A stretch of DNA of 47,396 nt, taken from a virus. Numbering within the stretch: the first letter of the stretch is position 1; each line of letters opens with the position of its first letter. The position numbers were made by a program, and so were the translations under genes. This document shows, piece after piece, positions 1-47,396 of the stretch. The notes under the pieces are model-generated. The model searched no databases, had not been told where the DNA came from, and saw nothing but the letters and a program-made list of their open reading frames with translations. The DNA is taken from positions 1-47,396 of IMG/VR virus record IMGVR_UViG_3300022539_000150; one strand, written 5' to 3'.

Positions 1-137
1 CTTACCCGATTATTCCTGTAATTATAATTGCAGTATTAAAGGAAGTATACGACTTGAAAGTTAAGCATAGTTATATGGATATCTGGGACATTATGGCTAC
101 CATAGCTGGTGGAGTTTTAGTATGGGTGGTGATGTAA
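1..137 (+). CDS. C-terminal part of a small membrane protein (partial)
   Basis: An open frame enters from the left edge and stops with TAA at 135-137, so only about 44 C-terminal residues are visible. They contain a hydrophobic start (PIIPVIIIAVL), the motif KEVYD, then DIWDIMATIAGG and a second hydrophobic tail. The pattern AxxKExYD...DxxDxxATxxGG resembles the end of small phage or bacterial membrane proteins of the YfiM/DUF2279 kind that often sit beside endolysins. The next gene starts directly after the stop, so it belongs to the same lysis/envelope cassette. The family assignment is tentative because the N-terminus is missing. Confidence 0.55.
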   Translation, partial: YPIIPVIIIAVLKEVYDLKVKHSYMDIWDIMATIAGGVLVWVVM

Positions 138-629
138 ATGTGCTTTGTAAGAAATAAATGGAGAGATTTTGAGCCGACTACACAGTATTTATCAGTAGTT
201 AGTGGATTGACTTCTGTAATAAAACTTTACAATTATTCAAAAACTCACTTTAAATACATTGCCGAAAAAGGGGATTATTGGCATACCCCAATAGAATTTA
301 TGGAAAATGGTGGCGGTGATTGCGAAGATTGGGCAAGGTGGTATGTAGACATTTTGGTCAGGATACAAAAGAAAAACAATGCAAGATTTATAGTCTATAG
401 TGGCTATAATAAAAAAAGATGGGGAGACAAAAAAATGCACCACGCCATCTGTGTCTTTCCCTATCAGGGCAAATATGCAGCTTTAGATGTGACACAGTTT
501 GCCTCTGGATACGAAAGTCATTTAGCAACAGGTCGCAGGACATTCCCAGATGGGATAACTCGTATGGTAGTGCGTGATTGGCGAGGTAATATATTAGAGA
601 AAAAACGTAAGTGGATTGGAGTTTTTTAA
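138..629 (+). CDS. Transglutaminase-like cysteine protease fold protein
   Basis: This 163-residue protein has the signature of the bacterial transglutaminase-like superfamily: GGGDCEDWA with candidate nucleophile Cys62, HHAICVF with His102, and ALDVT with Asp117. These three form the usual Cys-His-Asp triad. Relatives cleave or form amide bonds, often in cell-wall or envelope proteins. No signal peptide is visible. The ATG follows the upstream stop directly, and its own stop overlaps the start of the next gene by one base. The position in the lysis cassette suggests a role at the cell envelope or a peptidase role in the virion. That role is inferred. A second protein with the same fold lies at 19215-19724 on the other strand. 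Confidence 0.7.
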   Translation: MCFVRNKWRDFEPTTQYLSVVSGLTSVIKLYNYSKTHFKYIAEKGDYWHTPIEFMENGGGDCEDWARWYVDILVRIQKKNNARFIVYSGYNKKRWGDKKMHHAICVFPYQGKYAALDVTQFASGYESHLATGRRTFPDGITRMVVRDWRGNILEKKRKWIGVF

Positions 630-850
630 TGGAGAAAACTAACAAAGAACGATTAGCTTCAATAGAAACAAGTATTGAACATATAGACGGCAATATAGAT
701 TTACTTAGGAAAGATGATGATAAACAATGGAAACAAATAAATAAGAATACTATAAATATTTCAGTAGGAAAAGCTATTAGCGGAGTTATTGCCTTCATTA
801 TAAGTATTGCAACTACATTATTAGTTGCTTTTGGAGTGAAACACCAATGA
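629..850 (+). CDS. XhlA-like membrane-associated lysis protein
   Basis: A 73-residue protein with a polar, heptad-like N-terminal helix (ERLASIETSIEHIDGNIDLL) followed by one C-terminal hydrophobic segment (about residues 48-68). This is the layout of the haemolysin XhlA/holin-associated family. The start chosen is the ATG at 629, which overlaps the preceding TAA (TAATG). An upstream in-frame start at 611 would lie inside the previous gene and lacks a ribosome site. Its stop overlaps the next start in ATGA, so the two membrane proteins are probably translated together and act jointly on the inner membrane. Identification rests on topology and position rather than on a diagnostic motif. Confidence 0.6.
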   Translation: MEKTNKERLASIETSIEHIDGNIDLLRKDDDKQWKQINKNTINISVGKAISGVIAFIISIATTLLVAFGVKHQ

Positions 851-1062
851 AGAAAATACCCAAAATATTTATCAGAAGAATAATTACATTTACAATGTAT
901 ACAGTATGGTTATCATTGACTATCTTTGCAGGTATACGGTATTTAACTGGCTTTGAAATGCCAAATGATTTTGTAGAATTCTACAAGATATTCTCTGGTG
1001 CTATAACTATTATGATTGTTTTTTACTATACAGGAAAAAAAGAACATATAGAAGCTGATTAA
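847..1062 (+). CDS. Holin-like two-helix membrane protein
   Basis: A 71-residue protein with a basic N-terminus and two hydrophobic segments (about residues 12-32 and 45-62) separated by a short polar turn. It ends with a charged tail (TGKKEHIEAD). This is typical of small class II holins. It is coupled to the upstream gene by an ATGA overlap and lies two genes before the endolysin. A role in forming the membrane lesion is inferred from size, topology and neighbours. No family-specific motif was recognised. Confidence 0.5.
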   Translation: MKKIPKIFIRRIITFTMYTVWLSLTIFAGIRYLTGFEMPNDFVEFYKIFSGAITIMIVFYYTGKKEHIEAD

Positions 1063-1075
1063 TTGCAAATAATAC

Positions 1076-1104
1076 TTGACAAATAGGGCAAAGTGTGCTA
1101 TAAT
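1076..1104 (+). promoter_or_regulatory. Promoter, shared AAAGTGTG-spacer class
   Basis: A perfect TTGACA (1076-1081), a 17-base spacer and a perfect TATAAT (1099-1104). The spacer ends GGCAAAGTGTGC, a core shared with six other promoters in the window. It reads into the metallophosphoesterase and endolysin genes and shows that the 1093 GTG is not a usable start, since it overlaps the -10 box. Confidence 0.85.
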
Positions 1105-1137
1105 ATTAGTATCAATATTCAAAAAGGGGTGGTGCTA

Positions 1138-1956
1138 ATGATTAAAATGAAAACAGTAATATTTCCGAAGGAATACAATCATATTTACATTGTGCCTTTC
1201 GGAGACCTACATGTAGGCAATCCAGCAGGGTATAGTGGAACAAATGAAGAAGGAAAGTATGCTACCAAACAATTTGATGGGTGGTTAAATTGGCTAAATA
1301 ATACACCTAATGCCTATACTATAATAATGGGTGATTTATTCGAGACTGCACTAAAAGATTCGGTGGGTAATGTATACTCGGCTTGTTATAACATACCACA
1401 GGCAAAAGATTTGTTAACCGAGAGGCTTGGATTGATTAATCATAAGATACTTGGTGCATTTGATGGTAACCACGAAGAAAGAGCTGTGAGAGCTACAAAT
1501 GAGTCTCCTATTGCCCATCTATGCGAAAGATTAGGAGTAGATTACTTTCCAGATTGGTGTGCTTACTTCTTTCTACAAATAGGGGAAAGTAGGAACGGAA
1601 AAGACAAACGTAGACCTTTTACTTACACGCTTTTTGCTCATCACATGATAGGTGGCGGACATACAGCAGGCGGTAAGTTAAATAAGGTAGCAACTATGAA
1701 ATTGATGACACAAGCAGAGATATATTGTGGGGCACATGTCCACATGAAAGGTGCTTTCGTGCAAAGGTATATGGTGCCTGATTATCAGCACAAGAAACTT
1801 ATACCAACGAAGGAAACATATTGTAGCACAGGTTCGTTCATGGGATATGCAGATTACTCAATTAAGGGGATGTATCAGAAACCAGAGACAGGAGCAGTTC
1901 GGATAAGACTTAATGGTAGTCCAGATAAAGGCAAAGATGTCCATGTTAGTTTATAA
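1138..1956 (+). CDS. Calcineurin-like metallophosphoesterase
   Basis: This 272-residue protein carries the five metallophosphoesterase blocks in order: GDLHVG (Asp23, His25), GDLFET (Asp66), GNHE (Asn111, His112), AHHM (His168) and GAHVHM (His200, His202). These bind the two catalytic metals used to cleave phosphoesters. Phage members of the family act on nucleotides, nucleic acid ends or phosphoproteins; the substrate here cannot be told. The ATG at 1138 was chosen because it follows a strong AAGGGGTGG site and lies about 27 bases downstream of the promoter start point. It is followed closely by the endolysin gene, so both are probably on one transcript. Confidence 0.85.
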   Translation: MIKMKTVIFPKEYNHIYIVPFGDLHVGNPAGYSGTNEEGKYATKQFDGWLNWLNNTPNAYTIIMGDLFETALKDSVGNVYSACYNIPQAKDLLTERLGLINHKILGAFDGNHEERAVRATNESPIAHLCERLGVDYFPDWCAYFFLQIGESRNGKDKRRPFTYTLFAHHMIGGGHTAGGKLNKVATMKLMTQAEIYCGAHVHMKGAFVQRYMVPDYQHKKLIPTKETYCSTGSFMGYADYSIKGMYQKPETGAVRIRLNGSPDKGKDVHVSL

Positions 1957-1980
1957 AAACATCATTGAGGAGAGTAGTTT

Positions 1981-2424
1981 ATGAGTAATTTTGATGAGGT
2001 GGCAAGATTTACTTTCAATGCAGAGGGTAAGGTTTCTAATGACCCTAACGATACAGGAAAGTATACTATTTATGGGATAAGCTCAAAGAGCTATCCCCAT
2101 AATGTAGCAAAGATGAAGAAGTGGATAGAAGAAGGTAAATCTGAACTTGCATTTGCAGAAGCTAAAAGAATTTACAAACAAAACTATTGGGATAAAGCAG
2201 GGTGTGAGAAGATGGAGTTTAAAATGGCAATGGTAGTGTTTGATTGTGCAATCAATTCAGGTGTAAGTAGAGCTAAAAAGATATTGAAAGAGAGTCTTGG
2301 CAATTGGAAGTATTATCTAATGGCAAGAATATCTTTTATGACACAATGCAGAACGGAGAAATGGCATTTGAGAGGATGGACTAAGAGGGTAGCAAGACTA
2401 TATAGATTTTTAAACGATAGATAA
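1981..2424 (+). CDS. GH108-type endolysin (N-acetylmuramidase-like)
   Basis: A 147-residue protein matching the layout of glycoside hydrolase family 108. An N-terminal helix carries AEGKVSNDPND, in which Glu15 is the expected catalytic acid, then YGIS, then IYKQNYWDKAGC, then VFDCAINSGVSRAKK. The family cleaves the glycan strands of peptidoglycan. The usual length of the catalytic part is about 150-180 residues, so there is little room for an extra wall-binding domain. No signal peptide or anchor is seen, so export would rely on the holin-like protein upstream. A GAGGAG site precedes the ATG. The identification is strong from the motif order. Confidence 0.85.
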   Translation: MSNFDEVARFTFNAEGKVSNDPNDTGKYTIYGISSKSYPHNVAKMKKWIEEGKSELAFAEAKRIYKQNYWDKAGCEKMEFKMAMVVFDCAINSGVSRAKKILKESLGNWKYYLMARISFMTQCRTEKWHLRGWTKRVARLYRFLNDR

Positions 2425-2461
2425 TGGTAGACCTAAATAAATAGGAAAGGAGATTGAATAA

Positions 2462-2608
2462 ATGAATATTGTATTTTATGTTTTAATAATAATGTCTGCA
2501 ATTTATGTTATATTTCATCTTAGCGACTTTTTTAGTTGGTGGATTGATATAATGTGGATTGTTCCGAACGCAATATGGAAACTCATTAAAAGTCTATTTG
2601 GGAAGTGA
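2462..2608 (+). CDS. Small hydrophobic protein, 48 aa
   Basis: A short frame with a strong AGGAAAGGAG site before its ATG encodes 48 residues: a long hydrophobic N-terminal helix (about residues 3-20), an aromatic-rich middle (FFSWWIDIMW) and a basic end. It lies between the endolysin and the spanin-like gene and stops four bases before the next start. A holin, antiholin or other lysis accessory is plausible by position, but no family was recognised. Confidence 0.6.
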   Translation: MNIVFYVLIIMSAIYVIFHLSDFFSWWIDIMWIVPNAIWKLIKSLFGK

Positions 2609-2612
2609 TAAT

Positions 2613-3185
2613 ATGAAAAAAATGTGGAATTGGATTAAGGTAGCCTTAGCTATTGTTTTTTCTGTATTTGCCTATGTTTTCTTCACTCGTAGAAATAATT
2701 TCGAATTAAAAAAGAAGATTGATGAAGTAAAGACAGAAGCCAAGAAACAAGAAGCTGTGGTTAAGGAAGTGAAAAAGAGAATAGAGAATAGGAAGAAAAA
2801 GGCAGGTAAATTAGCCGATAGATTAAAGAAACATTTTAACATCTTTATAGTTCTCTGCATTGTTTTTTCTGTTGGAGTGATTGGTGTTACATCCCCAACT
2901 GTAGAAAACCTTAAAATTCCAGACAACTATTCTGATTTGCTTGTTGCTTATAAGGATATGGCGGATATTGCAATAGGATATCAAAAGCTTTATAACGAAG
3001 CAGAACAAGACAACCAAGCTTTGTTAGAAGTGATAGAAAATTTACAATCTTTAATGAAAGTGCAACAGGACATAATAAATGAATTGCTTAAAAAGAATAG
3101 ATTTGGCTTATTTGCTGGAGTTAATTATGTTCCTCTAAATCCGAGTTATTCTGGACTTATAGCAGGACTTACATTTGAATTTTAA
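2613..3185 (+). CDS. Two-helix membrane coiled-coil protein, spanin-like
   Basis: This 190-residue protein has a transmembrane segment near residues 8-25, a long basic/acidic coiled coil (about 28-75), a second hydrophobic helix (about 78-97), another predicted coiled coil and a C-terminal stretch of alternating hydrophobic residues ending LIAGLTFEF. Its place after the endolysin and its coiled-coil membrane layout recall inner-membrane spanins. The final beta-like, aromatic-ended tail is unusual for them and looks more like an outer-membrane strand. The ATG at 2613 was chosen over a longer frame because the extra residues would overlap the upstream 48-residue gene. The functional call is tentative. 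Confidence 0.5.
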   Translation: MKKMWNWIKVALAIVFSVFAYVFFTRRNNFELKKKIDEVKTEAKKQEAVVKEVKKRIENRKKKAGKLADRLKKHFNIFIVLCIVFSVGVIGVTSPTVENLKIPDNYSDLLVAYKDMADIAIGYQKLYNEAEQDNQALLEVIENLQSLMKVQQDIINELLKKNRFGLFAGVNYVPLNPSYSGLIAGLTFEF

Positions 3186-3214
3186 ACAAATATGTATAAC
3201 AAAGAAAGAGCAGT

Positions 3215-3241
3215 AAAAAGTAGGTGAAAACCTACTTTTTT
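3215..3241. terminator. Intrinsic terminator (bidirectional)
   Basis: An 11-bp perfect stem AAAAAGTAGGT/ACCTACTTTTT with a 4-base loop is followed by a T-run on the plus strand and preceded by an A-run. It can end the lysis transcript and would also work for anything coming from the right. Confidence 0.85.
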
Positions 3242-3305
3242 CTGTCACAAAAAAGAGTAGCATGGCAATATACTCTCTAATAAATTGAGAAAAAAGGAGA
3301 ATAAA

Positions 3306-3722
3306 ATGACATATTACGAACAAAATAAAGAAGCAAGATTAGCATACGCAAAACAATATTATACAGACCACAAAGAAGAAAAAGCTAAGTATCAAGCTAT
3401 TCATAGGGAATGGAGGAATTCCCAACAAAGAAAACGTGCCACAATAAAGAAGATAAAGATATTTAATATGATTTCGGATAATAATATTGCCTGTAATCAA
3501 TGTGGATGCCAAAATATCAGATTATTGGAAATTAATCATATTGACGGTGGGGGAGGCAGGGAAACTAAGAGAAAAGGATATTCGTATTTTTTGAATGATA
3601 TTATAGATGGTAAGAGAGAAGTGGATGACCTCGAAATACTATGTAGGGTTTGTAATGCTCGACATTATTTGGAATCAAAATATGGAAAATTGCCATATAC
3701 TATTATATTTAGTAATAAATAA
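3306..3722 (+). CDS. HNH endonuclease, free-standing
   Basis: A 138-residue protein with a basic, helical N-terminal half followed by a zinc-binding HNH core: CNQCG, then LEINHIDGGGG, then LEILCRVCNARHY. The two CxxC pairs hold the structural zinc, and the H-H/N residues are the usual nuclease site. The ATG follows an AAGGAG site. The gene stands alone between a terminator and a promoter, as free-standing homing endonucleases often do. It shares its YYxxxKEE...YQxxxR-type basic N-terminus with the HNH gene at 33840. It probably cuts related phage DNA to spread itself. Confidence 0.8.
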   Translation: MTYYEQNKEARLAYAKQYYTDHKEEKAKYQAIHREWRNSQQRKRATIKKIKIFNMISDNNIACNQCGCQNIRLLEINHIDGGGGRETKRKGYSYFLNDIIDGKREVDDLEILCRVCNARHYLESKYGKLPYTIIFSNK

Positions 3723-3747
3723 AACTGCTCTTTTTTTGTTTTAGGGC

Positions 3748-3776
3748 TTGACATTTGGAGCAAAGTGTGCTATACT
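3748..3776 (+). promoter_or_regulatory. Promoter, shared AAAGTGTG-spacer class
   Basis: TTGACA (3748-3753), a 17-base spacer ending GCAAAGTGTGC, and TATACT (3771-3776). The expected start point falls about 7 bases downstream, at or next to the ATG at 3783, which would make the first transcript codon nearly leaderless. Confidence 0.8.
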
Positions 3777-3782
3777 ATATGT

Positions 3783-3875
3783 ATGGACAAATACGATAGA
3801 TTAAAAGAGATATTCTGTTGGGTCTGGGTATCATGTTACATCATTGGGATAACATTATATATATTACAACCCTGA
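3783..3875 (+). CDS. Possible 30-aa membrane peptide, leaderless
   Basis: A short frame begins MDKYDRLKEIF and continues into a hydrophobic helix of about 15 residues before TGA at 3873. No ribosome site is possible because the -10 box ends only 7 bases before the ATG. It would have to be a leaderless peptide. The alternating charged start and hydrophobic end look protein-like, but so short a frame may be chance. Confidence 0.3.
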   Translation: MDKYDRLKEIFCWVWVSCYIIGITLYILQP

Positions 3876-3901
3876 AAAATAATTTTGACATTTCAGGGTT
3901 G
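3867..3901. promoter_or_regulatory. Inverted repeat enclosing a -35 box (operator or attenuator)
   Basis: CAACCCTGAAA (3867-3877) and TTTCAGGGTTG (3891-3901) are perfect 11-base inverted repeats with a 13-base loop. The loop ends with the TTGACA of the next promoter, and the right arm fills its spacer. It could be a protein-binding operator for that promoter, or a transcript hairpin that attenuates reading from the promoter at 3748. Confidence 0.6.
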
Positions 3902-3913
3902 ATGTGTTATACT
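3885..3913 (+). promoter_or_regulatory. Promoter for the replication genes
   Basis: TTGACA (3885-3890), a 17-base spacer ending GATGTGT, and TATACT (3908-3913). The spacer is the most divergent of the class because it carries the right arm of the inverted repeat. It reads into the gene starting at 3941. Confidence 0.75.
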
Positions 3914-3940
3914 ATTTAGGGATAGAGAGGGGGTGATAGA

Positions 3941-4258
3941 GTGAATAATAAACCATATTTTGAAGTGCAAACAGTAGTATTGAAAGGCAATAAAAGAGTA
4001 GAACACTCGGAAAATTTAGATAGAACTAAGCTACCTTTTTATTGTCACTATTCACAAGATGGTGGAGCTACTAAGTATCTTGGAATAGTAGATTGGGTTA
4101 ATTCTAAGGTTGGCTACATTCTATTGAGACACACGAAACAGTATGTAGGAGAGCCTTTTGAGCCTAAGGGTGCGGTCGGCGGAAGATTAAAATTGAAAGA
4201 TTTAATCACGGCTTTCAATATTAATACAGTTAAAGTAAAAGTGATAGTTTATGAATAA
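3941..4258 (+). CDS. Unknown protein, 105 aa
   Basis: A 105-residue protein starting with GTG after a GAGAGGGGG site. It has a mixed charge profile without membrane segments. A central CHYSQDGGATKYLG stretch and a basic, valine-rich end (VKVKVIVYE) suggest a compact beta-rich fold. It is the first gene after the promoter at 3885 and precedes an OB-fold protein, so a DNA-replication or early regulatory role is possible. No family was recognised. Confidence 0.6.
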   Translation: MNNKPYFEVQTVVLKGNKRVEHSENLDRTKLPFYCHYSQDGGATKYLGIVDWVNSKVGYILLRHTKQYVGEPFEPKGAVGGRLKLKDLITAFNINTVKVKVIVYE

Positions 4259-4273
4259 AAGGGGGTGATGCAA

Positions 4274-5119
4274 ATGACACTAAGCGATTTAGAATTAGTG
4301 AAAATACAAGAAGTATTGGAGTTGCCTAAGGGCACTCCAGTTAAAATTAGAGGGCGTGTAACTCACTCCCTGAAACCGAGAAAACTTTGGAAGGGGATTT
4401 CTCAGTTCATAGTTTTGGGTGATGCTACAGGGAGCATAGGGTGTAATGTTTCGTGTGAGAATATAGATAACGGATATGAATTAGATGAAAACCTTGTTAT
4501 AGTTGGTGAGAGAGGGGAATATCCTGAAAAGGATAGAAGAACAGGACAATTGACTGGTGGGGTTGTGAAGAACATTAATGGATATGTAGAATCGAGTTTT
4601 ATAGATGCAGATGAGGATTTAAAAGAGGAAGAAACAGATCAACCTTCAGATGATACCTCAAAAACTGTTAGTGTACCTAAGTATCGGCAGGAAGATTATT
4701 GGAAAGATAAATTCTTATTAGATGTCGAGAGACAGGAAGTTTATAACGCTAACAATGAGACAATAATTCGTGAGTGTGCTATCAAAGCAGTTACAGAATT
4801 AGCAGGGATAAAGTTTTTTCCAGAAGGTATAAATTTCAAAAAAAGATATTTTGAATTTGCTGAGGAGATAGTCAACTGGATTAAGAATGACGCTGACTTC
4901 AAGTTGAAAACAGAAGCTAATTTAATTATATCAGGGTTGTCTCCTTTGAAGAAAGCAGAAATAATTGATTGGATCAATGAAGCAAGAATGGGAACAGACT
5001 TAGAGGAAGAATCTCAATTCTTAATTAAATTGGATGTTCAAATCTTGTCAGCACAGACTGTAAAAGAACTAAGAGAAACGGTTGATAAAATGATGAAATA
5101 CTTTACTGAGGGGGAATAA
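4274..5119 (+). CDS. OB-fold nucleic-acid-binding protein, SSB-like
   Basis: A 281-residue protein whose first 110 residues read as an OB fold. The segment GTPVKIRGRVTH is followed by a glycine-rich turn (GDATGSIGCNV) and GGVVKNINGYVE, as in tRNA-anticodon/RPA-type OB domains. An acidic linker (about 115-140) follows, then a helical C-terminal half. The likely job is binding single-stranded DNA or RNA at replication, because the next two genes are the initiator and helicase. GTG at 4265 and ATG at 4268 are possible, but the AAGGGGG site gives best spacing to the ATG at 4274. Function is inferred from fold and neighbours. Confidence 0.6.
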   Translation: MTLSDLELVKIQEVLELPKGTPVKIRGRVTHSLKPRKLWKGISQFIVLGDATGSIGCNVSCENIDNGYELDENLVIVGERGEYPEKDRRTGQLTGGVVKNINGYVESSFIDADEDLKEEETDQPSDDTSKTVSVPKYRQEDYWKDKFLLDVERQEVYNANNETIIRECAIKAVTELAGIKFFPEGINFKKRYFEFAEEIVNWIKNDADFKLKTEANLIISGLSPLKKAEIIDWINEARMGTDLEEESQFLIKLDVQILSAQTVKELRETVDKMMKYFTEGE

Positions 5120-5120
5120 C

Positions 5121-5822
5121 GTGAGGATAATACGAAGTAAAGTCGCAAGAGACTTTACAGTAATGAGTAATAGATGGATAAGAGACACATCACTATCGGC
5201 TAAGGCAAAGGGTATCTTTGCATACCTTTTGACCTTGCCCGATAATTGGGATTTACATATAACCGAACTGCTTACACATTTTACAAATGGAGAGAAGTCA
5301 ATAAGAAATGGAATAAGAGAACTTACAAAAAAGGGTTATATCCATTGTGTTGTATTGAGAAAAGACAATAAAATTTCAGGTAATGAATATTTCTTGATAC
5401 AAGACCCACAGAATCAGAAGCAAGATGTACAAAACAGGCACGTTGAAAATGAAGTACTATTAAATACTAATATACCAAATACTGATAATAACATTAATAC
5501 TCTTGTTGACTTGATAGCTAAATACAGATCCCCTATTGAAGTTTTGAATAACTTGACAGGGCGGAATTTCAAGTTCGATAACAGAACTGTTTTGTCTAAC
5601 ATAAAAGCAAGAGTTAAAGATGGCTCTCCTATCGAGGAGATTTGCGAAGTAATTAAGTTCATTTGTAAAAAGAGAATGGGAACAGAATTTGAAATGTATC
5701 TCCGACCATCTACTGTTTTTAACAAGACTAAATATGGAAACTATTTAGAAGAATATAAATACTTGACAAATAGGCAAAAGTGTGGTACAGTAACAAGTGG
5801 AGTATTGAAAGATTTGAATTAA
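5121..5822 (+). CDS. Replication initiator with Phg_2220_C-type C-terminal domain
   Basis: A 233-residue protein with an N-terminal winged-helix region (about 1-95: SLSAKAKGIFAYLLTLPDNW, then SIRNGIRELTKKGYI). After a variable linker comes a C-terminal domain (about 140-215) with VLNNLTGRNFKF, then IKARVKDGSPIEEI, then MYLRPSTVFNKTKYGNYL. This matches the conserved phage C-terminal domain of DnaD/DnaA-like initiators in phages of low-GC bacteria. Such proteins bind the origin and load the replicative helicase, which is encoded next. It starts with GTG one base after the previous stop. A promoter for the helicase lies inside its last 60 bases. Confidence 0.8.
   Translation: MRIIRSKVARDFTVMSNRWIRDTSLSAKAKGIFAYLLTLPDNWDLHITELLTHFTNGEKSIRNGIRELTKKGYIHCVVLRKDNKISGNEYFLIQDPQNQKQDVQNRHVENEVLLNTNIPNTDNNINTLVDLIAKYRSPIEVLNNLTGRNFKFDNRTVLSNIKARVKDGSPIEEICEVIKFICKKRMGTEFEMYLRPSTVFNKTKYGNYLEEYKYLTNRQKCGTVTSGVLKDLN
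5763..5791 (+). promoter_or_regulatory. Promoter inside the initiator gene
   Basis: TTGACA (5763-5768), a 17-base spacer with GCAAAAGTGTGG, and a weaker TACAGT (5786-5791). Start would be near 5798, so the transcript leader would contain the structured element at 5824-5906 before the helicase gene. Confidence 0.65.
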
Positions 5823-5823
5823 C

Positions 5824-5906
5824 TCCTATCTCGTAACGTGACGGCGTTAGGATTAGTAGTGTCGCATAGTAGAGGGAGCAGGTTGGGGAAGTCTGCCGAG
5901 ATAGGA
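5824..5906 (+). ncRNA. Structured RNA element in the helicase leader
   Basis: This gene-free interval has a perfect 10-bp closing stem TCCTATCTCG (5824-5833)/CGAGATAGGA (5897-5906). Inside are a hairpin TAACG/CGTTA (5834-5849) stacked directly on it and a GCAG/CTGC stem close to the 3' arm. The base composition is richer in G and C than the surroundings. It begins two bases after the initiator stop and ends 18 bases before the helicase start, next to its AAGGGGG site. It could be a cis-regulator of helicase translation, a small RNA or a protein-binding leader. No known riboswitch was recognised. Confidence 0.55.
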
Positions 5907-5924
5907 TAGAAAGGGGGTGTTGCC

Positions 5925-7211
5925 TTGAACTTAACAAAGAATTTACCACAAGAAATAAATGCAGAACAGGCTTGTCTTGGAAGTTGTTTATTAGACGAGG
6001 ACGCTTTCTTCATTACAGTTGAGACATTGTCACCAAATGACTTTTACAAAGGTGAGCATAAGACAATATATAAATTGATGGTAGATATGCTACAAACAGG
6101 TGTCAATGTAGATTTAGTAACTATTACATCAGGATTGAATGAGGTAGGCAAGTTAGAAAAAATAGGTGGTGTTACGTATCTTACCAATTTAGTGAATTCA
6201 GTTCCTACACCTAAAAATATAGAGCATTATGTCGCTTTAATTCAAAAAGCATCTATCAAAAGAGCACAGCATGGACTTTTGACAGCAGTAAATGACGGAC
6301 AAATGACTATTGATGATGCTTTGACAGAATTAGAAACTCTCAATAATATAGAGATTAAAGAAGAAACATTACAAATGTTGCTTGAAAAAACTTTAATGGA
6401 AGTTACCAAAGGAACAGAGTTTACTTTCGGGATAAGAAGTTTAAATAAATATATAGGCGGATTAGATAGAGGAGAACTCTTAACTATAGGCGGTTGGACT
6501 TCACAATGTAAGTCAGTTGCAGGTATGCAAATGGCTATTAATCAATGTAAGTGTGGTAAGGGGGTTTTATTTTTATCTACCGAAATGACACCGCAAGAAG
6601 TAAGTAGGAGATTATTGGGTAATCTTGAGTTAATTCCTATTATGAGGATTAGAAAAAATAATCTTACCGATGAAGAACAGAATAGATTACAAAGACGAGC
6701 AAAACAAATTTCAGGGGAATGGAATTTGAACATCAAGAAAGTCTTTAGCATGACTGACGCAAATAAATATGTTAGAAAGTATAAACCCGACTTCTTAGTA
6801 TTCGATTACTTGCAGAATTTAGGTGAACAGGATTATACCTCTACGTCAAATAATATTATCGAATTACAACGAATGACATTACGAAATGGACTTGGAACTG
6901 TCTGTTTATCACAGTTCAATCGTAACAACGAAGAGATTAGAGAACCGAGATTGAGTGATTTAAGACAATCAGGCAGGATAGAGGAAGTTAGCAATATTGT
7001 GTTGTTATTGTATTGGAAAGAGAGACTACAAATGATTAATCCTGAAAGGTTTGGCGGAGAAGAACCTGAAGAAATGAAGATATTGATCAGTAAGAATAGA
7101 GACGGTACGATAGGAAGGATAGGGGTTAATATATTTCCTGAATATGCACGAATGGAACACATTTCTTTTACTCAATATCAACCTGACTTATATCAAGGCG
7201 GTGGTAAGTAA
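5925..7211 (+). CDS. dnaB: Replicative DNA helicase, DnaB-like
   Basis: A 428-residue protein with an N-terminal DnaB domain (NAEQACLGSCLLDEDAF, residues 12-28) and a RecA-like helicase domain. Motifs are H1/Walker A at 190-197, Walker B with LVFDYLQN, the H3-like CLSQFNRN, and H4 DLRQSGRIEEVSNIVLLLYW, followed by ISKNRDGTIG. The Walker A reads GWTSQCKS, so the second glycine of GxxxxGK[ST] is cysteine (codon 6507-6509). This is unusual, though lysine and serine are kept. It starts with TTG after an AAGGGGG site and ends in a TAATG overlap with the next gene. It unwinds DNA at the phage fork with host polymerase and is probably loaded by the initiator upstream. Confidence 0.9.
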   Translation: MNLTKNLPQEINAEQACLGSCLLDEDAFFITVETLSPNDFYKGEHKTIYKLMVDMLQTGVNVDLVTITSGLNEVGKLEKIGGVTYLTNLVNSVPTPKNIEHYVALIQKASIKRAQHGLLTAVNDGQMTIDDALTELETLNNIEIKEETLQMLLEKTLMEVTKGTEFTFGIRSLNKYIGGLDRGELLTIGGWTSQCKSVAGMQMAINQCKCGKGVLFLSTEMTPQEVSRRLLGNLELIPIMRIRKNNLTDEEQNRLQRRAKQISGEWNLNIKKVFSMTDANKYVRKYKPDFLVFDYLQNLGEQDYTSTSNNIIELQRMTLRNGLGTVCLSQFNRNNEEIREPRLSDLRQSGRIEEVSNIVLLLYWKERLQMINPERFGGEEPEEMKILISKNRDGTIGRIGVNIFPEYARMEHISFTQYQPDLYQGGGK

Positions 7212-8173
7212 TGAATACAATAGTAAAAATGAAATTCGGAAGTCATTTATACGGAACAGATACGAAAGATTCTGATACTGATTATAAGGGTATATTTATG
7301 CCCACTAAAGAACAAATATTTTTAGGGAGAATACCAAAATGTTATTCAGAAAAAACAAAGGTTGGAGTAGGCAAAAATACTTCGGGAGATACAGATACAG
7401 AAGTCTATTCGTTACATTACTTTTTGGAATTGGCTTGTCAGGGGCAAACCGTTGCTATTGATATGCTTCACGCTCCTGATGATATGATTTTAGAAACATC
7501 AGATACTTGGAAAGCAATATGTCTCAATAAACATCTTTTCATAACAAAAGACATGCATGCTTTTGTAGGATATGCAATGAGACAAGCTTCTAAATATGGA
7601 ATTAAGGGGAGTAGGTTAGCCTCTGCTGGAAAAGTTATGGATTTCATTAATGATTTTGATACACAGAAGGGTAATGATATGAACAAGACAAGATTAAAGC
7701 AGGTTTGGGATAAACTACCACAAAGAGAACATATCCATAAATACGAGATAGGAAAGGACAGACTTAGGATTTATCAAGTATGTGGTAAAAAAATACAGGA
7801 GACTGCTACCTTGCGATATCTTTTTGATATAATGGTAACGTTTTATAATGCTTATGGTGCAAGAGCAAGATTAGCAGAAAAGAATGAAGGAATAGATTGG
7901 AAGGCAGTATCTCATGCTATAAGAGCCTCAATGCAGTTGATAGAACTCTATAAAGATGGAGAAATAAAATTTCCATTGGCACAAGCAGAATACTTGAAAG
8001 ATATCAAAGCAGGAAAAATAGATTACAAGAGCGAAGTTGCTCCTTTACTGGAAACTCTTATCGGAGAAGTAAAAGACTTAGCAGTCGCAAGCGACTATCC
8101 TGATAAAGTAGATAGAAAGTATTGGGAAAAATTTATAATGTTTGAGGTTGAAAAGATGTTATGGGGGTGTTAA
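7211..8173 (+). CDS. Pol-beta superfamily nucleotidyltransferase (RlaP/PF10127-like)
   Basis: A 320-residue protein beginning with the nucleotidyltransferase signature GSHLYGTDTKDSDTDYKG: Gly10-Ser11 and the metal-binding Asp22 and Asp24. It continues with helical segments and IDMLHAPDD. This pattern belongs to the predicted nucleotidyltransferase family often called RNA repair pathway DNA polymerase beta (PF10127). Family members are predicted to transfer nucleotides to RNA ends or proteins; the reaction is not established. It overlaps the helicase stop and is followed by an HD-domain gene two bases later. An RtcB ligase stands further down the same operon, which supports an RNA-end role. 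Confidence 0.8.
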   Translation: MNTIVKMKFGSHLYGTDTKDSDTDYKGIFMPTKEQIFLGRIPKCYSEKTKVGVGKNTSGDTDTEVYSLHYFLELACQGQTVAIDMLHAPDDMILETSDTWKAICLNKHLFITKDMHAFVGYAMRQASKYGIKGSRLASAGKVMDFINDFDTQKGNDMNKTRLKQVWDKLPQREHIHKYEIGKDRLRIYQVCGKKIQETATLRYLFDIMVTFYNAYGARARLAEKNEGIDWKAVSHAIRASMQLIELYKDGEIKFPLAQAEYLKDIKAGKIDYKSEVAPLLETLIGEVKDLAVASDYPDKVDRKYWEKFIMFEVEKMLWGC

Positions 8174-8174
8174 T

Positions 8175-8675
8175 ATGGAAGATTATTTTACAAAAAAGAA
8201 TATGAAACCAATTCTTGATGTATTACATGCTTTGAAAGGTATTGAACAGCAAGTAGAATATCACCCTGAAGGAGACGCATTGAAACATACTTATCAAGTA
8301 TTCAAGTGGGCGATAAGAGAAACAATGGACTTGGATTTGATTTTGGCGGTACTCTTGCATGATGTGGGGAAAGTGACTTACAGTAATCACCACACAAAGG
8401 ATAGTGTCAAGCTCATAGAAGGATTTTCGAGTTGTAAAACTGTATGGTTAGTAAAACATCACATGAGAATCTGGACATATTTAAAAGGAGAAATGCAGGG
8501 ATTAAAGAAATGTTTGGAGTTAGCAAACCACTGTTGGCTCCCTGATTTAATACAGTTGGCACGTTGGGATGCCAAAGGACGTAATCCACGTAGCCAATGT
8601 TACTTCACAGATGAACAGATAATAGAAATATTAAATAGAAAAGCAAGAGAACATTTTGATAAGGGGGTGATATAA
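8175..8675 (+). CDS. HD-domain phosphohydrolase
   Basis: A 166-residue protein with the HD-superfamily metal site: His38 (ALKHTYQVF), the HD pair His62-Asp63 (LLHDVGKV) and a distal helix with VKHHMRIW and ARWDAKGRNP. The last part resembles the HD domain found in some bacterial CCA-adding enzymes and small phage HD hydrolases. Such domains remove phosphate from nucleotides or cyclic phosphates from RNA ends. The start at 8175 follows GGGGGTG; the longer frame from 8142 would overlap the upstream coding sequence. It sits directly after the nucleotidyltransferase, so the pair may act as a split enzyme. That is inference. Confidence 0.75.
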   Translation: MEDYFTKKNMKPILDVLHALKGIEQQVEYHPEGDALKHTYQVFKWAIRETMDLDLILAVLLHDVGKVTYSNHHTKDSVKLIEGFSSCKTVWLVKHHMRIWTYLKGEMQGLKKCLELANHCWLPDLIQLARWDAKGRNPRSQCYFTDEQIIEILNRKAREHFDKGVI

Positions 8676-9050
8676 ATGGCTTATTTAGGAAAGCCAATAT
8701 TGGCGATAGATTTTGATGGGACAATAAGAGAGAGCAAAAGAGCTATTGATACAGAGAATAAATTAATGCCAAATTGCAAAAAGGTATTGAAAAAGTTATA
8801 TAATGAAGGGTATAGAATGATACTCTGGACTTGTAGAAGTAAAGCGTGGTTAGAAGAACCTATAAAACTCATGGAAAAATGGGATATTCTAAAATATTTT
8901 GAATGCATAAATGAGAATGTAAAGCAAGTTTATTGGTGGAATACAAAAAAGATCTATGCAGATGCCTATATAGATGATTTGAATTTGCAGGGGTTTCCTG
9001 GTTGGTTAAAGACTTATAAAATTTTGAAAAAGAGGTTCAAGAATGGTTAA
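8676..9050 (+). CDS. HAD-superfamily phosphatase
   Basis: A 124-residue minimal HAD protein. Motif I is AIDFDGTI (Asp12 nucleophile, Asp14), motif II is the Thr in ILWTCR (Thr52), and motif IV is YADAYIDDLN (Asp100, Asp101). No large cap domain is present, so it could reach bulky substrates such as nucleic acid 5' or 3' ends. Small phage HADs like this are annotated as hydrolases or polynucleotide-phosphatase-like. The ATG follows AAGGGGGTGA, and its end overlaps the next gene by eight bases. An RNA-end healing role is suggested only by the neighbouring RtcB and nucleotidyltransferase genes. Confidence 0.8.
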   Translation: MAYLGKPILAIDFDGTIRESKRAIDTENKLMPNCKKVLKKLYNEGYRMILWTCRSKAWLEEPIKLMEKWDILKYFECINENVKQVYWWNTKKIYADAYIDDLNLQGFPGWLKTYKILKKRFKNG

Positions 9051-9399
9051 AAAAATGCGTGAATTTGAAACAGGAGCAACGAGAGACATAGTAGAAGGTA
9101 AATTGGATTATGAAGGATTTTTTTCTCCTTTAGTGCTTGAAGAGTTTGCTAAATATATGGAAAAAAATAGACATACAGCACTTGGTGTGAGAAAATCAGA
9201 TAACTGGCAAAAAGGAATACCTTATGAAACTTATATGAAATCTTTATTCCGTCATTTTATGGCAGTATGGAAAGAACACAGGGGTATTAAAACAGAAGAT
9301 GGAATAATGAAAGCATTGATGGGTGTTATGTTTAATACAATGGGTTACGCTCACGAGCTATTGAAAGGAAGTGATAAGAATGAAGAAAAAGGACGTTAA
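9043..9399 (+). CDS. dATP/dGTP diphosphohydrolase-domain protein (PF18909-like)
   Basis: A 118-residue protein that opens with REFETGATRDIVEGKLDYEG and then has SPLVLEEFAKYME, NWQKGIPYETYMKSLFRHFMA and a C-terminal helix ending GYAHELL. This order matches the domain annotated in many phages as the dATP/dGTP diphosphohydrolase N-terminal domain (DUF5664-like), a helical MazG-like fold. Members adjust nucleotide pools, sometimes for modified DNA. No purZ-like gene is seen in the window, so 2-aminoadenine synthesis cannot be claimed. It overlaps both neighbours, so it is firmly in the operon. Confidence 0.7.
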   Translation: MVKKMREFETGATRDIVEGKLDYEGFFSPLVLEEFAKYMEKNRHTALGVRKSDNWQKGIPYETYMKSLFRHFMAVWKEHRGIKTEDGIMKALMGVMFNTMGYAHELLKGSDKNEEKGR

Positions 9400-9988
9400 A
9401 TGTAAGAAGTGTTCACACTATATACTTGGAGTAAAAGGGCTGGGTGTTCAATGCTCTCTTACTCAGAGGAAACAAAACGAAATTCCTCTTTCTAATATGA
9501 TTGAGGATACTGCTCCTTCGTGGTGTCCAAAAGTTAGACGAATAGGTGGTCGTCCTAAGAAGAAGCATACTGCAAGATGGATATTAAAGAAACGATTAGA
9601 TGTTTTGTGGGCTCAAGCAGTAAAGGTAATTGCTCAAAATAGATGTGAGATTGTGACAGATAAAAGATGTCAGAATGTAAATGGATTAGGAAAAGGGCAC
9701 GGACTAAATGCTCATCATCTTATTGGAAGATCGAATTTCAATGTCAGGTGGGACGTTGATAATGGCGTAGCGTTGTGTGTTAAACATCACGTCTTTTCAA
9801 TATGGAGTGCTCATAAAAATCCTTTTTGGTTTTTACAAAAGATGATTGACATTAGAGGCAAAGCATGGTATACTATGATACAGGATAGAGCACTAAAGAA
9901 TGGTGGAATTGCAAAGCATTCAATGGAAGAACTTGAAAGAATAGAAATGCAATTAATTAAAATAATAAAGAAAGAGGGTGGTTGCTAA
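9380..9988 (+). CDS. HNH/NinG-like nuclease with N-terminal zinc finger
   Basis: A 202-residue protein with three parts. The N-terminal zinc-binding region is CKKCSHY...GVQCS...WCPK. A basic linker follows (GGRPKKKHTARW). The HNH-type core has CEIVTDKRCQN, HGLNAHHLIGRSN, VRWDVDNGVALCVKHH and FSIWSAHKNP. The AHHLIGRSN and ALCVKHH segments resemble HNH proteins such as lambda NinG and phage recombination nucleases. A role in recombination or DNA branch processing is more likely than homing because it is embedded in an operon. The ATG at 9380 lies inside the previous gene's end. A promoter for the next gene lies inside it at 9846-9874. Confidence 0.75.
   Translation: MKKKDVKCKKCSHYILGVKGLGVQCSLTQRKQNEIPLSNMIEDTAPSWCPKVRRIGGRPKKKHTARWILKKRLDVLWAQAVKVIAQNRCEIVTDKRCQNVNGLGKGHGLNAHHLIGRSNFNVRWDVDNGVALCVKHHVFSIWSAHKNPFWFLQKMIDIRGKAWYTMIQDRALKNGGIAKHSMEELERIEMQLIKIIKKEGGC
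9846..9874 (+). promoter_or_regulatory. Promoter inside the HNH gene, upstream of rtcB
   Basis: TTGACA (9846-9851), a 17-base spacer TTAGAGGCAAAGCATGG and TATACT (9869-9874). It keeps the GGCAAAG and TG elements of the shared class and would give rtcB and the following genes their own transcript. Confidence 0.7.
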
Positions 9989-11163
9989 TGGAAAGAGTAA
10001 AATTTGATAAGAGAAATAATAGAATACCAATTAAGATGTGGTTAGATTATATAGAGAACGGAGCAATGTTACAAGCAGAGAACTTATCTAAGTTGTTTTT
10101 TTCTTATAGACAAATAGTGCTACTTCCTGACTGTCATCAGGGCTATGGTATGCCTATTGGTACGGTGTTAGCTACTCATGCTTATATCATACCTAATGCA
10201 GTAGGCGTTGACATAGGTTGCGGAATGAGGGCAATCAAATTAAATGTAGTGCAATTAAAGAAAGAAAAAGTTAAGGAGTTAATGAGTGAAATCAGAGAGG
10301 TAATTCCTGTCGGTTTCAAACATAATGAAGAAGCAAATTCTGACGCATTACCGCCATTGCATTGGAACTTACTGACAAAGGATGTCATACCTGATGAATT
10401 GCAAAGTGCCGCACAACAATTAGGAACTCTTGGTGGTGGCAATCATTTCATTGAGTTTCAGGTGGGTGAGGATAATAGCTTGTGGATAATGCTACACTCT
10501 GGAAGCAGGAACTTGGGGTATAAAGTTGCGTCACATTATAATCAATTAGCCAAAGACTTAAATGCTAAATGGCATACGCAGGTGGCTCCGAGTTATGACT
10601 TAGCTTTCTTACCAGTTGATAGTAAAGAGGGGCAAGATTACTTAAAAGAAATGAATTATTGTGTGGAGTTTGCAGAAGCCAATAGAAGGGTTATGATGGA
10701 TAAGATTAAAAATATCTTGGATAAGCACTTGCTTAGTGCATTTATAGAGGAAGATATAGATGTCATACATAACTACGTAAGACAGGAAAACCATTTTGGT
10801 AAGAATGTATGGGTGCATAGAAAGGGTGCTATAAGTGCGAGACTTGGAGAGATAGGGATAATTCCTGGCAGTCAGGGGAGTTTTAGTTACATAACTAAAG
10901 GGCTTGGTAATCCTGAAAGTTTTACTTCCTGTTCTCATGGTGCAGGGAGAAAAATGTCAAGGTCTAAAGCTAAAGCAGAATTAGACTTAGCAGAAGAACA
11001 GCATAAGCTCGAATTAAAGGGAGTAATCCATAGCGTGAGAACAGTCAGTCAGTTAGATGAAGCTCCTTCTGCTTACAAGAACATAGATAAAGTAATGGAA
11101 TTACAGAAAGATCTTTGTGAAATAAAAGAACGATTAATACCAATAGGGGTGATAAAAGGATGA
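9988..11163 (+). CDS. rtcB: RNA ligase RtcB
   Basis: A 391-residue protein, close to the roughly 400 of bacterial RtcB. The metal and GTP-binding blocks are in order: VGVDIGCGM (Asp75, Cys78), GGGNHFIEF (His153), LHSGSRNLG (His170), HNYVRQENHFG (His261), VHRKGAISA and SCSHGAGR with the guanylylated His317. RtcB joins RNA 3'-phosphate or 2',3'-cyclic phosphate ends to 5'-OH ends, as left by anticodon nucleases and other toxins. It starts at the ATG after GAGGGTGG, has its own upstream promoter, and ends in an ATGA overlap. Together with the phage tRNAs it suggests repair of tRNAs cut by host defences. Confidence 0.93.
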   Translation: MERVKFDKRNNRIPIKMWLDYIENGAMLQAENLSKLFFSYRQIVLLPDCHQGYGMPIGTVLATHAYIIPNAVGVDIGCGMRAIKLNVVQLKKEKVKELMSEIREVIPVGFKHNEEANSDALPPLHWNLLTKDVIPDELQSAAQQLGTLGGGNHFIEFQVGEDNSLWIMLHSGSRNLGYKVASHYNQLAKDLNAKWHTQVAPSYDLAFLPVDSKEGQDYLKEMNYCVEFAEANRRVMMDKIKNILDKHLLSAFIEEDIDVIHNYVRQENHFGKNVWVHRKGAISARLGEIGIIPGSQGSFSYITKGLGNPESFTSCSHGAGRKMSRSKAKAELDLAEEQHKLELKGVIHSVRTVSQLDEAPSAYKNIDKVMELQKDLCEIKERLIPIGVIKG

Positions 11164-11315
11164 CATTTTTATATGATTTAACGTGGGTTCAATGTACAGG
11201 TCTGTTCTGGTTTACATTTAAGGTTGTTATGGTCGGATTAGTAATAGATAGCTTCATTGATTTGTATAAATTAATATACATAGCTTATAAGGGGGTGATA
11301 GGATGGGTGAAATAG
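11160..11315 (+). CDS. Small membrane protein, 51 aa
   Basis: A 51-residue frame overlapping the rtcB stop by ATGA and running 13 bases into the next gene. It has an aromatic N-terminal half (LFWFTFKVVMVGLVI) forming one clear hydrophobic helix, then a polar turn and a second weaker helix. No family was recognised. Tight coupling on both sides supports it as a real gene. Confidence 0.5.
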   Translation: MTFLYDLTWVQCTGLFWFTFKVVMVGLVIDSFIDLYKLIYIAYKGVIGWVK

Positions 11316-11782
11316 TAATTAGCGAAGCACAGAAAACACATAATATTATTGTTGCAATAAAAAGCAATATACACAAAGATTTTATGTCTCTTGCTGTTTG
11401 CTTGAAGGCAGTAAAAACGAATGCATACTATTTAGAGTTAGATTTTTCGTCATTTGAGGAATACTGTGCTCAACCTGATGTTGATTTGACAGTCAATAGA
11501 TGTAATAAACTCATTAGGATATATGATAGGTGGATCGAGGATTTTGGATATACAGTAGAAGAAATCGCAGGAACAGATACGGAATGTTTAGATATTGCAC
11601 AGTCGCAGGCGAGTGAGGAGAACAAAGAGGAATGGTTAGAGAGGGCAAAACTATTGTCTCGTGCAGACTTGAGAGCATTAACGCCTGGCTCACAGCATAG
11701 AGCTCCAATGGTGATTTGTCCTTATTGTGAACATATTTTTGATGTTAGTAGAAATATATTCAAAGGGGGTGGTAGAAAATGA
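11303..11782 (+). CDS. Unknown protein with C-terminal zinc-binding-like tail, 159 aa
   Basis: A 159-residue soluble protein starting after AAGGGGGTGA. The N-terminal helical region has LAVCLKAVKTNAYYLELDFS, SFEEYCAQPDVDLT and NRCNKLIRIYDRW, resembling the helix-turn-helix part of phage proteins related to DUF3102 or ParB-like adaptors. The C-terminus has one CPYC plus histidine, a half zinc ribbon. The combination suggests a DNA-binding regulator, but I did not recognise a named family. Its stop overlaps the next start in ATGA. Confidence 0.6.
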   Translation: MGEIVISEAQKTHNIIVAIKSNIHKDFMSLAVCLKAVKTNAYYLELDFSSFEEYCAQPDVDLTVNRCNKLIRIYDRWIEDFGYTVEEIAGTDTECLDIAQSQASEENKEEWLERAKLLSRADLRALTPGSQHRAPMVICPYCEHIFDVSRNIFKGGGRK

Positions 11783-12009
11783 GTAAAATAATCAAATACA
11801 ATCATCACGGAACAGAAGTCAGTGTATTGGAAAAAAATAAGGGTAAGCATAGAAAAAATTGTTTATGTTGGATTTGTAAGTTATTTATTCCCAATGACAG
11901 AGAGTTGAATTGTAAGATATCCAATGAATTATTTGCTATTTGTGTGACATATAACGTAACTACTCCTGTTTGGGAATGTGCAAAATTTGTAGAGAAGGGG
12001 ATGGTATAA
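11779..12009 (+). CDS. Small cysteine-rich protein, 76 aa
   Basis: A 76-residue protein with CLCWIC and further cysteines (CKI, ICVTY, WECAKF), likely to hold a metal. The pattern GKHRKNCLCWICKLF is of a type seen in small phage proteins next to regulators, but no function is known to me. It is coupled by ATGA to the gene before and by TAATG to the gene after. Confidence 0.6.
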   Translation: MSKIIKYNHHGTEVSVLEKNKGKHRKNCLCWICKLFIPNDRELNCKISNELFAICVTYNVTTPVWECAKFVEKGMV

Positions 12010-12320
12010 TGTTAATAAAAGGTGAACTAAGATTTATAGAGATACTCGGAATGATACCACAGATTAATAGAGAAAAACTTCAGGATGTCAAGGAGCAATT
12101 AATACGTGGTGATAAGTATGAAATGATGTGGTTAGAGATTGTCAAATATCTTAATAGTATTTGCGGTAATTTTCATATCGCTGAAATAATCAAGAAAAAG
12201 TATTTTCCTGCTCTACGATTTGAACACAGATCATTTGTAGACGGTTTCAAAGAAGGCATAGAGCTTGGTATGTGTTACAAAGATTTGTGTTTGAAGGTAA
12301 AGGAGCTATTAAATGGATAA
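12009..12320 (+). CDS. Unknown protein, 103 aa
   Basis: A 103-residue, mostly helical soluble protein (LRFIEILGMIPQINREKLQ, then YEMMWLEIVKYLNSICGNF). The ATG at 12009 overlaps the previous stop. A longer frame from 11970 would only add residues read from the previous gene. No motif was recognised. It lies in the string of small genes that ends the rtcB transcript. Confidence 0.55.
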   Translation: MLIKGELRFIEILGMIPQINREKLQDVKEQLIRGDKYEMMWLEIVKYLNSICGNFHIAEIIKKKYFPALRFEHRSFVDGFKEGIELGMCYKDLCLKVKELLNG

Positions 12321-12483
12321 AGAACAGATTGAAGAATATTATAAGTATATCATAGAACAGCTGGAGTTTTGTGAAATGATTACCTCTATTTTTAAAGATG
12401 AAGGGATCAGAGTTACGCAGGGAACTTCGGATAGATGCAGGGAATTCGCAGACAAGATTAGGGAAAACGTGGAGCACATATAA
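12313..12483 (+). CDS. Small acidic helical protein, 56 aa
   Basis: A 56-residue frame overlapping the previous gene by eight bases and ending just before a terminator. It has a strongly helical, charged sequence (DKEQIEEYYKYIIEQLEFC) and no membrane segment. No family was recognised. Position as the last gene of the operon supports it. Confidence 0.5.
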   Translation: MDKEQIEEYYKYIIEQLEFCEMITSIFKDEGIRVTQGTSDRCREFADKIRENVEHI

Positions 12484-12487
12484 GAAG

Positions 12488-12518
12488 AGGGTGGCATTTG
12501 AGCCACCCTTTCTTTTTT
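12488..12518 (+). terminator. Intrinsic terminator of the rtcB operon
   Basis: An 8-bp stem AGGGTGGC/GCCACCCT with a 6-base loop is followed by TTCTTTTTT. It closes the rightward operon just before the end of the convergent Cas4-like gene. Confidence 0.9.
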
Positions 12519-12521
12519 CCT

Positions 12522-13466
12522 TCATTTCTTATTACACCATTTGGCTACATTACAATATCCCTCACATCTAACATTTTTACCTTTTCGTATATCTATTTCT
12601 AAGGTTTCATTATCTCTTATATATAGTTCTGCTTCTTCTAATGTTTTGAAGGATGCTTTAGGCTTCACTAATCCGTGTTTCATAATTGCAAAGGGTTCTC
12701 TGTTTGTCTTTCTTTCCTTATCGGCTACGATATACCATTTGCTATTATCTTTCATCCACATTTTTGCTTCTGCTAAAGTAGTGCATACCCTTCTTGCTCT
12801 TTTTGCTCCCTTTTCTGTAATTGCGTAAGTAGTTGGTCGTGTCCATTTTTCTTCTTCTGTACAAAGTGGAGCTATCGGTAATTTATGAAGTGCAATTCTT
12901 CTTCTGATATATTTCTCTGTTTCTTCCATTGTCCACATTGGTATATCAACGGTAATGAAAGGTATTTGAGGATATTTAGGTTCTAACATCGCTTTGGAAC
13001 GAATCCAATCTCTTAATATAGCGTGTATTTTCAAAGACTTAGTCTTAAATCCGTTCTTTTCCCATAGCCATTTATATACATTAAGTTGAGCAACCCAATC
13101 AGGTTTTATACCCAACAGGAATGAAAAAACACTTGTAGTCTTATAGTCTCCTATTTCTTCATTACACCATAAATCGGATTGTCCTGAAATAACTACTCCA
13201 TCAATTTTGTACATCAATCGTTCTTCTTTAAATGCGTTCTCAGGAGCTCCTTTTTCTAAGATATAATGAACTGATTGTCCTAATAAACTCCATAATCTTT
13301 CGCTGACATCTTCTTCTATGAAAGCCCAATATTTTATTCGTAATTTTTTCTGCTTTGGAGCTCCTATTAACTCAGATACCCTCAGGATATCTTTTTTTGG
13401 TTCCTGGAAATCGCTCAGAGCATTCACCATAGCTTGTGGTATATTATGTACATTTGATAATTTCAA
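12522..13466 (-). CDS. Cas4/RecB-like PD-(D/E)XK exonuclease
   Basis: A 314-residue protein with the RecB-family nuclease core. It has His67 in LGQSVHYILEKG, the first catalytic Asp98 in GQSDLW, and the DxK pair Asp107/Lys109 in IGDYKTTS. A following QLNVYKWLW helix matches the QxxxY motif. Three cysteines close to the C-terminus (CEGYCNVAKWC) recall the iron-sulphur clasp of Cas4 and AddB, though the fourth ligand is not obvious. The middle (about 200-290) holds repeated ARRVCTTLAEAKMW / KASFKTLEEAELY segments. It probably processes DNA ends in recombination. It is the last gene of the leftward operon from the promoter at 14658-14686. Confidence 0.8.
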   Translation of the reverse strand: MKLSNVHNIPQAMVNALSDFQEPKKDILRVSELIGAPKQKKLRIKYWAFIEEDVSERLWSLLGQSVHYILEKGAPENAFKEERLMYKIDGVVISGQSDLWCNEEIGDYKTTSVFSFLLGIKPDWVAQLNVYKWLWEKNGFKTKSLKIHAILRDWIRSKAMLEPKYPQIPFITVDIPMWTMEETEKYIRRRIALHKLPIAPLCTEEEKWTRPTTYAITEKGAKRARRVCTTLAEAKMWMKDNSKWYIVADKERKTNREPFAIMKHGLVKPKASFKTLEEAELYIRDNETLEIDIRKGKNVRCEGYCNVAKWCNKK

Positions 13467-13472
13467 TTTTTA

Positions 13473-13652
13473 TCACCCCCTTTTTTTCAATTCTTCTAAT
13501 TTATTAATATACGACGCTAACACATTCCACTCCTTAGAGTTGATGTGTCCATTGTCGAATAACTTACGGCAATATGTCTTAGCTTTGTATTGTCCAATAT
13601 TGGTTATTATCCGTTCTATATTTCCTTTGTATTGATACATATAATCATACAT
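13473..13652 (-). CDS. Small unknown protein, 59 aa
   Basis: A 59-residue protein starting MYDYMYQYKGNIERII after a GGGGGTGATATA site. A longer frame from 13670 has no ribosome site. It is helical and tyrosine-rich, with a lysine-rich end (LEELKKRG). It ends just before the Cas4-like gene. No family was recognised. Confidence 0.5.
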   Translation of the reverse strand: MYDYMYQYKGNIERIITNIGQYKAKTYCRKLFDNGHINSKEWNVLASYINKLEELKKRG

Positions 13653-13656
13653 TATA

Positions 13657-13854
13657 TCACCCCCTTTCACCTAATCTAATAATATCTTCAATGTCTTTTC
13701 GAGTTAAAATTACAACCGTTTTTTCGTTGCCCATTTTGAGAAATTCCTTAGGCTTTTTCCCTCTATTTTTTCTTTTAATAAAATCCTCAGGCTCCTCACC
13801 TGATTTTATCATTGAGATTGGTCTATTCTTATTGCATATTAAATATATTACCAT
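13657..13854 (-). CDS. Small basic protein, 65 aa
   Basis: A 65-residue protein with a hydrophobic first strand (MVIYLIC), a very basic middle (FIKRKNRGKKPKEFLK) and a C-terminal VVILTRKDIEDIIRLG. It starts after GAGGGTGATAG. The charge suggests nucleic-acid binding; no family was recognised. Confidence 0.5.
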   Translation of the reverse strand: MVIYLICNKNRPISMIKSGEEPEDFIKRKNRGKKPKEFLKMGNEKTVVILTRKDIEDIIRLGERG

Positions 13855-13861
13855 GTTTCTA

Positions 13862-14044
13862 TCACCCTCTTTTCTTTCTCATAGCTTTATTATGGTAATC
13901 ATGTCTTACCTTAGCATTTTTTACTGTCTGAGTGTCCTCTTGATAAATAGGTATAGCTCTCGCTAAGGTTTTTGTTTCAAAATTAAAACTCTTTACCATT
14001 GCTTTTCTTCTGCGAACAGCTTTGAGTCTTTTTCTTTCTGTCAT
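13862..14044 (-). CDS. Very basic small protein, 60 aa
   Basis: A 60-residue protein rich in arginine and lysine (ERKRLKAVRRRKAM at the start, NKAMRKKRG at the end). Its ribosome site AAGAGGGGTGG lies inside the end of the gene upstream, with which it overlaps by 62 bases in another frame. Nucleic-acid binding is likely from charge alone. Confidence 0.5.
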   Translation of the reverse strand: MTERKRLKAVRRRKAMVKSFNFETKTLARAIPIYQEDTQTVKNAKVRHDYHNKAMRKKRG

Positions 14045-14264
14045 TTATACCACCCCTCTTATTGTAGTGACTTGCTTCCTCGTCAAAATTATCTTTTACT
14101 TCATCAAAACTAAATCCCATCGTTGCTTTTTCATCTTCTTCGAGTCCGAATCCTACTTTTACTATATATTCCAGAGTATATATTTTATTTTCATGGTCAA
14201 TGTCTACAACCCAATATATTCTTCCATTTCTACGGTCTCTTATAAAATCATTTAGTTCTTTCAT
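13983..14264 (-). CDS. Unknown protein, 93 aa
   Basis: A 93-residue protein with a beta-rich N-terminal part (GRIYWVVDIDHENKIYTLEY), an acidic middle (GLEEDEKATMGFSFDEVKDN) and a basic C-terminal tail. The tail is the part overlapping the next gene, so the coding constraint is double there. Its ATG overlaps a TGA that closes the frame of the interrupted gene upstream. No family was recognised. Confidence 0.5.
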   Translation of the reverse strand: MKELNDFIRDRRNGRIYWVVDIDHENKIYTLEYIVKVGFGLEEDEKATMGFSFDEVKDNFDEEASHYNKRGGINDRKKKTQSCSQKKSNGKEF

Positions 14265-14455
14265 TTAAGCAATTCCTCATTTCTGTCATAATCTACGAAG
14301 ATTCATCCTTCATCTTTTACACTATCGAAAATATCTGGGAATTTTCCATTGAGTTCCATATCTTCTATAATTTCTTCTGTGTGTTCATTGTTTTTTGCTT
14401 CAAATTCTTTATATCCATATTGCTCTCTACTAAAGTAAACTATGTATTTTGGCAT
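14261..14455 (-). pseudogene. Small gene interrupted by an in-frame TGA
   Basis: After a GTGGGGGGTGGTAAG site, the ATG at 14455 opens a 50-residue acidic protein (MPKYIVYFSREQYGY...) that stops at TGA 14305-14303. Reading through this TGA in the same frame gives IFVDYDRNEELLK and then a TGA that overlaps the next gene's start as ATGA, the coupling seen throughout this phage. This suggests the ancestral gene had 64 residues and a recent nonsense change shortened it, or that the stop is read through. The short form (14303-14455) may still be functional. Confidence 0.5.
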
Positions 14456-14456
14456 C

Positions 14457-14630
14457 TTACCACCCCCCACTTACTCTTATTATTTGAGCTTCAATAGTAT
14501 TGATGTCCTTCTCTTCCTGCCTTCTGCACTTTATATTATCCTCTAATTGAGCTCTTAAACAATCAATTGCAAAATCTACAATTTTTTCGTAACCAATAAA
14601 ACGGATTTGAACCATCTTTGTTACTTTCAT
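14457..14630 (-). CDS. Small unknown protein, 57 aa
   Basis: The first gene of the leftward operon. The ATG at 14630 follows AAAAAGGGGGTG; a GTG at 14642 in the same frame is too close to the site. It encodes a 57-residue protein with VQIRFIGYEKIVDFAIDCLR and an acidic helical centre. Early small phage proteins like this often inhibit host functions, but nothing specific supports that here. Confidence 0.5.
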   Translation of the reverse strand: MKVTKMVQIRFIGYEKIVDFAIDCLRAQLEDNIKCRRQEEKDINTIEAQIIRVSGGW

Positions 14631-14657
14631 ATTATTTATCACCCCCTTTTTGTTTTT

Positions 14658-14686
14658 ATTGTATCACACTTTTTCTTATTTGTCAA
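14658..14686 (-). promoter_or_regulatory. Leftward promoter, shared AAAGTGTG-spacer class
   Basis: On the minus strand, TTGACA (14686-14681), a 17-base spacer AATAAGAAAAAGTGTGA and TACAAT (14663-14658). It drives the small genes and the Cas4-like nuclease from 14630 down to 12522. Confidence 0.85.
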
Positions 14687-14737
14687 GTCTTTTTTTGACT
14701 TTCGCCTTCATTTAAGTTTTTATTTTATTTTCATCTT

Positions 14738-14752
14738 AGGTCTTTTTTCCTG
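14738..14752 (+). repeat. 15-bp direct repeat, left copy flanking the origin
   Basis: AGGTCTTTTTTCCTG occurs here and again in the same orientation at 15046-15060. The two copies bracket the DnaA-box cluster. Confidence 0.6.
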
Positions 14753-14820
14753 TCTGGTTTTTATGTTCGATTTTCTTACATTTTTCTTCTGTTCAAAATT
14801 CTATAAATATTATAACATAG

Positions 14821-14931
14821 TTATCCACAAAAGTCAAGAGTTTTCCACAGGTTTTCCACATTTTTTTCGATTTATTAACACTTTTTCAACATTTTTTTTC
14901 AGTTATACACATTTTCCAAAAGTTATACACA
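14821..14931 (+). other. Probable replication origin: DnaA-box cluster
   Basis: Five 9-mers match or nearly match the DnaA box TTATCCACA, all in the same orientation: TTATCCACA at 14821, TTTTCCACA at 14841 and 14852, and TTATACACA at 14903 and 14923. Weaker relatives (TTTTCAACA at 14883) lie between. Spacings of 20, 11 and 20 bases suggest helical phasing. The surrounding 400 bases are very AT-rich and carry no gene. A phage initiator and DnaB-like helicase are encoded elsewhere in the window, while no polymerase is seen, fitting replication started here with host DnaA. The interval 14941-15060 holds G/T-rich sequence without further clear structure. Confidence 0.75.
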
Positions 14932-15045
14932 TTTTATTAACAAATCGGATTTAAGGGGTCGTATGCGTTGCTGGTGGGGTTTTGTTATTTTTGCTTGTGT
15001 TTGTATGTAAAGAGGGTTTAAAAGCAGAATTTAGGGGGTTTTTCG

Positions 15046-15060
15046 AGGTCTTTTTTCCTG
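15046..15060 (+). repeat. 15-bp direct repeat, right copy flanking the origin
   Basis: The second AGGTCTTTTTTCCTG copy, 308 bases after the first, directly before the terminator of the amidoligase operon. Confidence 0.6.
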
Positions 15061-15070
15061 ACACAAAAAA

Positions 15071-15102
15071 AATACCCTGCAATATCAAAATTGCAGGGTA
15101 TT
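15071..15102. terminator. Bidirectional terminator of the amidoligase operon
   Basis: A 13-bp perfect stem AATACCCTGCAAT/ATTGCAGGGTATT with a 6-base loop and T-runs on both strands. It ends leftward transcripts from the amidotransferase gene and insulates the origin. Confidence 0.9.
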
Positions 15103-15116
15103 TTTCTTCCTATTCC

Positions 15117-15929
15117 TTATTCTATTTCATAGATTGAATGGAAACAGTTTTCACAAAGATTTTCTTCGATATCCCAGAAATAATATACTTCTTTCCTGGT
15201 GTTACAATATGCACAACAAGCACCACTAACCCTAATTTTATCGGTTTCGGATAATAATTTCTGCCTTTTTGCTTCTTCGATTGTCAGGTTAGATTTTTTG
15301 TCTTTGCTATTCCAGGGGATATAATAATAATCATCATAGTATCTTTGTAAGTATTCAGTATTATATTTATAGGTTAGGTTTGAATAGTATATTCCTTTTT
15401 CCCTTTCAAAATCTCCTATCATAAAAAAGTTACCTGATTTATTCATTATTATTAGCTTGTCGGTTGCTAAGATAGTTTTAATTAACTTTCTTATTCCTTT
15501 CGATTTAAAAAGGTTTCTGTTAATCTCCCTGTCGGCTAAAATGTGGGCTAAAACCTTACTATCGTTTGTTTTTTGATCGTCAACTAAAGAAATTATTATT
15601 CCGTTATGGGCTAAGATATTCTTTTCTGTTATACTCTCGCTTTCGTTCATTTCTTTACAGTCTTTTGTGATAATAAAAGGGTGGGCGTTTTCAATGCTAA
15701 CCCTTCCATGCGTAGCAATCCTAAAGTGATAAATAACATTATCTTCTTTTCTTACGCTATGTCTGATATGATTTATAAAAGGCTCTATTTTCATAAATTT
15801 ATTAATTATTATTTTATTATCCCTTTGAATTGCTATTCCCATACCGTCAGCATTGTTTGAAAAGCAGTTCCTTAAAATTTTTTCCTTTGGTGGTTTTACT
15901 CCTTTGGGTTTAAAAACAATTATACACAT
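15117..15929 (-). CDS. Class II glutamine amidotransferase (Ntn hydrolase) with zinc finger
   Basis: A 270-residue protein beginning MCII, so Cys2 becomes the N-terminal nucleophile once methionine is removed. Further class II marks are NADGMG (26-31), HFRIATHG (68-75), NAHPF (81-85) and AHNG (107-110). These domains release ammonia from glutamine, or cleave amides as Ntn peptidases. The C-terminal 40 residues carry a CxxC...CxxC zinc finger (CAYC, CENC) that could dock a partner. It lies 16 bases after the amidoligase gene in the same operon, so ammonia transfer or peptide processing for that ligase is likely. The zinc finger fusion and the phage setting are unusual. Confidence 0.8.
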   Translation of the reverse strand: MCIIVFKPKGVKPPKEKILRNCFSNNADGMGIAIQRDNKIIINKFMKIEPFINHIRHSVRKEDNVIYHFRIATHGRVSIENAHPFIITKDCKEMNESESITEKNILAHNGIIISLVDDQKTNDSKVLAHILADREINRNLFKSKGIRKLIKTILATDKLIIMNKSGNFFMIGDFEREKGIYYSNLTYKYNTEYLQRYYDDYYYIPWNSKDKKSNLTIEEAKRQKLLSETDKIRVSGACCAYCNTRKEVYYFWDIEENLCENCFHSIYEIE

Positions 15930-15945
15930 ATATTTTTTTCTCCTT

Positions 15946-17538
15946 TTAATTATTTTTATTTTTGATTATAAAGATATAATGTTTATTCTCTCTTTTTGCA
16001 AGGGCTTTTGTTATCAGGCGGTGAATTTTCTCTGTTTCCCAATCTCGATTCTTGGTGTCTATGCTTATCACACTATTAGTCCTACCTGTTCTTGTAAATT
16101 CTAGTGTACCGTAAATATTATTATTCCTGGTTCTCCCTGCTCTCTTGTTGGCTTTTTTCATTAGCTTTTCGTCAAGTTGGTTTTTCTTTTCCCTTTCTTT
16201 CCTAATCTTGTCTATATCTACTCCTAAAGCTGTGGCGAATTCTTTTCTATTTCTGATATTTAGATTTATATTTTCCCTTTGAATCTCAAAAGTAAAACCG
16301 TACTCAATAAAAAAATCTAAAATCATTTTTCGCTTTTGTGCGTTGTAATGTTTGTTATACATTACTATTTTCTCAAAATTAATCGGTAGATAGCAATTAT
16401 CTCTTAGGAAATAGACATCATTTTGATAGTTAATTATATAATCTTCAAAATCATCAAAATAATACTCCAATTTATTTAATTCTTTCCCTTTCAAAAATTC
16501 TTTAATATTGGAATTTCCCATTAAAGTTAGAAGGTCTTTTCTCTCTACATTACTTTCAAGTATTGTTCCTTGTCTTGGTATATTGTTAAGAGGGCAATAT
16601 AGAAGGGTCTTTTTTTCTAAGTATTTTAATAACTTATGGTATTTCTTTGATTGTTTCATAAAAGCTAAGAATGAAAACCATAATTGTTTTTTAGTTGCCT
16701 TGATAAAAAATACAAGTGAATAACTTTTAACAAAATAGGCAAGGGCTTCCGTTATATCAAGGGTGGCATTAAAGCGGTCTATATCAAGAGTTCCTCTGAA
16801 TATACGGAGTTCTATCGTGGTAGGATTTCCGAAATATACACATCTATAATGATCGTACCACTCCTCAAGTTGTGCTTTCTTTTTATCTTTGGATATTCTT
16901 CTTGTTTCTTCTGCATTTACTTTATTACAATAGTTTGTCTTTGTCCTTTTTGAAAAGCGTTTCATTACAGAGAAATTTTTATCAAAAAATATGTTAAATT
17001 TCAAAAAATCTTCTGGCTTAAACCATTTTTTTGATATGTGGATATGTAGTCCGCATCTATTATTTTTGTACGAGGTGAATCCGTCAGCTTTTAATGTTTC
17101 AAGCAGTTGCTTCCACTTAAAAATCCTCTTATGATATTTAACCGATTGCGGGTGGGTTACAATCTCCATTCCATGATTATTGAGGCTTCCATCGTATTTG
17201 ATATAACAGGGGTACGATTTCATAATACCATAAGCATAATCCTGTAAATAACCGTCGCTGTTGCTGTCGTCGTCTTCATCATCATAATATTCATCGGTGT
17301 CGTCGTTTGCTTCTACTTCAAGCTCAATTCCTAAGAAAAGAGGGTTCTTCTCGAATGACATTTTACAAAATATTGGCTTCGGTTTATAATCATAGTGAAA
17401 TAGTAGGTGGTTTTCGTACTTACCCAGCCAACAATCCAGGCAATAATAACAATCTCCGCTTTCAAGGGCGTATCTTTCATCAATTTTCTTCTTGCAACCT
17501 TCACAGGTTAATTTATTAACTTTTTTTTCTGTGTTCAA
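15946..17538 (-). CDS. Amidoligase (COOH-NH2 ligase, PF12224-like) with N-terminal zinc finger
   Basis: A 530-residue protein. The N-terminus has a treble-clef-like zinc finger (Cys12, Cys15, Cys30-33-36). The amidoligase core follows, of the glutamine-synthetase/GCS fold: FLGIELEVEAND (69-79), an acidic loop, KYDGSLNNHGMEIVTHP (114-130), RCGLHIHIS (161-169) and TIELRIFRGTL (241-251). These carry the expected acidic and histidine metal/ATP ligands. Such enzymes make amide bonds using ATP; the substrate is unknown. The C-terminal 250 residues are helical, basic and unassigned. Start is TTG after AAAGGAG, overlapping the upstream stop. With the amidotransferase and lipoprotein it suggests modification of a peptide or cell-envelope group. 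Confidence 0.8.
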   Translation of the reverse strand: MNTEKKVNKLTCEGCKKKIDERYALESGDCYYCLDCWLGKYENHLLFHYDYKPKPIFCKMSFEKNPLFLGIELEVEANDDTDEYYDDEDDDSNSDGYLQDYAYGIMKSYPCYIKYDGSLNNHGMEIVTHPQSVKYHKRIFKWKQLLETLKADGFTSYKNNRCGLHIHISKKWFKPEDFLKFNIFFDKNFSVMKRFSKRTKTNYCNKVNAEETRRISKDKKKAQLEEWYDHYRCVYFGNPTTIELRIFRGTLDIDRFNATLDITEALAYFVKSYSLVFFIKATKKQLWFSFLAFMKQSKKYHKLLKYLEKKTLLYCPLNNIPRQGTILESNVERKDLLTLMGNSNIKEFLKGKELNKLEYYFDDFEDYIINYQNDVYFLRDNCYLPINFEKIVMYNKHYNAQKRKMILDFFIEYGFTFEIQRENINLNIRNRKEFATALGVDIDKIRKEREKKNQLDEKLMKKANKRAGRTRNNNIYGTLEFTRTGRTNSVISIDTKNRDWETEKIHRLITKALAKRENKHYIFIIKNKNN

Positions 17539-17711
17539 TGTGCGAATCTCCTTTTCATTTTTTTATTTTTATAGATTAGTTTCACTAAATATTTATACTC
17601 CTTTCTTTCTATTCTTCCCCTAAGATAGTTAAATTTGAAAAGTCTTAGGGCTTGAGATATTTTGATTTTCTCAAAATCCATTTTCCTCAAACTATTAAAA
17701 AAATATTTCAT
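17535..17711 (-). CDS. Small basic protein, 58 aa
   Basis: A 58-residue frame with an AAGGAAGGAG site, very rich in lysine and arginine (NSLRKMDFEKIKISQALRLF, then KLIYKNKKMKRRFAH). Its stop overlaps the TTG start of the amidoligase, so the two are translationally coupled. It might be a substrate or accessory of the ligase, or a nucleic-acid binder. No family was recognised. Confidence 0.5.
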   Translation of the reverse strand: MKYFFNSLRKMDFEKIKISQALRLFKFNYLRGRIERKEYKYLVKLIYKNKKMKRRFAH

Positions 17712-17730
17712 TTTTTTTACTCCTTCCTTT

Positions 17731-18186
17731 TTAATAATTGAAAAAGATAGTTCCGTTTTTATTCCTAAGTTTTGTTACTGTCTTGTCGTGTTCTTTGTCG
17801 GCTTTTTCTTTCCTTTTTTGTAATAACTTCTTTGCTCTTTCGTGTAAGGCTTTTTCTTCCATATAGTTGATTTCGTCAAGTGTACTTTCAAGGGATATTT
17901 CAACAATGCGATTTACTTCGGTTTCAATTATAAAATCCATATATCCAATAATCTCTTTCAGAGGCTTGAATATATCCGCTGTGTCGTTATAATCAAAATC
18001 GTATATATGGGTATTTATTCCGTTTGTTACAAGGTCGGCTTTAAATTCTACTATTGCTTCAATGGCTCGGTCAGTTTGTTTCATTAAGCTGTCTTTTGCT
18101 CGGTCTCTTGGTTCTTTTACAAGTTTCTTCAAAAAATCAATTTGCTTTTGTTTTTTTGATTTTATCAATACTATCTTATTATCCAT
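17731..18186 (-). CDS. Unknown helical protein, 151 aa
   Basis: A 151-residue soluble protein with a lysine-rich N-terminus, a central part (DFDYNDTADIFKPLKEIIGY) and a coiled-coil C-terminal half (EEKALHERAKKLLQKRKEKA). It starts after GAAGGAG and overlaps the upstream gene by eight bases. No family was recognised; the operon position suggests a component of the amidoligase module. Confidence 0.55.
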   Translation of the reverse strand: MDNKIVLIKSKKQKQIDFLKKLVKEPRDRAKDSLMKQTDRAIEAIVEFKADLVTNGINTHIYDFDYNDTADIFKPLKEIIGYMDFIIETEVNRIVEISLESTLDEINYMEEKALHERAKKLLQKRKEKADKEHDKTVTKLRNKNGTIFFNY

Positions 18187-18460
18187 TATATTCTAAAAAT
18201 CTCCTTCCTTCCTCTTTTTCTAAGGATTTTAATCCTTTTATTCTCCCTTCTTCGATACATTTCATTGTATTAATCATTTCCTGAAATAAGTCTATTTGTT
18301 CTTTTCGAGTGAAATTAATATTTTCGTTGCTTAGTGTTCCAGAAAAAGATAAATTTCTGAAAGTGAATTTCCATTTAAAGGTTGTAGTCTTTTTGGTTCT
18401 CTGTGGGCTATTTGTCAGGGTCTTAGTTACTTCGATATTCTGAAATAATACTACTGACAT
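18179..18460 (-). CDS. Unknown protein, 93 aa
   Basis: A 93-residue protein with a beta-like N-terminal half (VVLFQNIEVTKTLTN, then TTFKWKFTFRNLSFSGTLS) and a helical C-terminus. It starts after AAAAGGAGTGA. No motif was recognised. Confidence 0.5.
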   Translation of the reverse strand: MSVVLFQNIEVTKTLTNSPQRTKKTTTFKWKFTFRNLSFSGTLSNENINFTRKEQIDLFQEMINTMKCIEEGRIKGLKSLEKEEGRRFLEYNG

Positions 18461-18479
18461 TTATTTCAATCACTCCTTT

Positions 18480-18554
18480 TTAATTTTTTTTAATATAGTA
18501 TATTGAGTAAGTTATAATTGTTAGGCATACTATAAACACAATACATTTTTCCAT
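18480..18554 (-). CDS. Possible 24-aa transmembrane peptide
   Basis: A very short frame with an AAAGGAG site ten bases before the ATG encodes MEKCIVFIVCLTIITYSIYY and a short basic end: one membrane helix. Its stop is followed directly by the next ribosome site. Site strength and operon spacing support it, but the length keeps confidence low. Confidence 0.35.
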   Translation of the reverse strand: MEKCIVFIVCLTIITYSIYYIKKN

Positions 18555-18648
18555 TACTTTTATACTCCTTTCAATTTATTTCGTATCAATTTAATGGGCT
18601 TAATAAACCTCTTTAATGTTGCTAAAATTAAAAAGGTCTATAAACCTA

Positions 18649-18861
18649 TTAGGATTTATTTAATAAATTAAGTTTGTTCTTTGTTTCTATCAAGTTGTTT
18701 TCAAGTCTTAGATAGGTTGTCATTAAATTGTAATTACTAAAGATATCCTTTAGGCTTCTGACTGATATAAAGGAATGATATTCCCTTCTCGCTTTTTCTA
18801 CTTTCTTAATTGCTCTAATTTTTGCAGTTAAAAACTTAAATAAATAAATTTTTATTGGCAT
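18649..18861 (-). CDS. Small basic helical protein, 70 aa
   Basis: A 70-residue protein starting after GAAAGGAGA. It has a hydrophobic/basic first helix (IKIYLFKFLTAKIRAIKKVE) and a coiled-coil-like C-terminus (LRLENNLIETKNKLNLLN). No family was recognised. The 90 bases downstream (18562-18648) hold no further gene that I can support. Confidence 0.5.
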   Translation of the reverse strand: MPIKIYLFKFLTAKIRAIKKVEKARREYHSFISVRSLKDIFSNYNLMTTYLRLENNLIETKNKLNLLNKS

Positions 18862-18888
18862 TTAGTTGGTCTCCTTTCATTGTTAGTT

Positions 18889-19191
18889 TCAATCAAAATA
18901 TCCTTTTTCATCTAACCATTTAATAATTCTTTGCGTTGCTTTTTCAGAGTTTGTTTTATTACTATTTTCGGTGTGCTTGAAGATATTACGGATTATTCTC
19001 GTTATAGGTAAAAACTGTATTCTTTCTACTTCCTTACATTTTACCATATAACATTTTTTACAATAATAATAAAACTTGTTCTTGCTCTCCTGAAAGGTTA
19101 TGAATTTCGGCGGTTTCCCTCCCCTATTGCCTAAGATATATTCGTTAGTGAGTTCCTGTTTCTTTCCGCAGTTTTTGCATTTAATTTCCAT
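18889..19191 (-). CDS. Zinc-ribbon protein, 100 aa
   Basis: A 100-residue protein with CKNCGKK at residues 4-10 and YYYCKKCYMVKC near residues 42-53, making a four-cysteine zinc ribbon, followed by a basic helical tail. Zinc fingers also occur in the amidoligase and amidotransferase of the same operon. It may bind nucleic acid or bridge proteins of the module; this is inferred. Confidence 0.55.
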   Translation of the reverse strand: MEIKCKNCGKKQELTNEYILGNRGGKPPKFITFQESKNKFYYYCKKCYMVKCKEVERIQFLPITRIIRNIFKHTENSNKTNSEKATQRIIKWLDEKGYFD

Positions 19192-19214
19192 TTATAAAAT
19201 CTCCTTTCTTTTTA

Positions 19215-19724
19215 TTAGATTTTATTATATCCTATTTCAATAACATTCATTCCGTAATCATAAACGATATACTTTATCCATTCTCTTTCCATTAAGAAAT
19301 AACTATCATATATAACAATATACTCAAAATTTTCTGCCTGTATGAAAAGATAATATTGGTTATTTGAAAAGTTATATCTTCCATTTTCTTTGTAAACTGC
19401 AAGAGAATGGGAATAAGGGGTATTTTTGTAATATATTTTTATCTGATAAGTTTCGTAATTATGATAATTGGCAAAAAATACTCCCCAATTAGAGAAGTCG
19501 TCGCAATCTCCCATTTTGCATAAATATAACTGATATGGATTTATAGGTTTTAAAATATTAGGTCTATAAACAAAATTATCTAACATATATTGACAAGCTT
19601 TTCTCGGAGTATTTAATTCTTCAATTAAGGCAAGAAATTCGGCATCATCAGGCAGAACGAAAATATGAATACATCCACTTAGAAAGAATATAGACAGAAT
19701 CAAAAAAAACAGTATCTTCTTCAT
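19215..19724 (-). CDS. Lipoprotein with transglutaminase-like domain
   Basis: A 169-residue protein with a lipoprotein signal: basic start MKKI, a hydrophobic run and lipobox LSGC (Cys18 would be lipidated). The mature part carries GDCDDFSNWG (Cys74), YSHSLAVY (His106) and YNFSNNQYY. These match the Cys-His-Asn/Asp layout of transglutaminase-like peptidases. It is therefore an exported, membrane-anchored enzyme that could cut or cross-link peptides outside the cytoplasm. It is the first gene of the leftward operon that ends with the amidoligase and amidotransferase, behind a structured leader. A superinfection, wall-modifying or peptide-processing role is possible. Confidence 0.7.
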   Translation of the reverse strand: MKKILFFLILSIFFLSGCIHIFVLPDDAEFLALIEELNTPRKACQYMLDNFVYRPNILKPINPYQLYLCKMGDCDDFSNWGVFFANYHNYETYQIKIYYKNTPYSHSLAVYKENGRYNFSNNQYYLFIQAENFEYIVIYDSYFLMEREWIKYIVYDYGMNVIEIGYNKI

Positions 19725-19748
19725 TGTTTTATTCTCCTTTCTTTTTAT

Positions 19749-19838
19749 TTAAGGTATAAGTATAACCTTAATAAACCCATCTATGGCGTTATCAGTTCAA
19801 GTAAGGGAATTTCCATTCTATCCCTTTAATAGATGGGT
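19749..19838 (-). promoter_or_regulatory. Structured leader of the lipoprotein/amidoligase operon
   Basis: In the leader RNA a 10-bp stem ACCCATCTAT (19838-19829)/ATAGATGGGT (19784-19775) encloses a second stem AAGGGA/TCCCTT (19826-19803). It is followed by a 7-bp hairpin TTAAGGT/ACCTTAA (19771-19749) just before the ribosome site. This two-part layout resembles a riboswitch-like or protein-responsive translational switch. No known class was recognised. Confidence 0.45.
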
Positions 19839-20009
19839 CTATAAAGCTATAAGTATTATTCTTATTCGCTTTATATCTCCTTTGCTTTTCATTGGGTCGG
19901 TCAGAGATAATAGGTCGCTGTGCCTTACTATCTCCTTTAATTTTTCACTTTTCAAGTTCCAGTGGGCTTTGGCGTTTTTATGGTTTCGTTGGTTGCTCTT
20001 TTTTCTCTT

Positions 20010-20039
20010 ATTTTATCATAGATTTAATATACTTGTCAA
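20010..20039 (-). promoter_or_regulatory. Leftward promoter of the amidoligase operon
   Basis: On the minus strand, TTGACA (20039-20034), an 18-base spacer and TAAAAT (20015-20010). The spacer lacks the AAAGTGTG core of the other promoters. About 280 bases of leader separate it from the lipoprotein gene. Confidence 0.55.
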
Positions 20040-20463
20040 GGGTTTTAGCGATTTATTTTCATTTATTTTCACTTATTTAAAAGGGTCGAGGGCGGTTGCT
20101 ATTTGATATTAGTTATTATATCCGTATCATCTTAGTATAGGATAGATACATTACATAAGTAATACTAATTGATTTAACTAATTTTCTTTTATTATTCCCT
20201 GCGTTAGCAGGGTCTTATATATCCTTTATTCCTCTATTCCGCTATTCGGGATTTATTCAAAATATCACTAAATAAGGGGTAGCACTATCTTATTATCTTA
20301 TTCCTGCCTTAATTTAATATTAAATTTCCCTGCATTAAGATTAGTATTAGGATAGTAATTTAAGATCCATTTTAAATAGTTCTAATTACATTAAGTGAGC
20401 ATTATCCCTATATATCCTTATATTTGCATATATGAACAATCCTTCATTTGTGGGCGGGGGTTT

Positions 20464-20698
20464 GAGTGAGCGACCAGAGGGAGCGAACGGAATCTTTGTC
20501 CACGAAGTGGACACCTTAAAGCTTTTGTTATCCTTTTAATATACAGTATCTTAATTTAAATTAAAAGAAGGAGCACGGAGTGTCTCCTAATTTTAATTTA
20601 ATATCAAACACATTATACTCTTATCTATCACGAGAAGGGTATGGGTACCTCTCCTTTACTTTTTTTTTAAGGAATCCCTTGACTGGTCGCATTCACTC
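20464..20698. repeat. Inverted repeat pair around a hairpin cluster
   Basis: GAGTGAGCGACCAG (20464-20477) and the inverted copy CTGGTCGCATTCACTC (20683-20698) match except for a two-base insertion. They enclose both the GTCCAC hairpin and the 46-base compound hairpin. They could be ends of a small mobile element, such as a MITE-like remnant, or arms of a long RNA structure. Confidence 0.45.
20556..20601. repeat. 46-base compound hairpin
   Basis: An 11-bp outer stem TTAAATTAAAA/TTTTAATTTAA, a one-step internal mismatch, a 5-bp stem AGGAG/CTCCT and a CAC/GTG tip. No clear U-tract follows, so it is not a typical terminator. Confidence 0.6.
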
Positions 20699-20882
20699 CT
20701 AATGTAAAAGAATAAAAAAATTTGGCAAATATATATAAAAATATAAGAATTTACGATTTTTGAAACCGTTGTAAAATAAGGGCGAAATGTCCCTCGTCCA
20801 TGGGGTGGATAGATTTATTCTCCTGCATTAAAAGTTTTTGTGAAAATAATTAAAAAAAAATGAAGATAATTATAAAAAAGAC

Positions 20883-20911
20883 TTGACAAATGGAACGAAA
20901 TGTGCTATACT
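20883..20911 (+). promoter_or_regulatory. Rightward promoter, shared spacer class
   Basis: TTGACA (20883-20888), a 17-base spacer AATGGAACGAAATGTGC and TATACT (20906-20911). It serves the small genes from 21086 on and perhaps the tRNA array. The 170-base leader includes a TCGCC/GGCGA hairpin (21016-21037). Confidence 0.85.
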
Positions 20912-21085
20912 ATATATGAAACGAGAATGAGGAAATCGGATAGAATATTTGATGATTAAGTGGCACTCCGAGTGAAGGAATTAAAATAAAAATAGTAAAA
21001 GGATAGATAATATTATCGCCCTACTCCAGCGTGGCGAAAAGTTTGAGGCAATGTGGGAAACATTAAGAATAATAAAGAGGAAATA

Positions 21086-21265
21086 ATGGATTATAAAATG
21101 TTATGGGAAGCACTTGAAAAAATTGATGGACATAGAATATTAAAACCTTATTCAGCTTATCCAGAAGGCGAATATAAGGACATAAAAGAATGTATGAATG
21201 GCATAAAAAGATTGTATAAAATTAACAGATTGCAAGATGCTTTAGATGGTCTTGGTAAAATTTAA
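21086..21265 (+). CDS. Small unknown protein, 59 aa
   Basis: A 59-residue helical protein (MDYKMLWEALEKIDGHRIL, then IKRLYKINRLQDALDGLGKI). The ATG at 21086 is preceded by AAAGAGGAAA. A longer frame from 21053 has no ribosome site. It is the first gene after the promoter at 20883. No family was recognised. Confidence 0.5.
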   Translation: MDYKMLWEALEKIDGHRILKPYSAYPEGEYKDIKECMNGIKRLYKINRLQDALDGLGKI

Positions 21266-21308
21266 GATAGGAAGTAATATGAATTTTCGTTGACTGGGAA
21301 TCACCTGT

Positions 21309-21347
21309 GCAATGACATTATAACATGTCATTACGTAATTTCATTGC
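21309..21347 (+). other. Hairpin region between small genes
   Basis: AATGACAT/ATGTCATT (21311-21332, 6-base loop) and an alternative, mutually exclusive pairing GCAATG/CATTGC (21309-21314 with 21342-21347). The two possible folds lie 75-115 bases before the metallopeptidase gene and might regulate it. No gene lies in 21266-21423. Confidence 0.4.
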
Positions 21348-21423
21348 GGACTGATTTGAGTACTCAGATAGGGTTAGTGGGTTGCGTATTGGGGGTTTAT
21401 ACGTTATCAAGAAAAGAGGAAAG

Positions 21424-21717
21424 ATGATACCAAAAAAGATTAAAGTAGCTGGACATTATTACGATATTATATGGGACAATGAAGGATTATCCAATAAAAA
21501 TTTAGTTGGAGAAGCAGATCACAGTAAAAATATAATATTTCTGGCAACAAAATATAAAGGTAAAAAAATAAATAAAACAAATATAGAAGAAACACTTCTC
21601 CATGAAATACTCCATGCAGTAGATGCAAATTATAATGGGGGCGGATTGAGAGAGGATGATGTGTCCAGACTTAGTGTTGGATTATATCAAGTATTAAAGG
21701 ATAATAAATTTTTATAG
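21424..21717 (+). CDS. Small zinc metallopeptidase (HExxH)
   Basis: A 97-residue protein with the zinc-protease motif LLHEILHAVD (His60, Glu61, His64) and an upstream ADHSKNIIFLATKY strand. The layout resembles short phage ImmA/IrrE- or SprT-like metallopeptidase domains. Such proteins may cleave a regulator or a host factor. A third zinc ligand is probably a downstream acid (REDD region). The ATG at 21424 follows AAGAGGAAAG; a longer frame from 21382 is less likely. Its stop is eight bases before the next gene. Confidence 0.7.
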   Translation: MIPKKIKVAGHYYDIIWDNEGLSNKNLVGEADHSKNIIFLATKYKGKKINKTNIEETLLHEILHAVDANYNGGGLREDDVSRLSVGLYQVLKDNKFL

Positions 21718-21725
21718 GGGGAAAT

Positions 21726-21998
21726 ATGAATCTATTTTGGTATGTAATGGCTTTTATCTGTTCGCAAGTAGTCATTTGTGTTTATATATATACAAATCTT
21801 AATGATGTTAAAGAAGAACATAGAAAGCTTAAAGAAGATTTAGCTCAGAGATTATTTGTAGGGAGCTCAATTGGGAATTTTGATATAAAGATTATATTAG
21901 GGGCATTATTAACCCATTTAAAGCTGAAATTAGAGGGTACAGCTGGGTTAAAGATTGTAAAAGATGAATTTTTGAATAGAAAAAAATATAAAGATTGA
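21726..21998 (+). CDS. Membrane-anchored small protein, 90 aa
   Basis: A 90-residue protein with one N-terminal membrane helix (LFWYVMAFICSQVVICVYIY) followed by a charged coiled-coil-like stretch (DVKEEHRKLKEDLAQRL) and a helical C-terminus. It starts after AGGGGGAAAT. The 75 bases after it contain a GAGAC/GTCTC hairpin (22020-22045). No family was recognised. Confidence 0.5.
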   Translation: MNLFWYVMAFICSQVVICVYIYTNLNDVKEEHRKLKEDLAQRLFVGSSIGNFDIKIILGALLTHLKLKLEGTAGLKIVKDEFLNRKKYKD

Positions 21999-22073
21999 AG
22001 TAAAGATAGAGATAGTGTGGAGAGACAGCAGCCTTATTGCGTCTCTGGGCAAATTCTTTTAGGCGGGGATTAG

Positions 22074-22481
22074 ATGAGAAAAGTACAGGTAGTTAAAGAG
22101 GGAAGAGATATAGCAGGACAATTTATCAAAGGTAATAAGTTACAGGTAAGCAGAAAACCTATAACTCGTGAACTTTTAGAAAGAGCAATTGAAAAGGTAG
22201 AAAAGAGGCATGATACACGCCTTATAGAATATATTATAGAACGTGCATTCAAAGATGACAAAGTACTTATGAAGTTAGTTGATAAATTTGTGCCTAATTT
22301 AACTATCGCTGAGAGGGACATAAAACCTATACAGATAGCAATAAAGAATTATTATGCAAGTCCTGATATGTTACCGAGAAAAGAAAAACAAAAGAAGTTT
22401 GGAGAAGAACACAATGGTACCATCATCGAGGCAAAGATTATAAAAGAAGAAGTTTTGGATATAAAACAGAAGGGGGATTAA
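22074..22481 (+). CDS. Unknown basic protein, possibly small-terminase-like, 135 aa
   Basis: A 135-residue basic protein. The start GRDIAGQFIKGNK resembles DUF5681-type N-termini. It is followed by helices (TRELLERAIEKVEKRHDT, IEYIIERAFKDDKVLMKLVD) and a charged tail. The helical DNA-binding look and the position upstream of the large terminase raise the possibility of a small terminase. About 3.4 kb and the tRNA array lie between, so this is weak. Confidence 0.45.
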   Translation: MRKVQVVKEGRDIAGQFIKGNKLQVSRKPITRELLERAIEKVEKRHDTRLIEYIIERAFKDDKVLMKLVDKFVPNLTIAERDIKPIQIAIKNYYASPDMLPRKEKQKKFGEEHNGTIIEAKIIKEEVLDIKQKGD

Positions 22482-22877
22482 ATGAAAAAGAAGGAAATAG
22501 AAAGAGATCTTCGTAAAGATTTAAGAGAATCATTGGAAAAAGAGGGAGCAATAAAAGAGGCAGAAGAAAAGACTGGTAGTATTGTTCCTACTGTACAAAC
22601 CTGTATGATAAAGACCAAACACGGTAAGACTATTGAGTGCAAATTTTGGGTTCATACAGATAAATACTTTCAATATTATGAGAAGGGTTACACACTAAAA
22701 CACGTAGGCAAGGAAGCATTCATTATTGAAGGTGATACAGTTATTATTCCTAATCACGAGATACAGTATGTCATTATTCGGAATGCACAAAGTTCAATAC
22801 CTGAAAGTATGTTTCTTTCACTCGGTGGTAAGAAAAAGTTAATAGAGGTAGTAGGCAATGTCGTTTCTCAAAAATAA
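22482..22877 (+). CDS. Unknown protein, 131 aa
   Basis: A 131-residue protein with a charged helical N-terminus (KKKEIERDLRKDLRESLEKE) and a beta-rich remainder (TKHGKTIECKFWVHTDKY, FIIEGDTVIIPNHEIQYVII). It starts directly after the previous stop behind AGAAGGGGG. No family was recognised. Confidence 0.5.
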   Translation: MKKKEIERDLRKDLRESLEKEGAIKEAEEKTGSIVPTVQTCMIKTKHGKTIECKFWVHTDKYFQYYEKGYTLKHVGKEAFIIEGDTVIIPNHEIQYVIIRNAQSSIPESMFLSLGGKKKLIEVVGNVVSQK

Positions 22878-23073
22878 TGAAAGAGGCAGGGATAACGGAG
22901 AGACTATCGTAGAATCAGAATTAATTATTGAAATGTTTGATAAATATATTAATAGCAAAAGAGTATATCGAGAATTAATCAGTATGAAATGTACTCAATA
23001 TAGTGTTGTTGATGTAATTAGAGAAGTATGGAAAGAAGTAAAGGGGGGAAATTATGACTCTTGTATTCGTTGA
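22858..23073 (+). CDS. Small unknown protein, 71 aa
   Basis: A 71-residue protein overlapping both neighbours by 20 bases each, an arrangement that supports translation of all three. It is helical and acidic in the middle (ESELIIEMFDKYIN). No motif was recognised. Confidence 0.5.
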   Translation: MSFLKNNERGRDNGETIVESELIIEMFDKYINSKRVYRELISMKCTQYSVVDVIREVWKEVKGGNYDSCIR

Positions 23074-23617
23074 TTGTGAGGCATCTGGACCTTGCATAGG
23101 TAAGGGAAAACTGACAGAATTTGGAGCAGTTATTTATAAGACAAAAAAGACATTTTATGGGGATATGAGGATGAAAACTCCTTATGGTAAAATGCTTACA
23201 ATGTGGAATTTCTTAGTCTTTTTAAGGGATAATTGCCCAACAAGACCTGTTTTTGTAAGTGATAATCCTGCATTTGATTGGCAATGGATCAATTACTGGT
23301 TTCATCATTGTTTTAGGATGAATCCTTTTGGATGGAGTGCACGAAGAATCGGTGATTATTACGCAGGGTTAAAAGGTAATTTTCATAGAAGTACAGACTG
23401 GAAGAAGTTTAGAAAAACTAAACATGACCATAATCCAGTAAATGATGCGATGGGAAATGTGGAAGCTTTTGAGGCAATGGAATTAGAACTCAAAAAGAAA
23501 TTAGAACAAGAAAAATGTAGAGACGAAATTGATTCATTGTTTGTTGAATTTGACCCAATAGATATGGGTGGGACAGCAGATGAATATAAAATACCAAAAG
23601 AGGTGTATATATCGTGA
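23054..23617 (+). CDS. DEDDh-type 3'-5' exonuclease
   Basis: A 187-residue protein with all exonuclease motifs of the RNase-T/DnaQ fold. ExoI is FVDCEASG (Asp7, Glu9), ExoII lies in SDNPAFDWQW (Asp75), and ExoIII is HNPVNDA (His126, Asp131). It resembles the phage exoribonuclease-like family (PF16473) and may trim tRNA 3' ends or degrade nucleic acid. The start is an ATG inside the end of the previous gene with GGGGGGAA before it. Lying just upstream of the tRNA array, it could take part in maturing those transcripts; this is inference. Confidence 0.8.
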   Translation: MTLVFVDCEASGPCIGKGKLTEFGAVIYKTKKTFYGDMRMKTPYGKMLTMWNFLVFLRDNCPTRPVFVSDNPAFDWQWINYWFHHCFRMNPFGWSARRIGDYYAGLKGNFHRSTDWKKFRKTKHDHNPVNDAMGNVEAFEAMELELKKKLEQEKCRDEIDSLFVEFDPIDMGGTADEYKIPKEVYIS

Positions 23618-23805
23618 GTAAAGCATTTAAAAGTAGTGAAGGTATGACCAAAAGCGGAAGAGCCGAAGTAGTAGGGTCAAATTTACTTAATGAAAATAGA
23701 AATTGGCAGATGATTGTTTGGCGATTTGATAAATGGTTAAACGAACAGACAAAAGTTCCTAAAAAGATTTTAGATGAATGGAAAAAGAACATTATAAGAT
23801 ATTAA
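23614..23805 (+). CDS. Small unknown protein, 63 aa
   Basis: A 63-residue protein starting with GTG overlapping the previous TGA. It is polar and tryptophan-rich in the middle (NRNWQMIVWRFDKWLNE), with a basic end. No family was recognised. Confidence 0.45.
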   Translation: MSKAFKSSEGMTKSGRAEVVGSNLLNENRNWQMIVWRFDKWLNEQTKVPKKILDEWKKNIIRY

Positions 23806-23814
23806 GGGGGGATT

Positions 23815-24081
23815 ATGAGAGAACGAGATTTAGATATTCTGAACTTTATTTTAGGACTTATTAAGACTGATGCTTATTTATCATTCTATTGTAAATCAAT
23901 GTGTAATAGAATGCATTTTAGAGCTGATGCTTTTCCAGATGCTCTCAAAGCATTTGGTGAGTTTAGAAAAGAAGTCAAGAATGAAAAGATTAAGAATAAA
24001 GGTGATAAAGCTGTTACTGGTTGTTTAATAACAGTAGATTTTGAGCCTGAAAAGACAAAACCTAATAAGAAAAAGAAATAA
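23815..24081 (+). CDS. Unknown protein, 88 aa
   Basis: An 88-residue protein with a helical N-terminus, two nearby cysteines (YCKSMCNRMHF) and a very lysine-rich C-terminus (EKTKPNKKKK). It starts after AAGGGGGG. Its stop lies directly before the first tRNA. Confidence 0.5.
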   Translation: MRERDLDILNFILGLIKTDAYLSFYCKSMCNRMHFRADAFPDALKAFGEFRKEVKNEKIKNKGDKAVTGCLITVDFEPEKTKPNKKKK

Positions 24082-24082
24082 T

Positions 24083-24155
24083 GCGGTGAGCTGTGGCTTA
24101 GCTGGTCTGTCTCATAAGCAGTACCGTTGGAGTTCAATTCTCCACACCGCTACCA
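24083..24155 (+). tRNA. tRNA-Met-like (anticodon CAT)
   Basis: Anticodon loop CTCATAA gives CAT. The T-arm TGGAG-TTCAATT-CTCCA and acceptor GCGGTG/CACCGC are clear, and ACCA is encoded. The first acceptor pair would be T-T, as mismatched as in initiator tRNAs, but the anticodon stem lacks their three G-C pairs. The D-arm is weak. It could also read ATA if the C is modified. Confidence 0.75.
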
Positions 24156-24159
24156 TTTT

Positions 24160-24248
24160 GGGGACGACAGGAGTCGTTAGCTAAGTAGCAATGCCATCAT
24201 AAAGATTGTGAACGCTACACGTGAGTTCGAGTCTCACCGTCTCCACCA
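24160..24248 (+). tRNA. Class II-sized tRNA-like gene, anticodon unclear
   Basis: Acceptor GGGGACG/CGTCTCC, T-arm GTGAG-TTCGAGT-CTCAC and encoded ACCA are all good. The 54 bases between them do not fold into a normal anticodon arm by eye. The only clear pairings are GTAGC/GCTAC and, inside it, CAAT/ATTG around a 12-base loop. The 89-base length suits a Leu, Ser or Tyr tRNA or an insertion in the anticodon arm. Confidence 0.5.
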
Positions 24249-24252
24249 TTAC

Positions 24253-24326
24253 ACCGATGTAGTTCAATGGTAGAACGTCTGCTTGATGAGCGGAAGATCT
24301 TTGTTCAACTCAAGGTATCGGTACCA
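24253..24326 (+). tRNA. trnI(GAT): tRNA-Ile (GAT)
   Basis: 74 bases: acceptor ACCGATG/TATCGGT, D-stem GTTC/GAAC, anticodon arm TCTGC-TTGATGA-GCGGA giving GAT, T-arm with TTCAACT, and encoded ACCA. Confidence 0.85.
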
Positions 24327-24330
24327 TTTT

Positions 24331-24418
24331 AGGGGTAGTGTCCGAGTCGTTTGAGGTAATCGTAAGTACCCACCAAGCGGAACGCCATACATGTTAACCT
24401 CTGCTGATGGCACCCCTA
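24331..24418 (+). ncRNA. tRNA-sized element without T-arm
   Basis: An acceptor-like stem AGGGGT/ACCCCT and a Ser-like D-arm sequence (GTCCGAGTCGTTTGAGG) are present in 88 bases. There is no TTCRA T-loop and no CCA. Internal pairings include GGTA/TACC around an 8-base loop ATCGTAAG and GCCAT/ATGGC next to the acceptor. It may be a decayed class II tRNA or a different RNA using tRNA processing. Confidence 0.45.
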
Positions 24419-24425
24419 AATTTAT

Positions 24426-24501
24426 TGCGAAGTATTATAATTGGTAATGAACCTGACTGTTAATCAGGGATATGCAGGTTCGATGCCTGCCTTCGCAGCC
24501 A
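24426..24501 (+). tRNA. trnN(GTT): tRNA-Asn (GTT)
   Basis: 76 bases: perfect acceptor TGCGAAG/CTTCGCA, anticodon arm CCTGA-CTGTTAA-TCAGG giving GTT, T-arm GCAGG-TTCGATG-CCTGC and encoded GCCA. Confidence 0.93.
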
Positions 24502-24503
24502 TA

Positions 24504-24570
24504 TTGGCGGTAAATTCCCATGATAGTGTGGTACGTGACGGTATATACTTATAAGTCGTACTCCGCCAAG
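24504..24570 (+). ncRNA. Short tRNA-like element (degenerate)
   Basis: A perfect 7-bp acceptor-like stem TTGGCGG/CCGCCAA closes only 66 bases. Inside is GTACG/CGTAC and the palindrome ACTTATAAGT, with no normal T-loop or anticodon arm and no CCA. It is spaced like a tRNA between tRNA-Asn and tRNA-Gln. Confidence 0.4.
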
Positions 24571-24574
24571 TTAT

Positions 24575-24648
24575 TGTAGAGTCGTTTAACGGTAGGATGC
24601 AAGGATTTGACCCTTGAGACCACAGTTCAACTCTGTGCTCTATAGCCA
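24575..24648 (+). tRNA. trnQ(TTG): tRNA-Gln (TTG)
   Basis: 74 bases: acceptor TGTAGAG/CTCTATA, anticodon arm CAAGG-ATTTGAC-CCTTG giving TTG, T-arm CACAG-TTCAACT-CTGTG and encoded GCCA. Confidence 0.9.
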
Positions 24649-24654
24649 TTTTAA

Positions 24655-24729
24655 GCCTGTATAGTATAATGGTATTATAAGGGTGTTGTATACCTTAGAT
24701 GACAGTTCGATTCTGGTCTATGGGCTCCA
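24655..24729 (+). tRNA. trnT(TGT): tRNA-Thr (TGT)
   Basis: 75 bases: acceptor GCCTGTA/TATGGGC with G-T pairs, anticodon arm AGGGT-GTTGTAT-ACCTT giving TGT, T-loop TTCGATT with one extra base in the 3' half of the T-stem, and encoded TCCA. Confidence 0.8.
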
Positions 24730-24745
24730 TTTAAAAGGAATAAGA

Positions 24746-24934
24746 ATGAAAAGGTTTGGTCATTGTTTGCAATGTAAAAGGCTTTTACCACTTAAATATT
24801 TAAGTAGAATTGAGTATTATAATGGGCATATTGTGCCAGGAGCATTTCATCACGAGTTATTATGTGATGCTTGTATGGAAAAAGCCGAAGAAGTTGTAAT
24901 TGCTGCAAAAAGTTTAGAGGAGATTTTAAAATGA
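24746..24934 (+). CDS. Small zinc-finger protein in the tRNA array, 62 aa
   Basis: A 62-residue protein with HCLQCKR near its start and LLCDACMEK in the second half, a four-cysteine zinc finger. The rest is helical (AEEVVIAAKSLEEILK). The ATG at 24746 follows AAAAGGAAT just after tRNA-Thr. The longer frame from 24683 would run through that tRNA and is rejected. It is coupled by ATGA to the next gene. Function is unknown; RNA binding is possible. Confidence 0.6.
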   Translation: MKRFGHCLQCKRLLPLKYLSRIEYYNGHIVPGAFHHELLCDACMEKAEEVVIAAKSLEEILK

Positions 24935-25218
24935 AAAAAATATTAATAATAGCAGTTGTTATTTTGAGTCTTTTAGCAATTCCTATAACAGCAGGGGAAG
25001 TTACAGCAGTATCGGTAGTAAATGATTTTATTAACTCAGTTAGACGAATGACAGAAGATGAGTTCATTTTATTACAGGAACGAGTAACTCCACAGGTAGT
25101 CCAGAATGCTGTAAGTTTTGTGGCACATTGGCAATCATTAGTAATTGCAAATGCAGAGGCGAATAATATAATTATAGAAAGAAAAGATAAAGCAAGAGCG
25201 GGTATAGTACAACGGTAG
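24931..25218 (+). CDS. Secreted or periplasmic small protein, 95 aa
   Basis: A 95-residue protein with a signal peptide: MKKILIIAVVILSLLAIP followed by TAGE, a likely cleavage region near residue 22. The mature part is helical and acidic, with EDEFILLQERVTPQ and AHWQSLVIANAEAN. Its last 21 bases, including the stop codon, lie inside tRNA-Gly, so processing of that tRNA would cut the message. It is odd cargo for a tRNA array. An envelope role such as superinfection exclusion can be imagined but is not shown. Confidence 0.6.
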   Translation: MKKILIIAVVILSLLAIPITAGEVTAVSVVNDFINSVRRMTEDEFILLQERVTPQVVQNAVSFVAHWQSLVIANAEANNIIIERKDKARAGIVQR

Positions 25219-25271
25219 TATTAGCGGTTTCCACCCGATAGATAAGAGTTCGACTCTCTTTATCTGCTCCA
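25198..25271 (+). tRNA. trnG(TCC): tRNA-Gly (TCC), overlapping a gene end
   Basis: 74 bases: acceptor GCGGGTA/TATCTGC with G-T pairs, D-stem GTAC/GTAT, anticodon arm AGCGG-TTTCCAC-CCGAT giving TCC, T-arm AAGAG-TTCGACT-CTCTT and encoded TCCA. It overlaps the 3' end of the upstream coding sequence. Confidence 0.85.
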
Positions 25272-25276
25272 TTTAT

Positions 25277-25351
25277 TGGGAAGTAACGCAGTCTGGTCAG
25301 CGTACTTGCTTTGGAAGCAAGGAGTCGGTGGTTCGAATCCTACTTTCTCCG
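25277..25351 (+). tRNA. trnP(TGG): tRNA-Pro (TGG), weak stems
   Basis: A perfect anticodon arm CTTGC-TTTGGAA-GCAAG gives TGG. The D-arm ACGC/GCGT and T-loop TTCGAAT are clear. The T-stem GGTGG/CCTAC has mismatches, the acceptor relies on G-T pairs with an open first pair, and CCA is not encoded. Confidence 0.75.
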
Positions 25352-25362
25352 TAAATCAATAT

Positions 25363-25433
25363 CGGCGTATAGCTTAATGCAAAGCACCTGCCTGTCACGC
25401 AGGAAGATATCAGTTCATTTCTGATTACGTCGG
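25363..25433 (+). tRNA. trnD(GTC): tRNA-Asp (GTC), no encoded CCA
   Basis: 71 bases: acceptor CGGCGTA/TACGTCG, anticodon arm CCTGC-CTGTCAC-GCAGG giving GTC, and T-arm ATCAG-TTCATTT-CTGAT. The 3' end reads GCTG, so CCA must be added by an enzyme. Confidence 0.85.
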
Positions 25434-25439
25434 CTGTAA

Positions 25440-25488
25440 TGGTAGTGAAATACAGCAAAAGCTGGTGAGTCTGTTGGCTCCGCTACCA
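25440..25488 (+). ncRNA. Mini tRNA-like element, about 49 nt
   Basis: The stem TGGTAG/CTACCA closes 49 bases with a tetraloop hairpin CAGC-AAAA-GCTG inside. It sits in tRNA spacing between tRNA-Asp and tRNA-Ala but has no anticodon arm or T-loop. It ends in an ACCA-like sequence. Confidence 0.4.
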
Positions 25489-25496
25489 GGCATTAT

Positions 25497-25572
25497 GGGC
25501 TGATAGTTTAACTGGGAAAACACCTGTTTTGCACGCAGGAATTAAGGGTTCGAGTCCCTTTCTGGTCCACCA
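25497..25572 (+). tRNA. trnA(TGC): tRNA-Ala (TGC)
   Basis: 76 bases: anticodon arm CCTGT-TTTGCAC-GCAGG giving TGC, D-stem GTTT/AAAC, T-arm AAGGG-TTCGAGT-CCCTT and an acceptor with several G-T pairs and one extra base. ACCA is encoded. Confidence 0.85.
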
Positions 25573-25575
25573 ATT

Positions 25576-25649
25576 GTGGTATTAGCTTATGGGTAAAGCC
25601 CCTCGCTGTGAACGAGGCGAAGGCGGTTCGAGTCTGCCATATCACCCCA
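25576..25649 (+). tRNA. trnH(GTG): tRNA-His (GTG)
   Basis: 74 bases: acceptor GTGGTAT/ATATCAC, D-stem GCTT/AAGC, anticodon arm CCTCG-CTGTGAA-CGAGG giving GTG, T-arm GGCGG-TTCGAGT-CTGCC and encoded CCCA. The base before G1 is T, so the -1 G normal for His tRNA is not encoded. Confidence 0.88.
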
Positions 25650-25658
25650 AATGTTAGA

Positions 25659-25680
25659 GTTAGCAGTCTCTACTGATAAC
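25659..25680 (+). other. Hairpin between tRNA-His and the next element
   Basis: GTTA-CAGT/ACTG-TAAC with one G-A mismatch and a CTCT loop. No gene is present between 25650 and 25698. Confidence 0.4.
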
Positions 25681-25697
25681 CAAAAAAACTGCACTAA

Positions 25698-25749
25698 TGG
25701 ATGTATAGGTGAGCAGATAATAGGTCTGCAAGTAAATCCTGTGCATCCA
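25698..25749 (+). ncRNA. Mini tRNA-like element, about 52 nt
   Basis: The closing stem TGGATG/CATCCA and an internal arm GCAGA-TAATAGG-TCTGC with a 7-base loop resemble an acceptor plus anticodon arm. The D- and T-arms are missing. The loop base at position 33 would be A, not T. The 3' end reads ACA after the discriminator. Confidence 0.4.
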
Positions 25750-25755
25750 ACACGT

Positions 25756-25829
25756 GAGCCAATGGTGTAACGACAGCATAAGACGCTCCAAACGTTTTGG
25801 CGTGGGTTAAACTCCTACTTGGTTTGCCA
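25756..25829 (+). tRNA. trnW(CCA): tRNA-Trp (CCA)
   Basis: 74 bases: acceptor GAGCCAA/TTGGTTT, D-stem GTGT/GCAT, anticodon arm AGACG-CTCCAAA-CGTTT giving CCA, T-arm GTGGG-TTAAACT-CCTAC with an unusual TTAAA loop, and encoded GCCA. It reads UGG, so TGA is not reassigned by this tRNA. Confidence 0.8.
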
Positions 25830-25851
25830 AATTATATTTAAACTGCAAAGT

Positions 25852-25868
25852 GTGTCCTCACAGGACAC
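25852..25868 (+). promoter_or_regulatory. Hairpin in the terminase leader
   Basis: GTGTCCT-CAC-AGGACAC forms a perfect 7-bp hairpin without a U-tract, between the last tRNA and the terminase start. The bases just before it (GCAAAGTGTG) repeat the core of the shared promoter spacer, but no -35 or -10 box fits here. Confidence 0.5.
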
Positions 25869-25911
25869 GGATTACATTATCAATATCATAATCTGCAAAA
25901 GAGGACGCTAC

Positions 25912-27312
25912 ATGATACATCTTCCACACGAATTTGCTCCACGAAATTATCAAATTCCAATGTTACAAGCACGTGGTATGGGGTATTTACGTGAGATATA
26001 TATATGGCATCGAAGGGCAGGAAAAGATTTAACTGCTGTTAATGATGTTACAAAAGCTGCTACGGAAAGAATAGGAACTTATAATTACTTCTTTCCTACT
26101 GCTACACAAGCAAGAAAAGTTATCTGGAAAGGAATGACAGGGGGAGATCCACGTCATCATCCACCAATTCCAGGCAGAAGATTTCTTAGTTATATCCCAG
26201 ATGAACTTATTGCTATTGGCAATAAAGGTTTTCCAAAAATTAATAGTACAGAAATGTCAATTGAACTTATCAATGGTTCAATTATCCAATTTATAGGAAC
26301 TGATGATTTTGATGCTGCACGTGGTACAAATTGTGTTGGTGCTGTATTTTCAGAGTATGCTCATCAAGATCCACGAGCATGGGAAGTTATCGAACCTATT
26401 TTATTAGAGAATGACGGATGGGCTAAATTCCTTTATACACCTAATGGTAGAAATCATGGTTGGAATTTATGGAAATTTGCACAAGAAGATGATGATTGGT
26501 TTACCATGCTAAGGACTATTGACCATACCATTAGAGAAGATGGAAGTCCTGTTATCACACTTGCTCAAATAGAATCATTGCGTAGAAGAAATGTAGATGA
26601 AGCTTTTATTCAGCAAGAATATTATTGTAGTTTCGACTATGGAACTGCTGGAGCCTATTACGCAAGGTTGATGAATCAGGCATGGCAAACACAAAGAATT
26701 AAGAATATACCGCATGACCCAGCATTACCAGTTCATACTGCATGGGATGTAGGAATTGATGATGCTACCGCAATTATTTTTTTTCAAAAACTTCCAGGCG
26801 AATATCATATTATAAACTACTATGAGAATAGTGGTGAAGGTATCGGACATTACGCAGGAATACTTCAACAATACCGAGCAGAACTTAGTTATGTTTATGG
26901 AAACCATTATGGACCACATGACTTAAAAGCACGTGTCTTTTCTAATGATGGCAAACCTCAAATAGCAGTAGCAAAGGAACATGGTATCATCTTCCAATTA
27001 GTTCCGAGAACTGATTTACAAGATGGAATAGAAGCCACAAGAAATTTCATACCTAAATGTTATTTTGATAGAGTTAAAGCTGCATTATTAATTGAGCATC
27101 TTGAAAATTATTCAAAATCCTATAATAAAACTTTCAATATATGGTCAGAGACACCACGTAAAGATAAACATACTCACGGAGCAGATGCTATGAGAATGTT
27201 AGGATTAGCTGAAAAATCGGATATTGTAATGAGAACAAGCGATTATATCAAACAACAAAAAGATTTATTGAAATATGTAATAGAACATAGCGACCCATTT
27301 GTGGGTTATTAG
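25912..27312 (+). CDS. terL: Terminase large subunit
   Basis: A 466-residue protein with ATPase and nuclease halves. Walker A is WHRRAGKD (residues 32-39), Walker B is VGAVFSEYA (142-150) and a coupling-type LYTPNGRNHG follows. The RNase-H-like nuclease has AWDVGIDDATAI (Asp279), GPHDLKAR (Asp337) and HGADAMRM (Asp425). It packages DNA through the portal and cuts it. The start at 25912 follows AAGAGGA; a longer frame from 25819 would begin inside tRNA-Trp and is rejected. No adjacent small subunit is obvious. The portal gene follows directly. Confidence 0.93.
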   Translation: MIHLPHEFAPRNYQIPMLQARGMGYLREIYIWHRRAGKDLTAVNDVTKAATERIGTYNYFFPTATQARKVIWKGMTGGDPRHHPPIPGRRFLSYIPDELIAIGNKGFPKINSTEMSIELINGSIIQFIGTDDFDAARGTNCVGAVFSEYAHQDPRAWEVIEPILLENDGWAKFLYTPNGRNHGWNLWKFAQEDDDWFTMLRTIDHTIREDGSPVITLAQIESLRRRNVDEAFIQQEYYCSFDYGTAGAYYARLMNQAWQTQRIKNIPHDPALPVHTAWDVGIDDATAIIFFQKLPGEYHIINYYENSGEGIGHYAGILQQYRAELSYVYGNHYGPHDLKARVFSNDGKPQIAVAKEHGIIFQLVPRTDLQDGIEATRNFIPKCYFDRVKAALLIEHLENYSKSYNKTFNIWSETPRKDKHTHGADAMRMLGLAEKSDIVMRTSDYIKQQKDLLKYVIEHSDPFVGY

Positions 27313-27322
27313 AAGGAGAAAT

Positions 27323-29230
27323 ATGGTTGAAAAAGCAAGTTTTTTAGAGGACATATCCAGTCTCGAAGATTTAGTACCAACTAAACACCGTGCTTTGTTA
27401 GAATGGTTAAAACAAAGACTTGGGTGGGCTAAAGATGGTATGAGAGAAAATATGGAGAACTGGAAAAGGCAATATGTAAATTATAGAGGAACAAGAATTA
27501 CAACTAAAGAAGCATGGCAATCTAATATTGTTATACCTGTATTTAAAGAAGTTGTAAGAGTTAAAGTTCCTTTATATATGAATATTTTATTTAGCAATAA
27601 CTTGGAATCATTTGATATACTCCCTGGCGAAGAAGAAGATGAACAAGGTGCACCATTAGTTAAAAGTGTTCTTGCATACCAACAAAGGCAGGTCGCAAGA
27701 GACTTAGATGGTTTCTATGGACAATGGGATGCTTATTGTAAACAGTTTGAAATGTATGGATTCACGGTTGGCTATTGCCCCTGGAAGATGGAATATGATG
27801 AAGATGGAAAACTTATCTTCGATGGACCAGATTTTGAAGTATTGGATATAACTGCTTTTTATCCTGACCCTGCTCATAGAGGATTAAATAGTTGGAAGTT
27901 TATAGAGCATAGAGATATTGAATTATCCTTTTTAAAGAAACAAGAGAAAGGTGGATTTTTTCACGATATTTATAAATTAAGAGGAACAAGTCAACCTGAG
28001 AAAGAAAATATATTTGCAGGTATTGATTTATCTCTTGAAGCACCTGACCAGTTAGATCCACGAATAGAGTTATTAGAATATCACGGAGAAGTTCCTGCTT
28101 CATTATTAGAAGGCGAATTAACTGATACATCTGACGTAGACCCCTATGAAGATGAATATGTTAAAGCAATTGTAACAATAGCTAATAGAGAAGTTGTTAT
28201 AAGAGCTATTAAGGATGAATACAAATGCAATATATTCTTCTGTAGTTCTAAAGATAAGATGGTTAATGAACAAGTAGGATGCGGGACTGGTGAAGATATT
28301 GAAGCATTAGCAAGGGAACTTACTAATCTTCATAATAGATTCAATGATGCTGTAAGCATCATTTGTAACCCAATGCTGATAATTAATCCTACCTTTTTAT
28401 CATCTTTATCAGGCACATTGGTTTCATATCCAGGCAAAGTATTTATAGCAAATGCGATGGTAGATGATGTAAGAAAAGCTATATCGTTTATAGATACAAC
28501 TGCTGCGGCTTCTGCATTGCAACCAATTATGCTTAATATTAATTTCTTAGACCAGAGAATACAAAAATTGAGTCAAGCTGTTCCTGCGATATCCCCGACT
28601 CCAACAAAAAAGGAAATGCACGAAACTCTTGGTGGCACGCAGATACAGCAGGCAAATGCCGCAGAGCCAATAAAGGACGTTGTACGACATATATTAGAAC
28701 CTGCTTATACTAAGATGCTGAATATATTTTATAGATTAGATACAAAATTCTTTTCAAAGACTTCCGCTTATAGAATATTAGGTAAAGAGAAAGCCGCAGA
28801 ATGGGAGCAGATGTCAAAGAGCAAGAATATTACAAAAGAAGATTTAACTCTATATGGAGACCCTGATTTTATTGCAAGAGGAGTGAGTGTCTTTCAAGAG
28901 AAACAAACAGAAATGCAGAATTTATTAAAATTCTTTGAATTAATCATTGCAGCTAAAGAACCAATGGTTGACCCAGCAAGTGGACAACCTATAATCGGTG
29001 GAGACGGACAACCTGTCATGGAACCGATTGGCGACGTAGGCGAAGTAATAAAGCGTTGTGGGGTAGCTTTAAACTTCAAGAACATAGAAAAATTAATTCC
29101 AAAGATATATGAATATCAGAAAAAACAGAGAATAAATTCCGTCCAATCAGGACAACCCACTCCTGTTAATACCGACAGTTCCCCTCTTACTGGTGGTATG
29201 GGCGGAGCTCAATGGAGAGGAAGTGTATAA
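27323..29230 (+). CDS. Portal protein
   Basis: A 635-residue protein beginning after AGAAGGAG. The N-terminal part has REWMENWKRQYVNYRG-like and WQSNIVIPVFKEVV segments typical of portal proteins of short-tailed phages. It continues through GYCPWKMEYDEDGK and ALARELTNLHNRFNDAVSII, with the long helices of the portal stem and crown. It forms the ring at the capsid vertex through which terminase packs DNA. Length and place between terminase and scaffold agree. The C-terminal 40 residues are glycine- and proline-rich. The sequence is divergent, so the family within portals is not named. Confidence 0.85.
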   Translation: MVEKASFLEDISSLEDLVPTKHRALLEWLKQRLGWAKDGMRENMENWKRQYVNYRGTRITTKEAWQSNIVIPVFKEVVRVKVPLYMNILFSNNLESFDILPGEEEDEQGAPLVKSVLAYQQRQVARDLDGFYGQWDAYCKQFEMYGFTVGYCPWKMEYDEDGKLIFDGPDFEVLDITAFYPDPAHRGLNSWKFIEHRDIELSFLKKQEKGGFFHDIYKLRGTSQPEKENIFAGIDLSLEAPDQLDPRIELLEYHGEVPASLLEGELTDTSDVDPYEDEYVKAIVTIANREVVIRAIKDEYKCNIFFCSSKDKMVNEQVGCGTGEDIEALARELTNLHNRFNDAVSIICNPMLIINPTFLSSLSGTLVSYPGKVFIANAMVDDVRKAISFIDTTAAASALQPIMLNINFLDQRIQKLSQAVPAISPTPTKKEMHETLGGTQIQQANAAEPIKDVVRHILEPAYTKMLNIFYRLDTKFFSKTSAYRILGKEKAAEWEQMSKSKNITKEDLTLYGDPDFIARGVSVFQEKQTEMQNLLKFFELIIAAKEPMVDPASGQPIIGGDGQPVMEPIGDVGEVIKRCGVALNFKNIEKLIPKIYEYQKKQRINSVQSGQPTPVNTDSSPLTGGMGGAQWRGSV

Positions 29231-29502
29231 TGGAACAAGAGGTAACAAAAGTTGAGAATGCTTTATTAAAAGAAGGATATAATCGTGACAAGTTAGTAAC
29301 TTTGTTTAGTTCACCAGGTTGGAGACTTATAGAAGATTTTCTACAAAACAAATATAATATCGCAATAGAGAATCTTAAAAAAGATAAAGACGCTGTGAAC
29401 GCAAGGGCACTAATCCACATTATAGACTCTTTAATAAACGAAATGGGCTTGGCAATTCAGGTTGGGAATCAAGCCAGAGAACAATTAAGCCAACTAAAAT
29501 AA
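29230..29502 (+). CDS. Unknown helical virion-region protein, 90 aa
   Basis: A 90-residue helical protein (ENALLKEGYNRDKLV, then IIDSLINEMGLAIQVGN) starting at the ATG that overlaps the portal stop. It lies between portal and scaffold, where head-assembly accessories are common. No family was recognised. Confidence 0.55.
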   Translation: MEQEVTKVENALLKEGYNRDKLVTLFSSPGWRLIEDFLQNKYNIAIENLKKDKDAVNARALIHIIDSLINEMGLAIQVGNQAREQLSQLK

Positions 29503-29518
29503 AAAAAGGAGAAAATAA

Positions 29519-30565
29519 ATGCCTAAACAAGTAATCAATAATTCCACAGACATCCCTTTTGAAGGCGAAGAACATTCAAACTTCGACGAGAAAGAAGAAA
29601 TGAAAGCTGGAACTGATGAATTGGATAAGCTGGAACCAGAAGAGATTGCGGAAATACTTCGCAAACAAAATCCAATAGAGACATCCTCAGAGGAAGCAGA
29701 AGATAAAGAGACAAAAGAAGAAGAAACAAAGGAAGAAGAAAAAGAAGAAGAGAAAGAAGAAGAAGTCATAGATGAAAAAACATTAAGTGAAGAATTAGAA
29801 GAAAAAGATTCTGATGCTGATGATGAGGACAATGAAACTGGAGAGGATGAGTTTAATCTTCCTGACAAACTTAAAGGAAAATCATTAGAAGAAATTGCTA
29901 AAATGTATGTTAACGCTGAAAAATTGAGTTCGTCACATACTACTGAATTAGGAGAATTGAGAAAACAAAAAGCTGAATTAGCTACGGCAAAGGAGTTGGC
30001 AAAAAAATATGAAATTGAAATGTCTGCAAATAAATCAACTCCTGCAATTAAAAGATGGACAAAACAGGAAATCGCAGAATTCATACAACAACTTGGTGAA
30101 GATCCTCAAAAAGCGTTTTCATCGCTTATTAATCCTTATATTAGACCTTTGGTCAATTCAACTGCACAGACACGAAATGAACGAATGGAAGAAAAATTAA
30201 CTACTGACAATAAAGATAAAATCGTTCCTTATGACAGAGTAGAAGTTGATAAGGTATTAAAAGCAAATCCTGAATTATGGAAAGAACACGGAACTAAGGC
30301 AATACAGGTGGCTTTCAATATCTACAAGGAAAGTGCATTTGATGAACGAATGGAAGCTAAAGAAAAAGAGTTTGACGAGAAGTTGAAGGAGAAGCAATCA
30401 AATAAAGATAAACAGCAGGCAACCCATACGATAGGAGTTACTCCTGCTGGAAAGAAAACCGTGGGAACCAATATGAGAAAAGCCATTGACAAGATTGATA
30501 AAATGGATCCAGAAAAAGCATTAAAAATCTTGAGCAAGGTTCTTCCGTATAGCGATAAGAGGTAA
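29519..30565 (+). CDS. Scaffolding protein
   Basis: A 348-residue protein whose first 125 residues are extremely acidic, with long glutamate runs around residues 58-85. The rest is helical and charged: NAEKLSSSHTTELGEL, KRWTKQEIAEFIQQLG and a basic C-terminus (SNKDKQQATHTIG...). Acidic, coiled, 300-400 residues and directly before the major capsid gene is the usual profile of phage scaffolds, which guide capsid assembly and then leave. The call rests on composition and position. Confidence 0.75.
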   Translation: MPKQVINNSTDIPFEGEEHSNFDEKEEMKAGTDELDKLEPEEIAEILRKQNPIETSSEEAEDKETKEEETKEEEKEEEKEEEVIDEKTLSEELEEKDSDADDEDNETGEDEFNLPDKLKGKSLEEIAKMYVNAEKLSSSHTTELGELRKQKAELATAKELAKKYEIEMSANKSTPAIKRWTKQEIAEFIQQLGEDPQKAFSSLINPYIRPLVNSTAQTRNERMEEKLTTDNKDKIVPYDRVEVDKVLKANPELWKEHGTKAIQVAFNIYKESAFDERMEAKEKEFDEKLKEKQSNKDKQQATHTIGVTPAGKKTVGTNMRKAIDKIDKMDPEKALKILSKVLPYSDKR

Positions 30566-30590
30566 AACAAAAAATTAAAGGAGAAAAACA

Positions 30591-31799
30591 ATGGCGTTTA
30601 CAGTATATACAAATACAAACAAAAAAGCCGACGCAGCCGAATTAGTTAATATATTCTATGACAAGACTGCCTTAAAAGAAGGTAAGCCTTTTAATAGATT
30701 AGAACAATTCGCTGTCAAGTCACGAAACATCCCTCAGGGTGCTGGTGACGAAATAGATTGGTGGAAAACTGTCCCAATAGATGTAGCATCTGATTATAGT
30801 GTATTAACTGAGGGTGAAAGTCCTGCAGCTACTAAACTTAATTGGCAGAGAGTGAAAGCATTGGTTAAGGGATATGGTTTAGTTATCTCGCTTAGTGAAT
30901 TCTTACAAATCATATCTATTGACCCTAAAATGCAAAGTACTGCTGGAAGTTTAGGAATACATAGAGAAAAGACAATTAATAGAATGTATTGGGGTTGTTT
31001 AGTTCAGAACTTATATCCAATGAGAATGGACGGAAGTTCTACTTATGAAAAACTCTTTACATCTGCTACAAGCACAAGTTCAAGTGTTTTAGTTAGTGCT
31101 AATTTAAGTGGTGCTGACGATAAATGGCTTGGTGGAGTTGTTGCTATAACATCTGGTAATAACTTTGGAATGGGTGGATATATTTCTGACTCTGACCAGG
31201 GTGATACAAGTATAACTCTTAGTTCTACTGCTCCATCTTACATACTTAATGAAACACCTGGCGATGGAGACTTAGGAAAGGTTGCAACTACAACTGGTTT
31301 AGATTCTGATAATCCGTTAGAATGTGCTGGAGTGGCTAAGAGTGTAGTCATATTACAAACTAATTTAACCACACCATACGAAGATGGCTATTTTGTAGGA
31401 ATATTATCACCATTTACTCAGTTCGATGTCAGAAATGACTCGGAATGGGTTAATGCTGACCATTACGCAGGTTCTAAGAAACTGTATAATGGAGAAGTAG
31501 GAGAATGGGGCGGAATCAGATTCGTTCTTGATTCTTTACCGTGGAGAAGTGATGCAGGAGTTATGGGAACATACGCTGCTGCTGGAGCTATTTTCCACAC
31601 ACCTATATTTGGAAAAGAGTGCTATGCTGGTGTTAGATTTAATGGCGTACAAGATAAACTTATTAAGAAATCTAAAGAACAGACTGGCGATCCATTAGAG
31701 ACTTACTCTACTTTGGGTTGGAAAGCATACTTAGTGCCGAAGGTTTTACATTCGGTATTCGGAGTACAAATATTAAGTGGTGCTACAAGTATAATATAG
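30591..31799 (+). CDS. Major capsid protein, N4-gp56 family
   Basis: A 402-residue protein. The N-terminal part includes TALKEGKPFNRLEQFAVKSR, IPQGAGDEIDWWKTVPI, SDYSVLTEGESPAATKLNW and KALVKGYGLVISLSEFL, and it ends YSTLGWKAYLVPKVLH. This is the pattern of the N4-gp56 family of HK97-fold capsid proteins. A strong AAGGAG site and the place after the scaffold fit high expression. A hairpin follows the gene. It builds the icosahedral shell. Confidence 0.88.
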   Translation: MAFTVYTNTNKKADAAELVNIFYDKTALKEGKPFNRLEQFAVKSRNIPQGAGDEIDWWKTVPIDVASDYSVLTEGESPAATKLNWQRVKALVKGYGLVISLSEFLQIISIDPKMQSTAGSLGIHREKTINRMYWGCLVQNLYPMRMDGSSTYEKLFTSATSTSSSVLVSANLSGADDKWLGGVVAITSGNNFGMGGYISDSDQGDTSITLSSTAPSYILNETPGDGDLGKVATTTGLDSDNPLECAGVAKSVVILQTNLTTPYEDGYFVGILSPFTQFDVRNDSEWVNADHYAGSKKLYNGEVGEWGGIRFVLDSLPWRSDAGVMGTYAAAGAIFHTPIFGKECYAGVRFNGVQDKLIKKSKEQTGDPLETYSTLGWKAYLVPKVLHSVFGVQILSGATSII

Positions 31800-31827
31800 A
31801 AACAACAAACTTATAACATAATAGGAA

Positions 31828-31854
31828 AGGGGTAGAACGATAACTTCTACCCCT
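31828..31854 (+). terminator. Hairpin after the capsid gene
   Basis: A 10-bp perfect stem AGGGGTAGAA/TTCTACCCCT with a 7-base loop. It is followed by TG and A-rich sequence rather than a U-tract, so it may be an RNA-stability hairpin or partial terminator that sets capsid message level. Confidence 0.6.
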
Positions 31855-31875
31855 GTAAAAAAAGGAGAAAATTCA

Positions 31876-32721
31876 ATGACTCAGACAATTAAAAAAAGTC
31901 TTGGCGAAGGCTTTAGTAGAGGCGAAATTTACGCAGCCTTAGCTTATGACACGACTGATAGATTTGGTGGAATGAGAATTAAAGGAATATATGTTGCACC
32001 ACCAAGTGGTAGTGGAGATGCTATTCAAATCGGTAGTTGTACTAATGGTATAAAGATAGAAGGCACAGTAACTCTTCCTATCGGAATAGGAACTGTTACA
32101 GCTCTTACAACTGCGGTAACTGGACAAAGTGCCATAAAGGTTTATTCTGACCTTAGTGGTGATGGATATAATGTACCTGTGTGGATAACAGGTGCAGTTA
32201 CAGGAGCAGGAGCAAGTTTTGGTAGTATATATTGTATAAGAGGAGACGTTAAACTAACAGGAGTTCAAACAACTCAAGATAACGACCAATTCGTTGTTGG
32301 AGTACATGGTAGAGCAAGAGTGTCAGGAACAATAAAAAATACTGCTGTAACTATTGCAGGAGTAATGTCACAAATATTAGCGGGTGGCACATGGACTGAG
32401 GTAGAAAACGCCTGTTCTTTATGGGTAGATAATCAGTTGGCGACAAATCCAACTACTGGTGAAGTTAGTATGGTTTTGATAACTCAGAATAATTCAAGTA
32501 GTTCAGCAATTGTGGATAATGTATTCAAAGTTCAAGGCGGTGGTGGAACAGACACCCACTTTGCTTACTTATTTAACTTTGTTAAAAATATTACAGGTGG
32601 TTTTGTTAGTGCTGATATAGGGTCAACTGCGATACATAAAACAATATGTCGTTCACTTAAAATAAAAATTGATGATGTTGACTTTTATTTACTTGCAAGT
32701 ACAGCACCAGCGACATCGTAA
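31876..32721 (+). CDS. Virion surface/decoration-like protein, 281 aa
   Basis: A 281-residue glycine-, threonine- and valine-rich protein after AAAAGGAG. It has many short beta-like strands (KIEGTVTLPIGIGTVTALTT, VKLTGVQTTQDNDQFVVGVH). It ends with IKIDDVDFYLLAS, a phrase also seen in short repeat-type phage structural proteins. Its location directly after the capsid gene and between two hairpins suggests an abundant decoration or head-fibre protein. No family was recognised. Confidence 0.6.
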   Translation: MTQTIKKSLGEGFSRGEIYAALAYDTTDRFGGMRIKGIYVAPPSGSGDAIQIGSCTNGIKIEGTVTLPIGIGTVTALTTAVTGQSAIKVYSDLSGDGYNVPVWITGAVTGAGASFGSIYCIRGDVKLTGVQTTQDNDQFVVGVHGRARVSGTIKNTAVTIAGVMSQILAGGTWTEVENACSLWVDNQLATNPTTGEVSMVLITQNNSSSSAIVDNVFKVQGGGGTDTHFAYLFNFVKNITGGFVSADIGSTAIHKTICRSLKIKIDDVDFYLLASTAPATS

Positions 32722-32735
32722 AACTAAAAATCTTC

Positions 32736-32760
32736 GAGGGGTGGTATAGATAAACCCCTC
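32736..32760 (+). terminator. Hairpin after the decoration-like gene
   Basis: The 7-bp stem GAGGGGT/ACCCCTC with an 11-base loop has no U-tract. It resembles in placement the hairpin after the capsid gene. Confidence 0.5.
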
Positions 32761-32786
32761 ACACTTTATGAAAGGGGGAAAAGAAT

Positions 32787-33113
32787 ATGAGAAAATTAAA
32801 CGTTACGCAATACGAAGTTAAGGTATTACAAGCAGATGGAACTTACAAAGAGATACCTTATAATGTAAAAGAATCAATAGTTCAACTAATGTTCCATCCA
32901 GATTTAGGACTTGGTGGAGTAGCCCTTCTAAAACAGAACGAAATTGCAGAAAAGATTCTTAAAGCTGGTATAGATGTTTTACTTGAAGAAGAAGAATACA
33001 ATAAAGTAAGATTTGCTGTTGTTGATAATTTTAAAGGATATACTCAGAATGAAGTTGAATTAGTCAAGCGTGTAACAGAATGTCAAGAAGTTAAAGTTAA
33101 AGAAAAGAAATAA
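32787..33113 (+). CDS. Unknown virion-region protein, 108 aa
   Basis: A 108-residue soluble protein (QYEVKVLQADGTYKEIPYNV; ILKAGIDVLLEEEEYNKVRF) starting after GAAAGGGGG. The mixed alpha/beta pattern and head-gene position suggest a small assembly or structural factor. No family was recognised. Confidence 0.55.
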   Translation: MRKLNVTQYEVKVLQADGTYKEIPYNVKESIVQLMFHPDLGLGGVALLKQNEIAEKILKAGIDVLLEEEEYNKVRFAVVDNFKGYTQNEVELVKRVTECQEVKVKEKK

Positions 33114-33131
33114 ATATCGAGGAGCAAAAAA

Positions 33132-33401
33132 ATGGATTTAATAAGAGTAGTGGCTAATACACAAGTAAGTACAGTTGCTTGTTTTATGAAAATGATAATT
33201 CTATCTCATACCATTGCTACTGATTGTGAGGTATATAACGAGGCAACCAACGCTCAAACAGTTGCAAAAAGAAAACTATATTTGAGAAGCAACGCCCAAT
33301 GCTTAACCAAAATAGTAGTATTTCCTGGCAGAGGATTGAGACTACAAGAAGGTTGTTTTATAGATTGGAAAGCTGGAGAAATCTGGGTTGGAATGGGCTA
33401 A
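33132..33401 (+). CDS. Unknown protein, 89 aa
   Basis: An 89-residue protein after GAGGAG. It has four spread cysteines (ACFMK, DCEVY, QCLTK, GCFID) and a C-terminal RGLRLQEGCFIDWKAGEIWV that reads like a beta-rich structural domain. No family was recognised. Confidence 0.5.
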   Translation: MDLIRVVANTQVSTVACFMKMIILSHTIATDCEVYNEATNAQTVAKRKLYLRSNAQCLTKIVVFPGRGLRLQEGCFIDWKAGEIWVGMG

Positions 33402-33411
33402 GGGGGATACT

Positions 33412-33552
33412 GTGCCAAAGGGATTTAACGACTGTATAAAACGTGGTGGTAGAGTTTCTACTGAAAGATTAGGTAGTAATAAATATCGTCATGTTTGTTA
33501 CATAGGTGGAAGAAAATACGAAGGACATATCAAAATCAGAAAAAAGAAGTAA
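33412..33552 (+). CDS. Small basic protein, 46 aa
   Basis: A 46-residue frame starting with GTG after AAGGGGGATA. It is basic and glycine-rich (FNDCIKRGGRVSTERLGSNK; CYIGGRKYEGH). It lies in a tight run of genes with the same GTG and ribosome-site style as the next one. No family was recognised. Confidence 0.5.
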   Translation: MPKGFNDCIKRGGRVSTERLGSNKYRHVCYIGGRKYEGHIKIRKKK

Positions 33553-33563
33553 GGGGGAGAACT

Positions 33564-33839
33564 GTGCCTAATTACGATTTTAAGTGCAAAGAATGTAAAA
33601 AGTTAGAAGAAAGAAATGTTTTATGGAAAGAAAGAGATAATCAGATTTGTGGATGCGGTGGAAAAATGAATATGCAAATTGATTTTTCTGGAGTGCAGAT
33701 AATTGGCGTTAATAGATTTATGCGTAAAAAAGGCATAGATGCAAAACAAGATAGATATTATGCAAATAAAAGCTTAGAAGAGAAGGGTAAACTTCCAAAA
33801 GAAATAGTACCTGAAAAAGGTATAGTAGACGGATTATAA
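33564..33839 (+). CDS. FmdB-like zinc-ribbon protein, 91 aa
   Basis: A 91-residue protein starting at GTG 33564 after AAGGGGGAG. It opens with PNYDFKCKECKKLEE and CGCGGKM, the putative FmdB regulatory-protein zinc ribbon (two CxxC pairs). A basic tail with NRFMRKKGIDAKQDRYY follows. Such small zinc ribbons are frequent near phage head genes; function is unknown. The in-frame extension from 33495 overlaps the preceding gene. Confidence 0.65.
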   Translation: MPNYDFKCKECKKLEERNVLWKERDNQICGCGGKMNMQIDFSGVQIIGVNRFMRKKGIDAKQDRYYANKSLEEKGKLPKEIVPEKGIVDGL

Positions 33840-34232
33840 ATGAACCAAAAACAAAAGAAGGAATATTATAAGGATTATTATCAAGTACATAAAAAGAATT
33901 ATCGGGAGAGACTTAAACAATGGCGTAGAGATAATCCTGAAAAAGTGAAAAGACAGGCAATAAATCAGCAAGAATACAGAAGTATAAAATATAAAAAGAA
34001 AAGACAATTTGTTCGAGACTATAAACTATTAAAAGGTTGTGCTATCTGTGGGTATAATAATTGTGCTGGTGCTTTAGTTTTTCATCATCCAAATAATGAT
34101 AAAGAATTTGTGATAGGTTCGAGTATGGGCAAACCTATAAAAGATATTAAAAAAGAAATGGGTAAATGTATAGTCTTATGTGCTAATTGCCATGCAGAAT
34201 TACACGAAAAAATATTAAAGGGGAAATTGTAA
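33840..34232 (+). CDS. HNH endonuclease, free-standing
   Basis: A 130-residue protein with a basic helical N-terminus and an HNH zinc core: CAICGYNN, then LVFHHPNNDKEF, then CIVLCANCHAELHE. It is abutted by both neighbours and interrupts the structural gene order, which is typical of homing endonucleases invading phage late genes. It shares its basic N-terminal style with the HNH gene at 3306. Confidence 0.8.
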   Translation: MNQKQKKEYYKDYYQVHKKNYRERLKQWRRDNPEKVKRQAINQQEYRSIKYKKKRQFVRDYKLLKGCAICGYNNCAGALVFHHPNNDKEFVIGSSMGKPIKDIKKEMGKCIVLCANCHAELHEKILKGKL

Positions 34233-34475
34233 ATGAATTATAAGGTAGAATTAGATAAAATAAGAAAAGTATTAAAAGATTTCATTCCACAGTTAAAGGC
34301 TACAATAGTAGGAGCACAGGTAACACATGATAATGTAGTAACCATAACAAAGGAATTAAAGAAAGTCAATTACAGATTAGATAGACTAAGAAGTGATTTG
34401 AAACTTGTTAAGGAGAAAAAAATAGATGTTAGCAACGGTAGCAGAACTGATAACGGATGTTCGGAGCCTAATTAA
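34233..34475 (+). CDS. Small coiled-coil protein, 80 aa
   Basis: An 80-residue helical protein with two heptad-like stretches (VELDKIRKVLKDFIPQLK; TKELKKVNYRLDRLRSDLKLV). It overlaps the start of the adaptor gene by 50 bases. It resembles the 42-residue product at 37794 in its YxLDRL segment. The function is unknown. Confidence 0.5.
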   Translation: MNYKVELDKIRKVLKDFIPQLKATIVGAQVTHDNVVTITKELKKVNYRLDRLRSDLKLVKEKKIDVSNGSRTDNGCSEPN

Positions 34476-35109
34476 TGAGTCAGCTGATGGATTTTGGTTA
34501 GATACTGAAATCACAAGATGGCTCAACGAAGGACAAGAATATATAAGTGCAGCAACCAAAGTATTGTCCAAATATTACGATTATACTATATTAGCTGAGG
34601 ATATTATTGACGATAGGGAAATAAGATTTCCAAGTGACTTTCTTACTCTTGATGAAGGTGGAGTATTTTATAATGGTAATAATATTACTGAAACAACTTT
34701 TACTGAATTGAATCGGTATTATGGTTATGACTGGCGAGATCAGACAGGAGAACCGATAAGATTTTATCGAAGAGCTGATAACTTAGGATTTTTTCCTAAA
34801 CTTAGTGCAGGAGATACTGTAAGATTTTATGGGATTGAAAGAGCACCTGTATTAGCAGATGCAGTCATTCCATTTTCAGGTGATTATAGAATTATACCCA
34901 TGAGACGATATATAAGAGATTATGCTATTGCACAATGCTGGTATAAGAAAAGAAATACAAGTGATTATCTGTTAAAGATGAAAGAGGTTGATAGAGGTAT
35001 AATTTATATAAATAATGTAGTGTATGGGGAAAAGAATCAACCCAGAAGAATGATACCAGGTGAAAAGAATAGAGGGACATATATCAATACAGACCCATTA
35101 AATATGTAA
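34426..35109 (+). CDS. Head-tail adaptor, SU10-like
   Basis: A 227-residue protein that opens ATVAELITDVRSLINES, then FWLDTEITRWLNEGQEYIS. This matches adaptor/connector proteins of short-tailed phages of the SU10 kind, which bind under the portal ring. A beta-rich middle with FPSDFLTLDEGGVFYNG and a helical C-terminus follow. The ATG follows AAGGAG inside the previous gene. Position between portal/capsid genes and the nozzle-like gene agrees. Confidence 0.78.
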   Translation: MLATVAELITDVRSLINESADGFWLDTEITRWLNEGQEYISAATKVLSKYYDYTILAEDIIDDREIRFPSDFLTLDEGGVFYNGNNITETTFTELNRYYGYDWRDQTGEPIRFYRRADNLGFFPKLSAGDTVRFYGIERAPVLADAVIPFSGDYRIIPMRRYIRDYAIAQCWYKKRNTSDYLLKMKEVDRGIIYINNVVYGEKNQPRRMIPGEKNRGTYINTDPLNM

Positions 35110-35118
35110 AGGAAAATC

Positions 35119-36876
35119 ATGGAACAGAAGAAAAAAATATATTATATATTAGATAATCTTTCACCATCTGATGTTAAATTAACACAAATACCAAGAGATA
35201 TAGATGGACTGCAGAATTGTTTTTTTAATGTAGATGGTCAATTAGAGAAACGTAAGGGTTTTGAGAAGTATAATACAACCTCTATTGGTGCCAGCCATAA
35301 AATAACAGGTATGCATCGTTATTATCAACAAAACCCATTAACCAAAGAATTTATAGTGGCATGGAACACCAAGTGGTATGGATTAGCAGCAACCGACCCA
35401 TGGGGAGCGACTGCATTAGAAAAAGAGTCTGGTAGTGATTTTACAACTACAGCAGACCAAGATACATATTGGACTGATTTTAAGAATAGATGCTATGGTG
35501 TAAATAGCAAAGGGGTATGGAAATATAATGCAACGTATGTTCGTGTCTTGGGTATTACCCCCCCTGCTGCTGCACCAACTGGAACAAGTCCTGGTGGTGG
35601 AAGTCTATCTACTGGAAATTATAAGGTAAAATATACTTATGTAGATGAAGATGGATTTGAAAGTAATGCATCAGCTGCAAGTGCTAATATAGCATGTACT
35701 GCCAGTGATAAGATTACTCTGGCAATAGTAGTCTCAAGTGATGATAAAGTAACTAAGCGTAGGATTTATCGTACTTCTGTTGGTGGTTCAACATACTATT
35801 ATGATAAAGAAGTAGCCAATAATGTAGATACAAGTGTGGATTTAACACAAGCAGATTCGACTTTAATTCTTTTGACACAATTACATGCAGATCATACAGT
35901 ACCGACTTCTACTCCACATTTAGTTACTAAGCGTAGGTCAAGACTTGTATTGGCTGATGCTGAAAATGTCTCTGTATCTAAAATAACAGATGAATACTTC
36001 CCTGCTGAAAATTACTTTCCCACAGGTAATAAACAAAAGATTACTGGATTAAAAGAACAATTAACCACTTTGTCTGTTTATACAAATGATTCTCTTGAAA
36101 GACTTACAGGTTGGGATTCGGATAATTATGAGTGGAAAAATGCTTTCTCAAATGAAGGATGTATGGCTCCACGTTCTCTTGTAAATTGCAAGAATCTTTT
36201 GGTATACTTAGCCTTCGATGGAATATATTATTATAATGGTGTTACTGGTAAAAAGTTAGATTATAAACTCTCCGAATATATAATGGATAATATCAATCCT
36301 ACTTATATGGATTTATCATGCGGAACTTATTTTGAGGATAAATACTTATTAACTTATCCTAAAGGTGCAAGTACAGTTCCAAATGAGACCGTATATTATG
36401 ATTTTAAGACACAAACTGCAGGTATATTTGATTTTGGATTCAGTTGTTATTCTGTCTGGGATAAAGGTGGAGATACATATTCACTTAAAGGTGGATCAAA
36501 TACCGAAGGTAGAGTTTATAAAGTATTTAGTGGGCTTGATGATGATGGTGCAAATATCCCTTGTCAAGACAAAACCCTTCCATTAGATTTTGGAAAACCA
36601 GATATTTGGAAGAATTATTACAATATATACATCAAGGTAAAAACTACGACAGGAACCGCTTTGACAATGTACTATACCATTGATGATGATAATGAAACTT
36701 CCTGTACCTCACAAACACTCACAGCAAATAAAACATTGTGGTATAAATTTGATATGGGTAGTGGGGGCAATAGAGGTAGAGCAATAGCTATAAGACCGTA
36801 TTTTACTGATAAATATGCAAGAACTACAATGGGATATATGATAGTATATCAAGAGGAAGATGCTGAATGGAGTTAA
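35119..36876 (+). CDS. Tail nozzle-like beta-propeller protein
   Basis: A 585-residue protein, beta-rich throughout. It opens DIDGLQNCFFNVDGQLEKRK, then has blade-like repeats with YGVNSKGVWKY and an Ig/FN3-like insert at about 145-250 (GNYKVKYTYVDEDGFES, RRIYRTSVGGS). It continues with a second propeller part (LVNCKNLLVYLAFDGIYYYN) and a C-terminal sandwich. Nozzle and stabilisation proteins of podoviruses have this size and place after the adaptor. They close the channel and bind fibres. Role inferred from fold and order. Confidence 0.65.
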   Translation: MEQKKKIYYILDNLSPSDVKLTQIPRDIDGLQNCFFNVDGQLEKRKGFEKYNTTSIGASHKITGMHRYYQQNPLTKEFIVAWNTKWYGLAATDPWGATALEKESGSDFTTTADQDTYWTDFKNRCYGVNSKGVWKYNATYVRVLGITPPAAAPTGTSPGGGSLSTGNYKVKYTYVDEDGFESNASAASANIACTASDKITLAIVVSSDDKVTKRRIYRTSVGGSTYYYDKEVANNVDTSVDLTQADSTLILLTQLHADHTVPTSTPHLVTKRRSRLVLADAENVSVSKITDEYFPAENYFPTGNKQKITGLKEQLTTLSVYTNDSLERLTGWDSDNYEWKNAFSNEGCMAPRSLVNCKNLLVYLAFDGIYYYNGVTGKKLDYKLSEYIMDNINPTYMDLSCGTYFEDKYLLTYPKGASTVPNETVYYDFKTQTAGIFDFGFSCYSVWDKGGDTYSLKGGSNTEGRVYKVFSGLDDDGANIPCQDKTLPLDFGKPDIWKNYYNIYIKVKTTTGTALTMYYTIDDDNETSCTSQTLTANKTLWYKFDMGSGGNRGRAIAIRPYFTDKYARTTMGYMIVYQEEDAEWS

Positions 36877-36877
36877 G

Positions 36878-37783
36878 ATGATTGAGATTAAACAAGAGGA
36901 AATTGACCAATTAAAAGAAGATTTAGAAATTGCTAATCTACAATTACAAGCAGCCAATGATACGCTTGATGGAAACATAACAAGCAAAAATATGGCTTCA
37001 TTTCGTAATACTTATGTTATTAATGCACAGGATAGTTTAGATACTACGTATCCTATGTATGTATATTTTAATGTATTAGATGAAACTATTAAAATAGTAT
37101 CAGTAAAAGTATCCTACTGGATACATAAGTACAGAGCTTATTCTAAGGCTGGTGCTTCTGGTGGCGGACAAACAAGTTCATCAGGTGGCAGTTCTACACC
37201 AACGACAAGTTCAGGTGGTGGACAGACGACAAGTTCAGGTGGTGGACAGACGACAAGTTCAGGTGGAGCAATCACTCCAACAACAAGCGTTTCTGGTGGC
37301 ACAATTTATCCAGTTTTGTCTACTTCAGTGTGGCAACAAGCTGACAATGTTGGAGACCAAAATAGACAGGGTTTAATTGCTGGAATATCAGGTAACGTTA
37401 TAAACTTACCAGGTACATCGCATACTCATACAGTTTCTATTGGCAATCACACGCACACCGTCAGCAATCACACGCACACCGTAGCTAATCACACTCATAC
37501 AGTTACTATTGCAAATCACACTCATACAGTATCTAATCATACACATACTGCAGTTTATGGTATTTTTGAAGAAGATACAACACCTATAATTACGTTTAGT
37601 GTTTCGCAAGATGGTGGGGTAGGATATGGGGAAGAATATGGAAAGGTTGCTATTGACCGATTATTAATAGACATTACAGAGAGTATCACAACGAAAGGAA
37701 GTAAAATAATAAAATTCGAATCAACAACGAGAACAAGATTAACCGTTCAAGTTGAGATCAAATTAGATATAAAAGTTCGTTAA
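36878..37783 (+). CDS. Fibre-like protein with Ser-Gly-Gln and His-Thr repeats
   Basis: A 301-residue protein with a coiled-coil start (EEIDQLKEDLEIANLQLQAA), a beta part, then tandem SSGGGQTT units (about residues 95-135). A histidine-rich block follows, with repeated NHTHTV units (about 184-228). HxH clusters in tail fibres and spikes coordinate metal ions that lock trimeric needles. A C-terminal domain follows. It is probably a trimeric fibre or tip attached to the nozzle. The ATG at 36878 is preceded by GGAG overlapping the upstream stop. Confidence 0.65.
   Translation: MIEIKQEEIDQLKEDLEIANLQLQAANDTLDGNITSKNMASFRNTYVINAQDSLDTTYPMYVYFNVLDETIKIVSVKVSYWIHKYRAYSKAGASGGGQTSSSGGSSTPTTSSGGGQTTSSGGGQTTSSGGAITPTTSVSGGTIYPVLSTSVWQQADNVGDQNRQGLIAGISGNVINLPGTSHTHTVSIGNHTHTVSNHTHTVANHTHTVTIANHTHTVSNHTHTAVYGIFEEDTTPIITFSVSQDGGVGYGEEYGKVAIDRLLIDITESITTKGSKIIKFESTTRTRLTVQVEIKLDIKVR
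37206..37264 (+). repeat. 24-bp tandem repeat inside the fibre gene
   Basis: Two and a half copies of a 24-base unit (ACAAGTTCAGGTGGTGGACA followed by GACG) encode SSGGGQTT. The near-perfect copies suggest recent slippage and length variation. Confidence 0.75.
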
Positions 37784-37793
37784 GGGGTAAAAA

Positions 37794-37922
37794 ATGGACA
37801 ATAAAATATTAAAAGAAATTTTAAAAGAACTCAAAAATATTCATTACCATTTAGATAGATTAGATATAGGCTATATGATGGTAAATAGAATTGAAATAAA
37901 GAACGAAGAGACTAAAAAATAA
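37794..37922 (+). CDS. Small coiled-coil protein, 42 aa
   Basis: A 42-residue frame after AAGGGG encodes a charged helix (NKILKEILKELKNIHYHLDR) ending NEETKK. It shares the YHLDRL/YRLDRL segment with the product at 34233. It may be a small structural linker; no family was recognised. Confidence 0.45.
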   Translation: MDNKILKEILKELKNIHYHLDRLDIGYMMVNRIEIKNEETKK

Positions 37923-37949
37923 GGGGAATAAAATAAAGGAGCAATAGAT

Positions 37950-39014
37950 ATGCCTAAAAAAGATGAACAGATCCTTGAGGAAACTACAAAAGCAACATAT
38001 ATAGGTCTTACCCCAGAACAAATTGCCTATGCCGAAGAACATCACCCTGAGGTTAATATAGGAAGTGTTCCTGGTTATAACCCAGACGCTCCAGGTACTT
38101 GGGAAGAACATTTGACATTACTTGAAGCTGGTGGTTTTCCTACAGAAGGATTAATTGAACCAGGAGTAGAAGCAGAAGAAGAACTTAAACCAACCAAGTT
38201 ACCCGAATATGACCCCAATGCAATACCAGGAATACCAGTAGAAGAAATAAAGATTGATAAATTGGAAGTTACGGAAGCACCACCTTATGTAATATCTCCA
38301 GAAGAAGAAGCGTGGAAAGGAATGCATTCTGGGCAAATCATGGATATTTTAAAAGAGGGTGGAATAGGAATACCAGAAGAAACCCAACAATTAATGAAAC
38401 AACAGATTTTTGATGACCTTGAAGCTAAAAAAACAGAAGATCTTCGCTTATTAAGAAATAGAATGGAACGTAGAGGTATTACTAATTCTGGATTATTGAT
38501 TAGTGAAGAACAGAAGATTATATCTACTGCTACAAGAGCTTTAGCTGATAGTGTTACTGATATAAAAATTAAATCTGCTTTCATGAAAATGGCAAGTTTT
38601 GAAAATGCATTGGGTTTATCAGCACAATTCCTTGGATATCTACAAGAACAATCACGACTTGAATATATGCCTAAATTTGCAACATGGGAAATGAGACAAC
38701 AAGCTGGTATAACAGAATGGCAGACAAAACAACAAATAAAGTTAGCCAATGCTCAGATGAAATTAAATGCTCGATTAACTCAATTTCAAGCTAATGTAGA
38801 TATGTATAAAATAAAATTAACTCAAGCTTATGCTCAAGATAATATGTACTTAGCAGCAGAAATAGCAGAGGAAGCAGCAGCACAGCAACATTTAGATAAT
38901 ATAGAACTTGCTGAAATGGAAATAGAATATGCCCAAGAAGCAGCTCAAGCAGAGGCAGCAGGAAGTATTAGTGGAACAGTAGTGGGTGGGCTCGTCTCAA
39001 TTATTACGAAATAG
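37950..39014 (+). CDS. Ejection/internal virion protein candidate, 354 aa
   Basis: A 354-residue protein. The N-terminal third is acidic and proline-rich, with repeated short motifs around LPEYDPNAIPGIP. The C-terminal two thirds are a long alanine- and glutamine-rich helix (QQIKLANAQMKLNARLTQFQ, AAEIAEEAAAQQ), ending with a glycine-rich hydrophobic tail (GSISGTVVGGLVSII). Long amphipathic helices and a hydrophobic tail are typical of phage internal proteins released into the cell envelope with DNA. It is the first of three such genes. Confidence 0.6.
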   Translation: MPKKDEQILEETTKATYIGLTPEQIAYAEEHHPEVNIGSVPGYNPDAPGTWEEHLTLLEAGGFPTEGLIEPGVEAEEELKPTKLPEYDPNAIPGIPVEEIKIDKLEVTEAPPYVISPEEEAWKGMHSGQIMDILKEGGIGIPEETQQLMKQQIFDDLEAKKTEDLRLLRNRMERRGITNSGLLISEEQKIISTATRALADSVTDIKIKSAFMKMASFENALGLSAQFLGYLQEQSRLEYMPKFATWEMRQQAGITEWQTKQQIKLANAQMKLNARLTQFQANVDMYKIKLTQAYAQDNMYLAAEIAEEAAAQQHLDNIELAEMEIEYAQEAAQAEAAGSISGTVVGGLVSIITK

Positions 39015-39022
39015 AGGAAATT

Positions 39023-39439
39023 ATGAAATTAACAGAAGATATTCATGAACTACTTGATATCTGTGATACCATAAAATTTATGAAGAATTGCAAAGTAGAA
39101 CCAGAACGGTTTTTGATTTATATGAAACAGGGGATATCGGCTAAGACTTTATTCCCTTATGTAGAATATAGGGATGGAGTCTTAAAGGGATGCGTCATAC
39201 TCCAATTGACTCGTGATTTGAATCCTGGTCTAACACTAACTGGAGTATGGTGTTGGATAGATAAGCATTCTCCTAAATTATTTGTTAAAATAATTAAGTT
39301 AGTCAATAAATTAGCCATAGATTTAGGTGTTAATAGAATAACAATCTGTACACAGAGAAATGCTGATGCAGTTTTAAGGAAATTAGACAGATACGGTTAT
39401 GAGGCAAGATATACCATCTTTGAAAAGGAGATTAAATAA
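39023..39439 (+). CDS. GNAT-like acetyltransferase-fold protein, 138 aa
   Basis: A 138-residue protein whose strand-helix order resembles GNAT acetyltransferases: a strand GCVILQLTRDLNPGLTLTGVW, then a helix FVKIIKLVNKLAIDLGVNRI and TICTQRNADAVLRKLDRYGY with a final strand. The cofactor-binding Q/RxxGxG/A loop is not evident, so it may be inactive or structural. It sits between two ejection-type genes and overlaps the next ATG by one base. Similar GNAT-fold proteins are found in the same place in some podovirus genomes, as I recall. Confidence 0.5.
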   Translation: MKLTEDIHELLDICDTIKFMKNCKVEPERFLIYMKQGISAKTLFPYVEYRDGVLKGCVILQLTRDLNPGLTLTGVWCWIDKHSPKLFVKIIKLVNKLAIDLGVNRITICTQRNADAVLRKLDRYGYEARYTIFEKEIK

Positions 39440-40677
39440 TGAAATATCCTGGAAGTTGGGCAAAGGGATTTGCTGGTGGATTACCACAAGGTTTTGGAAT
39501 GGGACAGCAAATTTTAGAGTGGAAAGAAAGAAAGGCAGCACAAAAGAAAATTGATGATGCGGCTGCTGAATTTAAAACAAATTCGATGGAACTTGCGAGA
39601 AAGTTTGATTTGGCACGAGCAAATGGAGACATATCAGTACAAGAATACTCAGATGGAATAGCTTGGGCAATACCTCTCGGACATGAGATAACAGATAGAC
39701 TTGAAAAAATTTATACTAATTTCAGAAATATGACATCAGAACAAATAAATATGGAATTAGACAATATAGACGCATTCTGGAATCTTTCCAAAGATTTAGA
39801 TTTTTCAAATATACCTGCGATGAAAGCATTCGGTAGTAACTTAACAAATGAAAAAGCTAAAATACAATGGCAAAGTCGAATAAATATGGCTGAGTCTTAT
39901 AAAACAAAGCAAGAACAACGAGGTAGACTTGGGATAGCTGTTACAGGAGCAGGTGTAGGTTCAGAAGCAGCCTATGTAGAAATGAACAAATTGCTTGGTA
40001 CGAATTATAAACCAGAAGATATTACAGAAGAAATTGGAAAAACACTTAATAAAGCAAATGTAACTTTAGCTAATGCAGCAGCACTCGGTAAAAGTGCATT
40101 CAATACTGTCTTGAATAATATGAAATTAGATCCTCAATACAAAGAGATAAATATTAACTTTGAAAATATAAGTTATGAACAATTTACTGCAAAGGAACCA
40201 GCTAAACCTGCCGATTTAAGAGAAGTTGATTTTTCAGTTCAGCGAATAAAAGATGCATCAAGTTCTAAGGAAGCACAAACATTAGCCAATGCATATATAG
40301 AAGAACATGGTAGTTTAAAAGGCTTAGGCATTGAAGGTACTGATGTAGGACAATATTGGGGTGAGAACCAGAGATATCTGTTAGATAATATAGCCAGAGA
40401 CCTTGCTACATTAGTAAATGAAAAAGGTTTTGTAAGACCAGAAGAAATGACAGAACGGAATTTATTTGGAGTCAGACAGACTATGTCTAATAAAGAATGG
40501 TTCCAGATACTTGCTGGTGAATATGAACCATTATGGGATAAGTTAAAGGCACTTGGCGTGGATATGACTAATATTCCTAAGATAAAGAAGTTAAAAGATA
40601 TATCTAAAATAGAAAAATTAACCTTAATAGGCGGAACAAAGAAGGGTGATTGGAGACCAGATGGATGGTGGTTTTAA
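39439..40677 (+). CDS. Internal virion protein candidate, 412 aa
   Basis: A 412-residue protein. It starts with a glycine-rich membrane-active-like segment (WAKGFAGGLPQGFGMGQQIL) and continues as a mostly helical, charged body. The N-terminal layout is like that of podovirus ejection proteins acting after DNA release. The start overlaps the previous TAA. It directly precedes the largest ejection-type protein, which begins at the base after its stop. Confidence 0.6.
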   Translation: MKYPGSWAKGFAGGLPQGFGMGQQILEWKERKAAQKKIDDAAAEFKTNSMELARKFDLARANGDISVQEYSDGIAWAIPLGHEITDRLEKIYTNFRNMTSEQINMELDNIDAFWNLSKDLDFSNIPAMKAFGSNLTNEKAKIQWQSRINMAESYKTKQEQRGRLGIAVTGAGVGSEAAYVEMNKLLGTNYKPEDITEEIGKTLNKANVTLANAAALGKSAFNTVLNNMKLDPQYKEININFENISYEQFTAKEPAKPADLREVDFSVQRIKDASSSKEAQTLANAYIEEHGSLKGLGIEGTDVGQYWGENQRYLLDNIARDLATLVNEKGFVRPEEMTERNLFGVRQTMSNKEWFQILAGEYEPLWDKLKALGVDMTNIPKIKKLKDISKIEKLTLIGGTKKGDWRPDGWWF

Positions 40678-43600
40678 GTGAGCAGAAAAAGTTGGTGGGA
40701 ATTATTAATTCAGAAACAGGAAATAGAAACTAAACCGTGGGGATATATTCCCCCCAGTGAAAGATATAAAAGACCTGACCCAATATTTGATACTCCTTCT
40801 GTAGAAGCACCTACGATTGAAACCCCCGCTATATCTCTTATTCGTGGTAGAACACGAGGTATCAGTGCTATGGATATTCAAGGTGTCCCAGAACCAAAAG
40901 AGAAAGAAGAATTTATTCCTTCGATTCCAGAAGGATGGTATGAAGAGAGTAAACTTATAGATACTATCCAAACCTTTAATAGTAGCTTATTGCACGTTGG
41001 CTATATGAGCAAACAGTTCTTCCATGATATGGGTACTAAACTAATTAATCAACCTGTAACAAGCGATGTTATAGTTGGTGGTAGATATGGTATCAAAAAG
41101 ATTATTCCTATGGATGTGGCTAATCAGAGAAGAGCTGAGAATATTCAGGCAGGACAGGAAGCTTACGAGAAAACAAAAAAGGGATATGAGAAATGGTTAT
41201 TGGATCATCCTGAATATGTACCAAGATTAGAGTATCAAGGCAGTTTTATAGAAAACATTAAAAAGAATCCAATGATGTTACTGGACTTGGGTTATATGTC
41301 TAATATTGCAGCGGAATCATTAGCATTTTCACTCGGAACGATGACTATAACTGCGGCTGCAACAGCAGCAAGTGGTGGTAATTTGTTTGTTGGTGGATTA
41401 GCAATGTTTATGACAATGTATCCACAAGAAGCACAAGGATTATTCGAAACCTTAAAAGAACATGGCTTTACAGAGGAAGAAGCACTTAAAGCGTCAACAT
41501 GGAGTGCGGCTTTAATTACTGCAATAGAGGCAAGTGAGGATGTATACCTTTTAACTAAATTAGTGCCAGGTTTGAGAAAGCCAATAGTTGCTTCGGCTTC
41601 TAAAGCTATCACTAAAACCTTAGCCAAACCTACTGTTCGTTCATGGTTTCAAGCAGCGGGAACAGAAGGATTTAAAACAGTAAGCATGGAAACTGGTGAA
41701 GAAATTGCTCAGGCATTTACAGAAGATGTAACAATAAGATTAGTAGACAAAACACATGAAATCTTACCAGACTTAGCAGAAATATCAGGTAGAACTTTTG
41801 TAGCATCTTTGGGATTTGGTTTTCTTGCAGGTTATCAGGGTGGAATACAACAGTATAAGAAGAATATGCTTAACATGGCTATAGAAGCAGACAGGGTTAA
41901 AAATGATAATCCTGATATTAAAGCTTCTGTAAGCAATGTATTAAAAGCAGTCAAGAAAGCAGAAGAACAGGAATTAGATACAAGTGGAACTACTGAACAG
42001 GTAGAACAACCTGAGATTACATTTACTGGTGAGGAGATTGGTGATACTGGCGAACAAATGAAGATTGAGCCAACCAAACCCGAATTAGATGAATTATTAT
42101 TTACAGAAGAAGAACAGAAAATCTATACTGAGAAGAAACCATTAGATCAATTAAAGGCAGAAGAAGATAAACTTAGAGAAACTCTAAAGACTGAAACCAA
42201 ATCATTAAAGGAATTTGAGAGACAGAAAAATGCTATGGACAGTCTTTATAAAAAATATGTTAGGGCTGAACGTGATAAGTTAAATAAAGAAAGAAGCACA
42301 CCTAAAACAGAAGTAGAAGCTATTGCTTTCGGACACGTTAAGATGAGAACTCCAGAGACTACTCAAACCGAATGGAAAGAAGCTCTTGGACGTGGACAAT
42401 ATGCTTATATATTTAGAGATAATCCTAATCTGAGTAGACCAGATGAAGTCGCAAGCGACCTACAAAAACCTATGTCAGAGGATGAATTAAGAGCAGCAGT
42501 AGTTGATATTTTAAAAGATAGACCTAAAAAATATACATTTGAAGATGCAGAGAGTAGAATCACAGACCCAGATATAAGCAACTTAAAGATTAAAGTTGAA
42601 ACTATGGAAGATATGATATCTACCCTTGAAGAAGAAATACTTGCAGGTGAAAAGAAGATAGAGCCAACAAAGGAACAACAGACTACACTTGAAACTCTAT
42701 TAGAGAAAGACCCACGATTTAGAAAAGCAGCTGAAAATTTATATGATAAAAGAGTTGACCAACTGTCACGAACAGAAGTGGAAACTATTATTACGCAGTT
42801 GGATAAAGCTGCTAAGATTCTTGAAAAGACCAAAGGATTTAAAAGACCTACATTTTTAGCTAAATTACTTACTCCGCATATTGTTTATAGTGAAGTTCTT
42901 GGTGTGAAACCTATAGTAGAAGCTGCTGAAAAAGGTAAACAAGAACAAGATATAGAATATAGAAATGCATCAAATATTGCAGGTAAGGTTATTAGTAGTT
43001 TGGGTAGAGGCGTAACTACAATCGGACAGAGGTGGACAGCTTTTGTAAGACATAAACCTACACCGATAGAAGCCAGGATGGCTGAGTTATTGAATACTTA
43101 TGAAGTAGCTCCGAAAGATCTTTCAGAACAAGAAGCTAAAGTATTCAAATATCTTGATAATTTAAGAAAAACATTATTGAGACGGCAGAATGAAGTAAGA
43201 ATGGAACTTGGATTAAGACCTATTAAAGGAAAGAAAGCTTATTTCAAGCATATCATTGATGTCATGGCAGAAGCCGCAATGTTAAAATATGGTTTACTGG
43301 AAACTGATACTACGAATCCAGTAGACTTTAGAGATTTCCCTTTTCCTGAGGAAATTATAAGATTTATAGAAAAGAAAATAGCAGGTGGAATCTATAATCC
43401 TGCCTCTATTAGAAGAAAGTTGGGAGATGAACTTACCGCATTATGGAGTAAGGACTTACGTCTTGTAACAAATGCTATGTTATGGACAGCATTAAAGGAG
43501 ATACATTTAGCTAAACCACTCAAAGGACTTGTGGAAAGTTTAGATGCTCTTGATACTGTGCCTGGAACTATCCCTTCTACAACTAAAAGATGGCTTGTAG

Positions 43601-44778
43601 ATTATGTTAATCAAGTTATCAAAGGACAAGAAAATGAAACAGATGTAGCTATAAACGATATTCTTAACCAGAGTGGATTGAAAGGATTATTAGATAAATT
43701 ATTACTTCCTTATGGTAGACGACTTGGACCAAAACCATTAACAAGAGTGTTAGCTGGAACTGGTAGGTTAATTATCTATGCTGTAATGGGACCAATTCCA
43801 CGACAGATATTAAGGAATTGTTTTCAGACAGTACAGAATATTGCATTGTATGGAGTAAGGGCTACTATAAAAGGTTTGTTCCCAGCTACAAAACAATGTA
43901 GGGAACTAATGAATGAAAGTATCTACTATCGTTCATATACTGGATTAGAAGAAATACCAGAAGGAACACTAAGCAGACTTGGTGACTTATGGCTCAAAGG
44001 ATATCAAATGTCTGCTATATGGAATGCTGGTAATTCTATGAAAGCTGCATTTCATTTTAATATGAGTAAGATAAACGGTAAATACCAGCATACAAAGTAT
44101 AGTTGGGCAGATAAGGAGAGGACTGCTGATACACAAGAAGGATTCTTGTTTGATAGTGAAAAAGAAAAACTTTTAAAAGAAATGGAATGGGGAGCAAGAG
44201 CTTGCCAATATCAATATACTCCTATAGGAATGCCAGGTATTTTTAGATATAAGTCAACTGTTCCATTTACAAGACTTCAAAGTTGGTGGATGAATTACTT
44301 CTTTAACTTTACAAGAGAAGCAACAACCAGATTATTTAAAGGAGAAAGTGGTTATGGAATGAAACTCCCACCATCAGAGAGATTTAACTATCTTAAATAT
44401 TTGCTTATCGGTGGTATAGTCCTTAATGGATTAGGATATAAGAAGTCATTCTTATTTGGCGTGTTACCAATGTATTGGTCTCCTGCAGCAGGTGCAGCTA
44501 TGGCAGTATATCAATATGCCTTTGCACAAAGTGATTATGATAGACAGAAAGCAATGGGACGTTTAAAAAGAGTATATCAAGCATTGATTCCTGGCTATCT
44601 TGGGATAAAAACATGGAACGATGTATTAAATGGAAATATATCTATGGAAGAATTATTCTTCTATGGTAAGACTGAGAAGAAAAAGAAATCTTATATCACA
44701 AGCGGGGCTTATAAGTCCCCTACGGAAAGATATAAGAGGAGTGGTTATAAAACGCCACAACAAAGATACAAAAGATAG
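40678..44778 (+). CDS. Giant internal virion/ejection protein, 1366 aa
   Basis: The longest gene in the window starts with GTG directly after the previous stop. Residues 24-32 read PPSERYKRP. A hydrophobic region lies at about 205-245 (ESLAFSLGTMTITAAATAAS, LFVGGLAMFMTMY), then a long charged coiled region (about 390-700) and a large helical C-terminal half. At the C-terminus the phrase returns twice: SPTERYKR and TPQQRYKR. Size, membrane-active segment and position match the third large ejection protein of podoviruses, which forms a conduit for DNA. No lysozyme or protease motif was seen. Confidence 0.7.
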   Translation: MSRKSWWELLIQKQEIETKPWGYIPPSERYKRPDPIFDTPSVEAPTIETPAISLIRGRTRGISAMDIQGVPEPKEKEEFIPSIPEGWYEESKLIDTIQTFNSSLLHVGYMSKQFFHDMGTKLINQPVTSDVIVGGRYGIKKIIPMDVANQRRAENIQAGQEAYEKTKKGYEKWLLDHPEYVPRLEYQGSFIENIKKNPMMLLDLGYMSNIAAESLAFSLGTMTITAAATAASGGNLFVGGLAMFMTMYPQEAQGLFETLKEHGFTEEEALKASTWSAALITAIEASEDVYLLTKLVPGLRKPIVASASKAITKTLAKPTVRSWFQAAGTEGFKTVSMETGEEIAQAFTEDVTIRLVDKTHEILPDLAEISGRTFVASLGFGFLAGYQGGIQQYKKNMLNMAIEADRVKNDNPDIKASVSNVLKAVKKAEEQELDTSGTTEQVEQPEITFTGEEIGDTGEQMKIEPTKPELDELLFTEEEQKIYTEKKPLDQLKAEEDKLRETLKTETKSLKEFERQKNAMDSLYKKYVRAERDKLNKERSTPKTEVEAIAFGHVKMRTPETTQTEWKEALGRGQYAYIFRDNPNLSRPDEVASDLQKPMSEDELRAAVVDILKDRPKKYTFEDAESRITDPDISNLKIKVETMEDMISTLEEEILAGEKKIEPTKEQQTTLETLLEKDPRFRKAAENLYDKRVDQLSRTEVETIITQLDKAAKILEKTKGFKRPTFLAKLLTPHIVYSEVLGVKPIVEAAEKGKQEQDIEYRNASNIAGKVISSLGRGVTTIGQRWTAFVRHKPTPIEARMAELLNTYEVAPKDLSEQEAKVFKYLDNLRKTLLRRQNEVRMELGLRPIKGKKAYFKHIIDVMAEAAMLKYGLLETDTTNPVDFRDFPFPEEIIRFIEKKIAGGIYNPASIRRKLGDELTALWSKDLRLVTNAMLWTALKEIHLAKPLKGLVESLDALDTVPGTIPSTTKRWLVDYVNQVIKGQENETDVAINDILNQSGLKGLLDKLLLPYGRRLGPKPLTRVLAGTGRLIIYAVMGPIPRQILRNCFQTVQNIALYGVRATIKGLFPATKQCRELMNESIYYRSYTGLEEIPEGTLSRLGDLWLKGYQMSAIWNAGNSMKAAFHFNMSKINGKYQHTKYSWADKERTADTQEGFLFDSEKEKLLKEMEWGARACQYQYTPIGMPGIFRYKSTVPFTRLQSWWMNYFFNFTREATTRLFKGESGYGMKLPPSERFNYLKYLLIGGIVLNGLGYKKSFLFGVLPMYWSPAAGAAMAVYQYAFAQSDYDRQKAMGRLKRVYQALIPGYLGIKTWNDVLNGNISMEELFFYGKTEKKKKSYITSGAYKSPTERYKRSGYKTPQQRYKR

Positions 44779-44829
44779 ATATGAATCTCTTTACAGCAAA
44801 AAATAGAAAAAAATTAAAGGAGTTAATAA

Positions 44830-45303
44830 ATGTTTAAACAAGATGCAATACTTGGAGTTAGAGAAACTAAACTTAGAATTTGTGGAACAATAAGATTAAT
44901 AGGCAGCAACTATAATAAAAATGGTATATTAGAACAAGTGTTCGATAGAACTGTAAATAACTTAATCACAGACGATGGATTTGACCTTATATGTGATGTA
45001 TTAGGACTCAATGCACAGCCAAGCGATATTACACACATGGCTATCGGGTCTGGTACAGGGCAAGGAACAGGAGATACTACACTATCGAGTGAAGACCAGC
45101 GTGGAACCGCAGTTTACGCACATACTGGCGGTGCTAAAACTTGTACTTTTACAAAAACGTTTTCAACAGTTGTGGCTGCTACAGAATACGGATTATTCAA
45201 TGATGCATCTGCTGGTGATATGTTTAATGTAGCTGATTTTAATGCCATTACAGTAGATAGTCTACAAATAGTTGCAACAATAACATTCTCTGATGTAGGA
45301 TAA
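44830..45303 (+). CDS. Virion protein with fibre-base look, 157 aa
   Basis: A 157-residue protein after AAAGGAG. It has NLITDDGFDLICDVL, then THMAIGSGTGQGTGDTTLSS and beta strands with the motif KTFSTVVAATEYGLFNDASA. This GxGTxxxTxxDTxLxxE pattern is typical of a small phage structural family that sits next to tail fibres. It is probably part of the fibre base or a tail accessory. Confidence 0.6.
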   Translation: MFKQDAILGVRETKLRICGTIRLIGSNYNKNGILEQVFDRTVNNLITDDGFDLICDVLGLNAQPSDITHMAIGSGTGQGTGDTTLSSEDQRGTAVYAHTGGAKTCTFTKTFSTVVAATEYGLFNDASAGDMFNVADFNAITVDSLQIVATITFSDVG

Positions 45304-45312
45304 GGTAGTTAG

Positions 45313-45825
45313 ATGCCAACATATAAACCATCCTGTAAATTTGATACAGCAGATCAAGGGTTTGATGAGTCTGTTTTTGATATAGGCACTTTAATAGCTA
45401 CCGAAGCTATAGGTGGTGCAGATGCTATTACTAATATAGGTACTTTAGCACAAGCGGAAGCTATGGGCAGTGCAGAAGCCAAAGCTACTACAGGAACATT
45501 AGCACAGGTAGAGGCTATAGGTTCTGGAGAAGGTATTGGTACAGCGGGAGTAGAACAGCACGCAGAAGCAATAGGTATAACAGATACATTACTTTTTCGC
45601 TTAATTTTTTCCGAAGCAATAGGTGTTGTAGATACAATAGTAACTACTGCTATACGCAGACTTGCAGAAGCTACAGGATTAGCAGATGCTTATAAAAAGA
45701 GTATTGCTTGGGTACAAGAAATAAAAAATACTATAACAGCGACAGAAGAAATTAAAAACACAGTCACATGGGGAGAAGAGGAAAAATCCGATGATGATAT
45801 GTGGGATGAGGAGACGAAAATATAA
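45313..45825 (+). CDS. Repeat protein, about 18-residue EAIG units, 170 aa
   Basis: A 170-residue protein with six successive units of about 18 residues, each starting [AESTV]EA[IMT]G (at roughly residues 31, 49, 67, 85, 101 and 119). Three of the units end in or near TLAQ-type strands. A charged tail (WGEEEKSDDDMWDEETK) closes the protein. The repeat looks like a small beta-helix or rod. It may be a spacer or shaft of a tail appendage. No family was recognised. Confidence 0.55.
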   Translation: MPTYKPSCKFDTADQGFDESVFDIGTLIATEAIGGADAITNIGTLAQAEAMGSAEAKATTGTLAQVEAIGSGEGIGTAGVEQHAEAIGITDTLLFRLIFSEAIGVVDTIVTTAIRRLAEATGLADAYKKSIAWVQEIKNTITATEEIKNTVTWGEEEKSDDDMWDEETKI

Positions 45826-46869
45826 ATGGCTAAAGAACAAGCGAATTATCCAGCAAGTAAAGATGTTTTAGATACAGATAGAGTAGCAGGACAAGATGTT
45901 ACCAGTACAAGCTACGATATTATTGAGGATGCCATTACAGAAATGCAAGCAGAGATGCGTAGAGTTACTGCAAAAACTACAACTGCAACTTTAACCTCAA
46001 GTGAAGGTGGTTTTGTTAAAGTAACTGCTGCGAGTGCTTGGACATTAGGATTGCCACCAGCAAGCGGAGATTTAACTGGATTAACATATTTTATAGTTAA
46101 AACAGATGCAAACAGTAATCTTATTACTATAGATGCAAATGCCAGTGAAACGATTAATGGAGCATTTACTTATGTAGGACTACAACATCAATGGAATTGG
46201 GTTATTATAAGACTTGATGGGTCTAATTGGGTCATCATGGCTTCAAGTATAGGGGCACACGAAGTAGATTTTGGTGCTTTTTCTGCCGTATTTACAGAAC
46301 AGGCATTGACCTCTGGAACTGCCATAGCTTGGGATTTAGGTAATAGCAATAAAGCAATTCTAACTGCTGCACATAATTTTACTATTACTATAACTGCTCC
46401 TTCTGGAGCAATGAACGCACAGCTAATAGTTACCCAAGACGGAACAGGTTCAAGAGTAATGGATGAGATTGTAACTCAAAGCGACGCAGCAATTGCCACA
46501 ACTGATGTTCATTCTGATACGGAGATTATAGATTTATCTATTGATATTCCTACTGGTGCAAGAATTAGATTTAAAACAACGGCAGCTGATTTACCAGACC
46601 CTTTAGTAGTAGACACTATTTATTGGGCTATCAGAAGCTCGGAAAATCATATAAAAGTAGCGACTACGAGAGCAAATGCGATAGCTGGAACTGCTATTAA
46701 TTTAACTGATACTGGTACAGGAACCCATACTGTTCAACAGTTAGTGAAATGGATAGATGGAACCTTGGGAATCTTAACAACAGATGCAGGAGCAGAAGAT
46801 ATTATAAGTTTAACTTATAAGACTGCAGATGAGCAATGGTATGCTATATTAGGAGAAAATTTTAGTTAG
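45826..46869 (+). CDS. Tail fibre-like protein, 347 aa
   Basis: A 347-residue protein rich in threonine, alanine and glycine. It has a helical start (YDIIEDAITEMQAEMRRVT), a domain with LTYFIVKTDANSNLITIDAN and GAFTYVGLQHQWNWVIIRLD (a common phage fibre module), and a beta-rich remainder with AHNFTITITAPSGAMNAQL. The tandem beta modules point to a trimeric fibre or spike. The start directly follows the previous stop. Confidence 0.6.
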   Translation: MAKEQANYPASKDVLDTDRVAGQDVTSTSYDIIEDAITEMQAEMRRVTAKTTTATLTSSEGGFVKVTAASAWTLGLPPASGDLTGLTYFIVKTDANSNLITIDANASETINGAFTYVGLQHQWNWVIIRLDGSNWVIMASSIGAHEVDFGAFSAVFTEQALTSGTAIAWDLGNSNKAILTAAHNFTITITAPSGAMNAQLIVTQDGTGSRVMDEIVTQSDAAIATTDVHSDTEIIDLSIDIPTGARIRFKTTAADLPDPLVVDTIYWAIRSSENHIKVATTRANAIAGTAINLTDTGTGTHTVQQLVKWIDGTLGILTTDAGAEDIISLTYKTADEQWYAILGENFS

Positions 46870-46903
46870 TGTCTATTGGGAAGCATAAGAAAGGAGATAA
46901 ATT

Positions 46904-47396
46904 ATGGCTATTGACGCTGATTTATTAAACGAAGATTGTGCTGCTATTTCGGGTTGGACTGACGCAGATGTTGACACAGCAGTTTCAGAAGTTGACCCAG
47001 CAGGGCAGTTCAGATTTGACACTAATACAGGAGCTGCGGGAAATGCTTATGCATATAGGAGGAGAGATATAGCTTCTCCTCCCAATCAGTTTACCGTTGA
47101 AATCAAGACTTACTTTGATACCATAGGAGCCACTACTGATACCGACCACGCAGCGTTCTATTATACTACAGCTACTTGGTTTTTCTATGTCGAGTTTGGT
47201 TCTGATGGACTTCTTGTTCTTAAAACTGGGGCGGGGAAAACTGAAGTTGGAGCGGATATAGTTAAGCATGGTGGTGCCGCCGCTTGGCAAACTTGGAGAT
47301 TTGAAGTGGATAAATCTGGTGGTGAAGCTGCTGCCACAGTGGAAGTATTTTTGGATAACGTATCTCAAGGGGTTGTTGATTGTGATTATGAGGGTG
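46904..47396 (+). CDS. Receptor-binding/fibre protein with LamG-like domain (partial)
   Basis: The gene starts after AAAGGAG and runs off the right edge, giving 164 residues. The visible part has GQFRFDTNTGAAGNAYAYRR, FTVEIKTYFDTIG, WFFYVEFGSDGLLVLKTGAG, then WQTWRFEVDK and VEVFLDN. This is the strand order of concanavalin/LamG-like sugar-binding domains. Such domains occur in phage tail proteins that bind host surface glycans. The C-terminal part is unknown. Confidence 0.6.
   Translation, partial: MAIDADLLNEDCAAISGWTDADVDTAVSEVDPAGQFRFDTNTGAAGNAYAYRRRDIASPPNQFTVEIKTYFDTIGATTDTDHAAFYYTTATWFFYVEFGSDGLLVLKTGAGKTEVGADIVKHGGAAAWQTWRFEVDKSGGEAAATVEVFLDNVSQGVVDCDYEG

Follow-up and report, generated by a model that had tools for sequence, protein, structure and literature searches.

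Pairs of an amidoligase and a glutamine amidotransferase (GATase) are known in LUZ24-like phages (PMC3890496) and in OM43 phages, with phiEco32 and Marvin cited alongside the latter (PMC10580990). RIO-1-like podoviruses carry a seven-gene cassette that has been proposed to alter peptidoglycan and to prevent superinfection (PMC5498523). The action of the phiEco32/LUZ24-type cassette on peptidoglycan is a hypothesis in the literature too (PMC5498523), and a role of phage amidoligases in the envelope or in superinfection is likewise a published hypothesis (PMC5498523, PMC10580990). None of these papers on the amidoligase–GATase pairs of LUZ24-like, OM43, and RIO-1-like phages reports a tested substrate. 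The blocking of other phages by a lipoprotein at the cell surface has a precedent in the Ltp type (PMC3952083).

Here, we analyze a virus record of IMG/VR with a length of 47,396 bases, hereafter referred to as the window. As in the peptidoglycan modification cassettes of phiEco32, LUZ24, and RIO-1 (PMC5498523, PMC3890496), an early or accessory region encodes both an amidoligase and a class II GATase. In the cassettes, the pair is accompanied by a second amidoligase, an ATP-grasp enzyme, and a gamma-glutamyl cyclotransferase; no such domain is found among the operon proteins or the other window proteins scanned. The window pair therefore represents a minimal form of the cassette, lacking the ATP-grasp, second-ligase, and cyclotransferase genes.

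Operon architecture and promoter

The window encodes the terminase, portal, and capsid proteins of a tailed phage, as well as a DnaB-like helicase, RtcB, and nine tRNAs. The operon consists of nine close-set ORFs on the minus strand, running from 19724 to 15117, and a good or clear ribosome-binding site precedes every one of them. All the operon elements named in the original prediction are found in place.

On the minus strand, a sigma70-like promoter (20010–20039; TTGACA-18-TAAAAT with a TG), recognized by consensus match, lies upstream of the first gene. This gene encodes a putative lipoprotein of 169 residues with a transglutaminase/papain-like Cys74-His106 motif (19215–19724). It is followed by a Cys-rich, zinc-ribbon-like protein of 100 residues (18889–19191) and a basic protein of 70 residues (18649–18861), for neither of which relatives are found. 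A putative membrane peptide of 24 residues, read from the sequence and preceded by a good ribosome-binding site, occupies 18480–18554. Next come two ORFs with no assigned function, one of 93 residues (18179–18460) and one of 151 residues with a Lys/Glu-rich C-terminal part (17731–18186), and an ORF for a basic protein of 58 residues (17535–17711), the stop of which overlaps the ligase start. The amidoligase (15946–17538; 530 residues), assigned by profile, conserved residues, and fold, comprises an N-terminal zinc finger and a predicted glutamine-synthetase-fold domain (about residues 63–315). The class II (Ntn) GATase (15117–15929; 270 residues), assigned by profile and active-site residues, ends in a CxxC...CxxC part. 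An intrinsic terminator (15068–15105) closes the operon; its 16-pair stem is listed on the plus strand, and its T-run is on the minus strand. Among defense-system profiles, the only match is a weak one of Cmr5 to the 151-residue protein, which we judge to be due to chance.

Six promoter-like sites of the window (1076, 3748, 5763, 9846, 14686, and 20883) share, by eye, a spacer core like GCAAAGTGTG in addition to TTGACA. The spacer core GCAAAGTGTG is absent from the operon promoter at 20039, bearing out the earlier view that this promoter lacks the core of the other phage promoters, and it is likewise absent from a further promoter-like site at 14837. The G+C content of the operon is 29.6%, versus 34.7–35.6% in the two large blocks 1–12000 and 25800–47396. 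Because the operon combines a low G+C content with a promoter lacking the shared core, its predicted status as separate cargo is plausible.

Amidoligase

The ligase matches PF12224 with an E value of 1.2e-9 and 38.9 bits (cut-off, 22), and with 37.3 bits in the genome search. Alignments of 42–180 relatives reveal a near-invariant pattern consisting of G70-x-E72-x-E74, D116, S118, E125, H165-x-H167, R198, and T241-x-E243-x-R245. The ExE, His, and ExR motifs correspond to the residues with which glutamine synthetase handles metal and phosphate. By alignment, the active-site residues of the ligase are intact. In the N-terminal part, C12, C15, C33, and C36 are kept in at least 91% of about 160–170 aligned relatives.

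A profile search of the ligase against structures reaches zinc-finger structures only and leaves the catalytic domain unmatched; therefore, a fold search is needed. The AlphaFold2 model of the ligase, made from 42 sequences, is confident across most of residues 50–310. Foldseek alone finds no match to this model at E < 0.001, and the superfamily becomes clear only from VIA. The nearest solved structures in VIA are YbdK-type GCS2, glutamine synthetase, glutamate–cysteine ligase, GmaS, and Dop, with Z scores of 10.4–11.8; the top match is 1tt4 (Z 11.8), and all 50 rows among the matches listed belong to the GS/GCS superfamily. On the basis of the model, a glutamine-synthetase/GCS2 fold can be assigned confidently. 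The predicted activity of the ligase is probably ATP-dependent amide-bond formation. Dop shares the fold, yet it hydrolyzes, so the direction of the ligase reaction stays a prediction. In addition, the window ligase is remote from all other ligases (about 30–35% identity), and its substrate could therefore differ from theirs.

Glutamine amidotransferase

The GATase matches PF13230 with an E value of 2.4e-5 and a score barely over the cut-off (23.9 versus 23), and the profile of its family reaches the structures of GlmS and PurF with E values of 1e-9 to 1e-6. Residue C2 directly follows the initiator Met (MCII...) and is invariant in the alignment. The GlmS-type glutaminase set is present, comprising C2, R70, T73, H74, N109, G110, and D123. 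Residues R70, T73, N109, and G110 occur in at least 99% of 161 aligned relatives, and H68 is near-invariant as well. A lack of active-site residues in the ligase and the GATase would have refuted the original prediction; judged by profile and alignment, those of the GATase, like those of the ligase, are intact.

The C-terminal CxxC part occurs in about 50 of 74 viral GATases and in very few bacterial ones. The zinc fingers proposed for the two enzymes are borne out by this distribution and by the four conserved cysteines of the ligase.

Linkage of the ligase and the GATase

Ligase loci were gathered by the ligase motif alone, giving 80 viral and 80 bacterial loci; these sample the contigs with the best matches and are no census. 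The viral loci fall into 55 clusters at 70% identity. When the viral contigs are queried with a single ligase protein, no matches are obtained, but an alignment query does find ligase loci. An alignment of the GATases offers no stretch of sufficient conservation for such a scan.

A GATase is located within 500 bp of the ligase on the same strand in 74 of the 80 viral loci and 76 of the 80 bacterial loci, in accordance with the predicted partnership of the two enzymes. When the GATase is placed at random in the same loci, the mean number of such loci is about 9 (viral) and about 12 (bacterial). The median gap between the two genes is 5 bp in the viral loci and 0 bp in the bacterial loci, with the GATase almost always downstream. 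No other neighbor family is comparable: in viruses, the runner-up is present at 16 of about 85 loci, and in bacteria it is a recombinase, present at 40 of 80 loci. In an annotated phage collection, a GATase match is present in 22 of 24 records with a ligase, compared with 35 of 50,697 records overall. The ligase and the GATase form a near-obligate two-gene cassette.

The bacterial pairs belong mainly to Oscillospiraceae and other Clostridia. They are often close to resolvases and integrases, and are therefore probably mobile. One bacterial ORF (L123) joins a ligase domain and a GATase domain. Since the GATase cysteine is internal in this fusion and the source is a MAG, we rate it as weak evidence for the partnership.

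None of the viral or phage ligases examined is accompanied by relatives of the lipoprotein, the Cys-rich protein, or the small proteins. Of the co-occurrence expected for the operon genes, the ligase–GATase part is seen nearly always, whereas the full set is never seen elsewhere.

Lipoprotein

A lipobox (FLSGC) is visible in the lipoprotein (MKKILFFLILSIFFLSGC), although the LPAM_1 score (17.2 bits) does not reach the cut-off (20). The GDC...H motifs are also visible. The protein was originally described as a lipid-anchored transglutaminase-like enzyme; no Pfam transglutaminase family matches it. Its weak profile matches are CPR-C4 and LapG (E 0.02–0.09).

The AlphaFold2 model of the lipoprotein is mediocre (pLDDT 66.6; TM about 0.36). 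At this confidence, C74 starts a helix (residues 74–87), H106 is located in a strand (residues 105–113), and the position of the Asp or Asn expected after the histidine is uncertain. The solved structures most similar to the model are those of CPR-C4 and LapG, both cysteine proteases of transglutaminase fold. The modeled fold is closer to cysteine proteases of the transglutaminase type than to cross-linking enzymes; a cross-linking transglutaminase activity is therefore putative. The two transglutaminase-like proteins encoded by the window have little in common beyond the GDC motif.

In the viral collection, a single relative of the lipoprotein is found (L091; 40% identity). The phage carrying it keeps the virion gene order of the window, with 24–52% identity. 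There, the lipoprotein gene is solitary and on the opposite strand, inserted between two tail genes that are the counterparts of window 37794–37922 and 37950–39014, and a TTGACA-type site is located just 5' of it. A search of the L091 record (42.9 kb, maybe incomplete) for a ligase and a GATase finds neither. Because the gene stands alone in a record with neither enzyme, the lipoprotein is probably an independent, moron-like accessory gene and an unrelated passenger of the operon, a conclusion that draws on a single relative from a record that may be a fragment.

Discussion

With moderate confidence, we read the locus as a glutamine-fed two-gene amide synthetase that shares its operon with a lipoprotein serving as an independent surface accessory. 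The N-terminal cysteine of the GATase would hydrolyze glutamine to yield ammonia, which would pass from the GATase to the ligase. The zinc-finger ligase, with its glutamine-synthetase fold, would activate a carboxylate with ATP, and ammonia would turn the activated carboxylate into an amide. For the acceptor, the leading published guess is a peptide or precursor of the host cell wall, whose alteration may benefit the phage or keep competitors out. With its predicted cysteine-peptidase fold of the transglutaminase/papain type, the lipoprotein is perhaps a superinfection-exclusion factor.

A possible, though rather unlikely, alternative is that the ligase joins the amine of an amino acid or peptide, as GCS and PafA do, and that the Ntn partner, as an amidase or peptidase, edits or trims the product, so that the two genes would serve peptide tagging or peptide synthesis. 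In its fold, the ligase is as near to YbdK, GCS, GmaS, and Dop/PafA as to glutamine synthetase, and the conserved zinc finger of the ligase could bind a macromolecular target, both of which are consistent with this alternative. However, the GlmS-type residues R70, T73, H74, N109, G110, and D123 of the GATase better fit a supply of ammonia, and no tag-like small protein is conserved next to the pair in the loci examined.

A more speculative and doubtful proposal is that the zinc-finger ligase and the glutaminase make up a compact mobile system, which would act in infected cells by amidating or tagging a macromolecule, be it a protein side chain or a peptide bound to the zinc finger. If true, such a tagging system would be a glutamine-fed counterpart of pupylation-type modification, common to phages and the mobile elements of Clostridia.

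The original prediction went further and combined the ligase, the amidotransferase, and the lipid-anchored transglutaminase-like enzyme into a single complete make-and-attach pathway for amide bonds that would span the membrane, with one enzyme outside. All the genes do share one operon, one promoter, and one terminator. However, the gene set is conserved nowhere else examined, with neither the lipoprotein nor the small genes beside any other viral or phage ligase; the one relative of the lipoprotein stands alone in another phage, and the nearest folds of the lipoprotein are proteases. We therefore do not adopt this pathway and consider it very improbable. Also very improbable is that the pair modifies the bases of phage DNA (amino-acid or amide hypermodification) against restriction: amide-forming ligases have been proposed for phage base-modification pathways and zinc fingers could touch nucleic acid, but the window proteins scanned, which cover part of the ORFs, include no base hydroxylase, TET-like enzyme, thymidylate/dCMP hydroxymethylase, or glycosyltransferase.

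The two-gene amide synthetase with a separate lipoprotein, which we favor, tells experimenters what to express, as the functional unit would be exactly two genes, including a ligase with a conserved zinc finger. The lipoprotein is open to study apart from the pair, and the pair itself is common in phages and in the mobile elements of Clostridia.

Comparison with known systems

Lipoproteins of the Ltp type, which act in superinfection exclusion (PMC3952083), are phage-encoded surface lipoproteins specified by an accessory gene, as the window lipoprotein would be, a likeness by description only. Unlike them, the window lipoprotein has a cysteine-peptidase-like motif.

The pairs of Clostridia (mainly Oscillospiraceae; loci L092–L171) have the same arrangement as the window pair, with a zinc-finger amidoligase directly followed by a GATase in 76 of 80 loci, and their ligases are the top-scoring matches to the window ligase among the loci compared. 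In contrast to that of the window, their GATases are GlmS/PurF-like and nearly all lack the C-terminal CxxC part. In addition, these pairs are located near resolvases or integrases, whereas the window pair is located in a phage early operon.

Among phages, gp105–gp106 of Marvin and the corresponding genes of other Mycobacterium phages, of Methylophilales phages MEP401/402, and of Podoviridae ctgrD200 encode an amidoligase and then a class II GATase, adjacent and in the same order and on the same strand as in the window. Several of these ligases have an N-terminal Cys-rich part, as does the window ligase. Identity to the window pair is about 20–30%, and the lipoprotein and the other operon genes have no match there. 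The window pair is a divergent example of an already described, widespread enzyme pair.

Genomic context of the ligase–amidotransferase pair

In half of the bacterial amidoligase loci (40 of the 80, L092-L171), a resolvase-type recombinase lies downstream, ~2.3 kb from the start of the ligase gene. The recurrence of this recombinase points to one mobile-element family that carries the bacterial pair of amidoligase and glutamine amidotransferase (GATase). The two enzymes are fused in one ORF of a Clostridia MAG (L123:1674-3845), and the GATase cysteine is internal in the fused protein. In the viral loci L011, L013, L031, and L072, two amidoligases adjoin one GATase, and this doubling suggests a second, diverged ligase step.

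Other features of the window

Between their hexamers, the promoters at positions 1076, 3748, 5763, 9846, 14686, and 20883 of the window share a spacer core resembling GCAAAGTGTG, which is possibly an operator or activator site. An A+T-rich stretch of ~1.3 kb (19740-21050), flanked by divergent gene blocks and containing no clear genes, is possibly a control or replication region.

An RNA-repair-like gene set (7211-11163 and 24253-25829) encodes an RlaP-type nucleotidyltransferase, HD and HAD-like proteins, and RtcB. It is accompanied by nine tRNA genes. The set and the tRNAs perhaps counter tRNA-cleaving defences of the host.

A second transglutaminase/LapG-like protein, encoded at the window's left end (138-629), lacks a lipobox and weakly matches LapG and Transglut_core.
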